NCBI GenBank assembly: GCA_021773355.1
Contig: JAJFKE010000023.1
Coordinates: 186,001-250,000 of the forward strand
Direction: 5' to 3'
From: Gammaproteobacteria bacterium
GTDB lineage: Bacteria > Pseudomonadota > Gammaproteobacteria > Pseudomonadales > Pseudohongiellaceae
Length of the DNA stretch: 64,000 nt
Made by a program: the position numbers and the translations under genes. Below, in pieces: positions 1-64,000 of this stretch (its first letter is position 1; the number at the start of each line of letters is the position of its first letter). Under the pieces are notes generated by a model. The model ran no database searches and was not told the origin of the DNA. It saw only the letters and a program-made list of their open reading frames with translations.

Positions 1-632
1 TTTTCTGATCCATATTCTCGTTCTGCAAAATCAACGGCATTTTCCATAACCGCCCTGTACGCCATAAAATGTTCTGCTCGAAGTTCCGGGATATCTATGT
101 ACACTGCTGCCAGATTCCATGCTGCGAATTCGTCCAACAGGCTCAATAAATCTTCAGTATCAAAATTCGAATGCTTGGTAAATATCCAGGCCATAAACTG
201 AAATCTATCATTTATAGATTGCCATTGTTGTTGTCGAATGTCGTTTGAGATTTGCTCGATCAATGCAGGGAGTTGACCGAATGAGGAAGGGCTGTGGTTA
301 ATTCTGTTAAGCTGCAAATACCTGTCAATTAGGCGGTCAACCTCTGGGTAGTTTTCTAAGCCTATTTGCAGTGAAAGCATTCGTTGCAAGGGTTCCAATA
401 ATTCAGTATGGAATGGACCGTAGGCGGTCTCGGCAGCATCAAGCTCTTCTTGGATTGCGGAAACTTCAGCAATGATGCGATTGCTGACTTCAAGCGCCGA
501 TTCATCGGCCCTTTGGTCGATGATTGTAGAGTCTGCAGCGATAGTAAATTGAACCCAAATAAGCCCACACATTGCTGCAATGCAAAACGCGAAGCGTAAG
601 GCTAGCTTCATTAGACGCTTGGAAACACACAT
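1..632 (-). CDS. Hypothetical secreted protein, 3' end off the left window edge (not in supplied ORF track)
   Basis: Reverse complement from CAT at 630-632 is open to position 1 (MCVSKRLMKLALRFAFCIAAMCGLIWVQFTIAADSTIIDQRADESALEVSNRIIAEV...); N-terminus resembles a signal peptide. ATG at 611 is an alternative start. Confidence 0.7.
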   Translation of the reverse strand, partial: MCVSKRLMKLALRFAFCIAAMCGLIWVQFTIAADSTIIDQRADESALEVSNRIIAEVSAIQEELDAAETAYGPFHTELLEPLQRMLSLQIGLENYPEVDRLIDRYLQLNRINHSPSSFGQLPALIEQISNDIRQQQWQSINDRFQFMAWIFTKHSNFDTEDLLSLLDEFAAWNLAAVYIDIPELRAEHFMAYRAVMENAVDFAEREYGSE

Positions 633-871
633 GATAATGGCCTCGTTTTGCGCTGGCCCTGGCACACAGTACTGGAACTATATTAGGTTTAATATAGATA
701 GTCTATGTGCATCGGGAGGTATCCGAGGTTCGCTTCTGGCTGTGAGTTCAACTGGTCAACGCAGGAAACAGACCATGGAGCAAAATCCATATCCCTAGCT
801 TTTCTACTAGAGGCAAAACCAGTTGCTAAGCCATGTCTCAAGCTACTGAGACTACCTCTCTTAACAGCCAC

Positions 872-2143
872 TTAGTCAAGCGGATGCAAAACCACAGGGA
901 GTCTGCTAAAGCCTTTTACAAAACTTGAATACACACGTTCCGGCTCGCCCACTACTTCCACCTTGTGAAAGCGCTGCATTATTTCTTCCCACACTATAGT
1001 GAGCTGCATTTCTGCAAGTCGATTACCCATGCAGCGGTGCAGACCAAATCCAAATGAAAGATGTTGACGGGCGTTAGATCTGTCTATCAAGAATTCATTA
1101 GCTCGCTCAATAACCTCTTCGTCGCGATTGCCCGAGGCATACCACATTACTACCTTGTCGCCTGCCTTAATTTGTTTACCAGAGAGTACGGTATCAACCT
1201 TTGCTGTTCGGCGCATATGTGCCAGAGGTGTCTGCCAACGAATAATCTCTGACACCATATTTTTAACCAGACCATGATCGGCACGTAATTTTTCATATTC
1301 CGCTGGATTTTCATTCAGGGCAAGCACACCACCCGATATGGAATTACGCGTAGTGTCGTTACCACCGACAATCAACAAAAATATATTGCCGAAGTATTCT
1401 TCCTGCGGCATGTTACGCGTTGCCTCACCGTGAGCAAGCATGGAAATAAGATCATTGCCCGGTTTTTCATTGACTCTCTCATTCCAAAGCCGAGTAAAGC
1501 AGGCCAGGCATTCCTGCATCGCTGTCCATCGTTCCTGTTGATTATTTACCACGCCGCCACCGGGGATGGCGGTCGCAGCATCAGACCAGAATGTTAATTT
1601 GCGTCTGTCCTCGAACGGAAAGTCGAACAGCGTGGCTAACATCTGGGTGGTGAGCTCGATTGATACACGCTCCACCCAATCAAATTCTTCTCCCACTGGC
1701 AGCTCATCCAAAATTGTACAGACTCGCTGCCGGATCAGGCCTTCCAGATTTTTCAGATTTGCAGGCGCCACCACGTCCTGTACAACACGCCTTTGTTCAT
1801 CGTGTTTTGGTGGATCCATGGAAATAAAAGCAGGCAGCGTAAATTCGTCGAAGGAATCGACTATGCCTATTGTCGGTTCGGAAGAGTAGATGTGGGGTGA
1901 TGTATCCACCTCCATGATGTCCTTGTATTTCATTATCGACCAATAGGGCCCGACCGCCGATTTTTGGCAATAATGCACCGGCTCTTCCTGTCTCAGGCGT
2001 TGCATGAAAGGCAAATATTCATTCGCCTGCCAAATGCCGGGATGAGATAAATCGATTTCACCGATAGGCATGGTGTAAGGGTCTTTTCCCACCATGCTCC
2101 ACTTGCTCTGTTTGAATGGCTGGCTGCCTGCCGTTTCGCTCAT
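872..2143 (-). CDS. Cytochrome P450, CYP153-like (alkane/fatty acid hydroxylase family)
   Basis: Heme-binding motif HLSFGFGLHRCMGNRLAEMQ, I-helix GGNDTTRN; C-terminus VVGEPERVYSSFVKGFSRLPV typical of CYP153. Confidence 0.9.
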   Translation of the reverse strand: MSETAGSQPFKQSKWSMVGKDPYTMPIGEIDLSHPGIWQANEYLPFMQRLRQEEPVHYCQKSAVGPYWSIMKYKDIMEVDTSPHIYSSEPTIGIVDSFDEFTLPAFISMDPPKHDEQRRVVQDVVAPANLKNLEGLIRQRVCTILDELPVGEEFDWVERVSIELTTQMLATLFDFPFEDRRKLTFWSDAATAIPGGGVVNNQQERWTAMQECLACFTRLWNERVNEKPGNDLISMLAHGEATRNMPQEEYFGNIFLLIVGGNDTTRNSISGGVLALNENPAEYEKLRADHGLVKNMVSEIIRWQTPLAHMRRTAKVDTVLSGKQIKAGDKVVMWYASGNRDEEVIERANEFLIDRSNARQHLSFGFGLHRCMGNRLAEMQLTIVWEEIMQRFHKVEVVGEPERVYSSFVKGFSRLPVVLHPLD

Positions 2144-2204
2144 ACTTTCGCCCCCTCAGGACATTAATCAGCACTTGCTATTAGCTGTTTCTATTTACTA
2201 AACG

Positions 2205-2525
2205 CTAAAATTGAAATTCTGGTGTAGTCACAATCAGACCATCCAATTCCTCGGTAACCTGTATTTGGCAGGACAGTCGAGAATTTTCTTTACGATCTGT
2301 GCTTAAACTGAGCATGGCTTCTTCGGTAGGATTGAGTTCCCCCACTCTAGAAAACCATTCTTCATCGACATACACGTGACAGGTTGCACAGGAACAGGAA
2401 CCACCGCAATCTGCATCGATTCCGGGCACGCCATTGGTCACAGCCGCCTGCATAACAGATGCGCCGGTTGCCACCTCGACTGGGTGCTCTGCACCGTCGT
2501 GCTCGATGAATAATATTTTAACCAT
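2205..2525 (-). CDS. 2Fe-2S ferredoxin (P450 electron donor)
   Basis: Cys pattern DADCGGSCSCATCHVYV...LSCQI; immediately upstream of the P450. Confidence 0.92.
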   Translation of the reverse strand: MVKILFIEHDGAEHPVEVATGASVMQAAVTNGVPGIDADCGGSCSCATCHVYVDEEWFSRVGELNPTEEAMLSLSTDRKENSRLSCQIQVTEELDGLIVTTPEFQF

Positions 2526-2845
2526 GAATCCTAAACCCTTTATTAGGTAAAATTTGAAGGCGCAACAATAGCAAGGATTCCGGACAAGCTAAAGATGGAA
2601 TCCATGTTTGTATCAGTTGTTTAGCGATTACTTGCTGCGGCCTCGCCATCGGCGACTATTTTGTTAAGTTGTTAATAGTTAAATACTAATAAATTACAAT
2701 CTAGTGCCTACCTGTCGAGACAATATACAGAAGATTTTGTAGACTAAGTCGCTGGAAATTTCCCACCCGGTTTTCCTATCAATCAGGGGCGCAGTATTGA
2801 GCCCTGGACAGCTAACAAACACAGGAACACAGTGATTCCAGTTGA

Positions 2846-4066
2846 ATGAATAGCACGATGCGTTCCTACATGCCCATTATTATCAGCGGCTGCCTGTTAC
2901 TGATGCTGTCATTTGGCTATCGCGCCGGTTTTGGGCTGTTTATGCAACCCATGTCGGAAGCAAGAGGCTGGGGTCGTGATGTTTTGGCCATGGCGCTGGC
3001 CATTCAAAACCTGTCCTGGGGTGTCTGTGCCGTGATAGCCGGCGGTCTGGCCGACAGAGTCGGCAATCTTAAAGTCTTACTGGGCGGTGTGGCGCTGTAT
3101 GCCTTGGGTATGTGGGGCATGGCATTCTCGACAAGCAATCTGGCTATTAATTCCACTGCCGGTTTATTAGTAGGTGCCGGTGTAGCTGGCACCTCATTCG
3201 GCATTGTTTTACCAAGTTTGGTGAAGGCTGTGCCCGAAGATAAACGTACCTGGGTATTGGGCATAGGCACTGCTGCGGGCAGCTTCGGGCAGTTTCTGGT
3301 GGTGCCAATTATTCAGGTGGTTGTTGATTCCGTAGGTTGGTTCCAGACTTTACAGTACTTAAGTATTTCGGCATTCATGATGGCTGTACTCGCCATCCCC
3401 TTGGCACAAGCGGGCGCTACAGCGACTACGCAGACAACAGAGGCTGCTCCCGCCAGCCTCTGGGAAATTGCCAGCAGCGCATTGCAAGTTCGCGCCTATT
3501 TATTACTGCTGCTAGGTTTCTTCGTCTGTGGATTCCACGTGGCTTTTATTACGGTGCACATGCCAGGCTATGTTGTCGATCTCGGCTTCTCTGCCCAGGT
3601 TGGTGCCTGGAGTATTAGTCTTATTGGCTTGTGCAATGTTATCGGCGCCTACTGCTCCGGTGTGCTCAGTGGCAAGAGATCCATGCGCAAGATACTCGCC
3701 TACATCTATTTGGGCCGGGTCGTCGCTATTGCCGGCTTTCTTGTATTTCCTCCTTCTCTTGCCAGTATTCTCCTATTCAGCGCAACCATGGGTTTTCTCT
3801 GGCTAGCCACCGTGCCCCCTACGTCCGGATTAGTAGCGCTGTTTTTTGGCACGCGCTACATGACATTCCTGTATGGCATCGTATTCCTTAGCCATCAACT
3901 AGGCAGCGCTAGCGGTGTATGGCTGGGAGGCTTTCTTTATGAAAAATATGGCAACTACGATGGCATCTGGCTGGCGGGAATATTATTGGGCCTGGTGGCC
4001 GCTGTACTCCATTGGCCAATCGAAGAGAGAGATCATAGCCGGAGTTTACCCCTGGCGGCGCAGTAA
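2846..4066 (+). CDS. MFS transporter
   Basis: 406 aa, about 12 hydrophobic segments, MFS-like GGLADRVGNLKVLLGG motif. Confidence 0.88.
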   Translation: MNSTMRSYMPIIISGCLLLMLSFGYRAGFGLFMQPMSEARGWGRDVLAMALAIQNLSWGVCAVIAGGLADRVGNLKVLLGGVALYALGMWGMAFSTSNLAINSTAGLLVGAGVAGTSFGIVLPSLVKAVPEDKRTWVLGIGTAAGSFGQFLVVPIIQVVVDSVGWFQTLQYLSISAFMMAVLAIPLAQAGATATTQTTEAAPASLWEIASSALQVRAYLLLLLGFFVCGFHVAFITVHMPGYVVDLGFSAQVGAWSISLIGLCNVIGAYCSGVLSGKRSMRKILAYIYLGRVVAIAGFLVFPPSLASILLFSATMGFLWLATVPPTSGLVALFFGTRYMTFLYGIVFLSHQLGSASGVWLGGFLYEKYGNYDGIWLAGILLGLVAAVLHWPIEERDHSRSLPLAAQ

Positions 4067-4233
4067 TAACTTTCCTCTCCGATAAAGCCTCGGCGTCAGT
4101 TTTCAGTTATATTGCATCCATATCACGTCACACAGGCATCATAATGGACAGGAACCTGTGGAAAGGCCTGTCGCGACACTGCACAGCTCAGCTTTACAAT
4201 CGGGCCCCTTGTGGATTCAATCTGGAGAATGTA

Positions 4234-5001
4234 ATGAGAAAACTATTACTGTTAATTGCAGCCCTCGGCTCGCCTGCCTGGGCGTACGCGGATGGTTGCA
4301 GGTATTCCAAAGATTATGATTTCAACGTCGATGCCTCGGCAATCGAGAATCTGATTGTGGATGTTGGGTCCGGAAAACTAACAATCATCGGCGATGATTC
4401 CATCGACGAAGTTCAAGTCGAGGCCAGGGCCTGCACTAACTCCCGAAGTCGTCTCAATGACCTGGATTTAACACACCGAAGCCGTGGATCTGATCTTTTG
4501 CTACGCTCGGAGTTTCATGAGAGTGGAAGCCTGTTCTCCTGGCTAAGCATAGGTTATGCCTATATCGACATCGAGCTGACAGTACCCAGCGCTCTATTGG
4601 TGGAAGTAGACGATGGTAGTGGCGCCATCAATATTTCTGGCGTGTCGGCGGTGGAGTTGAAAGACGGCTCGGGGTCTATACGTATTTCAGATATTAGTGG
4701 CGATGTGTCGGTAGACGATGGTTCTGGTGCGATCACTGTCTATGACGTTAACGGCGTGGTATCAATCAATGATGGCTCCGGAAATGTGAAGATTTCCGAC
4801 AGCAATGGGGTAAATATAATTGATGATGGTTCCGGCAGCATTCAAATTGAAAATATTAACAGCAACGTAACAGTACATGAGGATGGCTCGGGCAGTATTA
4901 GCATTCACAATGTTGGCGGGGATGTTGATATCGGTGATTCGGGCTCGGGGTCGATTAACGTTAGCGCCATAGCTGGAAATTATACTGCCAAAGATGACTA
5001 G
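4234..5001 (+). CDS. Secreted DGSG-repeat protein (DUF4097-like, predicted beta-solenoid)
   Basis: Likely start ATG 4234 (MRKLLLLIAALGSPAWAYADGC signal peptide) rather than 4144; about 7 consecutive 18-20 aa repeats with DGSG. Confidence 0.75.
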   Translation: MRKLLLLIAALGSPAWAYADGCRYSKDYDFNVDASAIENLIVDVGSGKLTIIGDDSIDEVQVEARACTNSRSRLNDLDLTHRSRGSDLLLRSEFHESGSLFSWLSIGYAYIDIELTVPSALLVEVDDGSGAINISGVSAVELKDGSGSIRISDISGDVSVDDGSGAITVYDVNGVVSINDGSGNVKISDSNGVNIIDDGSGSIQIENINSNVTVHEDGSGSISIHNVGGDVDIGDSGSGSINVSAIAGNYTAKDD

Positions 5002-5048
5002 GGACCCTCTGATCAATTTGCTTGATTTGTGATTTTCACTACGCTACC

Positions 5049-5480
5049 TCACTCATTGATGCGCACAGTTAACACATCACAGGAGACACTGTTTAGAACC
5101 CTACTCGCGGTAGAACCCAACAATACATCCCAACCTGAATGGCCATGGCTACCAATGACTATCGCATCAGCAGCAATTTTATTTGCCAGGTTCCTGATTT
5201 CAGTGGCAGGTGTTCCCAATACGATATGAATTCGATGATTCTCGATTCCTAACTGGCTGCCTACAAGTTGCAGGCGTTGTTTTGCCTGAATGACTACCTC
5301 AAGCGTTAGCTTTTTCGCCTGAACGGCAAATACGCCTCTGTTATATGCCGCCGCAATTGGTTCCACAACGTGAATCAGGTGCAGCCGGTGGAACTCATTT
5401 CCTGCCAATCTCAGTGCAGCATCAACAAGCTTTTGCGAACCTTTAGATAGATCATTGGCAACAATAATTTTGTTATACAT
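5049..5480 (-). CDS. Universal stress protein, UspA family
   Basis: MYNKIIVANDLS...GTPATEIRNLA...VIGSHGHSGWDVLLGSTASRVL (ATP-binding G-x2-G-x9-G[ST]); start MYNKII at 5480 preferred over 5555. Confidence 0.9.
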   Translation of the reverse strand: MYNKIIVANDLSKGSQKLVDAALRLAGNEFHRLHLIHVVEPIAAAYNRGVFAVQAKKLTLEVVIQAKQRLQLVGSQLGIENHRIHIVLGTPATEIRNLANKIAADAIVIGSHGHSGWDVLLGSTASRVLNSVSCDVLTVRINE

Positions 5481-5575
5481 ATCACAGCCTGGATTGAATT
5501 TAGCTTCTACCGGCCAGGAGCAGAATTTCAATTGCATCTCTAATTCTAAACCCACATTTTGGCAGTGGTCCTAAA

Positions 5576-7006
5576 TTAGAATTCAATGCGCTCACCCTGC
5601 GCGGGTATCTCACTGGCGATTCCATGATCAAGCTGAAGCTTTGCCGACAGAGCTTGCAGAGCGGTAGCTTCCCCATGAATCAAAATCAGGCGCGGCACGG
5701 GATTGAAATTCCGTGCCCACTCGATCAATTCGGTTTGACCCGCGTGTGCTGAGAAACCACCCAGGGTCTCGATGCCTGCCCGTACGGCAAACTCTTTTCC
5801 GTACATTTTTACCCGTTTGGCACCATCAACCAGTAACCTGCCCAAGGTTCCCTGAGCCTGAAACCCGATGAAGATGATCGTGTTACTGTCATGCCATATA
5901 CGATGCTTGAAGTGGTGCCTTATCCTGCCGCCGGTACACATGCCACTGCCGGCAATGATGATGGCTCCGCTCTCGATTCGATTAATTGCCCGCGACTCTT
6001 CGGTGGTCTGACTAAACCGTAGGGTAGGAATAAATTCCTGCAGAGATTCGCGCCCGGCATCAGTAAGACAACGAACGTCTTTATTGTCCATGATATGTAG
6101 CCAGTTATCGTAGACTTGAGTAACTTCGATCGCCATAGGACTGTCAAGAAATACAGCCCAGTTATCCAGTTCGCCCTGATGATAGAGGCAGCCCAGATGA
6201 AACAAAATTTCCTGGGTACGCCCAACTGCGAAGGAGGGTATCATTACGTTACCGCCCCGCTGCCAGGTACTCTTCAATATCGCCGATAGCTCTTGCAGCG
6301 TGTTATCCATATCCTTGTGATTGCGATTTCCATAGGTGCCTTCCATCATCAACAGATCTGCCTGAGTCAGTGTGGCTGGATCATTCATGAGAGCGGAGTC
6401 TTTATTGCCAAGGTCGCCGGAAAATACCAGGCGCTTATCTTTTCCATCCTCTGTTAATACCAATTCAACAATAGCAGACCCAAGAATATGGCCCGCATCA
6501 TGAAAACATAGGCGCAAGTCCGTGGTTACCTGCGCCTCGACGTTGTATTGAATAGGTTCACACTGAGCTATAACTTTCTTAACATCTTTTTTGGAGTACT
6601 CCGCCACTAACAACTTCAAACCTTTTCGCACGCGTCGACGATTTTTATATTCCAGATCACGTTCATACAGCCCGAAGGAGTCTTCGAGTAATATTCGTAA
6701 TAGGCCTTTAGTGGCCCGACTACAATAAATAGGGCCGGCAAACCCCTGGTTTACCAATTTGGGAAGCAAGCCGGAATGATCCAGGTGCCCATGGGATAGA
6801 ATCACAGCATCGATTTTGACTGGGTTGAACTCAAATGTTTCTTTCTGGATTCGTTCAACGGCATCCCCTCCCTGGCGCATGCCGCATTCGAGTAATATCC
6901 GGCCGATTGCTGGTGACTCGAGCAAATAGCAAGAACCGGTTACCTGTTGCGCTGCACCATAAAATGTAATAGTAGCCACTAATAAAGGCTCCTCTTGTAA
7001 CAGCAA
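5576..7006 (-). CDS. MBL-fold/beta-CASP ribonuclease-like protein
   Basis: SHGHLDHSG metal motif, beta-CASP region, C-terminal RMMBL (FSAHAGQTELIEW...LIHGE). Confidence 0.9.
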   Translation of the reverse strand: MLLQEEPLLVATITFYGAAQQVTGSCYLLESPAIGRILLECGMRQGGDAVERIQKETFEFNPVKIDAVILSHGHLDHSGLLPKLVNQGFAGPIYCSRATKGLLRILLEDSFGLYERDLEYKNRRRVRKGLKLLVAEYSKKDVKKVIAQCEPIQYNVEAQVTTDLRLCFHDAGHILGSAIVELVLTEDGKDKRLVFSGDLGNKDSALMNDPATLTQADLLMMEGTYGNRNHKDMDNTLQELSAILKSTWQRGGNVMIPSFAVGRTQEILFHLGCLYHQGELDNWAVFLDSPMAIEVTQVYDNWLHIMDNKDVRCLTDAGRESLQEFIPTLRFSQTTEESRAINRIESGAIIIAGSGMCTGGRIRHHFKHRIWHDSNTIIFIGFQAQGTLGRLLVDGAKRVKMYGKEFAVRAGIETLGGFSAHAGQTELIEWARNFNPVPRLILIHGEATALQALSAKLQLDHGIASEIPAQGERIEF

Positions 7007-7221
7007 TCATTGCTGATGATGACGATGAAGCCTGAAAGCTAATGTGCCAGAACGGCATGGCTGTGTGGCAGGGCTGTTTCATCAAACAATTCTTATTCTG
7101 ATTTCCGTAAAGCCATGGATGTCTGAGTAAAAACCGTTAGCTTCAATAGTTGAGTAATCCTATTCACTCATTCCATTAAAGATGTTGCTGTCCAGTTTAT
7201 ATTTAATCTAATGCTATTCAA

Positions 7222-7235
7222 TTGATTAGCATCAA
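7222..7235. promoter_or_regulatory. Perfect FNR/ANR box TTGAT-TAGC-ATCAA
   Basis: 10/10 match to consensus, 64 nt upstream of ATG 7300 of the NfeD-SPFH pair. Confidence 0.75.
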
Positions 7236-7299
7236 GCCTATTTGCATCGTTCTGGTTAATAGTGATTACGTGAGTAAGCGTATATGTAAGGCTTCAACC

Positions 7300-8676
7300 A
7301 TGCAACAGCAAAGGCTTCCATTTAGGCTCGGCTTGCGAGCTTTTCCCATGTGGGCAGTGTTACTGCTAACTATGTGGCTTAGCGGCGCCAGCAATGCTCA
7401 AGATGTATGGCTGGTGGAGCTGCAGGGCGCTATAGGGCCAGCAAGCTCTGATTTCTTAATGCGGGCGCTAGACGATGCTGAACAAGCCGATGCTGAACTA
7501 GTTGTGATTCGTCTGGACACCCCAGGCGGGCTGGACTTGGCGATGCGTGACATTATTCGCCACATATTAGCCTCGCCAATACCAGTCGCCACCTGGGTGG
7601 CGCCCAATGGCTCACGAGCCGCCAGCGCTGGCACTTATATTATGTACGCCAGTCATTTTGCCGCCATGGCACCGGCTACCAATATAGGTTCGTCCACCCC
7701 CGTAAGTATTGGCGGTGGCGGCAGCCCATTTCCCATTCCAGTCGCACCGCAAGAGGAACCCGCCGAACCTGAAGAGGCAGACATAGCTGGCGGCAGCGCA
7801 ATGGAGCGAAAAGTAATCAATGACGCGGTGGCGTATATAAAGAGTCTGGCAGAGCTGAGAGGACGTAATGTTGAGTGGGCCGAACAGACCGTAGTGGAAG
7901 CTGCAAATCTCACGGCAACGGAAGCATTGGAACTTAATGTCATCGATATCATCGCCGATTCTATTGACGATCTGCTACAGCAACTGGATGGTAGAAAAAT
8001 AAACATAGATGGCAGCGAATTGACTCTCCAGCTAAGCGATAGCAATGTCACTGTTATCGAGCCAGACTGGCGCCATCAGTTCCTGGCGCTTATCACAGAC
8101 CCTAATGTCGCCTATATCCTGTTAATGATTGGTCTCTACGGTCTGATTCTCGAATTTTATAATCCCGGTCTTGGCTTGCCCGGTATTACCGGCATCATCT
8201 GTCTGTTGATCGGGGCCTATGCACTGCAAATGCTGCCGATTAACTATGCCGGTGTGGCCTTGATTCTGCTGGGGATAGGCTTAATGCTGGTGGAGGCTAT
8301 GTCGCCCAGCTTCGGTGTTTTTGGTTTCGGGGGGGTTATTTCCTTCGCGCTGGGGTCGGTTATTTTGATGGACACTGAACTCGAGGCCTACCGAATTTCT
8401 CTGTCCATAGTCGCCGCTTTCACCGCGGCCTCGGCAGGCGTATTCCTCTATGCACTAGGGGCAGTGTTGCGTGCTCGACGCCGGGCGCTGGTCAGTGGTG
8501 TCGAGAGTATGATCGGTAAAACTGCTGTGGCTCTGGATGAATTCGAAAACAGGGGTTTAGTCCATGCCTTTGGTGAAAACTGGAGTGCCGAATCTGAACA
8601 ATTTATTGAGAAGGGAGCAAAGGTTGAAATAACCGAAGTCGATGGCCTGACCCTTAAAGTCAAAAATCAGGAGTAA
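7300..8676 (+). CDS. NfeD-like membrane serine protease
   Basis: [15 protein letters not shown]...[12 protein letters not shown] ClpP-class core, multiple TM, C-terminal NfeD OB fold. Start ATG 7300 preferred over TTG 7222. Confidence 0.88.
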
Positions 8677-8680
8677 AGTC

Positions 8681-9430
8681 ATGGAAACATTTACCATAGC
8701 ATTTTTCATCCTCGCCTTTTTGATTCTTCTAAGCGCTTTTCGCGTCTTACGAGAATATGAAAGAGGCGTTATATTCACACTTGGTCGTTTCTATAAAGTA
8801 AAGGGGCCAGGCCTGATTATAGTAATTCCGATATTGCAGCAGATGGTGAGAGTTGGATTGCGTACCATAGTCTGGGATATCCCCACACAGGATTTAATTA
8901 CCCGGGACAATGTCTCGGTAAAAGTAAATGCCGTACTCTATTTTCGCGTTCTCGATCCCGAGAAGTCTGTCATCAATGTTGAAGACTTCATGGAAGCAAC
9001 GGGACAGCTCGCACAGACGACCTTGCGCTCGGTTCTGGGCCAACATGAGTTGGACGAACTATTGGCAGAGCGTGAGAGACTGAACGTTGATGTGCAGAAA
9101 ATCCTGGACGCGCAAACCGACAACTGGGGTATCAAAGTATCGAATGTCGAGATCAAACATGTCGATCTGGATGAGAGCATGATTCGGGCAATAGCTAAAC
9201 AGGCGGAAGCAGAAAGGATAAGGCGCGCCAAGGTTATTCATGCCATGGGGGAATCCGAGGCTTCAGCAAAACTCGTGGAAGCGGCGGCACAGCTTGCGCA
9301 ACAGCCCGAATCGATGCAACTCAGGTATCTGCAGACACTAACCGAAATCGCTAGCGAAAATAGTTCGACCATTGTCTTCCCGTTGCCGGTGGATATACTG
9401 GAGACATTTAAAAAAATGCTGGGCAGATAG
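8681..9430 (+). CDS. SPFH/stomatin-like (slipin) protein
   Basis: N-terminal TM then [14 protein letters not shown]...[13 protein letters not shown] domain; directly follows NfeD. Confidence 0.93.
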
Positions 9431-9723
9431 ACAGGGCTAGCCGTTTAAGACTGCACCTAGAAACAAGCAATTTGAGCAAACGACCTGTCCATCAGGCACA
9501 GTAAGTCTGTGGATGTTGCGGCGCGAAAAAGTGAGGACATGTCGCGAACTACATAAACTTTACCGGAATACTGACTCCTCTGTGCTAAGTAATTCTCTGC
9601 AGTCTTGCTGCAAATAGTTAGACTACAGCAACAGTCTTTGCTGGAATGGATAGAGGCTGAGATATCCCCACGAAATCTTGAAAATACTGGCTTAGTTTTA
9701 TTTTAAATTCAACGCTGAAGTAA

Positions 9724-9810
9724 GCCCGCTGTAACGGAGATGTTTCCTGGGAACAATCAGGGCCAGGGGCCCGTGAGCAGGGAGCAGGGAGCATCTCCGT
9801 TACAGCGGGC
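9724..9810. repeat. 19-bp perfect inverted repeat with 49-nt loop
   Basis: GCCCGCTGTAACGGAGATG (9724-9742) and CATCTCCGTTACAGCGGGC (9792-9810) are exact reverse complements. Confidence 0.9.
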
Positions 9811-9844
9811 GATGAGGTATCCTGTCCAGTCCGGCGGCAATAAT

Positions 9845-11515
9845 CTATGGCTTTAATACCGGCTCGAGCAGCACATCATTCTGTTCTGATTTCGTTGCAA
9901 GATGTATGGCCTTGGTCAGTGTCTTTGCCGCGTTTCGAATCTCTCGGATAGTATTTAGCTGAATCGAAACGCCAGTGCCATTCCTATAATCTCGACCTGC
10001 GTGTGAGTATACGAAATCGGTGGATTCCTCCTTGTGTTGTTCAGTTAAAACCCGCAGCTCATGCAACTCTTCCAGAACAAATGCCTCAGGGTGATCTCCG
10101 ACAAGTAAACCTATCATTTTTTCATAAACTGTTTTCTGAAATTGTTTCTGACTGTCGTAGAGTTCACGCATAGCCTTGCTGGTACTATATTTCAGCTCGT
10201 GCAGGTCGTGCTGAATATCCTTCAAGCATTTACTACTGAACACCACATGCCGTGTCACCGCCTGCCAACGTTCTAGCTCTTTGCTTTCATCCATATTCAA
10301 AGCTTGTGTTTGAATCTGCAATAAATAATCCAAAATGCGACCTTCCTGGGTTTTGAGTTCTTCATAACCTTCTTCGAATGAGTGATGGCCTATTGCCCCA
10401 ATAACCCCGTCACCGCTTTCAGTAATAATTTTCAACTGCTCTGGTTTTAGACTAAATACTCTTAGATTATTGCAAGCCGCCTGGAGTATGGCCAATTTGA
10501 CTGTCTCAGATAAGGCGACCAGGGCAGCGTCGACCACATTTGGAGTAACGGTGACTAATAAGTTTTGGGATGGACTCAGACTTCTTGAGAACAGCTTTTC
10601 GATCCAGTTTGCGAAGTAGTTAATGAATGGAAGAAACGCTATCAATCCTAATACATTCATTAGACTGTGGAAGGCAACCAGCGAATACAGAGGATCGTTT
10701 AGAGAAAACAATGAGAAGAGTTGTGGTAGCAGTGGCAGCAATAGTAGAAATGCTGCCATATCGACAATTAGATTGAAGCTGAAGTGCGCAAAGGCAAGTC
10801 GTTTCTTTATTTGATTGCCAGTAATGCTACCCAGGGCGGTGGTGCTGGTAGTGCCCAAGTCTGCGCCTATGATCAATGCAACTGCCTCAGGCAGTGCGAT
10901 AAACTCAGCATTGATGGCGGCCAGGGCGATCATCATGACTGCGGAGCTTGATTGCATCACAATGGTAAAAACAATGCCTGCGGCCAAATAGATAACGGCG
11001 TGATGCCCTTTCAGTGCGGAGATGTCCCACTGCTGCGGAAGTGACTCCATGCTGGATTTCATAATACCCAGCCCGAATAGTACAAGAGCAATACCAAACG
11101 CTATGGTCGCCGAGTAGTTAAGCCGCGAATCGCGTCTGCTCATAGCCATTACAACGCCGGCAGTACCAAGCAGGGGCAGAGCAATTGACTCCAGGTCAAT
11201 CTTGAAACCAAATATGGCGACTAACCAACCGGTAAAGGTGGTCCCCAGGTTAGCGCCCAGTATAATGCCAATCCCATTCACCAGGGGCACCAGTCCCGCG
11301 CTGGCAAAAGCCAGCACCAACAGGCTTACCATGGAACTGCTTTGTAGTATCGCCGTCGAGATTATGCCGGTAGCAACGCTGCTAGCCGGTGTTCCGGTGC
11401 TGGATCTCACCCAATAGCGAAGTCTGACATCACTCAGTTTGCGAATGCCATATTCGAGTTGCGACATGCCTAAGAGAAATATTCCAAGGCCAAAAAAAAC
11501 GTTTAACTCTGTCAA
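9845..11515 (-). CDS. Na/Pi cotransporter family protein (NptA/PhoU-like C-terminus)
   Basis: Repeats ILQSSSMVSLLVLAFASAGL and VMQSSSAVMMIALAA; GANLGTTFTG / GADLGTTSTT. Confidence 0.92.
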   Translation of the reverse strand: MTELNVFFGLGIFLLGMSQLEYGIRKLSDVRLRYWVRSSTGTPASSVATGIISTAILQSSSMVSLLVLAFASAGLVPLVNGIGIILGANLGTTFTGWLVAIFGFKIDLESIALPLLGTAGVVMAMSRRDSRLNYSATIAFGIALVLFGLGIMKSSMESLPQQWDISALKGHHAVIYLAAGIVFTIVMQSSSAVMMIALAAINAEFIALPEAVALIIGADLGTTSTTALGSITGNQIKKRLAFAHFSFNLIVDMAAFLLLLPLLPQLFSLFSLNDPLYSLVAFHSLMNVLGLIAFLPFINYFANWIEKLFSRSLSPSQNLLVTVTPNVVDAALVALSETVKLAILQAACNNLRVFSLKPEQLKIITESGDGVIGAIGHHSFEEGYEELKTQEGRILDYLLQIQTQALNMDESKELERWQAVTRHVVFSSKCLKDIQHDLHELKYSTSKAMRELYDSQKQFQKTVYEKMIGLLVGDHPEAFVLEELHELRVLTEQHKEESTDFVYSHAGRDYRNGTGVSIQLNTIREIRNAAKTLTKAIHLATKSEQNDVLLEPVLKP

Positions 11516-11699
11516 ATTGACTCAACCTCTGATCATTGATCTATAAGATCAGTCAGTGCTTCGCGCTTCAAGTAGTGAATCAGAAACAAGCAATCCGAGA
11601 TATGAAGATACCAGCAAGGCTTCGCAGCGCTTTCTAACTGTGCTTTTCCTAACGGACTGCCCATTGAGAACATCGAAGGCTCATTACCGCCGAGTTAGT

Positions 11700-12878
11700 C
11701 TAATAGTTAACAGTCGTTCCCTCATTAATCAAATCTGAGGGATAGAGGATGACCTGCTCACCTTCACCGATGCCACCAATAATCCTGGTGTATTCTCTGC
11801 CACGTGCTCCTATTAATATCGCTCTGGTTTCCACCAAATTATTTTCGACAACAAAAGTATTCCAACCATCGCTGCGTTGAAAAATTGCGCTGGTAGGAAT
11901 GGTGAGCACTTCGTTTGCCTGCCAGGTAACGATCTGTGTTGTTACACGATACTCCGCACCCAGATTTGGCGGCGGATTTATCAAGTCAATAATGACATTT
12001 ACCCGTTGTTCTTCCACTCCAAGAGCCGACACCTTGGTGAAGGCCTCCGGTTCGATATTTCGCACAAGCGCATTAAGCGTCTGATCTCCTCCCCAACCTG
12101 AAATGTAAACTGTGTCTCCTGGCTCTATAGCGATTGCATCTTGTGTGAGAATGTCGGCGACGACTTCAAGCTCATCCTGATTGCTGATTTCAAACAGCAA
12201 GGTGCCAGCCGCTATTACTCGTTCATTTTCCTCAAACACTTGATACACAGTGCCATCAACCGGGGCTAACACAGAAATGAGAGAGTCATCAGTAGCATCA
12301 CCACTGCTGTTCACGCCCAACAGGAATGATCGCGCGGTATCTATTTCTGCTTCTGCTGCCGCAAGGCTTGCCTCGGCGCTACGCTGACGGGCTTGCTCGG
12401 CGGTGACCAGTTGTCGATAGGTTTCTGTTTCCTCTGCACTGGCCAGCTTGCTACGAAATAATTCTTCACGACGACTCAGTTCCTGGCTAGCTCTTGCTAA
12501 TGCACTGCTAATCTCATCGAGCGTGGCCTGTGCAGCGGCGTGGCGCGCTTCTGCAGCGGCAAGGTTCGCCTGAGAAAATGCCAATGTGCGCGTATCCTGT
12601 GGCGTAGCCGCGATTCTGGCTAACACCTGACCACTGCTAACTGAAGCCCCTTCGTCCAGGTCTGTCCTTAGCAAACGCCCTGCAATAGGTGCGGTGACCA
12701 GATAGGGATTTATGCCGCGCGTGCGCCCTTGCGTTTCTACCGCTTCGAAAAAAGGCCTGGCCTCAATCACAGCAATATCTACGCGGATCGGGCTGGGCCG
12801 AAAAAGCAGAAATAGCAGCCCGGTCACCGCAATCAGGGCGAGCAGTTGTAGCCATCTTGGTATTTTTACCATCAACAA
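11700..12878 (-). CDS. HlyD-family periplasmic adaptor subunit
   Basis: N-terminal TM, biotinyl-lipoyl-like halves, coiled coil; downstream of the ABC permease. Confidence 0.88.
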   Translation of the reverse strand: MLMVKIPRWLQLLALIAVTGLLFLLFRPSPIRVDIAVIEARPFFEAVETQGRTRGINPYLVTAPIAGRLLRTDLDEGASVSSGQVLARIAATPQDTRTLAFSQANLAAAEARHAAAQATLDEISSALARASQELSRREELFRSKLASAEETETYRQLVTAEQARQRSAEASLAAAEAEIDTARSFLLGVNSSGDATDDSLISVLAPVDGTVYQVFEENERVIAAGTLLFEISNQDELEVVADILTQDAIAIEPGDTVYISGWGGDQTLNALVRNIEPEAFTKVSALGVEEQRVNVIIDLINPPPNLGAEYRVTTQIVTWQANEVLTIPTSAIFQRSDGWNTFVVENNLVETRAILIGARGREYTRIIGGIGEGEQVILYPSDLINEGTTVNY

Positions 12879-15254
12879 TTACTCCCGAGTTTTCAGCACT
12901 TCGATCAGATCCAGCCGGTCCAGTCGCCGCCTTACTAACCAACCACTGGCAATAGCGGCAATCAGCACCAGTAAAGCCGAGGTGAAATAGGTACGTGGCT
13001 CGGTTATAAACGGAATCCGGTAAATGTCTGTTTGCATTCCGGTAGTTATAGAATAACTGAGCAGGTAGCCGATAAGCCAACCGATGGGTATTGCGAACAG
13101 AGTTACTACGCCTTGTTCCCCGAGTAATAACCAGGCTACCTCGCGGCGGTGAAAACCCATTACTCGTAGACTGGCCAATTCCCGCCCTCTTTCCGACAGG
13201 GCAATACGTGCGGCATTATAGACAACGCCAACTGCGATAATACTGGCGAAACCGAGCAGGAATCCGGCAGCAGTTAGAATGCTTGCAGCAAGTTGTTCTT
13301 CAAAAGATTTCAACATCGTCGTGGGCGACGCTACGCCTGTCACCGCAGGCATCTCCTTTAATGAGCGCTGAACTGTTTCGCGATCATTTTCATCTACGGC
13401 CAGCAGCGCCCCTGAAATAACGCCGGGCTCGTCGCTTAATTGCCATAGGGCCTCCTTACTCATAAAAACTGACAGACCGAGAAAGTCTTCAATAATACCG
13501 TTGACCGGTACCAAGGCTCTTCGGCGTTTACCATTTAGCATTTCTGCAAACAACTGATCACCGGATGTAACACCCAGCCGGTTCGCTAGCATGGCACTAA
13601 TAACAACTCCAGAGGCGGGCACTGGAATCTCCTTGCCGGCGGCGTTGACGATACGTCGCATCTCGCCGTTCTGTTCCATTCCCTGAATAGCGACTTCGTC
13701 CTCGCGATGTCCGAACCTGAGCCGCGCCGGGACTAATCGGTAGGTTTCTACACGGCTCACTCCATCGAGATTGGCCAGTTCATAACGCACGTCTTCCGAC
13801 AGAATTTCCCTAAAGGTGAGATTCAGGTCCTCTCGCTGGATTTGTCTAAATTGCAGATCCATCATGTAGTAGACACTGTCGAACATGAAGAAACCTATGG
13901 TTAGAATTGCCACTGCCAGAGCAATGCCCAGAGAAGAAAACATTCCCTGCACAGGCTTGCGTTCCATGTTACGCAAGATCATGCGTCCGGTTGCGTTCAT
14001 TAGTTTTCCTAGGCCAAGCTTTTCCAGGAATCCAGGTCGAAAATTCGCAGGCGCCTCTGGACGCATCGCTTCCGCCGGCGGCAATAAGACAGAGTGCCGT
14101 ACCGCTGCGACCGCGCCGGTAAATGCGCCCAGTGCACAGGCGGCAAAGGCAAAACCCATTAATGGGAAAGATAGCTGGTAGGTGAGGTTTGGAATCGAGA
14201 AGTAGGTGGAATACATGCCAATATAGGCATCTCCGAGCAGAGCTCCTCCGATCATCCCAACCATGCCACCAAGTAGTACTGCTACCACAGCGAACATGAG
14301 AAAGTGGCCACCCACTTCCCAGTCGGAATAGCCGAAGGCTTTGAGTACGGCAATCTCACCGCGCTGCGTGGCGATTAATCGCCCCAACACCAGATACAAA
14401 AGAAACACCGCAACCCCAAGAAAAATTACAGGAATCACTGCGCCGGTTATGCGATTCTGATCCAATTCCGACTGTAAGATTAGATGGGAAATCTGATCGC
14501 TGCGAGCGTAGGCACCAAGACCGCCATAGGGTTCCAGCAAATTATCAATATCCTTGATGACAGCATCAATGTTTGCTCCTGGCCCCAAGGATACAAATGC
14601 TTCATTGAATGCTCCGTCCATATTAAATGCAGGTCCAAGCACTTCTCTGCTCGCCCAAAATACGCCATATCGCTCGTCCTCTGGATAGATGGCGCCCGGA
14701 GGTACCGCATAAGTGTGTTCCGGTGAAATTGCCGTGCCTACCACTTCAAACACGCGTGCGCGACCATTGATGATTGCCCTGATCGAATCTCCTGGTTCAA
14801 ACTCGCGAGCCTTGGCAAATTTTTCACTAATAATGACTTCATCAAGCGCGCCGGGATTAATATAGCGACCCTGCCTCATCACAATATCGTTGAGCAGCGG
14901 CCTGCCCATTTCGGGTAAGGAAATAAAGCGACCGTGTGCCGCGATGCCGCTGTCATCAAGATCCAGAGTCGCTATAAAAGTAACTCGAGTGTCTACTGCG
15001 TCCACGCCGACGACGGACTCCAAAGATGAGCGCAGGGACTCGGGTGCCCGCACCAGATTAACCCAGGCATCAGCAAAACGGGCATTCCTATAAAACTGCT
15101 GTTGTGCGTCAACCATGGATTCATAGCTTCCTCGCATGGTGACAATAGACATGATTCCAGCCGCAACCACCAATGCGATAGAAGCTATCTGGGCCTTTAG
15201 TGTCCACAGTTCTCTTAACAGTTTTGTATTTAACGCGGACATTGTGGTTACCAT
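12879..15254 (-). CDS. ABC transporter permease (FtsX/MacB-like)
   Basis: 791 aa, two FtsX-like blocks ([33 protein letters not shown]). Confidence 0.92.
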
Positions 15255-15991
15255 TCGATGTCTTCGACATTGGCACGAGTTGCATTCTCAATGCGCTCAG
15301 CAATCTGCCCGCTACTCATGCGCACAACGACATCGCCGAGTGCACCGATTCCAGCATTATGGGTAATGATGGCTGTGGTCGTTTGCGTCTGGCAATTCAC
15401 CTGGTTCAATACCGTCAATACCAGTTTTCCAGTTTCTACATCTAGTGCGCCAGTGGGTTCATCGCAGAGCAGAATACTTGGGCGTTTAGCAATCGCTCGG
15501 GCAATCGCGACCCGTTGTTGCTCTCCGCCGGATAACTGCGATGGAAAATGATTCATTCGATCTGCAAGTCCTACCAATGCCAGCGCGTCTTCGGGCTTCA
15601 TGGGATCGTTGGCAATATCGGTCACCAAAGCCACGTTTTCTCGGGCGGTGAGACTCGAGATCAGGTTGTAGAACTGGAAAACGAAGCCCACATGGTGACG
15701 ACGATAGTCGGTAAGTTCGCGATCATTAAGCTTGCCAAGATCCCCTCCCCGGTAAATCACGGAACCGCTGCTGGCCTTGTCGAGACCACCAATAATGTTC
15801 AGCAAGGTGGATTTACCACTGCCAGAAGCACCTAAAAGAACCGTTAATTGACCCTCTCTTAACTCAAAATCCACATTTTTCAGGGCGTGCACCGTCAGCT
15901 CCCCCATAGGATAGTTCTTGCATAGACGCTGGGTAGTTAGGATAGTCGCCGTCTCAGCCTGAGTTGCAGTGGATAGATTCACAGTATTCAA
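15248..15991 (-). CDS. ABC transporter ATP-binding protein
   Basis: Walker [10 protein letters not shown], signature [14 protein letters not shown], Walker [13 protein letters not shown]. Confidence 0.97.
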
Positions 15992-16155
15992 TCCTGCCCG
16001 TGATTAACAATTTGTGCGTAGGTATTCAGTGTATATCGAGAACTAACGAGAACTTTACCGGGTAGATTGTAATCGACAATTGAGATAGATCAGGTAAATG
16101 CAATACCAGACTTTTCCCGTAATTGATAGCAACAGCTTGCGCCGGAATACTCATG

Positions 16156-16177
16156 GCATTTGACCTAAGTCAAATGC
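16156..16177. promoter_or_regulatory. FNR-like dyad GCATTTGAC-ctaa-GTCAAATGC
   Basis: Perfect 9-bp inverted repeat with 4-nt spacer; core TTGAC-N4-GTCAA. Confidence 0.55.
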
Positions 16178-16308
16178 GGCTAGTTGATTAATGATATACA
16201 ACTACTGATTGTATGAGATAGGCGCGGTGTTGACACTTATTATTGACACTGAACCACCTAATTGCATAGCTAAATTCGCATTAACAATATCAATCGAGGA
16301 AATCCCGC

Positions 16309-16605
16309 ATGCTTAGTCGAAGAGAGCACGAAAGAGAACTGGAAAATAAATTGCTGGAACTAGAAGAAGAGGTCGAAAAACTAAAGCAGGAAGTTATTGA
16401 CGTTGAACTGGAATTGTCTGCCGAACAGCATAAAACACTCCAGAAAATGCAGGAGCTCAAGGAAAAAACCAAGAAAAAAATCCATGACCTTGTCAATGCC
16501 AGCGACGAGGTTTGGGAGGAAATGCAGAAAGGCCTCGAACACTATTGGACGGCAGTAGGTAACGAAATGAAATCTTACGAAGATTTTTTCCGTAAAAAAC
16601 ACTAA
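16309..16605 (+). CDS. Small charged coiled-coil protein
   Basis: 98 aa, heptad-rich LLELEEEVEKLKQEVIDVELELSAEQHKTLQKMQELKEKTKKKI. Confidence 0.7.
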   Translation: MLSRREHERELENKLLELEEEVEKLKQEVIDVELELSAEQHKTLQKMQELKEKTKKKIHDLVNASDEVWEEMQKGLEHYWTAVGNEMKSYEDFFRKKH

Positions 16606-16767
16606 CGCCGAATTTAGCCGTTGAAGAATTGCTTATTGTTAAATTAGTATCTGCGCCTGTTCGAAGCGCTTGCGGCATCTGTGATTCTCTTTTCACCCAG
16701 GTAGCCCAAAGTGTAAATTCTTTGAGGCCAAGATTACACTTCCTTCAATTCAGCGAGCTATTCCAGA

Positions 16768-17745
16768 ATGCTTTGCTTATCGGAAAAAGAGTGTCTCAAG
16801 ACTAAGAAAGCAATAGCTGTTGTTGTATTAACGCTCGCCTATTGTTTGCAAGGCAATGTCAGTGTAGCCGAAGATTCGACTACTGAAACCGAAGCCAATC
16901 CCTGGCAGTGGTTACTTGGCAACCGCGAGGTGGTATCAAGAAACGTAACCGCCGTCGGCCGTAATCTGGACAACTGGCTGGCCGGTGAAGGCATAGGCGA
17001 GCAATCCAATCAAACCTACCTAAGTGTGCGACTCAATCAACAGATAGGATCACGGGACGGTTATCATTCGCGCGCCAGGATAGGCGGGAGCCTTGATCTA
17101 CCGCGGGCTTCTGAGCGCTGGAGGCTGATATTCGAATCTGATGCCGAAGAACTCAATTCACTGGAAGGGGATGTGTTGGGTGATGAAGTTTCGGGCGAGG
17201 GCATCGCTGGGCTGAGCTATCAGCAAAAGCTGGGAGAAAGATGGCAGTTGAGTCATGCCATCGGACTACGCGACAGATTGCCAGCCGATCCATTTTACCG
17301 CTTTAAGGCACAGCATCAACGAACACTGAACGCCGACTGGTCGCTGAGCTTTCGGCAAAAAATCTGGCACTACAAGACTCAGGGTTGGGGCTACGATACT
17401 GACTTTACCTTTAACCGGGAAATCTCAGCGTCCAAAATTCTGTCAATCTCATCTGGAGTAAAATACCAACAGGATCGCAAACGCACCGAATTCAGCCAAA
17501 TTCTCGCCCTGCACGATACGCGAGCCGAGTTTGAAACACTCAGCTATGAACTGGGCCTACTCGGCAGTAATAGACCCAACAGCAGAATCAATGACTACTT
17601 CACCGGAGTGCGTTACCGCCATGCGCTTGAAGATGATTGGCTTTTTGTCGAGGTGGTCCCACAACTTCTTGTTTCACGAGATGAGAACTGGCGGCCCGAG
17701 CTTCGATTAATTATAAATCTTGAAATGCTATTTTTCGATTTCTAA
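16768..17745 (+). CDS. Hypothetical outer-membrane beta-barrel protein
   Basis: Signal peptide-like N-terminus; alternating amphipathic strands; terminates in LEMLFFDF. Confidence 0.65.
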   Translation: MLCLSEKECLKTKKAIAVVVLTLAYCLQGNVSVAEDSTTETEANPWQWLLGNREVVSRNVTAVGRNLDNWLAGEGIGEQSNQTYLSVRLNQQIGSRDGYHSRARIGGSLDLPRASERWRLIFESDAEELNSLEGDVLGDEVSGEGIAGLSYQQKLGERWQLSHAIGLRDRLPADPFYRFKAQHQRTLNADWSLSFRQKIWHYKTQGWGYDTDFTFNREISASKILSISSGVKYQQDRKRTEFSQILALHDTRAEFETLSYELGLLGSNRPNSRINDYFTGVRYRHALEDDWLFVEVVPQLLVSRDENWRPELRLIINLEMLFFDF

Positions 17746-17926
17746 AGCAACAAACTGGACGCCGTGACAATCAGAGAGTTAAGCCGAAGGTGAGTTGTTC
17801 GAGCCTTGCTTGTGGCTAGTGGGATTTGTGTTCGAGCTTAAGACACTCACTCTAGGCCTCTGATCCAAGCAATAAACCATGGCTCATAGACACTCAGGCG
17901 GAGAATTCTATGCCAACAAAGGCTGA

Positions 17927-18823
17927 TCAATTCTGCTGTGTAGAATAGAATTCCCGAACTATGTCCCAGGCTTCGCTGGGCGAATCCACATACCGAAACA
18001 ATTCATAGTCCGCTTGATTGATCGCGCCCTCTTCCACCAGAGCTTCAAAGTTAATAATTCTCTGCCAGTACTCTCGCCCAAACAACAGAACAGGCAAGGC
18101 CTCGGATTTTTTTGTTTGAATAAGTGTTAACGTCTCAAACAGCTCATCCAAGGTGCCATAACCACCGGGGAAAACTACTAAAGCAATAGCGCGTAACAGA
18201 AAATGCATTTTTCGAAGGGCAAAATACTGAAATTGAAAACAAAGCTCTGGAGTGATGTACTCATTCGGATGCTGTTCCTTCGGAAGAACAATATTTAGCC
18301 CGATACTCTTTCCTCCGACATCGTGCGCGCCGCGGTTTGCAGCTTCCATGATTCCCTTGCCGCCGCCGGTAATGATAACGGCCGCTGCTGTCCCGCCATT
18401 CTGCGCTTCGCGGCTCACCAGTTGCCCAAATTCCCGGGCCATCTCATAATAATGGGATTTATCAACGTTCCTCCTCGCCTTCGCGACTTTATTGAGCAAC
18501 TCCTCTGCCGTGGGATCAGTATTCAATGCCTCTTCTGCCAGTCGCAGCTCTTCCTTGGCTGCTTCCGGACTCTGTATGCGAGTGCTTCCGAATACGACGA
18601 CAGTTGAGTTTATCCCATACTCCTGTTGCAGCAACTCGGGTTTCAGCAGTTCTAATTGCAGGCGAACCGGGCGCAACTCATCACGCAGTAAGAATGTAGT
18701 GTCCTTATAGGCGGGGATAAATGAAGGTGATCGGGTCTGTGCTGAATTGAACCCGGGCTCATCGGCGTCGAAATGTTCCACCGGCGAACAGTGGGGATTC
18801 TCTGGCTGGCTTTCTTCTGACAT
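17927..18823 (-). CDS. LOG-family (TIGR00730-like) Rossmann protein
   Basis: VIITGGGKGIMEAANRGAHDVGG and VVFPGGYGTLDELFETLTLIQT motifs. Confidence 0.92.
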   Translation of the reverse strand: MSEESQPENPHCSPVEHFDADEPGFNSAQTRSPSFIPAYKDTTFLLRDELRPVRLQLELLKPELLQQEYGINSTVVVFGSTRIQSPEAAKEELRLAEEALNTDPTAEELLNKVAKARRNVDKSHYYEMAREFGQLVSREAQNGGTAAAVIITGGGKGIMEAANRGAHDVGGKSIGLNIVLPKEQHPNEYITPELCFQFQYFALRKMHFLLRAIALVVFPGGYGTLDELFETLTLIQTKKSEALPVLLFGREYWQRIINFEALVEEGAINQADYELFRYVDSPSEAWDIVREFYSTQQN

Positions 18824-19091
18824 ATTATAGATTCATCGTTAGTTAGATTGATAGCAGGAACTACCACTAAGTTATCACAGGATTGCAATTTTCGAACAAA
18901 GCAGATGCGGTGTTGGCTGATGCATATCAATATCCGCGTACCTATCGATTCTGCCCGAGAGCCACGGTGACGTACTTAGATGGCGGGATGGGTAGTGTAT
19001 TCCAGCAAGCTATTTCATACCCCAAAATGCTAATTAAAAGCCCCACATGGAGGAAACTCAAAGACAGCTCTCTGTTCAATCCAGCCCCTAA

Positions 19092-19105
19092 TTGATGATA
19101 ATCAA
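19092..19105. promoter_or_regulatory. Perfect FNR/ANR box TTGAT-GATA-ATCAA
   Basis: 10/10 match to the TTGAT-N4-ATCAA consensus, about 62 nt upstream of ATG 19168. Confidence 0.75.
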
Positions 19106-19167
19106 CTCCCGCTGCCGAGTAACAAATTAATTTTATAGGCTCATTGGACAGGAGACAGTGCATTGCG

Positions 19168-20082
19168 ATGATTTTTGTCTACCTGCTGATCGGTTTGCTG
19201 GTGATAGGCTTTGCAATTCTGGCTTTTTTGCTGGTCCGCTGGAGCGCAGCCAAACGCGTGACCAACAAACATTGGCAAAAACTTTCCCGCACCCAATCTC
19301 CACCCGGACAATCGTTTGATCCGGCGATGCTTGCTGTCTTGCCTGAACCCGTGCAACGTTTTTTTAACTTCAGCATCAAGCCTGGAACACCCCTGTATCG
19401 TGCCGCCGAGATTCAGATGAGGGGAACGTTTAGTTTCGGCGCCAGCCAAGGTTATCAAGCGCTCAGCGCCACGCAAATACTGCATGCTCCCCAGGGCATG
19501 ATCTGGTCGGCAAGAATAGGCAGCGGGCTGCGCTCCGTGTCAGGCTCTGATGGTGTATTCAAGGATAATTCCTGGACACAGTTTGCTTTAAGCGATCTGA
19601 TTCCTGTTGTACAGGTTCGCGATGATCCCGATCACTACTATTCAGCTATCGGGCGCATGCTGGCGGAAAGCCTATTCTGGACACCGGCTGCGCTACTGTC
19701 GTCAGTGCCGGTTACCTGGGAAGCTGTCGGCAGCGATAGCGCAAGAGCGATCATCAGCCATGGCAAGCACAAGATCATCGTTGATTTAGAGTTGCAGGCT
19801 AATGGGCAAGCTTCGCAGATTAGTTTTCTGCGTTGGAGTAACGCCAATGCTGATAAAATCTACCGGTCACAGCCCTTCGGAGGCTATCTTTCAGAATTTC
19901 AGGAATTCGATGGCATTACAGTTTCTACCCGTGTCGAGGCCGGTAATTTTTTTGCTACAACCGACTACTTTCCGTTCTATAGGGTAGACGTTCAAAAATT
20001 CCAGTGGCTTGATCGCGCCACTAGGGCAAACTTCGCAGAGCTTGAAAGTGTCAAACAGCGTCAGTCCACCCCGGGTTTATGA
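19168..20082 (+). CDS. DUF6544/DUF6920-like membrane-anchored protein
   Basis: N-terminal TM; LPEPVQRFFNFSI...GMIWSARIG...YLSEFQEFDGITVSTRVEAGNFF; start ATG 19168 preferred over TTG 19144. Confidence 0.7.
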   Translation: MIFVYLLIGLLVIGFAILAFLLVRWSAAKRVTNKHWQKLSRTQSPPGQSFDPAMLAVLPEPVQRFFNFSIKPGTPLYRAAEIQMRGTFSFGASQGYQALSATQILHAPQGMIWSARIGSGLRSVSGSDGVFKDNSWTQFALSDLIPVVQVRDDPDHYYSAIGRMLAESLFWTPAALLSSVPVTWEAVGSDSARAIISHGKHKIIVDLELQANGQASQISFLRWSNANADKIYRSQPFGGYLSEFQEFDGITVSTRVEAGNFFATTDYFPFYRVDVQKFQWLDRATRANFAELESVKQRQSTPGL

Positions 20083-20591
20083 CTACCATTTATCTTCTTC
20101 AAACCTTGGTGCCGGCAGGATTGATCTTGTGGATCGCAGTGGCTGCTGCGCGAAGCATGTTGGGCTTCTACACTCAAGTTATTGCTACTTTTATATTGAT
20201 AGGGACTCTTGTGTTCATCGGTATATGGATCATCCCTCCCTGGTGCACCCCCTATGTGCTGGCAGCACTGTTGTTTCTTGCCGTGTTGTTTCGTCTGCGC
20301 AGACGGCCAGGTTTTATTTCAGTGTTACCGCCTTCGATTCGTACCTGGGCTGTAGCACTGTTGTTTCTGACATTGGCCATCTATTCACTTACTCAGCTTG
20401 CCACTGCGCTGCATGGACGCATCCCTCCAACAGATAGCATAGATCTGTCATACCCACTCAGGAAAGGAACCTATCTGGTAGTGAGCGGCGGCAATGCAAG
20501 CACCATCAATAGTCACTTTATGACTCTCGATGAGAGCGTGCCGCGCTTTCAACGGTGGCGGGGCAGTATTGGGTGCGGAATCAAATTATGA
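20079..20591 (+). pseudogene. Truncated M23-type membrane peptidase (N-terminal part only)
   Basis: TM region then LSYPLRKGTYLVVSGGNASTINSHFMTLDESVPRFQRWRG, after which the frame is lost; no LytM catalytic domain follows. Confidence 0.5.
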
Positions 20592-20658
20592 GTACCCCTT
20601 AAGCGAGAGTAGGTATATTCAGAAGAAACCTTTTTCCTGTATAACTTCATTTCACTAA

Positions 20659-20976
20659 TTAACTGTTGCTAGCGCTTTCCTCGAAATGAGTCAATCGGCG
20701 CTGTAAAAATCGATTTCGTTCTCGCAACTGCTCCACTTCATCAATCAAACTCAACGCTAATGCGATGCCAGCCCAATCGATTTCAAGATCATGGTGCAAG
20801 CGCACAGCTTTGCGCAAGGTTGATACCATTTGTGGGTCAAATCGCCAGCTCTCGGGGGCGCTACCTTCAGGCTCTACAATCCCATGCTCAACTATTTCAA
20901 TCAGGATGTTGGGAGCTAGCAGGGTAATCTCGCAAAATTCATCAAAGCTTAGGGGCTCGACGCTTATTAATTTCAT
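20659..20976 (-). CDS. cbpM: CbpM-like chaperone modulator (MerR-like)
   Basis: 105 aa following the DnaJ-like gene with 4-nt overlap; [24 protein letters not shown]...[12 protein letters not shown]. Confidence 0.8.
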
Positions 20977-21938
20977 GAGGGTTTACTCCATTCGGCACGA
21001 GGATCGAAGCTTGTGGTCTTGGCTAATTGTTGCCATTGTTCATTAGCCAATGCATCGCTGCTTTGTGGTACCACAATCTTTAACACGGCATAAAAGTCAC
21101 CATTGACGCCCTGCTTGTTAACCAGTCCTTTACCTTTTATTCGCAATCTTTGACCACTCTGACTGTTTGTTGGAATTGTCAAAAGCACTTTCCCCGACAG
21201 CGTAGGCACGCTCACTTTGGCGCCCAGGACCGCTTCCCACGGGGCTATAGGTAGAGTAATGATCAGGTTGTGACCCTCTACATCGTATAATGGGTGAGGA
21301 ACGAGTCGAATGCGAAGATATAAGTCACCTTTAGATGCACCTTCACCACCGGCCAATCCCTGACCTTTCAAACGAATACGTTCTCCATTATTAATAGCCG
21401 CAGGAATTTTCACCTTCAAGGTTTTCTCAACGCCCGCGACTTGATATGTCACTTTTTTTGTCGTTTCGCTTAAAGTATCTTCAAGAAAAATCGGCAACTC
21501 GGTCTCAATGTCTTGGCCACGCTGCGGAGCTGAAGTCTGATCTGTCCAATTACCCCGATAGTAGCGTTCCCCTGCCCCGGCCGATTGATCAGAACCTGAC
21601 TGCTGAAAAGTATGACCAAAGATTGAAGAGAAGAAATCAGAAAAAGCGCTGTCGTCGGCCGGTTCACCGCCAGCACCGCCTGGCTGCCATCCTGGAGGTG
21701 GTCTAAATGATTGGCCGTGCACACCGTATTGGCGAATCTCATCATATTCAGCACGTTTTTCCTTGTCCCTGAGTACTTCATAGGCTTCGGCTACTTCTTT
21801 AAACCGATCCGATGCGTCGTCCTGCTCACTGACATCGGGGTGATATTTGCGCGCCAGCTTTCGGTAGGCGGTTTTGATCTCCTTATCGCTCGCACTGGCA
21901 TCGATGCCCATAATCTTGTAGTAGTCTTTGAATTCCAT
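20973..21938 (-). CDS. cbpA: CbpA-like DnaJ-class curved DNA-binding chaperone
   Basis: J domain [34 protein letters not shown]-terminal DnaJ domains; no zinc finger. Confidence 0.92.
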
Positions 21939-21944
21939 CAGGGA

Positions 21945-22535
21945 TTAATCTTTGCTACTGAGCTTGTCTCGGTAGGTGGCCAATTTTTCATGATAATCTT
22001 CTGTGTCTCCGTATTCCAGGAACTGGTTATAGCGTGCTGACTCCGCATGAGTTTTCTGCGCATGTTTGATCGGGCACCAATACTGTTCGGTTTTGGATGT
22101 TATCTCTCGCGCATAGGAAATAACACCATTTCCATAGCCACAATACACGCAGTTGAACTTGTCGATGCCATCCAGGTTTTCAAGAAACTGGCGGTCGATT
22201 ATGAAATGTTGCGCACGTTTCACCGGTGCTATTTGATACAGCCGAAAACAAATCGCTTGATACAGAGTAAAGGTAAGATCAAGAAACGCCAAGGGGACGA
22301 TCATGGAATAGATAAAAGGAACAGAAACTATATGCCGCCAATTGATGGCGCTGGCCAGGTAGAAAGCCCCTAAGCCAGCAGCTTCCACCAGGCCAGGATC
22401 TGCAGCCTTTTTGAGCTGCACAAGGTTTTGAGCGAAACGATACTGGAAACGTTGTTCGCAGCCCTTTATTTCGTCAAATAGTTCTTTTTCTAATTGCGCC
22501 ATGCTGCCGAGAAGCGATTCGATATGTTTGTTCAT
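21945..22535 (-). CDS. Conserved hypothetical membrane protein with CxxC
   Basis: 196 aa; two TM segments then NCVYCGYGNGVISYAREITSKTEQYWCPIKH. Confidence 0.7.
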   Translation of the reverse strand: MNKHIESLLGSMAQLEKELFDEIKGCEQRFQYRFAQNLVQLKKAADPGLVEAAGLGAFYLASAINWRHIVSVPFIYSMIVPLAFLDLTFTLYQAICFRLYQIAPVKRAQHFIIDRQFLENLDGIDKFNCVYCGYGNGVISYAREITSKTEQYWCPIKHAQKTHAESARYNQFLEYGDTEDYHEKLATYRDKLSSKD

Positions 22536-22656
22536 GTCCTTTCTCTCAGATTACTTCTATTAGTTCACATAGGCGGATTCTAATTCACTGCTTAGCTGCC
22601 TGGATGACATGAATCAATTAGTTACATTAAAAGGGCAATCGAATAGGGCCAAACAG

Positions 22657-22670
22657 TTGATCCTGGTCAA
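22657..22670. promoter_or_regulatory. FNR-like box TTGAT-CCTG-GTCAA
   Basis: 9/10 match; 66 nt upstream of ATG 22737 in the divergent region with 22535. Confidence 0.65.
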
Positions 22671-22736
22671 CCCACTGGCTCCAGCCCTTATTACTATAAA
22701 CGCTGAAGAATCCGCTATTTGTATGAGGACAACATA

Positions 22737-23261
22737 ATGACGGTGAGACTTATTTTTATTGTTCTGTGCTTGTTTTGCCTGCCAGTCATCGCCAATGCCC
22801 AACAGGGAACCCACGGAGATGGCTCAGATTCGACTCACGCGCAGGCCGGTCACCAAGGTCAGCACAGGGGTCAGGATCATCAGGGACAAGGAGGTATGCG
22901 AATGTCCATGGTGAGGCATCAGTATGTGCATGCAAATGGTATCGATTCCCTCTACAAAGACCTCAGCAATCCACTGCAGCTAACAAGCGCCAATATTGAC
23001 GCAGGCAAGGCGCTGTTCCTGCAACATTGTGCGAGCTGCCATGGAACCGAAGGCAAAGGTGACGGGGAAGCCGGAGCAGATCTGAATCCGGCACCAGGCA
23101 ATATTGCGCGCTTTGCAAAAATGCCAATGGCGAAAGATGATTATCTACTCTGGACCGTATCGGAAGGTGGGGCCGTTTTGAATACCGAGATGCCTGCATT
23201 CAAACAGCGCCTGTCAAGCAATGAAATCTGGCAGCTAGTCACATTCCTGAGACAGATGTGA
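22737..23261 (+). CDS. Class I cytochrome c, His-rich N-terminal segment
   Basis: Signal peptide, CASCH heme motif, MP..F Met-ligand region; ATG 22737 preferred over TTG 22719. Confidence 0.9.
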   Translation: MTVRLIFIVLCLFCLPVIANAQQGTHGDGSDSTHAQAGHQGQHRGQDHQGQGGMRMSMVRHQYVHANGIDSLYKDLSNPLQLTSANIDAGKALFLQHCASCHGTEGKGDGEAGADLNPAPGNIARFAKMPMAKDDYLLWTVSEGGAVLNTEMPAFKQRLSSNEIWQLVTFLRQM

Positions 23262-23330
23262 AGGCTCTCCTTATCAGTGCTCTCAGCAGAAGCGGCCATC
23301 AGCACAGCCTGGATCATAAAAAGCCAATTC

Positions 23331-24014
23331 ATGAAAATTAAGGCTTTGTTACTAATACTTGCCGCACTAGCTACGATTGCGTATTCGTCGATTGTGCTTA
23401 GCCAAGCGTTGGCAACTAGTATCCCAACAGCGGAATTTCCCCATCCTGAACAAACACCTGACAGGATAGCAGTCCTTAGTTCTATGCCAAAAATATCGGC
23501 CCTGTTAGCAGAGTCCCTGCGCGCGAGTGGTGAGAGGCAATTAACAGCTGCCTATCTAAGGGATCTTAGGAAGAAGATTCAAAGCCAGCCTGATGTTCTT
23601 GAACAGGAACTAAATCTAAACAGAAATCAGCTATCCCGGGTTCATCGGCTATTGGTAGCAATTGACAATGAAGATTTACGCCTTACACTAAGCCGCATTG
23701 AAGCGATGTGTGAAGTCTGGAACAGTGCAGCCGAATCGGCGACCGACGATGAACGCATTAGCGAGGCCTTAGAGGTATACCAAAGACTTGAATCTGCTGA
23801 TTCGTTCAAGAATCGCTATCGGCAAATTTTTTTTACAGATATCAATAAAGAAATTGGCGCAGATACAAGTCTGGCGATTCAAGAGCACATGAGGGAGTTC
23901 GCCCAGAGATTCCATACTAGTTCCTATTCCTGGACAGATTTGGTTCACACAATCGGAGCGGAACTGCAGCAACTAAAATTTAGCTGTGAACAAACACCCG
24001 CCTCAAATCGATAG
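23331..24014 (+). CDS. Hypothetical secreted protein
   Basis: Signal-peptide N-terminus MKIKALLLILAALATIAYSSIVLSQ; no recognised domain. Confidence 0.6.
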   Translation: MKIKALLLILAALATIAYSSIVLSQALATSIPTAEFPHPEQTPDRIAVLSSMPKISALLAESLRASGERQLTAAYLRDLRKKIQSQPDVLEQELNLNRNQLSRVHRLLVAIDNEDLRLTLSRIEAMCEVWNSAAESATDDERISEALEVYQRLESADSFKNRYRQIFFTDINKEIGADTSLAIQEHMREFAQRFHTSSYSWTDLVHTIGAELQQLKFSCEQTPASNR

Positions 24015-24101
24015 CTTCTTAAGCTAAGCGCATATAATGAACAACGGATAGTTTAGTTTCGGATAGACAAACAATAAGCATAAGTCCTACGGAGAATAAT
24101 T

Positions 24102-24536
24102 ATGTACAATAAAGTCATTGTCGCGGTCGACCTGTCGGAAGAATCGCAGAAGGTAGTGGATGCCGCGTTAAACCTGGTCAATAAAGATCGAAGCAAATTA
24201 GTACTGGTTCACGCAGTAGAGCCAATCCCACTTACTTGGGGTATGGAGAGCTATGCCATGGACCCGATTGAACTGCAGCAGAAAATTGTCGATCATGCCG
24301 GCAGCTTGTTAGAAGAAATTGGCGCAAAGGCTGGTATCGATAAGTCCAACCAGCACACCAAGCTGGGGGTTCCAGCCGCCGAAATACGCAATATTTCTCG
24401 TGAGTTGGGCGCCGATGCAATCGTAATCGGAGGCCATGGTCATTCGGGATGGAAGGTCATGCTTGGCGCAACCGCGAATAAGCTTCTGCATGGCGCAACT
24501 TGCGATGTATTAACCGTTTATGTTGGTGATGACTGA
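24102..24536 (+). CDS. Universal stress protein, UspA family
   Basis: MYNKVIVAVDLSEESQKVVDAAL...VIGGHGHSGWKVMLGATANKLL. Confidence 0.95.
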   Translation: MYNKVIVAVDLSEESQKVVDAALNLVNKDRSKLVLVHAVEPIPLTWGMESYAMDPIELQQKIVDHAGSLLEEIGAKAGIDKSNQHTKLGVPAAEIRNISRELGADAIVIGGHGHSGWKVMLGATANKLLHGATCDVLTVYVGDD

Positions 24537-24988
24537 GCGGGCAACGCTATAAGTAGATGATGCAAAACCATTCCTATTACCATTGCAACAACGAACATCA
24601 GTGCCGAGCTGTTGAGTGTCGCCATCGCTGACAACGCCGGCCCAGGACAAAAGCCGGCAATACCCCAGCCAATTCCGAATAGAATTGCGCCTCCTACAAG
24701 TTTCGCGTCCAGATCTTTACTTGTTGGCAAATAAAATTTTGTGCCAAACAAAGGCTCTTTCCGTTTCATGATGAAATGAAAGCCGGGAACAGTCATCATG
24801 AGACCAGCCCCCATAACCAGTAATAGCGTCGGATCCCAATTTCCGAATAGATCGAGAAACCCTATCACCTTTGCCGGATTTATCATTCCAGAAATCGTTA
24901 GGCCCAGCCTGAATAACAGGCCAGACAAAAATACCGTAAGCAGCGAATAGCTCCAACGATGAATATCAATGAAAATGAAAAGCCACAA
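24518..24988 (-). CDS. YeeE/YedE-family transporter half (DUF6691-like)
   Basis: LSGLLFRLGLTISGMINPAKVIGFLDLFGNWDPTL and GIGWGIAGFCPGPAL; 3' end overlaps the convergent usp gene by 19 nt. Confidence 0.85.
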   Translation of the reverse strand: MWLFIFIDIHRWSYSLLTVFLSGLLFRLGLTISGMINPAKVIGFLDLFGNWDPTLLLVMGAGLMMTVPGFHFIMKRKEPLFGTKFYLPTSKDLDAKLVGGAILFGIGWGIAGFCPGPALSAMATLNSSALMFVVAMVIGMVLHHLLIALPAQSSPT

Positions 24989-25006
24989 TGATACTCTGCT
25001 GCAAAT

Positions 25007-26725
25007 TCAGGCCAGATCTTCTATAGCCTGGTGTTGCGACATATAAATATTACCGGAGAGTTTTTCTAGCAACTGCGTCTTTTCCAGTTTATCCATAACA
25101 GGCCCCTTGATTTCAGATAAATGAAATTGGATACCGGCATCTCGTAGATTTTCATTTATCGCTAACAATGACTCAACAGCACTCATATCTATTTCGTTGA
25201 CTGCATTGCACATTAATACAACATGTTTTAGTTCCTTATTCCCTGCTAAGGCTTGATAGACAAAATCTTCAAGATAGCGGCTGTTGGAAAAATAAAGACT
25301 TTCATCAATCCGCAGAGACATAATACCGGGCGATGTTAAGACTTGATGACGATTTATATTTCGGAAGTGTTCGGTTCCTGATACTCGACCGACGACCGCT
25401 ATATGTGGTTTCGAGGTTTTAACTAACTGCATCAGTACCGAGAGCAAGACTCCTGAAGCGACACCAATTTCCACACCAACAAGCAGGGTCAAGGAAATTG
25501 TAGTAATCACACAGAGAAAATCGGCTTTTGAGTATTTCCATGCTTCTTTCACAATTGAGAAGTCGATTAATGACCACACCGCGACGACTATTGTCGCCGC
25601 CAGCGTTGCCTTCGGTAAGTAGGCTAAAGCAGGCATGAACAAGTATGTGGCCATGGCGATTAACAGGGCCGCAAAAAAGCCTGCCGCCGGAGTTGCTGCC
25701 CCGGCATCAAAATTTACCACTGAACGCGAAAACCCTCCGGCCACCGGAAATCCTCCGGTTACAGACGCACTGAGATTGGCTGTACCCAGAGCAATCAATT
25801 CCTGACTGGGGTCTACGCGTTCGCGATTTTTCGCGGCCAGACCCTGCGCGACGGAAATCGATTCAACAAAACCAATGGTCGAAATAAACACCGCAGAAGT
25901 AATCAGGCCTAACCAAAGTTCCAAGGAAAAACGGGGAATTGTCAACCCAGGCATACCCACTGGTACCTGACCAACCAAGAGCACATCTGCGCTGCCCAGA
26001 TCCAGGTAAAACGCCACTACCGAGCTTAGTACCACAGCAAAAATAGGGCTGATGCGGGCAAGAATATTACTTAGGCGTTCACTCAGCCCGAATTTTTGTA
26101 GCATCGCCTTCATCCACAGTCGCGCCCAAATCAGGTAGCCGATAGTAGCAAAGCCAATCAGGATTGTTGCAAGATTCAATTGATCCCTATCCAATGTGAA
26201 CGAATACCGAAGCTGCGGCAGCAATGCCAACAAATTGTGGCCGGATACACTTAGCCCAAGCAATTGAGGAAGCTGAGTCAAGGCGATGATAAGCGCCGAT
26301 GCGGTAATAAAGCCGTTGACCACTGGGTGAGAGAGAAAATTAGCCAGAAATCCCAGTTTGAAAACACCCAACATAAGGAGAAATAAACCAGACAAGAAAG
26401 CCAAGGCAATCGCTGCGGTTATGTAGTCAGCAGATTCTGGCTGGGTAACCTTGCTTAGAGCCGCCGCCGTCATTAACGAAACAACCGCTACCGGCCCAAC
26501 AGACAGAGTCCTGCTGGTACCAAAAATGGAATAGGCGATGAGCGGTCCAACACTCGCGTACAATCCCATTTCCGGCGGCAAACCTGCGATCAATGCGTAG
26601 GCAAGCGATTGCGGAATTAACATGACCATGACGATGACAGCGGCTAAAAAATCATCACCGAACTTTTCGCTATCATAGTCTCTTGCCCAATTCAAAACAG
26701 GAAAGTACTTTGAAGTGAGCCGCAA
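25007..26725 (-). CDS. SulP-family permease with STAS domain
   Basis: VMVMLIPQSLAYALIAGLPPEMGLYASVGP; C-terminal STAS segment IDMSAVESLLAINENL. Confidence 0.95.
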   Translation of the reverse strand: MRLTSKYFPVLNWARDYDSEKFGDDFLAAVIVMVMLIPQSLAYALIAGLPPEMGLYASVGPLIAYSIFGTSRTLSVGPVAVVSLMTAAALSKVTQPESADYITAAIALAFLSGLFLLMLGVFKLGFLANFLSHPVVNGFITASALIIALTQLPQLLGLSVSGHNLLALLPQLRYSFTLDRDQLNLATILIGFATIGYLIWARLWMKAMLQKFGLSERLSNILARISPIFAVVLSSVVAFYLDLGSADVLLVGQVPVGMPGLTIPRFSLELWLGLITSAVFISTIGFVESISVAQGLAAKNRERVDPSQELIALGTANLSASVTGGFPVAGGFSRSVVNFDAGAATPAAGFFAALLIAMATYLFMPALAYLPKATLAATIVVAVWSLIDFSIVKEAWKYSKADFLCVITTISLTLLVGVEIGVASGVLLSVLMQLVKTSKPHIAVVGRVSGTEHFRNINRHQVLTSPGIMSLRIDESLYFSNSRYLEDFVYQALAGNKELKHVVLMCNAVNEIDMSAVESLLAINENLRDAGIQFHLSEIKGPVMDKLEKTQLLEKLSGNIYMSQHQAIEDLA

Positions 26726-26749
26726 TAGAGTAGTCCTTTCCTAACTTCG

Positions 26750-28429
26750 TTATTGAATTTTAGCAGCGGAGACTGAGGGTTTTACCAACCACTCACGCCC
26801 TTTCAACATGCCGTTCCAATACACAAACGGCAGTATGTCTTTTTTCAAGCTCCAGGCTGCCCGCGATGGCTTGGTACCGTCAATCAACCAGGAAGGAAAA
26901 CTGGGCAGCAATTTTCCGCCATAACCGAATTCGGCGAGTACAATTTTCCCTTTGGCCACGGTCAGCGGGCAAGAGCCGTAACCATTATAGCGAGCTGTTC
27001 CTTGGGTGATATTACAATCAGCAAGTACATTGTGGGCCACCACCGGCGCTTGCATTCTCGCCGCCGCCGCCGTTTTCGCATTAGGCGCATTCATTACATC
27101 CCCCAAGGCCCAAATATTACCGAATACTTTGTGGGCGAGGGTTTCCGGGTCTACGTCGACCCAGCCTGCCCCATCCACCAGTGGGCTATTTCGAATAAAG
27201 TCTGGCGCCTGCTGCGGCGGACAGACGTGAATCATATCGAAGCCAGTCTTCACTGTTTCTTTGTTTCCCTCACTATCCGTCTTATCGAACCACGCGGTTT
27301 TTGTTGCCACATCGACTTTGGTCAAGTTATGAGAAAAGTTCAATTCGACTTGGTATCGCTGTATATAATTCATCAAAGCAGGGACATAGGCCTCGACACC
27401 AAACAGTACTGGGCCGGCGTTGAAAAACTTCACATTAATCTTTTCAAGAAGTCCTTTTCGGTGCCAATAGTCTGCTGAGAGATACATTGCCTTCTGCGGG
27501 GCACCTGCACATTTGATGGGCATCGGTGGCTGAGTGAAGATTGCATTTCCCCCGCGCAACTCTTGAACAAGCTTCCAAGTATAAGGCGCCAGGTCATAGC
27601 TGTAGTTAGAGGTAACACCGTGATGACCCAGACTGTCAGTTAGGCCTTCGACACCATCCCAATTCAGTTTCAGACCCGCCGCCACCACCAGTCTGTCATA
27701 GGAAACAGCGCGCCCGTCATCGAGTCGAAGCAGATTGTTGGCGGGGTCAAAAGAAACAACGGAGGCCTTTAGCCATTTCGCAGTTCTCGGCATCAGAGAG
27801 GCCATTGTGCGCTCAGTTTGTTGCGGCTTAAAAACCCCAGCCCCAACCAGCGTCCAGCCCGGCTGATAATAGTGTTTTTCCGCCGGCTCAATGATTGCCA
27901 TCTGTGCCTGGGGCGCACGTTTCAAAATACTGGATGCTACCGACAGGCCACCGGCTCCGGCCCCAATAATCAGGATGTTATAATGCGCCGCTGCCGGGCC
28001 CCGCTCTAGACTGCTCTTACCAAGCCGAGCCTGAATACTCTTAAGATCGTATCCCAAGCCTTGAGCAGTGGCGCTGACTTCCGCCGGTTTCATGCCTTGA
28101 GTAACCGCAGACAGCGCCCACAGCTCAGTACAGCGCGTACCAGTGCGGCAATATGCCAGTATGGGCTTTGGTAATTCCTTTACAGACTCGGTAAAAGCAG
28201 TTACCTTTGCCTCGGTAATTTTTCCCGAGACCACGGGAAGGTACAGCATAGCGAGCCCCTGTTTTTCCGCGTCTTGACTGATTTCGGCAAACGATGGCTG
28301 CCCACTCTCCTCCTGGTCCGGCCGATTGCAAATAATCGCCTTGTAACCCTGCCTGGCTATTCTCTCGACGTCATTCGATCCTATTTGCCCGCATACGGAC
28401 AGCTCATCATCAATCTGTTTAAGATCCAT
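26750..28429 (-). CDS. DUF442 (TIGR01244-like) fused to sulfide:quinone oxidoreductase-like FAD protein
   Basis: N-term YCRTGTRCTELWAL phosphatase/rhodanese-like loop; then NILIIGAGAGGLSVASSIL dinucleotide fold. Confidence 0.9.
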   Translation of the reverse strand: MDLKQIDDELSVCGQIGSNDVERIARQGYKAIICNRPDQEESGQPSFAEISQDAEKQGLAMLYLPVVSGKITEAKVTAFTESVKELPKPILAYCRTGTRCTELWALSAVTQGMKPAEVSATAQGLGYDLKSIQARLGKSSLERGPAAAHYNILIIGAGAGGLSVASSILKRAPQAQMAIIEPAEKHYYQPGWTLVGAGVFKPQQTERTMASLMPRTAKWLKASVVSFDPANNLLRLDDGRAVSYDRLVVAAGLKLNWDGVEGLTDSLGHHGVTSNYSYDLAPYTWKLVQELRGGNAIFTQPPMPIKCAGAPQKAMYLSADYWHRKGLLEKINVKFFNAGPVLFGVEAYVPALMNYIQRYQVELNFSHNLTKVDVATKTAWFDKTDSEGNKETVKTGFDMIHVCPPQQAPDFIRNSPLVDGAGWVDVDPETLAHKVFGNIWALGDVMNAPNAKTAAAARMQAPVVAHNVLADCNITQGTARYNGYGSCPLTVAKGKIVLAEFGYGGKLLPSFPSWLIDGTKPSRAAWSLKKDILPFVYWNGMLKGREWLVKPSVSAAKIQ

Positions 28430-28442
28430 AGCTCGCTCCGAT

Positions 28443-29336
28443 CTACAAAACGTTTATTGGGACTTTTAGAAAAACCTTACCTTTTTCATCAGCAGGAGGC
28501 AGCTGCCCTGCGCGCATATTTACCTGCAGAGAAGGCAGGATTAATCTTGGCATTTCGAGTGTCTTGTCGCGTGTTTCACGCATGCTTACGAACTCATCCT
28601 CTGATGTGCTTTGATTGACGTGAATATTTTCGCGTTTTTCATCTGCAACCGTAGTGAGCCAGACTGGCGCTCTATCATCAGGATAGTCATGGCACATAAA
28701 TAGCCGCATCTCATCCGGCATCGAGAGTAAACGCTCAATCGAATGGTATAAGGTTCGCGCATCCCCGCCCGGAAAATCAGCCCGCGCCGTACCACCGTCT
28801 GGCATAAACAAGGTATCCCCTACAAAAGTAGCATTACCAATCAAATGACTCATACAGGCCGGTGTGTGGCCCGGCGTGTGCAAGGCGACCGCCGTCATGG
28901 CTCCAATCATATAACTCTCGCCATCAGTAAATAGCTGATCGAATTGCGAACCATCACGGCGAAATTCTGAGCCCTCATCAAAGATCTCAGCGAAGGTTTT
29001 CTGCACCACGGTGATTTGGTCACCTACGCCGATTTTTCCACCCAGTTCCTGCTTGATATAGGGTGCCGCGGTCAAGTGATCTGCATGTATATGGGTCTCG
29101 ATGATCCATTCATTGGCCAACTCTTTTTCTCGTACATACTCTACGATCCGATCGGCTCCTGCGCACGATGTGCGCCCGGCGGCATAATCAATGTCCATTA
29201 CCGGGTCAATAATCGCGCAGGCATTTGAGTCTGGATCCTTAACGACGTAGGAGAAGGTGGCCGTTGCTTCGTCAAAGAAATGAACCACTTCTGGCGTTAC
29301 AGACATGTCTACCTTGATCGGTTGTTGATCACCCAT
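28443..29336 (-). CDS. MBL-fold hydrolase, persulfide dioxygenase-like
   Basis: IIETHIHADHLTAAPYI, HTPGHTPACMSHLIG, FVGDTLF, MCHDYP. Confidence 0.88.
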   Translation of the reverse strand: MGDQQPIKVDMSVTPEVVHFFDEATATFSYVVKDPDSNACAIIDPVMDIDYAAGRTSCAGADRIVEYVREKELANEWIIETHIHADHLTAAPYIKQELGGKIGVGDQITVVQKTFAEIFDEGSEFRRDGSQFDQLFTDGESYMIGAMTAVALHTPGHTPACMSHLIGNATFVGDTLFMPDGGTARADFPGGDARTLYHSIERLLSMPDEMRLFMCHDYPDDRAPVWLTTVADEKRENIHVNQSTSEDEFVSMRETRDKTLEMPRLILPSLQVNMRAGQLPPADEKGKVFLKVPINVL

Positions 29337-29720
29337 TAAGCGAACTCCTCCAATTAATTGATACTTGCTTGGCTATCTAAATTTTTTAGATACTACTTTT
29401 AACCCAGTACGAAACACTCTGGCTAATGTAGCCGAAACAACGATTCAGCGATTGATCCTAGTCACCTACTTGATGGGAAGCATTTTTTCTGCACACTGCC
29501 CTGCTTCCCAACAATCCAACACCTCAATACAACAGCAGGCAGCAGTGACTGTTTACCGCTATACTACTGCAAGCCAAATTAGCCAGCAGGCCAAAGCAGT
29601 AACCACGGGAACGAACATCAACAGAATCATATTTCTCACTGTGACCATTACAATAACCTCGATTGAGCGTTAACTGACCTACATAAAACAACATAATTAG
29701 CATGTCATCTCTACTGGGCG

Positions 29721-29736
29721 GCACAGGCCGTGCCAA
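29721..29736 (-). promoter_or_regulatory. Candidate sigma-54 -24/-12 promoter (minus strand TTGGCACGGCCTGTGC)
   Basis: GG-N10-GC spacing with TGGCAC; directed toward the persulfide dioxygenase/SQR operon, divergent from a sigma-54 activator. Confidence 0.4.
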
Positions 29737-29829
29737 TTATTCCGAAATAACAATAACCTATTATTTTTATTGTATTATTTTCAACTTCTCAACCGATGTA
29801 ATCTCTTTTAGTTGACGCATTCATGAATT

Positions 29830-29859
29830 TTTGTCATTTTTGACAAACATTTTTGTCAA
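29830..29859. promoter_or_regulatory. Three alternating half-sites TTTGTCA-tttt-TGACAAA-catt-TTTGTCAA
   Basis: Inverted repeats with identical 4-nt spacers, 15 nt upstream of the FisR-like start. Confidence 0.55.
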
Positions 29860-29874
29860 TACTGGCAGCTCCCC

Positions 29875-31190
29875 ATGAATTTGATTGCTTCAGACAGTAA
29901 CTCCGCAATGAGCGCCATGCTGGAGGCTTATGACTCCCCTGCTATTCTGGTTTCCTCTAGCTACGAAATACTGGCCAGCAACCAAAACTATAAAGATGCC
30001 TTCGGCGAGATAGATTCCGCTAATTCACACCACTGTTTCGAAATATCACATGGTTACACCGTGCCCTGCGATCAAGCAGGAGAAGACTGTCCGTTAAGTG
30101 CAGCGAAGGCATCCGGCCGCAAAGAGCGAGTGTTACATATTCATCAAACACCACGAGGAAAAGAACACGTGGATGTAGAGATGGTTCCCATCCACAATAG
30201 CGAAGGCGAACTAAGTTACTTCGTGGAATTACTGCGGCCAGTTCCACTGGCGAGCGGCGTAGTCACTGACCAGGAAATGGTTGGCGAAAGCGAAGTATTC
30301 AACAATATGCTTAGCAAAGTCGCCCGCGTTGCTGCTACCGATGCAGCCGTGCTCTTGTTAGGGGAATCTGGAACTGGCAAGGAGATCGCAGCCAAAGCAG
30401 TACACATGGCGAGCAATAGAAAAGAAAAGCCACTAGTAACATTAGAATGTGCAGGATTAACCGAATCTCTATTCGAAAGTGAATTGTTCGGTCATGTAAA
30501 AGGCGCGTTTACCGGCGCTCAATTTAATAAAAAGGGATTGGTGGACTTAGCGAATGGTGGAACACTATTTCTGGATGAGCTAGGTGATATTCCTCATTCA
30601 ATACAGGTCAAGCTGCTCAGGTTATTGGAAACCGGCACATTTCGACCCGTTGGCAGTGCCGAAGTACATAGCTCAGACTTTCGATTGATTTGTGCCACTC
30701 ACATGAATCTTCGCCAAATGGTGGAGTCCGGAGAGTTCCGAAAGGACCTCTACTATCGAATAAATGTCTTCCCTATAAAGCTGCCTTCATTAAGCCAGCG
30801 CAGAAGCGACATACCACTGATCGAAAAAGCCTGCTTGGCAAATTGAATAAAGATCAGAAACATCGCCTCAGCAAACCTGCCATGAAGTTGTTGATGGAGC
30901 AATCCTATCCGGGGAATATTCGTGAATTGCGTAACCTTTTAAGTCGAGAACTGGTATTGGCAGATACTAATATTATCGATCATAATGTAATCGAGTTATG
31001 TCTTGAGGAAGACACCGTCGATGAAACAACACCCGCCATGCATAACAGCGACGCTGATCATTGGGTTAATCTCAAGACGAATGAAAATCAATATATTAAT
31101 AGAGTCATAGATGCGCACGCAGGCGACAAAGAAATATCGGCAGAAGTATTGGGAATCAGCGTACGTTCACTCTATAGAAAGCTAGGCTAA
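29875..31190 (+). pseudogene. FisR-like sigma-54-dependent regulator, interrupted by an apparent frameshift near 30824-30828
   Basis: AAA+ core ([27 protein letters not shown]); 29875-30846 ends early, downstream [38 protein letters not shown]...HTH continues in another frame. Three Cys (C54, C65, C72) in the N-terminal domain. Confidence 0.75.
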
Positions 31191-31312
31191 TGTCGATTAC
31201 GTGTTCAGAATGTATTTCCCGTTCTCGATTTAGCTTGTTAAGCTAAAAAACAAGCAATATTGGTCTGCTGCCAATCATTATAATCTCACCTCCATTAGTT
31301 TGAGCACACAAT

Positions 31313-32869
31313 ATGAATCGGATTAGGACAGGGTTAAGTTTCTTCGGTATTACTTTCTTGCTTTCTTGCAGCACTGCTCCAAGCGCAAAATTTCCGCTGG
31401 TCGAGGCCACCATTTCTCAGCTTCAGCAGGCCCTCAACAATGGCGTTGTTTCCTGCCGAGAAGTAGTTGAAGCCTATATCAAGAGAATTGAAACCTATGA
31501 CCAGGCATCTGGTATCAATGCAATTACTGCAATAAATCCAAATTCGTTGAGAACAGCAGAGCAAATAGATAACGCAATACAAAACGGTGAGATCTTGCCG
31601 GAATTATTTTGCACACCTCTGCTAATAAAAGATAATTTTGATACCCATGATATGGTAACTTCAGGTGGTTCAATCGTTCTAAAGAATAACTATCCGCCAG
31701 ATGATGCTTTCATGGTTCGAAGACTTCGGGAGGCGGGTGCCATTGTATTGGCGAAAACAAATATGGCCGAATGGGCTTTCAGTCCCAGGGAAACCGTATC
31801 CTCATCCTATGGTCGAACTGCCAATGCTTATGACATCAATTATGTTCCGGCGGGCTCATCGGGCGGTACTGCCTCCGGCGTTGCCGCAAACTTAGCTATT
31901 GCCGGCATGGGTAGTGATACCGGTAATTCGATTCGCGGCCCTTCCTCTCACCTGGCATTGTTCGGGATTCGCTCAACCATAGGCTTAACCAGCCGAGACG
32001 GTGTTATTCCACTTATCTTCGACCGTGATATTGCAGGGCCAATGACGCGAACAGTGGAAGATGGCGCCAGGCTATTCAATGTAGTGGCGGGATATGACCC
32101 TAACGATCCATTGACGGTACCAAATAAACGAGAAGCGAATTATCTGAATTTTTTGAACAGCGATGGCTTATCCGGAAAACGCATTGGAGTGCTTAGAGCT
32201 CTAGTTTACAAGGAAGATGCAGATTCGGAAATTACTTTACTGTTTGAACAAGCACTACAAGACATGGAATCGGCTGGCGCAATGATAATCGAGTCGGTAA
32301 GCATTCCACGCTTCGCCGATCTTGAAACGGAAATACAATCCTGCAACAGTTTCAGATACGACGTCGGGCAGTATTTTAAATCACTCAATTCTCCTCCAAT
32401 TCTAGATGTAAAGGACTTGTTGAATTCGGAGAAATTTGTCCCATCATCCAAGAGTGGCCTGGAATCTTTCTCCGAATATCCATTAGAACTTAGTCCTGAG
32501 AATCGAGAACAAGCTTGCCTTATCTGGCCACGTCATTCATTGAGAAACGAGCTGTTGGCAAATACAATCTCAACCATGGATGCATCAAATCTGGATGCCC
32601 TAGTATTTCCAACTTGGTCAAATCCTCCGGCACATATCGACAAAGCCAGCAGCGAATATAGAGGGGATAATAGTCAGTTTTTGCCTCCATCGGCAGGGCT
32701 TCCTGCAGTCACGGTTCCCATGGGCTTTTGGCAAGGAAGGCTGCCCGCCGGGATACAGATCACGGGCCGACCCTATTCCGAGGGAATCCTGATAGAAATA
32801 GCATATGCCTATGAGCAGTTGACGAAGCATAGAAAACCACCCGACGGGTTTGATGAATTACCGCAGTAG
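31313..32869 (+). CDS. Amidase-family lipoprotein
   Basis: Lipobox FLLSC; amidase signature GSSGGTASGVAANLAIAGMGSDTGNSIRGPSS. Confidence 0.92.
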   Translation: MNRIRTGLSFFGITFLLSCSTAPSAKFPLVEATISQLQQALNNGVVSCREVVEAYIKRIETYDQASGINAITAINPNSLRTAEQIDNAIQNGEILPELFCTPLLIKDNFDTHDMVTSGGSIVLKNNYPPDDAFMVRRLREAGAIVLAKTNMAEWAFSPRETVSSSYGRTANAYDINYVPAGSSGGTASGVAANLAIAGMGSDTGNSIRGPSSHLALFGIRSTIGLTSRDGVIPLIFDRDIAGPMTRTVEDGARLFNVVAGYDPNDPLTVPNKREANYLNFLNSDGLSGKRIGVLRALVYKEDADSEITLLFEQALQDMESAGAMIIESVSIPRFADLETEIQSCNSFRYDVGQYFKSLNSPPILDVKDLLNSEKFVPSSKSGLESFSEYPLELSPENREQACLIWPRHSLRNELLANTISTMDASNLDALVFPTWSNPPAHIDKASSEYRGDNSQFLPPSAGLPAVTVPMGFWQGRLPAGIQITGRPYSEGILIEIAYAYEQLTKHRKPPDGFDELPQ

Positions 32870-33217
32870 GCCGGAATCTCAGGAACAGCAATTCTTAATA
32901 CTTCTGAATGATGTACCTGAAGATCAGGATTGTGTAGCACTATCTGCGCTAGCTATTTGAGGTAGATCAGCAATAAATGCCGGTCCGATCCGAAACCTCC
33001 AACTACAGGAATTTCTGGTGCATGACAGAACTGATTAAAAACAATGCGCTACAATGGCGTTTTAACCGGATCCTCGTGTGGACCCGGCCTGCGAGACAAT
33101 ACTAATAGGTTTACCGAGGATAGAATTGCATCTGTGTCAATTCCTTCAGCTGTTTGTACTACTCAATCAGAACTATCAAAACCTGATTTGAGAATTGAAT
33201 GACCTACTTTCCTTTCA

Positions 33218-33231
33218 TTGACATATGTCAA
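33218..33231. promoter_or_regulatory. FNR-like dyad TTGAC-ATAT-GTCAA
   Basis: Perfect palindrome, 76 nt upstream of ATG 33308. Confidence 0.55.
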
Positions 33232-33307
33232 CTTGGCTCGTTCAGGAACCAATAACATTTACAGGTATTTGTCACAAGGCAAGAGCAGGTTTGTCGAGGA
33301 TAGCTTG

Positions 33308-33820
33308 ATGCAAGATAATTACTTAAGATCACAAAAAATATTACATTGGCTACTGGCAGTCCTGATCCTGTTCTGGCTTTTTGTAAGTGGAGAATTCGCA
33401 GCCGAAGCCGAAGGCTCAGATAAAACTTTCATTCTTTCCATTCACTCGGGTGGCGCCCTGGTGATACTGGCGTTGATGCTCTTTCGTTACAGTTTACGTA
33501 GACGTCATCCGGTGATAACTGCTGCGTACCTGAAACCATGGGAAGCCACTTGGAGCAGAAGGATTCATCTATCTTTTTACCTGTTGCTATGTTTGATGGT
33601 TGCCAGCGGAATTTTGCAGGCAGTGTTTTTCGATCAGGAGGTACGAGTCGCGGGACTGTTTAATATTAGCCTGAGCCCCAACGAGCCTTTACACGAAATC
33701 TTTCATGAAGCACATGAGTTAATTTCACTCGTATTCAAAGTATTGATAATCTTGCATGTACTGGCTGCCCTCAAACATCAATTTATCGATAAGCAATCCT
33801 TCATAAGGAGAATGTGGTAA
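33308..33820 (+). CDS. Cytochrome b561-like membrane protein
   Basis: YLRSQKILHWLLAVLILFWLF, conserved His; ATG 33308 preferred over TTG 33218. Confidence 0.88.
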   Translation: MQDNYLRSQKILHWLLAVLILFWLFVSGEFAAEAEGSDKTFILSIHSGGALVILALMLFRYSLRRRHPVITAAYLKPWEATWSRRIHLSFYLLLCLMVASGILQAVFFDQEVRVAGLFNISLSPNEPLHEIFHEAHELISLVFKVLIILHVLAALKHQFIDKQSFIRRMW

Positions 33821-35364
33821 TGCCAGTGCGATTCAAGCGCCGAAAATTTATTCAGTTAGTTGGTGCAGGCGCGTTCGGGTCCGCATTTTCGCAGTTCGCT
33901 TTTGGACAAACCCCCTATAATGAGTTGAAAATACCGCCACTGTTAGTGGGCGAGAATACGACGGGTGTTGAAAAATACGCTCTCAAGGTTCAATCCGGCG
34001 AATCAAGGTTTCTGTCAGGTTTGACGACTCCTACGATCGGAGTAAATGGCAACTATCTGGGACCAACAGTGCGCTTTGCCCAAGGCTCTAATGTTGCTGT
34101 AAATATCGATAACTCTCTTGATGAAGTCACAACCCTTCACTGGCATGGCTTGCATGTACCAGCGAACGTAGATGGAGGACCTGCTCAGGAAATTGCAAGT
34201 GGAACCCAAAGACAAGTTGCTTTTAATATAATGCAAAAAGCGGGTACTTTTTGGTATCACTCTCATCGACTGAATAAAACGGGAGAGCAGGTTTACCATG
34301 GTATGGCCGGCATGGTTATCATCGATGATCAGGAATCCAGTGCACTCGAATTACCCGCAACTTACGGGGTCGACGATATACCCCTGATCGTTCAGGATCG
34401 GCGCTTCAATAGCGACGGCACGTTCCGCTACATTTCTATGCACCGTGACGTGATGACCGGTGTGTTTGGCGATACGGTATTGGTGAATGGCACGGTGTCC
34501 CCTATTTTTTCTCCGACAACTACGCTAGTTAGATTTCGTTTATTAAATGCAGCAAATGCGCGGACTTTTAATTTTGCCTTCGATGATCAACGCAGTTTTC
34601 ATGTAATTGCCAGCGACGGTGGTCTTCTGGGACAAGGGGTAAAACTTCGCAACTTGGAGCTTGCGCCATCGGAGAGAGCCGAGATACTAGTCGATTTCAG
34701 TGACGGCGAGCCGGCAAACCTTTTGTCTTTGCCTATCGCCGCTAATTCGCCCTTCGCTCCCCAGGGCATGATGCGCAACATGCATCCTCTGGATACCGAC
34801 GCCATGCAGATTCTTGCCGTGGTACCGCAATCAGATCTTTCGCGGTCGACAGACATACCAGCGGCTCTCAGTGAAATTCATCGCCTGTCGCCCCAGCAAG
34901 CTGATCGTGTGCGCGACTTCGTATTGTCCATGCCAATGGGCATGGGAATGCGGATGCGTGGTAATCAGAGCGCGGGAAGTAGGAACAGCGGCCGCGGGCG
35001 GTCGGGCATGATGGGAAACATGGGATCAGAGTTTTTGATCAATGGTCGCGCCATGGACATGGCGCGCATCGACGAGCGCGTGCCGGTAGGAAGTACAGAA
35101 ATTTGGCGAATCCGCAACGACTCGATGATGACCCATCCTTTTCACTTGCATCATGGACAGTTTCAAATCCTCGATCGCGACGGCATTGCTCCGGCGGCAC
35201 ATGAGTTGGGCTATAAAGACACAGTACGGGTAGCACCTGGGTCCACCGTGCGTTTCATAATGAAATTCGAAAATTTCCCTGATGCCAACACTACCTATAT
35301 GTACCACTGCCACATCCTGGAACACGAAGATAACGGCATGATGGGACAGTTTACAGTTGAGTAG
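33814..35364 (+). CDS. Multicopper oxidase, Tat-like signal, Met-rich segment
   Basis: TLHWHGLHVP, TFWYHSHR, HPFHLHHGQF, YHCHILEHEDNGMM; MPMGMGMRMRG...MMGNMG. Confidence 0.95.
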   Translation: MVMPVRFKRRKFIQLVGAGAFGSAFSQFAFGQTPYNELKIPPLLVGENTTGVEKYALKVQSGESRFLSGLTTPTIGVNGNYLGPTVRFAQGSNVAVNIDNSLDEVTTLHWHGLHVPANVDGGPAQEIASGTQRQVAFNIMQKAGTFWYHSHRLNKTGEQVYHGMAGMVIIDDQESSALELPATYGVDDIPLIVQDRRFNSDGTFRYISMHRDVMTGVFGDTVLVNGTVSPIFSPTTTLVRFRLLNAANARTFNFAFDDQRSFHVIASDGGLLGQGVKLRNLELAPSERAEILVDFSDGEPANLLSLPIAANSPFAPQGMMRNMHPLDTDAMQILAVVPQSDLSRSTDIPAALSEIHRLSPQQADRVRDFVLSMPMGMGMRMRGNQSAGSRNSGRGRSGMMGNMGSEFLINGRAMDMARIDERVPVGSTEIWRIRNDSMMTHPFHLHHGQFQILDRDGIAPAAHELGYKDTVRVAPGSTVRFIMKFENFPDANTTYMYHCHILEHEDNGMMGQFTVE

Positions 35365-35442
35365 TTGTCGCTTCCAGTGCCGACGGTAATTTGGGAGTAA
35401 TCTCAGTTTAAAATCTATCCCTTTATCGTTAATCGAACTAAC

Positions 35443-35742
35443 TCAGGCGCAATACAGCCCGTGCAATACTTCGATGATGGCTTCCGTCTCGCGACTGCTG
35501 AGGGAATAGTAAATGGTCTGCTGGTCGCGCCGGGTTTCCACCAGTTCCAGCTCGCGCAGTTTGGCCAGATGTTGAGACAGGGCCGACTGGCTAAGCTCAA
35601 CCGTCGCCGCCAGTTCACCCACCGACATCTCCCCTTCCTGTAGGTAGCACAGGATGGCCAGGCGCTTAGGGTTGCTCAACAACTTCAGCATATCAGCCGC
35701 CTGCAGTAGAGAATTTAGATCCTTTTTCTTGACCATAATCAA
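35443..35742 (-). CDS. ArsR-family regulator, BigR/SqrR/YgaV-like two-Cys
   Basis: HTH VGELAATVELSQSALSQHLAKLRELELVETRR; Cys32 and Cys98, 66 residues apart. Confidence 0.9.
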   Translation of the reverse strand: MIMVKKKDLNSLLQAADMLKLLSNPKRLAILCYLQEGEMSVGELAATVELSQSALSQHLAKLRELELVETRRDQQTIYYSLSSRETEAIIEVLHGLYCA

Positions 35743-35780
35743 TTTCTCTTGAAGGGCTTGAAATTATAGTTTGACTTTCT

Positions 35781-35820
35781 ATATTAGTAAACACTAATAT
35801 TCATAAAATCTAATTTAGAT
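35781..35820. promoter_or_regulatory. Candidate ArsR operator: ATATTAGT-aaac-ACTAATAT plus ATCTAA-t-TTAGAT
   Basis: Two AT-rich palindromes (35781-35800; 35808-35820) in the 90-nt divergent region between arsR and DUF2892. Confidence 0.6.
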
Positions 35821-35832
35821 GTTGCTAATATA

Positions 35833-36048
35833 ATGGAGTTCGTGATGAATATTGATCGATTCGTGTTTGCCTTCGCCGGCACTGTGATTCTACTGAGCTT
35901 GGCTCTGGGACTGTTAGTGAGCCAGTGGTGGTTCCTGCTGACAGGTTTCGTCGGCCTCAACATGTTGCAGGCCGCCTTCACCAGAGTTTGCCCGTTGGCG
36001 ATAATTCTGAGCAAGTCTGGCGTCAAGCCAGGCCAGGCTTTTAGCTAA
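35833..36048 (+). CDS. DUF2892 (YgaP-like transmembrane) protein
   Basis: MNIDRFVFAFAGTVILLSLALGL...GLNMLQAAFTRVCPLAIIL. Confidence 0.85.
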   Translation: MEFVMNIDRFVFAFAGTVILLSLALGLLVSQWWFLLTGFVGLNMLQAAFTRVCPLAIILSKSGVKPGQAFS

Positions 36049-36095
36049 ACCTGTAACCAGTTTTCTACCTAAATACAGCTTAAGCGGAGTAAGCC

Positions 36096-38735
36096 ATGCT
36101 TCATCTGTCAGAACGTGCGGCGGACAAACCTAAGGCCTTCATGTGGGGGGCCTCCTTACTGAGTCTGCTGGTGATCGCTCTGGTTGTTATACCGGTGCTG
36201 CGCCCGCAGGCACTGCCTTTCCTGCAGCCTTTGCAGATCGACACCGATCCGGAGAATATGCTGGATACCGAAGAGCCGGTGCGGAAGCTGCACAATGCCA
36301 TGCGAGAGGAGTTCACCCTCAACGACATCGTTGTGGTGGGGGTGGTCAACAACGAGCATCCCCAGGGTGTTTTCAACGTGCAGTCCCTCAACAACATTTA
36401 TGAACTGACCACCTTCGCGCAGTCACTGCAGTGGGAGGAAGACGGAGAAAACGTCGGTGTGGTTGCGATAGACATGATCGCTCCCTCGACGGTCGACAGC
36501 ATTCAGCAGGCCGGCCTCGGCACGGTGCGCTTCGAATGGCTGATGGCATCACCGCCTACCACCGAGACAGAAGCACTGGCCATTGCCGAACAGGCACAGC
36601 GCCTGCCCTTCCTGGAAGGCACATTGATTTCCGAAGATCGCCGCGCCGTGGCGTTATACATCCCCATCACCTCCAAGAATGTCAGCTACCAGGTAGCCAC
36701 CGAGTTGAAGCGGAAGGTGGCGGAATTTTCCGGCGACGACCAATTCCATATCACCGGCCTGCCAGTAGCCCAGGACCAGTTCGGAGTGGAGATGTTCGTG
36801 CAGATGGCAATTTCGGCGCCACTGGCCATGCTGCTGATCCTGGCATTAATGTGGCTGTTCTTCCGCCATCTGAACCTGGTGATCTCGCCGATGGTGGTGG
36901 CGCTTTTCTCGGTGACCCTTACCATGGGACTGTTGATCATCACCGGTAACACCGTGCACATCATGAGTTCGATGATTCCCATATTCATCATGCCGATAGC
37001 CGTGCTGGACGCGGTGCACATCCTGTCGGACTTCTTCGACCGCTACCCGGAGACCCGGGACCGCCGCAAAACCATCACCTTGGTCATGGAAGAACTATCG
37101 CGGCCCATGTTGTTTACCACGTTAACGACCAGCGTCGGCTTCGGCTCCCTCGCCCTGACCCCGATTCCACCGGTGCAGGTGTTCGGCCTGTTCGTCGGCC
37201 TCGGCGTGATACTGGCCTGGCTGCTCACCATTACCCTGATTCCAGCCTACATCATGCTGATGTCGGAGGAATCCCTGCAGGGCTTCGGCCTGGCCAGCAG
37301 CGAAGCCGGCATCAAGTCCCATCCGTCATTGCTGACTCGACTGTTGCATGGAGTCGGTCAATTCACCGCGAACCAGGGCAAGCTGATTCTGTCGGTAACC
37401 CTGCTGCTGGGGCTGGGTGCCTGGTACGGCATTACCAAAATCCAGATTAACGACAACCCGGTGAAATGGTTTAACGAGAATCATGAGATACGGGTGGCCG
37501 ACCGCGCCCTCAACGAACGCTTCGCCGGCACCTATATGGCCTACCTGGCGCTACAGCCGGAGTCTGCTGAGTTCAACCTTGCTGACTATGTGGCGGATCT
37601 ACAGACTCGCGTTGACGCACTGTCACCTGGGGTCGCCAGTCAAATCAGTGCTTTGCTTACTGACGCGTCCGCGACGCCAAACGACAAGGCGAACCTGATC
37701 GAAGCTCTGCGAGAAGCTGCCTTCGAGCGTCAGGATGCTACCGAGACAGACGCTGATTGGGACGCCTGGGACGAGGCAATCCTGATGTTGGACAACGAAC
37801 TACTCGCCGGCGAGGTGTTCAAGCGCCCGGACGTACTGCATTACATCGAACGCCTGCAGCAGCACCTGCTGGATACGGCACTGGTGGGCAAGAGTAACGC
37901 GCTGCCGGATATCATCAAGACCGTACACCGGGAACTGTTGCTGGGCGAGGCGGAAGAATTTCGTATTCCCGACAGTCAGGCCGCCGTGGCCCAGACCCTA
38001 ATCACCTACGAGAGTAGCCATCGGCCCCAGGATCTGTGGCACTTCGTGACACCGGACTACCGCAAAACCAATCTTTGGATACAACTGAAGAGTGGCGACA
38101 ACATCGACATGAACGCGCTGGTGGATTCGGTGAATAACTGGCTAGCCGACAATCCGGCACCGGTGGAACTGCGCCATGACTGGTTCGGCCTCACCTACAT
38201 TAACGTAATCTGGCAGCAGAAAATGGTGTCCGGCATGCTCAATGCATTCCTCGGCAGCTTCGTCATCGTGTTGGCGCTGATGTCCCTGTTGTTCCGATCC
38301 TTCTGGTGGGGCCTGCTCAGCATGATCCCGCTCACCATGACCATAGCCGTAACCTACGGCATTATTGGACTGATAGGTAAAGATTACGATATGCCGGTGG
38401 CGGTGTTGTCATCACTGAGCCTCGGCCTGGCGGTTGACTATGCCATTCACTTTCTGGCCCGCGCGCGCGAGTTGCGCGGTCGCTATGCCAGCTGGCAGGA
38501 AACCCTCTGTGCCGTATTCGAGGAACCAGCCCGCGCCATCACGCGCAACATCGTGGTGATCGGCTGCGGCTTCTTACCATTGTTGGCGGCACCACTGGTA
38601 CCTTATAAAACGGTTGGCATGTTCATCTCCACCATACTGTTACTGGCTGGCGCAGCAACCCTGCTGATCCTGCCAGCCCTGATGACCCTGTTTCAACACC
38701 GGCTGTTCCCCGAGCCTGAGGAGGTAAAAGCATGA
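36096..38735 (+). CDS. RND-superfamily (MMPL-like) exporter
   Basis: 879 aa; two repeated TM bundles (IMPIAVLDAVHILSDFFDRY; LSLGLAVDYAIHFLARARE). Confidence 0.92.
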   Translation: MLHLSERAADKPKAFMWGASLLSLLVIALVVIPVLRPQALPFLQPLQIDTDPENMLDTEEPVRKLHNAMREEFTLNDIVVVGVVNNEHPQGVFNVQSLNNIYELTTFAQSLQWEEDGENVGVVAIDMIAPSTVDSIQQAGLGTVRFEWLMASPPTTETEALAIAEQAQRLPFLEGTLISEDRRAVALYIPITSKNVSYQVATELKRKVAEFSGDDQFHITGLPVAQDQFGVEMFVQMAISAPLAMLLILALMWLFFRHLNLVISPMVVALFSVTLTMGLLIITGNTVHIMSSMIPIFIMPIAVLDAVHILSDFFDRYPETRDRRKTITLVMEELSRPMLFTTLTTSVGFGSLALTPIPPVQVFGLFVGLGVILAWLLTITLIPAYIMLMSEESLQGFGLASSEAGIKSHPSLLTRLLHGVGQFTANQGKLILSVTLLLGLGAWYGITKIQINDNPVKWFNENHEIRVADRALNERFAGTYMAYLALQPESAEFNLADYVADLQTRVDALSPGVASQISALLTDASATPNDKANLIEALREAAFERQDATETDADWDAWDEAILMLDNELLAGEVFKRPDVLHYIERLQQHLLDTALVGKSNALPDIIKTVHRELLLGEAEEFRIPDSQAAVAQTLITYESSHRPQDLWHFVTPDYRKTNLWIQLKSGDNIDMNALVDSVNNWLADNPAPVELRHDWFGLTYINVIWQQKMVSGMLNAFLGSFVIVLALMSLLFRSFWWGLLSMIPLTMTIAVTYGIIGLIGKDYDMPVAVLSSLSLGLAVDYAIHFLARARELRGRYASWQETLCAVFEEPARAITRNIVVIGCGFLPLLAAPLVPYKTVGMFISTILLLAGAATLLILPALMTLFQHRLFPEPEEVKA

Positions 38736-39514
38736 AGAAATTGCTGTTAGTAATCGCAGGTCTGGTGTCGTTGCAAACCGCCGCAGCCATCGAGGTAGAC
38801 GAGGTTGTGGCGAAGGCGAACCACGCCGCCTATTACCAGGGCAAGGATGGCAAGGCCCGGGTGCAGATGACCATCGTCGACGCCCAGGGTCGTGAACGCA
38901 GCCGCAACTTCACCATACTGCGGCTGGACGTCCAGGACGAGGTAGACGGCGCGCAGAAGATGTATGTCTATTTCAACCGCCCCGCCGACGTCAACAAGAC
39001 CGCGTTCATGGTGTGGAAGAAGTTGGAAGGTGACGACGACCGCTGGCTGTACCTGCCGGCACTGGATTTGGTGAAGCGTATCGCCTCCAGTGACGAGCGT
39101 ACCAGTTTCGTCGGCTCCCACTTCTTCTACGAAGACGTCTCCGGCCGGGTGCCCACCGAGGACAGGCACGTGCTGGTGGAAGAAACCGACAATTACTACG
39201 TCGTGGAGAGTACGCCCCTGAACGCCGATCAGGTTGAATTCGCCACCTACAAGAACTGGATTCACAAGCAGACGTTTCTGCCGGTGCGCACCGAGTTCTA
39301 CAACGACAACGGCCAGGCCTACCGAACCTACGAGGCACTCAAGGTGGAGGATATTGGCGGCTACCAGACCGTCACCGAGTCCCGCATGAGCGATAGCCGC
39401 ATCGGTGGACACACGACCATGGGCTACAGCGATGTGCAGTACGACATGGATCTGGCGGAAGACCTGTTCACCGAGCGCTACCTGCGCAACCCGCCACGGC
39501 GTTACCTGCGGTAA
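38732..39514 (+). CDS. Outer membrane lipoprotein-sorting (LolA-like) protein
   Basis: Signal peptide; 4-nt overlap with RND gene; DDRWLYLPALDLVKRIASSDERTSFVGSHFFYEDVSGR. Confidence 0.9.
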   Translation: MKKLLLVIAGLVSLQTAAAIEVDEVVAKANHAAYYQGKDGKARVQMTIVDAQGRERSRNFTILRLDVQDEVDGAQKMYVYFNRPADVNKTAFMVWKKLEGDDDRWLYLPALDLVKRIASSDERTSFVGSHFFYEDVSGRVPTEDRHVLVEETDNYYVVESTPLNADQVEFATYKNWIHKQTFLPVRTEFYNDNGQAYRTYEALKVEDIGGYQTVTESRMSDSRIGGHTTMGYSDVQYDMDLAEDLFTERYLRNPPRRYLR

Positions 39515-39549
39515 ACAGACAAGCAGTAAGTGAAGGGGCAAGAAAAGTA

Positions 39550-41013
39550 GTGAGAGAAGCAATGGGAGTCACGCGCGCTGCAATCCTGAGCAGTCTACTG
39601 GGCCTGCTGTTGAGCACTATGGCGCTAGCTCAGGACCCGCCGTTGCCGGCCGGGCTGGTAGCACCGGTGTCGAGCACAGCTGAAGAACCACAGTTACCTG
39701 CCGGCTTGTCTTCGGAACCAACCTTGCCATCCGGACTCGGTACAGTCAGTTCGATCTCATCACGATCTCCGGCTCGGGATGATGCGGCAGCTACATTTTT
39801 AGATTCGCTACCTTTCGATCTAACAGGTTTTATCGAGTCGCGCCTTGGCACCCGCCTCGATGACGACACGACCCAGAAAGACACGTCCATCGGTGAGGTG
39901 CGCCTGCAACTGCAAATAGAAAGCGACTGGGACTGGGCAAGGCTGGGCATTACCGCCGACCTGCTGTATGACCGCGTACCGGAGGAGCATAATCTGAAAT
40001 TCGACAGCGGCGGCGGCTGGCTCGACCTGCGCCAGGCCGCCCTGTTACTGCGACCGGCCGACAATGCCGACCTTGAAGTGGGCCGACAGATACTGACCTG
40101 GGGCACCGGCGACCTCATCTTCATCAATGACCTGTTCCCCAAGGATTGGAATGCCTTCTTCATAGGGCGCCAGGACGAATACTTAAAGGCTCCATCCGAC
40201 GCTGTCAAACTAGCGCTATTCAATAATGTGGCAAACCTCGACATCATCTATACGCCGCGTTTCAACAGCGATCGTTTCATCGACGGCCGCCGCCTGTCCT
40301 TCTTCAGCCCGATACAGGGCAGGATCGTGGGACGTGATTTTCCGGTCGATGTCGACAGCCGCAACCGCTGGTTGCGCGAAGACGAACTGGCCCTGCGCGC
40401 CTACCGCAATCTCGGCTCCTGGGAAGCCGCCCTGTATGCCTATGGCGGTTACTGGAAAAGCCCGGGTGGACAGGATCCGGTCACCGGTCTCGCTACCTTC
40501 CCAAACCTATACGCATTTGGTGCCAGCCTGCGTGGCCCGGTCGCCTCCGGAATTGCCACGGTGGAGACCGGTTACTATGACAGCCGCGATGACAGCAGCG
40601 GTGATAACCCTTTTATCAACAACTCCGAGTTCCGCTTCCTGGCCAGCTACGAACAGGAGTTGCTACCGCAACTTACCCTTGGCGTGCAGTACTATCTGGA
40701 GTGGTTGCAGGACTACGACAACTATCGCCGCAGTCTGCCACCGGGCTTCGCAGCACGCGACGAGAAACGGCATGTGTTCACTACCCGCCTGACTCGGCTG
40801 GCGATGAACCAGAACCTGACCCTGTCACTGTTTAACTATTACGGTCCATCGGATGAAGACGGCTACCTGCGCGTCAATGCCAACTACAAACTGTCAGACC
40901 AGTGGCAGATTGAAGGCGGCAGCAACCTGTTCTATGGCGACAGGCGGTACACCTTCTTCGGCCAGTTCGAGGACAACAACAATCTCTATGTCGGAATCCG
41001 TTTCGGCTTTTGA
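39550..41013 (+). CDS. DUF1302-like outer-membrane beta-barrel protein
   Basis: Signal peptide; porin-like pattern; LEVGRQILTWGTGDLIFINDLF...DWNAFFIGRQDEYLKAPSDAVKL. Confidence 0.82.
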   Translation: MREAMGVTRAAILSSLLGLLLSTMALAQDPPLPAGLVAPVSSTAEEPQLPAGLSSEPTLPSGLGTVSSISSRSPARDDAAATFLDSLPFDLTGFIESRLGTRLDDDTTQKDTSIGEVRLQLQIESDWDWARLGITADLLYDRVPEEHNLKFDSGGGWLDLRQAALLLRPADNADLEVGRQILTWGTGDLIFINDLFPKDWNAFFIGRQDEYLKAPSDAVKLALFNNVANLDIIYTPRFNSDRFIDGRRLSFFSPIQGRIVGRDFPVDVDSRNRWLREDELALRAYRNLGSWEAALYAYGGYWKSPGGQDPVTGLATFPNLYAFGASLRGPVASGIATVETGYYDSRDDSSGDNPFINNSEFRFLASYEQELLPQLTLGVQYYLEWLQDYDNYRRSLPPGFAARDEKRHVFTTRLTRLAMNQNLTLSLFNYYGPSDEDGYLRVNANYKLSDQWQIEGGSNLFYGDRRYTFFGQFEDNNNLYVGIRFGF

Positions 41014-41091
41014 TTTGTAATTATTATTACAGCAGTTTTCCACTAGCAAGGAGATAAATTGTGTTGACTCATTGTTCTAGAAAACTTTTAT

Positions 41092-41963
41092 GAATCGTCG
41101 GATCATTTCTACTCAACATGGGGGTGATACCGCTGCATGCCCAGAGTGTTCTCACCCCCTGCGGAACAAACCAGTCTCGAGTTCATGCGCGAAGAAGAAA
41201 AGCTGGCAAGAGATGTCTATACACACCTGTATGGGATCAGGGCACGGCGGTGTTTAAGGAGCCTCTGAACAACGACACATGGATGCTGTGCTTTCCTCGC
41301 TAAACTTATACGGAATCGCCGACCCGGCGGCTGGCAATGCAGCCGGCGTTTTTACTAACACAGCTTTAACAGCTCTACGATGACCTGGTTGCACAGGGAG
41401 AAACCTGGAAATTATCTGCATTGGAAGCAGGTATAGTGATTGAAGCAACAGATATATCAGATCTAGAGACTTCCATTAGTTCGACCAGCAGGCCAGATCT
41501 TATCAGGCTCTATAACTACTTATTGAAAGGCTCGCTAAACCATTTGTCTGCATTTACAAATAACCTGGAGTTTTTAGGCGGGAGCAGCAATGGAGGAAAT
41601 CAGAGCGGCAACTCTCTTTCTGAGGGCACATCAGTTTACGAACCCATTAGCGAGACGCTTTATGTCCCAGCAGTAAACATAATCGTCGAGTCAGGTGCGG
41701 TCATTGCGTATGATGTCCTTCTACGATTGGTGGAAACATTGCCGCAGGCGCTTGAAGTGGTGAGTATCACGGAAACCAGCAAGTTACCTAATAGCGCTCA
41801 TGCCAGTTTCGATTTATCCAGTGGCATATTGAACATTCCTGACTTGAGTGTGGGAACTTTGCTGTTGTCCGTAGATAGCACTCGCTACACAGCGACTCTA
41901 GAATTGGCCACAGGTATAGGGACAGAAGACATATTTGTAGTTACACAGGTACAAGCCAAGTAG
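41092..41963 (+). pseudogene. DUF2202 ferritin-like protein with extra C-terminal domain, multiply frameshifted
   Basis: LEFMREEEKLARDVYTHLY (frame 1), WDQGTAVFK (frame 3), GASEQRHMDAVLSSLNLYGIADPAAGNAAGVFTNTALTAL (frame 2), YDDLVAQGETWKLSALEAGIVIEATDISDLE...LLKGSLNHLSAFTNNLE (frame 3); intact 3' ORF is 41421-41963. Confidence 0.7.
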
Positions 41964-42029
41964 CACGAACAAAAGTTGTAGACAGCGCCCTCAACGAAAT
42001 TCCTAACACTCTCTATTGGGATGTCATTG

Positions 42030-42566
42030 TTAGTTCGATAGTAGATTTCTAACTGTTTGCTCCATACCGGTCAGTCCCCAACGACGACCTTGAGCCAATG
42101 CGTCTTCTATACTGGCACCCTCGGTCTCCCTCGCTGTAACTGCCTTCAAAGCTCCAACCCTATTGCTGGTACCACAATGTACCAAAACTGGCTGGCCATC
42201 CAAACGTGCTAGTAGCTGCTCCAACGTTTCTGCATTTTCCGGTGTTACGCCATCGCGCCCTGAAGTGGGAATCGAATAAAACTCCATCCCTTGGGATTGC
42301 ACAACTTCAGATTCGTTCCAATCAATCTCACCCGGAGTACGAAGGCTAATAACGTGCCTGATACCCGAGTTGGCTAAAATTCCAATTTGCTCTTGAGTCG
42401 GCTGACCACTTGCGAAAACCAAATTTTCCTGCACACTCAGATTGGAAATCTCAGCGCCGGTGATCGCTTCCACATTTACGCGGTAATTCTGGGCACAGGA
42501 AACGATCAACAGGGCAAGAAAAGCAACTATCGATTTATGTATTACATTCCTAAATTTCATATTCAT
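42030..42566 (-). CDS. DUF442 (TIGR01244-like) lipoprotein, copy 1
   Basis: Lipobox LLIVSC; HVISLRTPGEIDWNE; active-site-like VHCGTSNRVGAL. Confidence 0.88.
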   Translation of the reverse strand: MNMKFRNVIHKSIVAFLALLIVSCAQNYRVNVEAITGAEISNLSVQENLVFASGQPTQEQIGILANSGIRHVISLRTPGEIDWNESEVVQSQGMEFYSIPTSGRDGVTPENAETLEQLLARLDGQPVLVHCGTSNRVGALKAVTARETEGASIEDALAQGRRWGLTGMEQTVRNLLSN

Positions 42567-43114
42567 TCCCTTTTTAGATGTTGGACCTAGACTATAAAAT
42601 ATTCAACTGAATATTAATACAATGACAAGAGGTTCATCGGATTACAGGATTTTGCTTGAACCACATAATATCTTCCAAACTATCAGAACTCTATGCTGCA
42701 ACACACTTACCTGGATAAGTTCATTCACTTGCTTGAGGCTAGTAGGCCGGGTTCTGTGAAAACTTAATTGCCCCAACTCTTCGTGAATGTGAATACTGCC
42801 TAGGAACAACATATGATAATGGATATTCGGGTTCAATGCAGAAACGAAACGGAGGATCAGAGAGACTGCCCTTCTAGGTGCTTCAGTCTTCTTGCAAATC
42901 GCTTGAAGCACCAGGTGGGTGGAGATCGTTCGAGTCACTATGACTAACGCTCTTCCGATCAATTGAGGGTAGGCAGCAAGAATGCAAATACCTAACAGGG
43001 GTGTGGATGGTTCATTATATTAGTACCGTTTGTGATAATAGTTAGTGCATTGCGGGAACCGTGAATCGCTGCCATATCTCAGGCATTGCAATCCGAAGCA
43101 TCAAAAAAGAATTT

Positions 43115-43960
43115 TCAGGTTACGCTGACTATTTCCTGTACCCAACCGTCCCGATACCGAAAGTAGATCCTATTTTCTTCAGAAAAAAAAACTGACTGAT
43201 TAAGAATGCCGGATTGTTGTAATAACGAACTCAATCTAAATTGCGTCAATACACCATCAACTTCCAGCGTGAACACACCGCTGGTGTTAAACACAAGTTG
43301 CTGTTGTATCTCGCTTCTGATGTGATCCCGCAATTGGATAGGGTCATGCGCACAGGCATGAAGCAGTTGCCTAACACCGTCTTCAGAAATGGCTATCAAG
43401 TTGCCATCAACATCAAAACTAATAGTTGTTACTCCACTAGATGGCCCTGAGGAGATTTCCATGTCAGGCGCCAAACATAAGCGGTCACCTGCAGGCGAAT
43501 TGACCTCGATTCCTCCCTCAAACCAGAAAAAGTCGGTCCATCCCAGACGGTACATTTCACCAATTACCTCTGTTTCTCGATGTATAGCAGCACGTATTCG
43601 AACTTCCAGCCCAGCTTCAGAGCGCAGAAGCAATGAACCGTCCTCAGACTGAAACGATTGCCGTTGTTGCATGCTCTGATGTCTTAACGTCAAGCCAATA
43701 GTCTCTATGCTAAATAGAGTGCCATCATCAAGGATAATAGTGATCACTCCGGTGTCTTCATCTTTAGTCACGGTTACAGGAGCCTGCCCGTTTTCAAGCA
43801 AGTCATTGATTATGTCAGCAACATCCTGCTGAGTTGGCCGGCTTACTTGGCAGTCCGTACCGCAGGGCGGCATCTGAGCCGCCTGAGATAGTTGCATCAC
43901 GAAAATAAAAGGAACTAGCACTAGAAATTTTGACAATAAACGAATCATAACTCTTCTCAT
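43115..43960 (-). CDS. Hypothetical secreted protein
   Basis: Signal peptide (LVLVPFIFVMQLSQAAQ); CGTDCQVSRPTQQDVADIINDLL; no recognised domain. Confidence 0.6.
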   Translation of the reverse strand: MRRVMIRLLSKFLVLVPFIFVMQLSQAAQMPPCGTDCQVSRPTQQDVADIINDLLENGQAPVTVTKDEDTGVITIILDDGTLFSIETIGLTLRHQSMQQRQSFQSEDGSLLLRSEAGLEVRIRAAIHRETEVIGEMYRLGWTDFFWFEGGIEVNSPAGDRLCLAPDMEISSGPSSGVTTISFDVDGNLIAISEDGVRQLLHACAHDPIQLRDHIRSEIQQQLVFNTSGVFTLEVDGVLTQFRLSSLLQQSGILNQSVFFSEENRIYFRYRDGWVQEIVSVT

Positions 43961-44022
43961 TGATTACAGTTTTGAGTTGAATTGATAAAATCTCAATCTA
44001 CGCAAATCCGATATTTAAAGTA

Positions 44023-44036
44023 TTGACGAGGGTCAA
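44023..44036. promoter_or_regulatory. FNR-like dyad TTGAC-GAGG-GTCAA
   Basis: 8/10 to consensus, 62 nt upstream of the 43960 minus-strand start. Confidence 0.5.
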
Positions 44037-44214
44037 TTTTCTAAGAGAGTTCTGGCATAACATAGAATCTGTGAATTTATATATAGAAATCAGTGCTAGC
44101 TTGGTAGCTCAAATAGATTCTACTGGATTCATTTTTTTAGAACTAAGCACTTGGAATTAACTCGTCAAGTTCCAATAAATCGATGCCACCGGATGTTGCT
44201 CAAGGGCCAATAGA

Positions 44215-44228
44215 TTGATAAATCTCAA
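44215..44228. promoter_or_regulatory. FNR-like box TTGAT-AAAT-CTCAA
   Basis: 9/10 to consensus, upstream of the TolC-like gene. Confidence 0.45.
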
Positions 44229-44333
44229 TCCATTAAATCTAATGTCTATATACCATGCAGTAATCAAGTTTCAGTTTTTGCACAGATATTGTGGCAGAGA
44301 GTAGGGTTTCTTAGTGATTAAAGGATTGGGCTA

Positions 44334-45593
44334 TTGAGACAAGGCATTCAAATACTACGACTCATTGCAGTGCTATCCCTGATTGTTTGGCTGCCTTCGC
44401 TGGCTCAGGAAACTCAATTCGGTGAGCACGAGTCAGTGGCGAAGAGTGATGCCATGACTTTTGCTTCGGTATTTGAGGCAGCACTGGCTAATTCGCCCGC
44501 CTTAATCGCCACCGAGAGTCGGCAACAACAGGCACGGAACTATGCAGAGATTGGAAACAGTTGGGTTCCCGGTCGCCAAAGCCTGGAGTTGAACTATATT
44601 GATGATAGTGTGATAGATGATATTGGATTGCGCGAAATCGAATCCGGAATACGCTTCAATTTGTGGCGACTTGGTGAGCGCGAAGAAGCCAAGCGATTAG
44701 GTCAGTCCTATGGGGCACAATTGGATGCCTGGCTGGGCTATCAGCATCTTGTGATAACCGGTCGCGTCCGGTCCGTGTTTGCCAAATTGGCAGAAGCGGA
44801 AACGATACTCGCATTCGAACTACAGGCAACTCAGGATGCCGAACAGTTATTAGAGGTAACCACCCGGTTGTTTGAAAGTGGCGCCGTGGCGCAGCTGGAT
44901 ATGCTTCAGGCTGAATCGTTATTGTTACAGCAGCGTAGACTTGAGCTGAACGCAGAAGCGGGATTGGTTGATGCTGAGCGCGAATATAGCGTATTGACGA
45001 ATTTATCTATGCGACCTGGCGCCCCTTATAGCGAAATACAGTCTACGCAAACAGAGATTCAATTCGACCATCCCGTGCTTCGCTATCTGCAGGCCGAGAT
45101 AGAACTCGCCAGCAGGAATATCGACAAGGTAAGACGAGAGGCGGGTAATCGCCCATCCATGACTGTAGGTGTTCGCCGGGAAAGAGGCGACCGGCTTAAT
45201 CCTTTCACCGATAGCCTTGGAGTCTCGGTGAGCATACCCCTGGGAGGCAAGGCAGCTGTGTCTGCTCGTGTCGGAGATGCCCATCGGGAGAAAGTAGATG
45301 CAGAGATAGGACTGATTGAAAGGCGAATAAGGATGAATACCGAATTGCATGAGGTAGAGCATGAAATATTCTTAGCCGACGGCTCCCTGCGCTTGAGCGA
45401 GTCTGAAACTGAGTTAAACCGACAACGATATGAAATGGCTTTGATTGCCTTCGAAACCGGAGAGACTGATTTGTCACAAACCATCGTCGTATTACAGCAG
45501 GCCCATACGAGTGAAAAAGAAACTGAACGGCTGCAATTGGAGAGATTGCGCCTGATCTCTGAATACAACCAAATAATTGGAATAATCCCATGA
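44334..45593 (+). CDS. TolC-family outer membrane efflux protein
   Basis: Signal peptide; OEP-like repeats; 4-nt overlap with adaptor gene. Confidence 0.88.
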   Translation: MRQGIQILRLIAVLSLIVWLPSLAQETQFGEHESVAKSDAMTFASVFEAALANSPALIATESRQQQARNYAEIGNSWVPGRQSLELNYIDDSVIDDIGLREIESGIRFNLWRLGEREEAKRLGQSYGAQLDAWLGYQHLVITGRVRSVFAKLAEAETILAFELQATQDAEQLLEVTTRLFESGAVAQLDMLQAESLLLQQRRLELNAEAGLVDAEREYSVLTNLSMRPGAPYSEIQSTQTEIQFDHPVLRYLQAEIELASRNIDKVRREAGNRPSMTVGVRRERGDRLNPFTDSLGVSVSIPLGGKAAVSARVGDAHREKVDAEIGLIERRIRMNTELHEVEHEIFLADGSLRLSESETELNRQRYEMALIAFETGETDLSQTIVVLQQAHTSEKETERLQLERLRLISEYNQIIGIIP

Positions 45594-46672
45594 AGGCAAT
45601 AACCCTAATCCTGTTATCGGTGACACTTTGTATTTCTCATGCAGAGGCGCAGGAATTCATACCCCTCAACGATGACGACCTGACTAGACTCGGTATTGTA
45701 GTAGCGCCAGTGGCTGCTTTGGACCGCCATTCTGGTAACGAATTTCCAGCGGCGGTTATTACTTCTCCAGATTTGGTATCCCTGGTTACAGTTCCCTATG
45801 CCGGTGTAGTGGAAAAATGGGCCGTGGTGCCCGGGCAGAAGGTTGCTCGCGGAACGGCCTTGGCCAGCATTCGCTCCCAGGAACTATTAGAGATACAGAA
45901 TCAGTGGTTGAATGCATTGGCTGAGCAACAGCGTTCGGAGTCTGCGTTAACCCGAGACAATCGATTGTTCGCGCAGGGTATTGTCTCTGAACTGCGCCGA
46001 ATGAATACTCTTCTGCAATACGAGCAGATAAAAAACACAGTACATGGGTTGCTGACAAGACTCCAAAATGCCGGATTCGAGCCAGATAATCTGGCGAGCT
46101 TGCTTACCCGCAAGAGTGAATTTGGGCTGTATGTGCTGCGCTCACCCGTGGAGGGAATTCTTACTCGCAGAGCATTTGTGACCGGAGAGTACGCATCTCG
46201 GTTCAGCACACTGGCCTCGCTGCAGGCGCTAGGGCAACCCTGGTTGAGTCTGCGCGTACCGGCGCGGATTGGTTTGACTCTGAACGTCGGTCATAAACTC
46301 ACCATCGGTGGATCTGACGAAACACTGACCGTGCGTCAAAAAGACCTGATAGTTGATGAGACCACACAGACTATTGAAATTCTCGCCGAATTTGATATGT
46401 CCGCTGACTACATGCCAGGACAGGTGTTGACAGTTATCGTTCCGCCATCTAATGGAGGGATCTCCATACCAGCCCAAGCCGTAGTGCATAACGGTAGCGA
46501 TACTGTCGTCTATGTGCAGTCGCGTCAGGGTATGGAAGCCAGAGCCTTGAATCTGCAGCCAGCGGGTAATAAATACGTCGCGCGGTCAGGAATTCAAGCG
46601 GGCGAACTCATCGTGATCCAGGGGGCATCCCTCTTGAAAGGCATGCAACTGGGTCTTGGTAGCGACGAATAA
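45590..46672 (+). CDS. Efflux RND periplasmic adaptor
   Basis: PYAGVVEKWAVVPGQKVARGTALASI lipoyl-like motif; between TolC and RND pump. Confidence 0.9.
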   Translation: MKAITLILLSVTLCISHAEAQEFIPLNDDDLTRLGIVVAPVAALDRHSGNEFPAAVITSPDLVSLVTVPYAGVVEKWAVVPGQKVARGTALASIRSQELLEIQNQWLNALAEQQRSESALTRDNRLFAQGIVSELRRMNTLLQYEQIKNTVHGLLTRLQNAGFEPDNLASLLTRKSEFGLYVLRSPVEGILTRRAFVTGEYASRFSTLASLQALGQPWLSLRVPARIGLTLNVGHKLTIGGSDETLTVRQKDLIVDETTQTIEILAEFDMSADYMPGQVLTVIVPPSNGGISIPAQAVVHNGSDTVVYVQSRQGMEARALNLQPAGNKYVARSGIQAGELIVIQGASLLKGMQLGLGSDE

Positions 46673-49600
46673 TGCTTACTCAATTGGTTCAGTTTGCTCT
46701 CAGCCAACGGTTGATGACGGCACTGCTGGTGCTGTTATTGATAGGTTTCGGTACCCGGGCATTGCTTGACTTGCCTATCGATGCATTTCCGGATATTTCT
46801 CCAACCCAGGTTAAAATTATCATCAAGTCCCCTGGCATGACTCCGGAAGAGGTCGAATCACTGATTACCCAGCCGATCGAAGTTGAATTGCTCGGTATTC
46901 CCCGCAAGACCGTGCTGCGCTCCATCTCAAAGTATGCCCTTAGCTCCATTACTCTGGACTTTGAAGAAGGCACCGATATTTACTGGGCAAGGCAACAAGT
47001 AGCCGAGCGGATAAACAATGTATGGGATGATCTGCCCGGTGATGTAGCCGGTGGTCTGGCGCCGATGAGTACGCCTCTCGGTGATATGTTCATGTTTACT
47101 GTCGAAAGCGATACATTATCTTTACAGGAAAAACGCTTTCTTGTGGATTGGACGCTAAGGCCGGCATTAAGAACCGTGACAGGTGTTGCCGATGTCAACG
47201 CGCTGGGTGGATTCGTAAAGACCTACCAGGTGATGCCACGGACGGCAGCAATGGTGCGACTCGAGATTACCAATCGCAATATCGCCGAAGCCCTGCTGGC
47301 CAATAATAAGAACGATGGTGCGGGGCGCATTAATCAGGGTGAAGAAGCCATGCTTGTGCGAGTGGCCGCCGCTATCGGCGGACTGGAAGATATTGGCAAT
47401 ATTCTGGTGGAGAATTCCTACAGTGAAATGATACCGCTGTCAGAAGTGGCCGACATTTCAATCGGAGCCCTGGAGCGATACGGTTCGGTAACGGCAGACG
47501 GAAAATCTGAAGCTGTGCAGGGTCTGGTAATCAGTCTACGGGGGGCGAACGCGAGAGAAGTAGTAAACGGAGTCAGACTCAAGCTTGAAGAATTAGAACC
47601 GACGCTGCCAGAAGGAACCAGCATCAACGTTTTTTACGATCGAAGTGTGTTAATCGAAGGCGCGGTGAGTACTGTCTCGAAGGCACTGATAGAAGCGGTG
47701 GCATTGGTTATCATTTTGCTAGTCCTGTTTCTAGGCAACTGGCGGGCCGCACTAACAGCTGCTGCGATCCTGCCATTGTCCGCCCTGGTCACCTTCCTGA
47801 TGATGAACAGCATAGGCATGAGCGCCAATCTTATGAGCCTTGGCGGGTTGGTGATTGCCATAGGTATTCTGGTGGATTCCTCCATCGTGATTGTCGAAAA
47901 CATTGTCTCTGCACTGGCATCAGGTCAAGCCAGCACAGGTAGATTGCCGCGATTACACATTATCTTCCGCGCAGTTAAGGACGTAGCCATACCCGTTACT
48001 TCTGGAATTCTCATTATCGTTATCGTGTTTCTTCCCCTATTAACTCTTGAAGGGCTTGAAGGCAAGTTGTTCGGGCCGGTTACCCTGACTATCGTATTTG
48101 CATTGCTGGGCTCTTTGCTTTTGTCGCTAACTGTTATTCCGGTTATTGCGTCCTATCTGCTAAAAACCGCGGCCCATGATGATCCGTGGCTAAGCAGAAA
48201 CTTACTCAGGCTCTATCAGCCATTGCTTGCAACAAGCTTGAGGAAACCACAATACGTGCTGGCTCTGGCTGGAATCCTGTTGCTGTTCACAGCGCTGATC
48301 TTTCCCCGTGTAGGCAGAACTTTTATGCCCACTATGGACGAAGGTGACATTATTATTCAGCTGGAGCAGATTCCTTCAATCAATCTCGACACCACGACCC
48401 GCATTGTTCAGCGAGTTGAACGTGCCCTGGTGGACCAAGTGCCGGAGATTACCCGTGTAGTTTCGCGCAGTGGTTCCGATGAGATTGGCATGGATCCCAT
48501 GGGGCTTAATGAAACGGATATGTTCTTGCAGCTAAAGCCCCCCAAGGAATGGCAGGTACGAACCAAGGCAGAGCTGGAAGCTAAGATCCGGGTTGTGATG
48601 GAACAATTTCATGGCATTAACTTCGCTTTTACTCAGCCTATCGATATGCGCATTTCAGAGATGCTCACCGGCTCACGTGGCGACGTAGCTATCAAACTTT
48701 TCGGTGCAGAACTTAACGCATTAAACAGCTATGCCCAAGACATCGCCGAACTGGTGCAGACCATCGACGGCAGCGTCGATACAAATGCCACCATTAACGA
48801 AGGTGCTCAATACTTGCAGGTTTCTGTTAATCGTTACCGTTCTGGTCAGCTAGGGGTGAATGCTGACCAACTTCAGAGCCGATTACGATCGGAAATCGAG
48901 GGTATGCAGGTTGGCACGATACTGGAACGGGGTGCCCGTGTCCCATTGATGCTGCGCTACGCTAAATTAGAGGGTGACGGGCTTGAGCAGATGCGCAACG
49001 ATTTCATTGGGCTCGACGAGGGCGGAGCTATTCCTTTGATCGAAATAGCAGATATTAGTCGGATCGAGGGGCCCGTGAGCATATCTCGGGAATCCGGCCA
49101 GCGATTTGCCGTAATTAGAACCAATGTGGAGGGGCGCGATCTGGTGGGTTTTGTGGAAGAGGCCCAAGCAAAAATCGGTGCGGAGATAACACTGCCGGGG
49201 GGCTATTCCATCGAATGGGGCGGCCAGTTTGAGAACCAACAACGGGCGGCAAAGCGGCTCGCCTTAGTAGTTCCAGTGGCGCTGTTGCTCATTGCTTTTC
49301 TGCTGTTTTTAACCTTCCGTTCCGTTAAGCAGACACTGATAATTCTCTCCAATATCCCCTTTGCACTGACCGGTGGCATTATAGCGCTGTGGATAACGGG
49401 AGAGTTTATTTCGGTCCCGGCTTCAGTAGGCTTTATCGCTCTACTTGGTATTGCGGTGCTGAATGGGGTGGTGCTTATGTCCCATTTCAACTATTTGTTA
49501 GCTAAGGGCCTGGATGTAGCAGATGTAGTTCGTGAGGGCGCGCAGAGGAGATTACGGCCGGTCATGATGACAGCAACGATCTGCGGATTTGGTCTGGTGC

Positions 49601-49758
49601 CCTTATTGCTAGCAAGCGGCCCAGGATCAGAAATTCAAAAGCCATTGGCGATCGTAGTAATTGGCGGCCTGATTAGCTCGACACTGCTAACACTGTTTTT
49701 GCTGCCTATTATTTATTGCCACTTCCATCGACTTAAACCCATAGAGCAAACGGTATGA
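46672..49758 (+). CDS. CusA/CzcA-type heavy-metal RND efflux pump
   Basis: 1028 aa; DLPIDAFPDISPTQVKI; GILVDSSIVIVENIV; GRTFMPTMDEGDIIIQ. Confidence 0.95.
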   Translation: MLTQLVQFALSQRLMTALLVLLLIGFGTRALLDLPIDAFPDISPTQVKIIIKSPGMTPEEVESLITQPIEVELLGIPRKTVLRSISKYALSSITLDFEEGTDIYWARQQVAERINNVWDDLPGDVAGGLAPMSTPLGDMFMFTVESDTLSLQEKRFLVDWTLRPALRTVTGVADVNALGGFVKTYQVMPRTAAMVRLEITNRNIAEALLANNKNDGAGRINQGEEAMLVRVAAAIGGLEDIGNILVENSYSEMIPLSEVADISIGALERYGSVTADGKSEAVQGLVISLRGANAREVVNGVRLKLEELEPTLPEGTSINVFYDRSVLIEGAVSTVSKALIEAVALVIILLVLFLGNWRAALTAAAILPLSALVTFLMMNSIGMSANLMSLGGLVIAIGILVDSSIVIVENIVSALASGQASTGRLPRLHIIFRAVKDVAIPVTSGILIIVIVFLPLLTLEGLEGKLFGPVTLTIVFALLGSLLLSLTVIPVIASYLLKTAAHDDPWLSRNLLRLYQPLLATSLRKPQYVLALAGILLLFTALIFPRVGRTFMPTMDEGDIIIQLEQIPSINLDTTTRIVQRVERALVDQVPEITRVVSRSGSDEIGMDPMGLNETDMFLQLKPPKEWQVRTKAELEAKIRVVMEQFHGINFAFTQPIDMRISEMLTGSRGDVAIKLFGAELNALNSYAQDIAELVQTIDGSVDTNATINEGAQYLQVSVNRYRSGQLGVNADQLQSRLRSEIEGMQVGTILERGARVPLMLRYAKLEGDGLEQMRNDFIGLDEGGAIPLIEIADISRIEGPVSISRESGQRFAVIRTNVEGRDLVGFVEEAQAKIGAEITLPGGYSIEWGGQFENQQRAAKRLALVVPVALLLIAFLLFLTFRSVKQTLIILSNIPFALTGGIIALWITGEFISVPASVGFIALLGIAVLNGVVLMSHFNYLLAKGLDVADVVREGAQRRLRPVMMTATICGFGLVPLLLASGPGSEIQKPLAIVVIGGLISSTLLTLFLLPIIYCHFHRLKPIEQTV

Positions 49759-50045
49759 ATACCTTGTTGGTGATCAACCTGAAACCGGAATTGGAAGAAG
49801 ATATGGTCGATTACCTATTGTCGAAAGAGACAGTAGAGGGTTTCACTTCCTACCACGTTCGCGGGCACGGCAGGAATGCAGAGATGTCGTTGGCGGAGCA
49901 GGTCACCGGTCGCCGCAAACGATTGCAATTCGAAATAATTCTGGATGATGCCGCAGTAGTGGATGTAATAGCCGGTCTTGCTGACAATGTAGGGAAAGGT
50001 ATTCATTACTGGCAACTGGCTATCTCAAATGTTGGTAGCGCCTGA
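49755..50045 (+). CDS. DUF3240-like protein
   Basis: 96 aa, 4-nt overlap with CzcA-like gene; KPELEEDMVDYLLSKETVEGFTSYHVRGHG. Confidence 0.8.
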   Translation: MNTLLVINLKPELEEDMVDYLLSKETVEGFTSYHVRGHGRNAEMSLAEQVTGRRKRLQFEIILDDAAVVDVIAGLADNVGKGIHYWQLAISNVGSA

Positions 50046-50179
50046 TCGAAAAGCAGAACACCGCTTGATCGGACTTTAAGAGCGGTTACCCCATGATTTA
50101 CAAGACGGTGTCTGAACCCATTTCTTGACGAGGGTCAGCTCATCATGAGCTGTACTACGATACTCTCAGCCAACAGTAG

Positions 50180-50344
50180 TCTCAAATAGATAAAGGGAAT
50201 GTTATATCAAGAGAAGTTGGAGATCGATATCGTTGTGAGAGTTGCCAAGCAGAGTTGGTCTATGAAAAGCCTTGTCCCTGTGGCGATCAGATGCCGCACT
50301 CGGAAATATGTTGTGGGGAACAGATGAGCAAAGTTCAAGAATAG
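50180..50344 (+). other. Candidate small Cys-rich zinc-ribbon/rubredoxin-like ORF without clear start codon
   Basis: Frame reads ...VGDRYRCESCQAELVYEKPCPCGDQMPHSEICCGEQMSKVQE*; opens after TAG 50177-50179; no in-frame ATG before the domain. Confidence 0.5.
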
Positions 50345-52615
<2,271 letters not shown>

Positions 52616-52629
52616 TGGATTGAAGGCGC

Positions 52630-52925
52630 TTAGTGGACCAATTTTGAAGACAGTGAGCAAACCCTTGTCGTTCCGGAAAAGCATATGTATATCTTGTCTT
52701 CTTGGGCAATCGCATTTGAGAAGAATAAACTTTCATCCACACGCGGGCAATAAACTCAGGAACAGTAAGGACTAAGTCGTGGCGCGTGTTTTTAACATGA
52801 TCAGCACCCTCCACTAGCCCTACTTCAGCAATGTGGGACTTTGAGGTTCGATAAACATGCAATATTAAAGAAATGACAAAACCAATCTCAACACCCCATA
52901 GCAATGTCTTGAGTAGATTCTCCGT
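52630..52925 (-). pseudogene. SulP permease remnant (C-terminal/STAS-boundary fragment)
   Basis: KTLLWGVEIGFVISLILHVYRTSKSHIAEVGLVEGADHVKNTRHDLVLTVPEF then, after a frameshift, VDESLFFSNAIAQEDKIYI; aligns with LTLLVGVEIGVASGVLLSVLMQLVKTSKPHIAVVGRVSGTEHFRNINRHQVLTSPGIMSLRIDESLYFSNS of the 25007-26725 gene. Confidence 0.75.
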
Positions 52926-53041
52926 TTTTGTAACAACCCATATAACACTGAATAATTTATTTATCCTAAATCCCACACATGCAGTAAGTTATGTTATTGA
53001 GCTGACGGCTAGTTACGTAATTGAGTACTGCAGGATCAGCT

Positions 53042-53138
53042 ACGGCGCAATGGGACAGGAGAGCAGTAGCCTCCCCATGGATCAAAATTAGGCGCGGGGC
53101 AGGATCAAAATTTCGTACCCACTCGATCAATTCGGTCG
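53042..53138 (-). pseudogene. C-terminal remnant of an MBL/beta-CASP gene paralogous to 5576-7006
   Basis: Minus-strand TELIEWVRNFDPAPRLILIHGEATALLS versus TELIEWARNFNPVPRLILIHGEATALQALS. Confidence 0.75.
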
Positions 53139-53200
53139 ATAGAAATATCTATTCAAAATTAGAGTATCGACTATCCCGACAGGCCGAAGTCACTGCTACC

Positions 53201-53581
53201 TCAGCCCTGTATTGATTCATTAAGATTTAAGATAGCGTCTTTTACGCATTCGACCAAAATCCTGTCGACTATAGGTTTTTGAACGAAGTCACTTGCCCCA
53301 TCTCGTATGGCTTCAACAGCAATAGATATATCGTTGCCTGATGCCATTAGAACAATAGGCAGATTAGGGGTTATGCTATGTATATTGTCAATCAGCGTCT
53401 TATTAGTCGCCTTAACAGAGAGGTCTTCGGCCAAAATGCAACTTGGCTGCCCTTCAGTCAATCTCTCCAGCAAAATGCCGGGGTTTTGAAACAGAGAAAC
53501 AACGAAGCCTGCCCGACTGAACAATTTATTGAGTGACTCCAGTAGAAGTGGGTCACTGGCCAGGATAAATATCGAGTTCAT
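53201..53581 (-). CDS. Stand-alone degenerate receiver-domain protein
   Basis: Receiver-like fold pattern; DFVQKP Lys retained, phospho-Asp position appears to be Glu (CILAED). Confidence 0.75.
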   Translation of the reverse strand: MNSIFILASDPLLLESLNKLFSRAGFVVSLFQNPGILLERLTEGQPSCILAEDLSVKATNKTLIDNIHSITPNLPIVLMASGNDISIAVEAIRDGASDFVQKPIVDRILVECVKDAILNLNESIQG

Positions 53582-53699
53582 GCTTGTTAGTCTGCTGCCT
53601 GTGAAAGGCTATCAATGCGACGAGGAGCCAATTCGAAACGAATAAACTCGTTCTCGGCCCTTCTTTCACGGAATGCTACGACCTGGCGGGTTTTTGGTG

Positions 53700-53713
53700 T
53701 TGATATGAGTCAA
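53700..53713. promoter_or_regulatory. FNR-like box TTGAT-ATGA-GTCAA
   Basis: 9/10 to consensus, upstream of the minus-strand receiver gene. Confidence 0.5.
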
Positions 53714-53760
53714 TATCTACCGAAGTAGAGGCATTGGAGGGTGAGACATTGAAAGCAGAT

Positions 53761-54375
53761 TCAGTCTGGCAGCGAGGCAATCATTTTTACCAGTTGAGCA
53801 AGAGAGCGGGCGTCCATCTTCTCCATTACACGAGCACGATGAACTTCAACTGTACGCTGACTTATACTTAATTCTATTGCTATCACTTTATTAGCGTTGC
53901 CTTCGATCATAAAATCCATGACCTCTCTCTCACGAGGGGATAGTTTTAGCAAATTTTCAGCCACGGCTATTTGGACGGAAACACGATCCTTTAACTCATC
54001 GTTAATTTTCAGTGCGCGTTGCACACAATCCAGCAATTCCTGCTCTCGAAAAGGCTTCGAGATAAAATCCATGGCGCCCTTCTTGACAGCCTTTACCGCC
54101 ATGGGAATATCACCATGTCCTGAGATAAAGATGATTGGAAGAGTGGAATTGCGCAGCAAAAGTTCCTCTTGCAATTCGAGCCCGCTCATCACCGGCATTC
54201 GAATATCCAGAATAAGGCAGCCCATTTCATTCGGATCATAGTGCTCTAAAAATGTAACACCTGAATCGTAGGATTTAGCGGCAAGTCCAATTGACCTAAT
54301 AAGCATCTCGAGTGAGTCGCGAACGGCCTCATCATCATCGACAATAATCACTGTTTGTTCGGAGTTAGACTTCAT
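53761..54375 (-). CDS. FixJ-family response regulator
   Basis: IIVDDDEAVRDSLEML, LILDIRMPVMSGLEL, LuxR HTH LSPREREVMDFMIEGNANKVIAIELSISQRTVEVHRARVMEKM. Confidence 0.95.
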   Translation of the reverse strand: MKSNSEQTVIIVDDDEAVRDSLEMLIRSIGLAAKSYDSGVTFLEHYDPNEMGCLILDIRMPVMSGLELQEELLLRNSTLPIIFISGHGDIPMAVKAVKKGAMDFISKPFREQELLDCVQRALKINDELKDRVSVQIAVAENLLKLSPREREVMDFMIEGNANKVIAIELSISQRTVEVHRARVMEKMDARSLAQLVKMIASLPD

Positions 54376-55532
54376 TTGATTTCGATTGATGTGGGTAAAA
54401 TAAAGTAGAAGCTGGTTCCTCCTTGAAGATTAGAGAGATAGCCCAATTCTCCACCATGTGCCCGGATGATAGTTTGACAGATAGATAAGCCCATTCCCAT
54501 GCCAGTTTGTTTTGTAGTGAAAAAAGGATCAAATAGACTATCTGCATCATTATCGCTAATACCGGGACCATAGTCAGTAACTGTCACTTTAATACGCTCA
54601 TGCTCACAGTGCTCAGTATGAATTAAAATTTCTCGCTTAACGTCTGGCTTTTCGAGCTTGTATTCGTTTACCGCGTCAATCGAATTCTTGATTAGATTAA
54701 GTACAACTTGTTGGATTTGTATAGAATCACAAACAACCGAAGAAGGTCTAGCATCTAAGTGGAGTTGCAACTCAATATCGCTGTTTCTTGCATCCATCCT
54801 TGCTATCTCGACCACTTCGGCTACTAGTGAATTACAGTCCGAAACCTCTCTTTTTGTATCCTGTTCACGAATCCAGGTACGCAATCCCCGAATTATGTCG
54901 CCTGCTCGCAAAGCCTGGTTTTCGATTTTATCCAATGCTAAAACAACTTCATCTAATTGCTTGTCGTCAGCTTTCAACAATCTGATACAGGCCTTGGCAT
55001 AAGTTGATATCGCTGTCAGCGGCTGATTAATTTCGTGGGCAATTCCAGCGGCCATCTCTCCCATAATCCCTATTCGAGACACATGAGCCAGGTTGTTAAC
55101 CAGCTCGTGAATCTCGTTTTCAGCACTTTCAAGTTTTTCTTCACTTCTTTTCAGATCACTAAGATCCCTAATGATACCGACGAATTTGATGGCTTGCCCG
55201 TCATCATATTTGCCTACTGAGAGGTAGATTTGCAAAAGTGTGCCGTCTTTCTTTAACGCCTCTACTTCTCTGCCGATTCCAATGATTTTCTTCCGGCCTG
55301 TTCTTAGGTGCTCACTGAGATAAGCATCGTGCTGCTCGCGGTTCGGCGACGGCATTAAAAACTTGACGTTGCGACCAATTAGCTCTGCTTGATCATAGCC
55401 AAGCAAGCGCTCTACGGCCTGATTTGCAACTTCAATGATGCCATGACTATCGATGATAAACATCCCCTCGGTTGCTGCATCGATAAGCGCAGTAAACTTG
55501 TCATTTGTTACCAGATTTTCCATATCAATCAC
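54372..55532 (-). CDS. FixL-like PAS sensor histidine kinase (putative heme PAS)
   Basis: PAS with NREQHDAYLSEHLRTGRKKIIGIGREVEALKKDGT; H-box AAGIAHEINQPLTAI; ATPase DYGPGISD, GMGMGLSICQTII. Confidence 0.93.
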   Translation of the reverse strand: MIDMENLVTNDKFTALIDAATEGMFIIDSHGIIEVANQAVERLLGYDQAELIGRNVKFLMPSPNREQHDAYLSEHLRTGRKKIIGIGREVEALKKDGTLLQIYLSVGKYDDGQAIKFVGIIRDLSDLKRSEEKLESAENEIHELVNNLAHVSRIGIMGEMAAGIAHEINQPLTAISTYAKACIRLLKADDKQLDEVVLALDKIENQALRAGDIIRGLRTWIREQDTKREVSDCNSLVAEVVEIARMDARNSDIELQLHLDARPSSVVCDSIQIQQVVLNLIKNSIDAVNEYKLEKPDVKREILIHTEHCEHERIKVTVTDYGPGISDNDADSLFDPFFTTKQTGMGMGLSICQTIIRAHGGELGYLSNLQGGTSFYFILPTSIEIK

Positions 55533-55684
55533 TAAGTAGTGGTACTTATCACAGGTTTCCTACGTACAAACCACAATAGGCTTATGTATATCCTCGAATA
55601 TCCGCACTAGCTTCCACTTTATACACTTGCTCTAAACCGATCACACTAGTTTACCTGAATAATAACCTGCATAGGACTAAAAAA

Positions 55685-56476
55685 ATGAACGCAATTAGCA
55701 AGTTACATCACAGTAGAAGCGCTGTTAATCCAGAGCTGGTAGCAAGCACACTCTCAGCTATGCCAAACATCCGGGTAACGGCCAAACGGGAAAAAAATGC
55801 CTGTCACGACTGCCGCCTAAACACTCTGTGCTTGTCAAAAAACCTTGATGCTGAAGGTTTAGCTGCCTTGGGCAACATCGTGAAAACGTCCAGTCCGTTA
55901 CGAAAAGGGCAGCACTTATTTAGGCAAGGAGACAATTTCAGCTCTCTTTTTCTCATCAGAAGTGGCTCGGTTAAGTCCTATTCTAATAGCGTTTCCGGCG
56001 ATGAGTTGGGGGTGAACTTCTATTTGCCAGGGGAACTTATTGGCCTCGATGGAGTGTATACGGGAGAGCACGGCAGCGCAGTTATAGCATTAGAAGATAC
56101 TTTCCTCTGCGAACTACCCTACCACGCACTCGAACAACTGTTCACTTCACAACCCTCCATGCATAGATATTTCAATGAGCTTCTATCGAGGCAGATAGTT
56201 CAAGAACATGCAATGACTCTGATGTATAGCCAGAAGACAGCTGATGATCAACTCGTGGCCTTCTTACTTAATCTGTCACAGAGGTTTAAGAGGCTAAAAC
56301 AATCTCCCGCTTCATTTCGACTGCCCATGTCCAGAAAAGACATAGCTGGCTGTCTTGGCCTGGCTCACGAGACTATAAGTCGGTTGTTTTCTGAGTTTCA
56401 GCGTCGCAACTGGATGGAAGTTGATGGTCGGGAAGTAAGGCTGGTAAATTTTCCAAGCGATGGTCTAACGCACTAG
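55685..56476 (+). CDS. Crp/Fnr family regulator, FNR/ANR-type with [4Fe-4S] cysteines
   Basis: CHDCRLNTLC (C-x2-C-x5-C) plus internal Cys in DTFLCELPY; HTH MSRKDIAGCLGLAHETISRLFSEFQ. Confidence 0.93.
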   Translation: MNAISKLHHSRSAVNPELVASTLSAMPNIRVTAKREKNACHDCRLNTLCLSKNLDAEGLAALGNIVKTSSPLRKGQHLFRQGDNFSSLFLIRSGSVKSYSNSVSGDELGVNFYLPGELIGLDGVYTGEHGSAVIALEDTFLCELPYHALEQLFTSQPSMHRYFNELLSRQIVQEHAMTLMYSQKTADDQLVAFLLNLSQRFKRLKQSPASFRLPMSRKDIAGCLGLAHETISRLFSEFQRRNWMEVDGREVRLVNFPSDGLTH

Positions 56477-56566
56477 CAATAAGCTAAGGCAGGCCATCGA
56501 CCCGAGATGGTTTAAGCAAATATAACTAGTCGTAGCCTTGCCTAGAATTCAGAAAAGGGTCTGCAA

Positions 56567-57443
56567 ATGTTGAAGCTTAACAAGATTTTGATAGTCATTG
56601 AGCCAGGTAACGAAAATCAACCAGCCCTGGAAAAAGGTGTCCAACTGGCCAGGCGCAGTGGCTCTGAGCTCGACCTGCTTGTGGCTGACTTCAGTCCGTA
56701 TCTGGAAGATGGTTACTATTTTGACCTAGATCAGGCCAGGCAACTACGCCAGCAACACATCGAAGAAAATTTGATGCAATTGGAAATTCTTACCCAGCCC
56801 TTGAGAGATGAAGGCCTAAAAGTCAGCATATCCGCAAAATGGAGAAATCCTCCCTTCGAACAAATCACTAGCCACATCGCTGAAACCGCCATCGATGTTG
56901 CTGAAGTGCACACGTCACCACCGCAAAATCGCCCGTCTCTTTTTATCGAATGAAGACTGGGAATTAGTAAGGCATTGTTCTATCCCGCTTTTGCTGGTAA
57001 AAGGCAAGCGATGGAAAGACAAGGCAGTGTTTATCGCGTCCGTTGACCCAAATCACCAGCATGAAAAACCCGAATCATTGGATTCGAAACTGATCTCCAG
57101 TTCCCTGGAGTTGTCTGCGCTAATTGACGGCGACGTTCATGTGTTTCATTCCGACTGGGTTCCTCCACTATCTGGCCTGTATCCAATCTCTGTTGACGCG
57201 GCAAATGAAACAGACAAGTTTCACAAGCTCGCAAATTCCCACGGCATTAGCTCTGAGTTCTGCCACTGGTCAGATGTAGAAATAGAAAAGTCTCTACCCG
57301 ACTTAGTCTCAGACTTAGGAGCTAATGTGGTAGTCATGGGCGCTATTTCCAGATCGAGGCTGGACCGAGTGTTAATCGGGAGCACCGCTGAAAGAGTGCT
57401 CGATTGCCTGAATTGTGATGTATTGATCATTAAACCAGACTAG
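56567..57443 (+). pseudogene. Tandem universal stress protein (UspE-like), frameshifted near 56895-56915
   Basis: 56567-56953 N-terminal half; 56895-57443 in another frame gives LLKCTRHHRKIARLFLSNEDWELVRHCSIPLLLVKGKRW...; collinear with intact paralogue 61295-62200. Confidence 0.75.
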
Positions 57444-57492
57444 CCCTGTTTCAACTGGCAACAGTGCGGCCGACCAGAATAAAATATCCCTA

Positions 57493-58035
57493 CTAAATAC
57501 TTGCAGGATAGCCGGCGAGCAAATCGCGGAAGGTCTGTAAGAAAGCCCCTCGCGCGCGTTCTTCGTGCATGTATTCACCCGGGGCAACCACGTGGATACG
57601 GCTAATTTTTCCGCTCCAAACCATCTTGTCGGTGGAAGTCTCTTTCATTGAAATATCAATCACTGCTATGTATCTCAATTCTTCGGTGATCGATTCCGAG
57701 CGAAAGAAAGGGTCGATGTTTTGCTGTTCTGGATTTAAATTAACGTGTTCGTAGGAAAGGGTAACAACTAAATCATTAATCTGATCGTTTCTTTCCAGCC
57801 CTAGTTCCTGGAAAGCCAAATCGAATTCATCAACTACGTAGCCCCGCAAAAAATTCGGCATATCGACAACCTGAACTCCATAGTCTTCATATTCGCTATA
57901 GTTGCCAGGGCAACAGAGAGTTAGTGAGTTACCTATTTGCATGCCATTTTGAACACAGCCATTCAGACCGAAAAGTATAGATACGCTCAATGCAATTACA
58001 GATTTTAGTTTATTCATAAGCATGCTCCAGAGCAT
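57493..58035 (-). CDS. DUF4136-like lipoprotein
   Basis: Lipobox-like LFGLNGC; KMVWSGKISR...FLQTFRDLLAGYP. Confidence 0.7.
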   Translation of the reverse strand: MLWSMLMNKLKSVIALSVSILFGLNGCVQNGMQIGNSLTLCCPGNYSEYEDYGVQVVDMPNFLRGYVVDEFDLAFQELGLERNDQINDLVVTLSYEHVNLNPEQQNIDPFFRSESITEELRYIAVIDISMKETSTDKMVWSGKISRIHVVAPGEYMHEERARGAFLQTFRDLLAGYPASI

Positions 58036-58100
58036 AAGTAGTTGGACGATTTCAATGATCTAACAAAGTGCAGAGTGTAGTACATGCCAAGATCATCATG

Positions 58101-58114
58101 GTGATTTAAATCAT
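58101..58114. promoter_or_regulatory. FNR-like dyad GTGAT-TTAA-ATCAT
   Basis: 8/10 to consensus, symmetric, 65 nt upstream of the 58035 minus-strand start. Confidence 0.45.
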
Positions 58115-58226
58115 CCTGTTCCGAATCAGCTACTTAATCGGATTAATCCAAACGAGGAGGGACAACTCAATACGAACTGGATTCGTGAAACAGCTCAGAT
58201 TTGAAATAGGCACGATCAGTTGAAAG

Positions 58227-59018
58227 CTAATATTCCGGAGGATCACTAAAAACCTTCTTGCCTGTGAACATGGCGGACACCAATCCGTTGCCCTCTTTTG
58301 TTTCGGCGACTACAACAGCAGTGATGTGAATGATGATGGCAAATAATAATATGAAAAACGCCAGTTTATGCACAGTGATGAAAGGCTTGCGAAATTCGCG
58401 CATGGCTGCATATCCTTCAGGGTCCAGCATCTCTTTGGTCCCAGGTTGAAGCCCTTCCAGTTTACTGTGGTCCTCCCCCGCCCCAGTTGCCCATTCCGCA
58501 AATTCATGACCGAATGGTGGGAAATAGAGATCGGTACCCGCAATCACCAAGCCGGTAGCCATCTGAGTCAACAAAAGTAAAAGCAGGAAGGTAACCATCA
58601 ATCTACCTAGTGGGCTGTGCCCGCTATATGCAGGTATTTTACCGGCGCGGATTCCGTGTATATGCCCCTTCAATTCAGCCATGTAGTTGCTTCCTAAAGG
58701 CAATATTGCTCGCCATCGCGCATATTTATTGCCTACAAATCCCCACAAAACTCTATATAAAAGGTTTGCGGCAAAAGCATAACCTATCCAGGCATGCAGT
58801 ATTTTCAGACTTACCTTTCCTTCGTCGCTTACTCCCAGAGTATTTGCATTCAGAATAATGGTGCCAATAATCATGAGTCCGAGAACGCAGAGTACATTTA
58901 TCCAATGAAAGCAACGAGTCGATCTATCCCATACGAGATATTCATTGAGTTGTCTGGCACTTGGGGTATTTGATAGTTTTACCTCTTCATTCTCTAACAA
59001 CGAATTAGCCATTGCCAC
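58227..59018 (-). CDS. Di-heme cytochrome b (Ni/Fe-hydrogenase b-type/b561-like)
   Basis: VWDRSTRCFHWINVLCVLGLMI, HAWIGYAFAANLLYRVLWGFVG, VHKLAFFILLFAIIIHI. Confidence 0.88.
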   Translation of the reverse strand: MAMANSLLENEEVKLSNTPSARQLNEYLVWDRSTRCFHWINVLCVLGLMIIGTIILNANTLGVSDEGKVSLKILHAWIGYAFAANLLYRVLWGFVGNKYARWRAILPLGSNYMAELKGHIHGIRAGKIPAYSGHSPLGRLMVTFLLLLLLTQMATGLVIAGTDLYFPPFGHEFAEWATGAGEDHSKLEGLQPGTKEMLDPEGYAAMREFRKPFITVHKLAFFILLFAIIIHITAVVVAETKEGNGLVSAMFTGKKVFSDPPEY

Positions 59019-59070
59019 CTTCCCTCGTGTTCCAAAGAGCTAACTGTACTTGCGGCAATGCTTCTTTGCG

Positions 59071-59084
59071 TTGACGAGGATCAA
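59071..59084. promoter_or_regulatory. FNR-like box TTGAC-GAGG-ATCAA
   Basis: 9/10 to consensus in the 107-nt divergent region between the cytochrome b and APC permease genes. Confidence 0.65.
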
Positions 59085-59125
59085 GACCGAGTAGGACACT
59101 TCACGTATCTTCATATTCCAAGAAA

Positions 59126-60478
59126 GTGAAACCTTTTTGGCTACAAAGCACAAGCCACCAAATTTTGGCAATGCATCCTATCTGGACTGACGACGACCTG
59201 ACAGGGAAAGCCAGTGAAGAACTGGCGGTAGGACCGGCACCAATGACCACAAACACCACCTTAAACAGAAACCTGTCCTTGCCGCTGATCACACTCTATG
59301 GTCTCGGCAATATCCTCGGTGCTGGCGTTTATGTGTTGATTGGAAAAGTGGCTGGTGAGGCTGGTTATTTCGCCCCGCTGTCTTTCCTGCTCGCGTCATT
59401 TATTGCTGGCCTGACAGCCTTTTCATTTGCCGAATTAGCTTCTCGTTATCCGGTCAGTGCAGGCGAGGCTGTGTATGTCGAGGAAGGTTTCGGATTTAAA
59501 AGACTATCCTTGACGGTTGGTCTGCTTGTGGTACTGACTGGAATCGTCTCAGCTGCCACCATCACCAAAGGGTTTGTTGGTTATCTCGACGTTTTTATAG
59601 AATTCCCCGATACGGCAGTAATAATCTGCCTACTCACACTGTTGGGCTTCACCGCCGTCTGGGGCATCCTGGAATCGGTCACAGTAGCTGCCCTGTTCAC
59701 TCTGCTTGAAGTTGGCGGCCTGGTTTTAATTCTGGTAGTCACGGCTCCTGCATTGCAACAATTACCACAGTTGCAGCTTGACCCCACTAACGGCAGCTTT
59801 GCTGGCTCTTGGAACGGAATTGTAGGAGGCGCGTTTCTAGCCTTCTACGCTTATATTGGCTTCGAAGATATGGTAAATGTCGCTGAAGAAGTACGGAATC
59901 CGAGGCGCAATTTACCCATCGCTATTTTGATAGCATTAGGCATTGCATCAGTGATGTATATATTAGTGACAATCAATTCATTGCTGATTCTTACGCCACA
60001 GGAACTTGGTCAGTCCGAGGCACCCCTGGCGGCAATCTTCCAAACAGCAACCGGCAAAAGTCCTTGGTTGATATCTGTAATTAGCCTGTTTGCTGTCGTC
60101 AATGGCGCCCTTATTCAAATTATTATGGCATCGAGGGTTTGCTATGGTTTAGCAATTAAGAATTGGCTTCCTGCATTTTTGGGTTCAGTGAACAAAATAA
60201 CCCAAACCCCGATTAACGCAACAATGGCAATCACAGTCAGTATTATCGGCGGCGCCTTGTGGTTGCCAATTGAGACCCTTGCCAAGACTACTACCTATCT
60301 ACTTTTAATCATTTTTATTCTAGTGAACACGGCGCTGGTAAAAATTAAGCGACGCGATGAAAACATTGACGGTATTTTCCAAGTAAATATATTGGTTCCT
60401 ATATTTGCTTCAATCATGTGCTTCGCTTTTTTGCTGTTTCAATCGGGTTCTTTGATCATGAAAATGTGGACTTTCTAA
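59126..60478 (+). CDS. APC-family amino acid permease
   Basis: LITLYGLGNILGAGVYVLIGKVAGEAG; about 12 TM segments; GFEDMVNVAEEVRNPRRNLP. Start could be ATG 59171 or 59243. Confidence 0.92.
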   Translation: MKPFWLQSTSHQILAMHPIWTDDDLTGKASEELAVGPAPMTTNTTLNRNLSLPLITLYGLGNILGAGVYVLIGKVAGEAGYFAPLSFLLASFIAGLTAFSFAELASRYPVSAGEAVYVEEGFGFKRLSLTVGLLVVLTGIVSAATITKGFVGYLDVFIEFPDTAVIICLLTLLGFTAVWGILESVTVAALFTLLEVGGLVLILVVTAPALQQLPQLQLDPTNGSFAGSWNGIVGGAFLAFYAYIGFEDMVNVAEEVRNPRRNLPIAILIALGIASVMYILVTINSLLILTPQELGQSEAPLAAIFQTATGKSPWLISVISLFAVVNGALIQIIMASRVCYGLAIKNWLPAFLGSVNKITQTPINATMAITVSIIGGALWLPIETLAKTTTYLLLIIFILVNTALVKIKRRDENIDGIFQVNILVPIFASIMCFAFLLFQSGSLIMKMWTF

Positions 60479-60537
60479 CCGTTACTTGAAACTCCAATAA
60501 AGGGGTCAGTCTGCTACCGTAACAGCGTGAGTAAGAA

Positions 60538-60972
60538 CTATTGACTACCTACCTTCACAACCAATACATCGCATTTAGCACCATGTAAAACCTTTGCTGC
60601 CGTTGAACCCAAAAATATCTTCCAGCCAGAGTGACCATGACTGCCTATTACTATAGCATCGGCGTTGATCTCGCTTGCAATATTGCGTATCTCGGCAGCT
60701 GGATTACCCAGCCGCGTATAGACTCGATCTACTCCAATACCAAGGTCACTTCCAATTTTTTCCAAACGTTGCTTTGCACTATCCACTACGCCATCCTGAA
60801 TCTCCCCGATATTCACTGTATAGATATCCATACTATAGACAGGAGCCAATGGTTCCACTATGTGGACCAAATGCAGCTTTGAGCTATCTCCTTCAGCTTG
60901 GCTAAGTGCCTTATCAATGACATCTGAGTAATCCGGTGAAAAATCTACAGCGACTAATATCTTATCGTACAT
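60538..60972 (-). CDS. Universal stress protein, UspA family
   Basis: MYDKILVAVDFSPDYSDVIDKAL...VIGSHGHSGWKIFLGSTAAKVL. Confidence 0.95.
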   Translation of the reverse strand: MYDKILVAVDFSPDYSDVIDKALSQAEGDSSKLHLVHIVEPLAPVYSMDIYTVNIGEIQDGVVDSAKQRLEKIGSDLGIGVDRVYTRLGNPAAEIRNIASEINADAIVIGSHGHSGWKIFLGSTAAKVLHGAKCDVLVVKVGSQ

Positions 60973-61065
60973 TGGTCAATCCTCTATTTCGAAAAAGATG
61001 AAAGGGTATGAGCCGCACTGGACTCAACGCAGTGACCATTGAAGCTGTAAACTGAGTTTGGGCGG

Positions 61066-61079
61066 TTGACTTATATCAA
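61066..61079. promoter_or_regulatory. FNR-like box TTGAC-TTAT-ATCAA
   Basis: 9/10 to consensus, upstream of minus-strand usp (start 60972). Confidence 0.65.
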
Positions 61080-61214
61080 CAGCATACAAAAATATAGAAA
61101 CCGCTTGATACCGGAAAGAAGTCTAGCAGTAGCACCACAAATTCGTGATCAACTTCTACCTGCGACGATATTGGTAGTTGTGAACCTAATCACTAGCAAT
61201 TTTCAAATAGGCTA

Positions 61215-61228
61215 TTGATGCAAATCAC
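61215..61228. promoter_or_regulatory. FNR-like box TTGAT-GCAA-ATCAC
   Basis: 9/10 to consensus, 66 nt upstream of usp start 61295. Confidence 0.65.
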
Positions 61229-61229
61229 C

Positions 61230-61266
61230 ATGGATCTGTCATTCTTCGGCAGAATGACAGATCCAT
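61230..61266. repeat. 16-bp perfect stem-loop in the putative 5' leader of the tandem-Usp gene
   Basis: ATGGATCTGTCATTCT-tcggc-AGAATGACAGATCCAT. Confidence 0.9.
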
Positions 61267-61294
61267 TCGATATTACTAAAGAGGAGCCTGGAAC

Positions 61295-62200
61295 ATGACA
61301 GTTATTCAACGAATCATGGTAGTGATTGACGCGAATGAGGACTTTTCAGATGCACCCGATGGTATGCCCATCGAATTAAGTAAAGCACTGCGCTTCGTTA
61401 ACAACAAACAAACAGTAGAACTGAAGTTGTTGAGCGTTGGTTACGAAAGATACTTAGATCATATTCATAGTATTGACTATGGCTATAAGAAGATGCGCGT
61501 AGAATACTGTGAGCGCTTATCCAATATCATGCAAAGTCTCGTTGAGGATCTTGAGGGCCAAGGCTATAACATCAGTTGTGAAGTTGGTTGGGCTCACCCA
61601 CGCTACGAGTTGATCGTCAAAAAAGCTATGGAGTTCAAGGCTGATTTACTCATTCAACATTGCCGCGCGTATGGAAAGATCGAACATCATCATCTAACCA
61701 ATGACAGCTGGCAATTAGTTCGCCACTGCCCGCTACCGCTTCTCCTGGTCAAGGACAAGACTTGGAGTGATCGAGTCGTCATGATGGCGGCAGTTGATCC
61801 TATGCATAGCCATCACAAACCACTGGCGTTGGACAATCTGCTTATAGAAACCGGGTCATCTGTCTGCGACCAGCTGCACGGAGAATTTCATGTGCTTCAC
61901 GCCTACGCCGAATCCGCACGCCCATTTGCCGCTGCCGGTAAAATCAAAGAGGAACACGAAAAGGCATTTGACGAACTAGCAGAAAATTACTCTATCGACA
62001 GAAAACATCTCCATCTTATCGACGAAACTCCAGTCTATGCCCTGCACCATTATAGTGAAAAATTGAAATCAGATATTGTTGTTATGGGCGCTATCTCTCG
62101 ATCGAGACTCTCGGAGTCTCTCATTGGCAGTACTGCGGAAAAAGTAATCGATTATGTTAAGACTGATATATTAATATTAAAGCCAACGTCAACTGAATAG
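61295..62200 (+). CDS. Tandem-domain universal stress protein (UspE-like)
   Basis: Two Usp halves; LVRHCPLPLLLVKDKTW and VVMGAISRSRLSESLIGSTAEKVIDYVKTDILILKP. Confidence 0.93.
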   Translation: MTVIQRIMVVIDANEDFSDAPDGMPIELSKALRFVNNKQTVELKLLSVGYERYLDHIHSIDYGYKKMRVEYCERLSNIMQSLVEDLEGQGYNISCEVGWAHPRYELIVKKAMEFKADLLIQHCRAYGKIEHHHLTNDSWQLVRHCPLPLLLVKDKTWSDRVVMMAAVDPMHSHHKPLALDNLLIETGSSVCDQLHGEFHVLHAYAESARPFAAAGKIKEEHEKAFDELAENYSIDRKHLHLIDETPVYALHHYSEKLKSDIVVMGAISRSRLSESLIGSTAEKVIDYVKTDILILKPTSTE

Positions 62201-62289
62201 ATGAATCAAGTACAAGCAAACTATTAGAATCAACGTAAGTCAGATTGCCAAATAAAACGTTACATTGTGCATGGATTGCACAAGACGGG

Positions 62290-62584
62290 ACTGGCGCGAC
62301 ACCGATACACGAAAACGCAAACGCCTGTGAATGCGACGATGGCCATTACGATCAGTATTATAGTCGCTGCCTTATTATTACCGATTGAGACGTTTGCCAG
62401 GACTACCACCTATCTACTACTGATTGTTTTTCCTCTTGTGAATATGTCTTTGGCAAGAATTAAATTACGCAATGAAAAAATCCATGACATTTTCCAAATC
62501 CATATTTTATTGCCGGTACTTGGCGCAATTGCAAGCTTAATGCTTCTACTATTTCAATCACTTTCTCTGGCGGTAAATATGTAA
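62290..62584 (+). pseudogene. C-terminal remnant of an APC permease paralogous to 59126-60478
   Basis: KTQTPVNATMAITISIIVAALLLPIETFARTTTYLLLIVFPLVNMSLARIKLRNEKIHDIFQIHILLPVL matches the 60478-ending gene; no N-terminus. Confidence 0.8.
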
Positions 62585-62604
62585 GGCTGAGAAGCCCAGG
62601 CATA

Positions 62605-62886
62605 ATATTCGAGTCGGGCGCGGTCATTGCGTATGACGTTCTGCTACGGCTGGTGGAAACATTGCCGCAGGCGTTTGAGCTTGTGAGCATCACGGAAACC
62701 GGCAAGATAGCTAATAGTGAACATGCCAGTTTCGATTTCTCCAGCGGCGTGTTGAGCATTCCTGACTTGAGTGTGGGGGCATTGCAGTTGTCGGTAGATA
62801 GCACTCGCTATGCGGCGACTCTCGAATTGACTACAGGTATAGGATTCGAAGAACTATTCGTGATTACACAGATACAAGCTAAATAG
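62605..62886 (+). pseudogene. Second copy of the DUF2202-associated C-terminal domain
   Basis: GAVIAYDVLLRLVETLPQAFELVSITETGKIANSEHASFDFSSGVLSIPDLSVGALQLSVDSTRYAATLELTTGIG.. matches the 41421-41963 C-terminus. Confidence 0.8.
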
Positions 62887-62910
62887 CAGCAACAAATATT
62901 GTGGACAACA

Positions 62911-62950
62911 CCCCTGTCTGCTTGCTGACAGGGGCGTCAGCAAGCAGACA
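62911..62950. repeat. Overlapping, mutually exclusive hairpins between convergent genes
   Basis: CCCCTGTC-tgcttgct-GACAGGGG (62911-62934) and TGTCTGCTTGCTGAC-aggggc-GTCAGCAAGCAGACA (62915-62950). Confidence 0.85.
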
Positions 62951-63032
62951 AAAAGCTAGTTTGTAACTGTCCAGGCTAGACCCTGCCTGGAAACTTGCGA
63001 GAGACTAATACGCAGATTTATAAAGGCTAGAG

Positions 63033-63605
63033 CTAGTTCGTTAAAATATCTTTAACTCTTTCCTCCATACCAGTCAGTCCCCAGCGACGACCTTGAGCCA
63101 ATGCATCTTCTATACTGGCACCCTCGGTCTCCCTTGCTGTTACTGCTTTCAAAGCTCCAACTCTATTACTGGTACCGCAATGGACCAAAACTGGCTGACC
63201 ATCCAAACGTGCCAGTAGCTGCTCCAATGTTTCTGCATTTTCCGGCGTTACGCCATCGCGACCGGAAGTAGGAATCGAATAAAACTCCATCCCTTCGGAT
63301 TGCACAACTTCAGATTCATTCCAATCGATCTCACCCGGAGTACGCAGGCTAATAACGTGCCTGATACCCGAGCTGGCTAAAACTCCTATTTGCTCCTGCG
63401 TCGGCTGACCACTTGCGAAAACCAAATTTTCCTGCACGCTTAGATTAGCAATCTCAGCGCTGGTGATCGCATCCACATTAACCTGATAACTTTGAGCACA
63501 GGCAACGATCAGGATTGGCAGCAATCCAAGTAAAAATCTATGTATTGTCTTCTTTAAAGTCATAATTCCACCTCTACTAGCCTGTTTTAGAATGTTGATT
63601 GACAA
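63033..63605 (-). CDS. DUF442 (TIGR01244-like) lipoprotein, copy 2
   Basis: Nearly identical to 42030-42566 through most of the protein; lipobox-like LPILIVAC; VHCGTSNRVGAL. Confidence 0.88.
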   Translation of the reverse strand: MSINILKQASRGGIMTLKKTIHRFLLGLLPILIVACAQSYQVNVDAITSAEIANLSVQENLVFASGQPTQEQIGVLASSGIRHVISLRTPGEIDWNESEVVQSEGMEFYSIPTSGRDGVTPENAETLEQLLARLDGQPVLVHCGTSNRVGALKAVTARETEGASIEDALAQGRRWGLTGMEERVKDILTN

Positions 63606-63850
63606 CTATTCGAATTGATTCAGTTAGCTCAGTATTCCATTGATACGATAGCAACGCTACTGATTACATTATTTATTATAAGTCTGTTGCTGGCTCTATT
63701 TTAGCCTTGGGGAGTTGCCTACTGGTCTCATCAAAGTTCGATAAATAGATGCCAGCAACGGGAAGGATAATAGTACAAGGCGCAGTTTCAATACAGCATT
63801 TTGCCAAACTCCAGACTCGAGCGGGTGTCGGCTGCCATGCACAAATCCAA

Positions 63851-64000
63851 TCAAGGGGCCATTGCACAGGTGTCGGATACACGATTTCCGATAGGATTTA
63901 TGCAATCCACAGTCTGTCCCACATCAGCAGCAGCATTCAAACTGGTAGTCACGCCCTGAGCACTTGAAACAACTGGTTTGTATTGCATAAAGTCGGCCGC
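63851..64000 (-). CDS. C-terminal end of a CDS entering from the right edge (not in supplied ORF track)
   Basis: Minus strand open from 64000: AADFMQYKPVVSSAQGVTTSLNAAADVGQTVDCINPIGNRVSDTCAMAP*. Confidence 0.35.
   Translation of the reverse strand, partial: AADFMQYKPVVSSAQGVTTSLNAAADVGQTVDCINPIGNRVSDTCAMAP

Follow-up and report, generated by a model that had tools for sequence, protein, structure and literature searches.

A putative reactive-sulfur-responsive envelope export operon in a gammaproteobacterial genome

Results

The 64-kb stretch of DNA that we analyzed (hereafter the window), part of a 5.1-Mb gammaproteobacterial genome, contains a locus that we interpret as a reactive-sulfur-responsive envelope export operon, and we assign this explanation as a whole a probability of about 0.6. 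An earlier note on this DNA had described five genes between positions 35443 and 41013, and all five are present where it placed them: arsR on the minus strand and, transcribed divergently on the plus strand, genes for a DUF2892 protein, an RND transporter, a LolA-like protein, and a barrel (Table 1). The RND and LolA-like genes share a 4-nt overlap.

Table 1. Features of the operon and of the sulfide-oxidation island in the window
Feature	Position	Strand	Basis
SQR-like flavoprotein fused to BLH-phosphatase sulfurtransferase domain	26750..28429	-	PF04273 + PF07992; TIGR01244 above cutoff
Persulfide-dioxygenase-like metallo-beta-lactamase-fold protein (Blh SDO domain)	28443..29336	-	NF040641 positions 137-423, 372 bits
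FisR-like sigma54 activator, split over two frames	29875..31190	+	PF00158 + PAS_4 on 29875-30846; AAA lid on 30690-31190
ArsR-family repressor, 97 aa from ATG	35443..35736	-	PF01022 E 1.7e-18
Operator 1 (putative), perfect 20-bp palindrome ATATTAGT-aaac-ACTAATAT, TTAG-N6-CTAA core	35781..35800	.	intergenic sequence
Operator 2 (putative), TTAGATGTTGCTAA (TTAG-N6-CTAA)	35815..35828	.	intergenic sequence
DUF2892 / YgaP-like transmembrane protein, 67 aa	35845..36048	+	PF11127 E 4e-11
MMPL/HAE3-type RND transporter, 879 aa	36096..38735	+	PF03176 E 4.5e-30; PF12349 sterol-sensing E 2.9e-10
LolA-like periplasmic lipid-carrier-fold protein, 260 aa	38732..39514	+	PF17131 E 4e-56
DUF1302-related predicted outer-membrane beta-barrel, 487 aa, secreted	39550..41013	+	family matches + model

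The regulator had been proposed to be a BigR/SqrR-like sensor with a redox pair at Cys32 and Cys98. The pair stands, but that numbering counts from a TTG two codons upstream, and the ATG start gives Cys30 (alpha2, RLAILC) and Cys96 (alpha5, GLYC). The spacing of 66 residues, noted as that of BigR and SqrR, holds from either start. The protein has no cysteines besides these two and hence no CXC metal site in alpha3. Both residues line up with cysteines in the structures of HlyU and YgaV, and the two columns are conserved among proteobacterial ArsRs adjoining the RND gene. Such an alpha2/alpha5 pair has been used to describe the persulfide-sensing ArsR cluster (SSN cluster 4: BigR, SqrR, YgaV, and HlyU) (PMC10509353). 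HlyU was the closest structure in the PDB (93 bits), followed by NolR, YgaV, BigR, and SqrR. Because the score against the NCBIfam BigR equivalog NF040642 was 87 bits, under the cutoff of 155, we filed the protein as an RSS type nearest HlyU and not BigR. Therefore, the two-cysteine RSS type was retained from the original assignment while its nearest relative was revised: judged by sequence, this is a predicted RSS-type two-cysteine repressor whose PDB scores place it closer to HlyU than to BigR or SqrR.

Two putative operators occupy the gap between arsR and the DUF2892 gene, the first of which overlaps promoter elements predicted for each direction of transcription. Their TTAG-N6-CTAA core is found only twice in the window, both times in this gap. 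Since the 20-bp palindrome of operator 1 has a single exact copy in the whole genome, the ArsR protein probably has this operon as its only target. We also considered whether ArsR runs the SQR-PDO island of the window, and rejected this because the island has no TTAG-N6-CTAA site. Across 15 divergent loci from the survey described below, the core was present at 15 sites in 8 loci, against a shuffle mean of 0.06, and TTAG/CTAA half-sites at other spacings between 0 and 14 were absent from these loci. The published SqrR site, ATTC-N8-GAAT (PMC9774250), was present at two SqrR-like loci (L036 and L047), with the L047 ArsR being closest to SqrR; as a set, these sites were not significant (2 loci versus a shuffle mean of 0.11 and maximum of 2).

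The genes downstream had been described as an envelope trafficking set composed of an MMPL-type RND protein, a LolA-like protein, and a DUF1302-like barrel, and family matches and predicted folds agree with this description. The RND protein matches the MMPL, Patched, and Sterol-sensing families; its 188 bits against TIGR00921 (HAE3 RND) are below the cutoff of 352, with MMPL family and fold still clear. Its structural model (pLDDT 87) had its best Foldseek matches to MmpL4/5, NPC1L1, HpnN, and MmpL3, with NPC1 also matched, at TM scores of about 0.6-0.7, and these fold matches are mostly lipid-type transporters. The LolA-like carrier scored 190 bits against PF17131 and 21.9 bits against DUF1329, the latter under the cutoff of 23.1, and its sequence relatives in the PDB (4z48, 9tp6, 3bk5, and 3buu) are annotated as lipoprotein-sorting proteins. 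The barrel itself had no Pfam match and its profile had no sequence relative in the PDB. Among its homologues, 40 of 50 match DUF1302 weakly (best 3e-7), and its AlphaFold model (pLDDT 85) confidently predicts a porin-like beta-barrel (porin/AlgE/chitoporin-like fold) preceded by a disordered N-terminus. Family and predicted fold of the three proteins support the hydrophobic-substrate or lipid trafficking half of the function suggested in the earlier note, and it is likely that the module moves hydrophobic cargo; we assume, on the basis of the RND family, that the direction is export.

The disordered mature N-terminus of the window barrel (39550-39760) contains three LPxGL repeats. Barrels from 39 of 62 loci have between one and six copies in the mature N-terminus (six in L057), and the motif almost never appears later in the protein. 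These repeats are possibly a docking motif for the carrier or the pump.

The DUF2892 protein had been viewed as YgaP-type, in parallel with ygaV-ygaP. This view holds for the membrane domain (43 bits against PF11127, YgaP-like_TM, with a cutoff of 25) and fails for the catalytic rhodanese domain, which is missing, PF11127 being the sole match. Its single conserved cysteine belongs to the family motif (F/L)(S/T)xxCP, which is present in all 46 surveyed relatives.

To establish how often these genes occur together, we scanned species genomes with an RND profile, which returned more than 500 relatives. We surveyed 84 loci: the window locus, three loci of the same order, and the best 80 of these relatives, which come from many phyla and are 51-65% identical over almost their whole length; many of the carriers are uncultured MAGs or metagenome bins. 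The 84 RND-orthologue loci include a LolA-like gene in 78, a barrel gene in 64, a DUF2892 gene in 49, and an arsR gene in 36. Adjacency was counted in the 70 loci having at least 1.2 kb upstream, with adjoining genes defined as those within 1.5 kb of RND. By this measure, ArsR adjoins RND in 28 loci and DUF2892 does so in 34. The ArsR is of the two-cysteine kind in 20 of the 70, two of which (L035 and L044) have three extra residues inserted between the cysteines of the alignment. These counts are inflated by near relatives among the 80 loci chosen for RND similarity, and we therefore also give changes on the RND tree: 9 for a two-cysteine ArsR neighbor and 13 for DUF2892.

As controls, we took 26 loci of the same genus and order that encode other RND proteins. 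Although a LolA-like gene was present in 17 of the 26, ArsR, DUF2892, and relatives of this barrel were found in none of these loci, which have short flanks. The RND-LolA pairing is thus common and not specific, whereas the combination of ArsR, DUF2892, and barrel is specific to this RND relative to the short-flank controls. Hence, the linkage of a two-cysteine ArsR with the RND set, on which the earlier note had staked its proposal, is conserved. A chance pairing of ArsR and pump set was rejected by the linkage survey, the controls and tree, and the operator shuffles. Among 369 genomes sampled evenly from the class, 14 others had an RND orthologue, with a two-cysteine ArsR at 3 and an SQR-like gene at 3; at least two of these loci repeat loci from the first survey.

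The sensor subtypes beside the pump differ, being HlyU-like in the window, SqrR-like in L047, and BigR-like in L105. No ArsR adjoins RND in 42 of the 70 loci, and the regulator slot is occupied by a CsoR-like repressor in L031 and L032 and by a Crp-like regulator in L038, L041, and L043. Eight adjacent ArsRs, seven from planctomycetes and one from an unclassified bacterium, are without the alpha2 cysteine. RSS control therefore does not extend to every instance of the pump, and we rejected the idea that all regulators beside it are RSS sensors on the basis of the planctomycete ArsRs.

Some of these alternative regulators have cysteine patterns of their own. The CsoR/DUF156-family proteins (L031:13455-13718 and L032:11844-12107) have a C-x23-C arrangement whose second cysteine is presumably offset from the CsoR/CstR position, and could possibly be unusual thiol sensors. 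The Crp-like regulators share a conserved ESCxMTTTCLIS and replace ArsR upstream of DUF2892 (L038:7951-8601, L041:8834-9484, and L043:9012-9671). Planctomycete ArsRs at L081, L083, L094, L095, L107, and L109 lack the alpha2 cysteine, and their C-terminal helix bears a C-x4-C pair; at the same loci, DUF2892 is located between RND and LolA.

Genes of sulfur metabolism recur around the pump. SQR-like flavoproteins, meaning those whose best NCBIfam match was type III sulfide:quinone reductase with scores below cutoff, occur within 5 kb of RND in 10 loci, a minority, and a CoA-disulfide reductase-rhodanese (CoADR-rhodanese) does so in five. Genes of OsmC, DUF302, and thioredoxin type are also recurrent near RND. 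DUF2892 and the SQR-like or CoADR-rhodanese genes recur beside the pump whatever the type of regulator. In the window, a sulfide-oxidation island separate from the operon is found 6-13 kb upstream of it. The regulatory half of the function suggested in the earlier note, control by sulfane sulfur, thus draws support from the two-cysteine ArsR, the recurrent operator motif, the occurrence of distinct sensor subtypes on separate branches, and the sulfide-oxidation neighbors. Considering the cysteines, operators, recruited RSS-sensor subtypes, and neighbors, we believe sulfane-sulfur regulation of this operon to be very likely.

The minus-strand part of the island (24518-29336) encodes a DUF6691 protein, a SulP permease, the SQR-BLH fusion, and the PDO-like protein. 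The FisR-like activator is divided between overlapping frames, with PAS and AAA domains in 29875-30846 and the lid and part of an HTH in 30690-31190, reflecting a frameshift or an assembly error. A similar SulP-SQR fusion-PDO set is located 7-11 kb downstream of the RND gene in L043. Elsewhere in the window, genes for cytochrome b561 and for a multicopper oxidase of the CueO-like kind (33218-35364, plus strand) end just past the stop of arsR, and a CusABC-like set is located at 44334-49758. Two lone phosphatase-like proteins (PTP-SAK, Blh-phosphatase-related), closely similar and 20 kb apart, are encoded on the minus strand at 42030-42566 and 63033-63605.

A scan of 36 genomes of the same genus, several of which are incomplete, detected no RND orthologue, and so the operon may have been acquired horizontally. 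A plasmid search with the RND protein gave a single partial match (Ilyobacter, 46%).

Discussion

These results can be combined into a mechanism in which reduced ArsR would bind the two operators and repress both its own gene and the divergent operon. Upon build-up of sulfane sulfur (polysulfide or persulfides, for example from SQR), a polysulfide bridge would form between Cys30 and Cys96, and the bridged protein would leave the DNA, allowing the operon to be expressed. A bridge of this kind between the same two cysteines causes related sensors to lose DNA binding (PMC10509353, PMC9774250). The RND pump would then pull a hydrophobic molecule out of the inner membrane, the LolA-like protein would ferry it across the periplasm, and delivery to the outer membrane, or through it, would fall to the barrel. 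The DUF2892 membrane protein would probably handle sulfur at the inner membrane via its conserved cysteine. In this scheme, RSS sensing, the mode of repression, and the direction of transport are inferred, and the cargo most of all. The likeliest cargo would be a hydrophobic compound that arises under sulfane-sulfur stress, either long polysulfanes/S8 or a persulfidated or sulfur-damaged lipid. To name sulfane sulfur or sulfur-damaged lipid is a guess from context that we hold only tentatively.

The same genes might instead form a lipid or hydrophobe homeostasis pump resembling HpnN or MmpL, with a cargo unrelated to sulfur and an RSS sensor for which sulfane sulfur only signals a sediment or low-oxygen niche, in the way that HlyU controls hemolysin. 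The predominance of lipid transporters among the RND fold matches argues for this possibility, as do the occurrence of the same pump with non-RSS regulators (Crp-like, CsoR-like, and planctomycete ArsR) and the precedent of HlyU, an RSS sensor controlling non-sulfur genes (PMC10509353). Against it stands the recurrence of DUF2892 and SQR-like or CoADR-rhodanese genes independent of regulator type, along with that of thioredoxin-, OsmC-, and DUF302-type genes, and we consider such a pump unlikely on balance.

We regard as improbable that the module transports hydrocarbons or terpenoid-type hydrophobes, with sulfur control a side issue, in the manner of Castellaniella AmeABCD or the Thalassolituus MMPL-LolA protein. 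There is no AmeC-like gene, the carrier belongs to PF17131 and not to DUF1329, and no hydrocarbon-degradation genes were among the recurrent neighbors examined. Moreover, although the general parts list is shared (PMC6394551, PMC6304351) and some carriers are marine hydrocarbon-associated genera (e.g., Aestuariicella and Marinobacter), the pump is also carried by Desulfobacterota, methanotroph symbionts, and Phycisphaerae. Sensing of a metal, metalloid, or peroxide would fit the ArsR/SmtB family and the nearby multicopper oxidase and CusABC-like system, but is very improbable for a protein that has no alpha3 CXC, has the alpha2/alpha5 pair defining the persulfide-sensor cluster (PMC10509353), and has RSS sensors as its closest PDB relatives.

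We favor a reactive-sulfur-responsive export operon. A broader form of this reading is speculative and, in our estimation, unlikely to hold in full: the module would be a widespread trans-envelope exporter of hydrophobic sulfane sulfur in the form of long polysulfanes/S8 or of a sulfur-modified lipid, with DUF2892 serving as the loader beside the MmpL-like pump, LolA-like carrier, and outer-membrane barrel, and lineages would have independently recruited RSS sensors for it. To our knowledge, how bacterial cells remove hydrophobic elemental or polysulfane sulfur and what cargo many orphan MMPL-LolA-DUF1302 sets carry are both open questions. By linking one such transporter to a sulfane-sulfur sensor, to a membrane protein of a sulfur family, and to neighbors in sulfide oxidation, the conserved operon provides this orphan class with a testable inducer and a candidate cargo.

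Comparison with known systems

The window ArsR has in common with HlyU, BigR, SqrR, YgaV, SoxR, and sHdrR the alpha2/alpha5 cysteines 66 residues apart, a winged-helix core, AT-rich palindromic operators, and sulfur-metabolism neighbors. It differs from them in its target, which is the RND-LolA-barrel set, and from SqrR in its operator, TTAG-N6-CTAA as opposed to ATTC-N8-GAAT. The likeness to E. coli ygaV-ygaP is that an ArsR sensor adjoins a YgaP-type membrane domain. However, ygaV-ygaP is one operon, whereas the window genes are divergent, the DUF2892 protein has no rhodanese domain, and export genes follow it.

One source mentions two-cysteine sHdrR-like regulators adjoining RND pump genes, with the pumps named in general terms (PMC12423496, Fig. 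S2 and Table S1), an arrangement that the window locus resembles to this extent. The earlier note had considered the function not known to be assigned to these families. This remains so for the full module, of which the open papers searched held no description, but not for the association of ArsR with "RND efflux pumps", which that source already mentions. Apart from this general mention and the Ame and alkane systems, the module appears new among those papers, which is not proof of absence.

HpnN, MmpL3/4/5, and NPC1 share their overall fold with the window RND at 11-16% identity, and HpnN functions with no periplasmic or outer-membrane partners of its own (PMC6394551). A protein of the MMPL-LolA kind is induced by long-chain alkane in Thalassolituus (PMC6304351). 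Castellaniella defragrans AmeABCD combines an HAE3 RND with DUF1329 and DUF1302 proteins (PMC6394551), and hence resembles the window module in having an MMPL-type RND and a carrier of the LolA superfamily. Its DUF1302 protein may likewise have a counterpart in the window barrel, whose homologues match DUF1302 weakly. AmeABCD has an additional periplasmic protein, AmeC, with no counterpart between the window RND and barrel, and is linked to terpene genes, unlike the window module. Its carrier is of the DUF1329 type and it has no DUF2892, whereas the window module has a PF17131 carrier, a DUF2892 protein, and a sulfur-type regulator.
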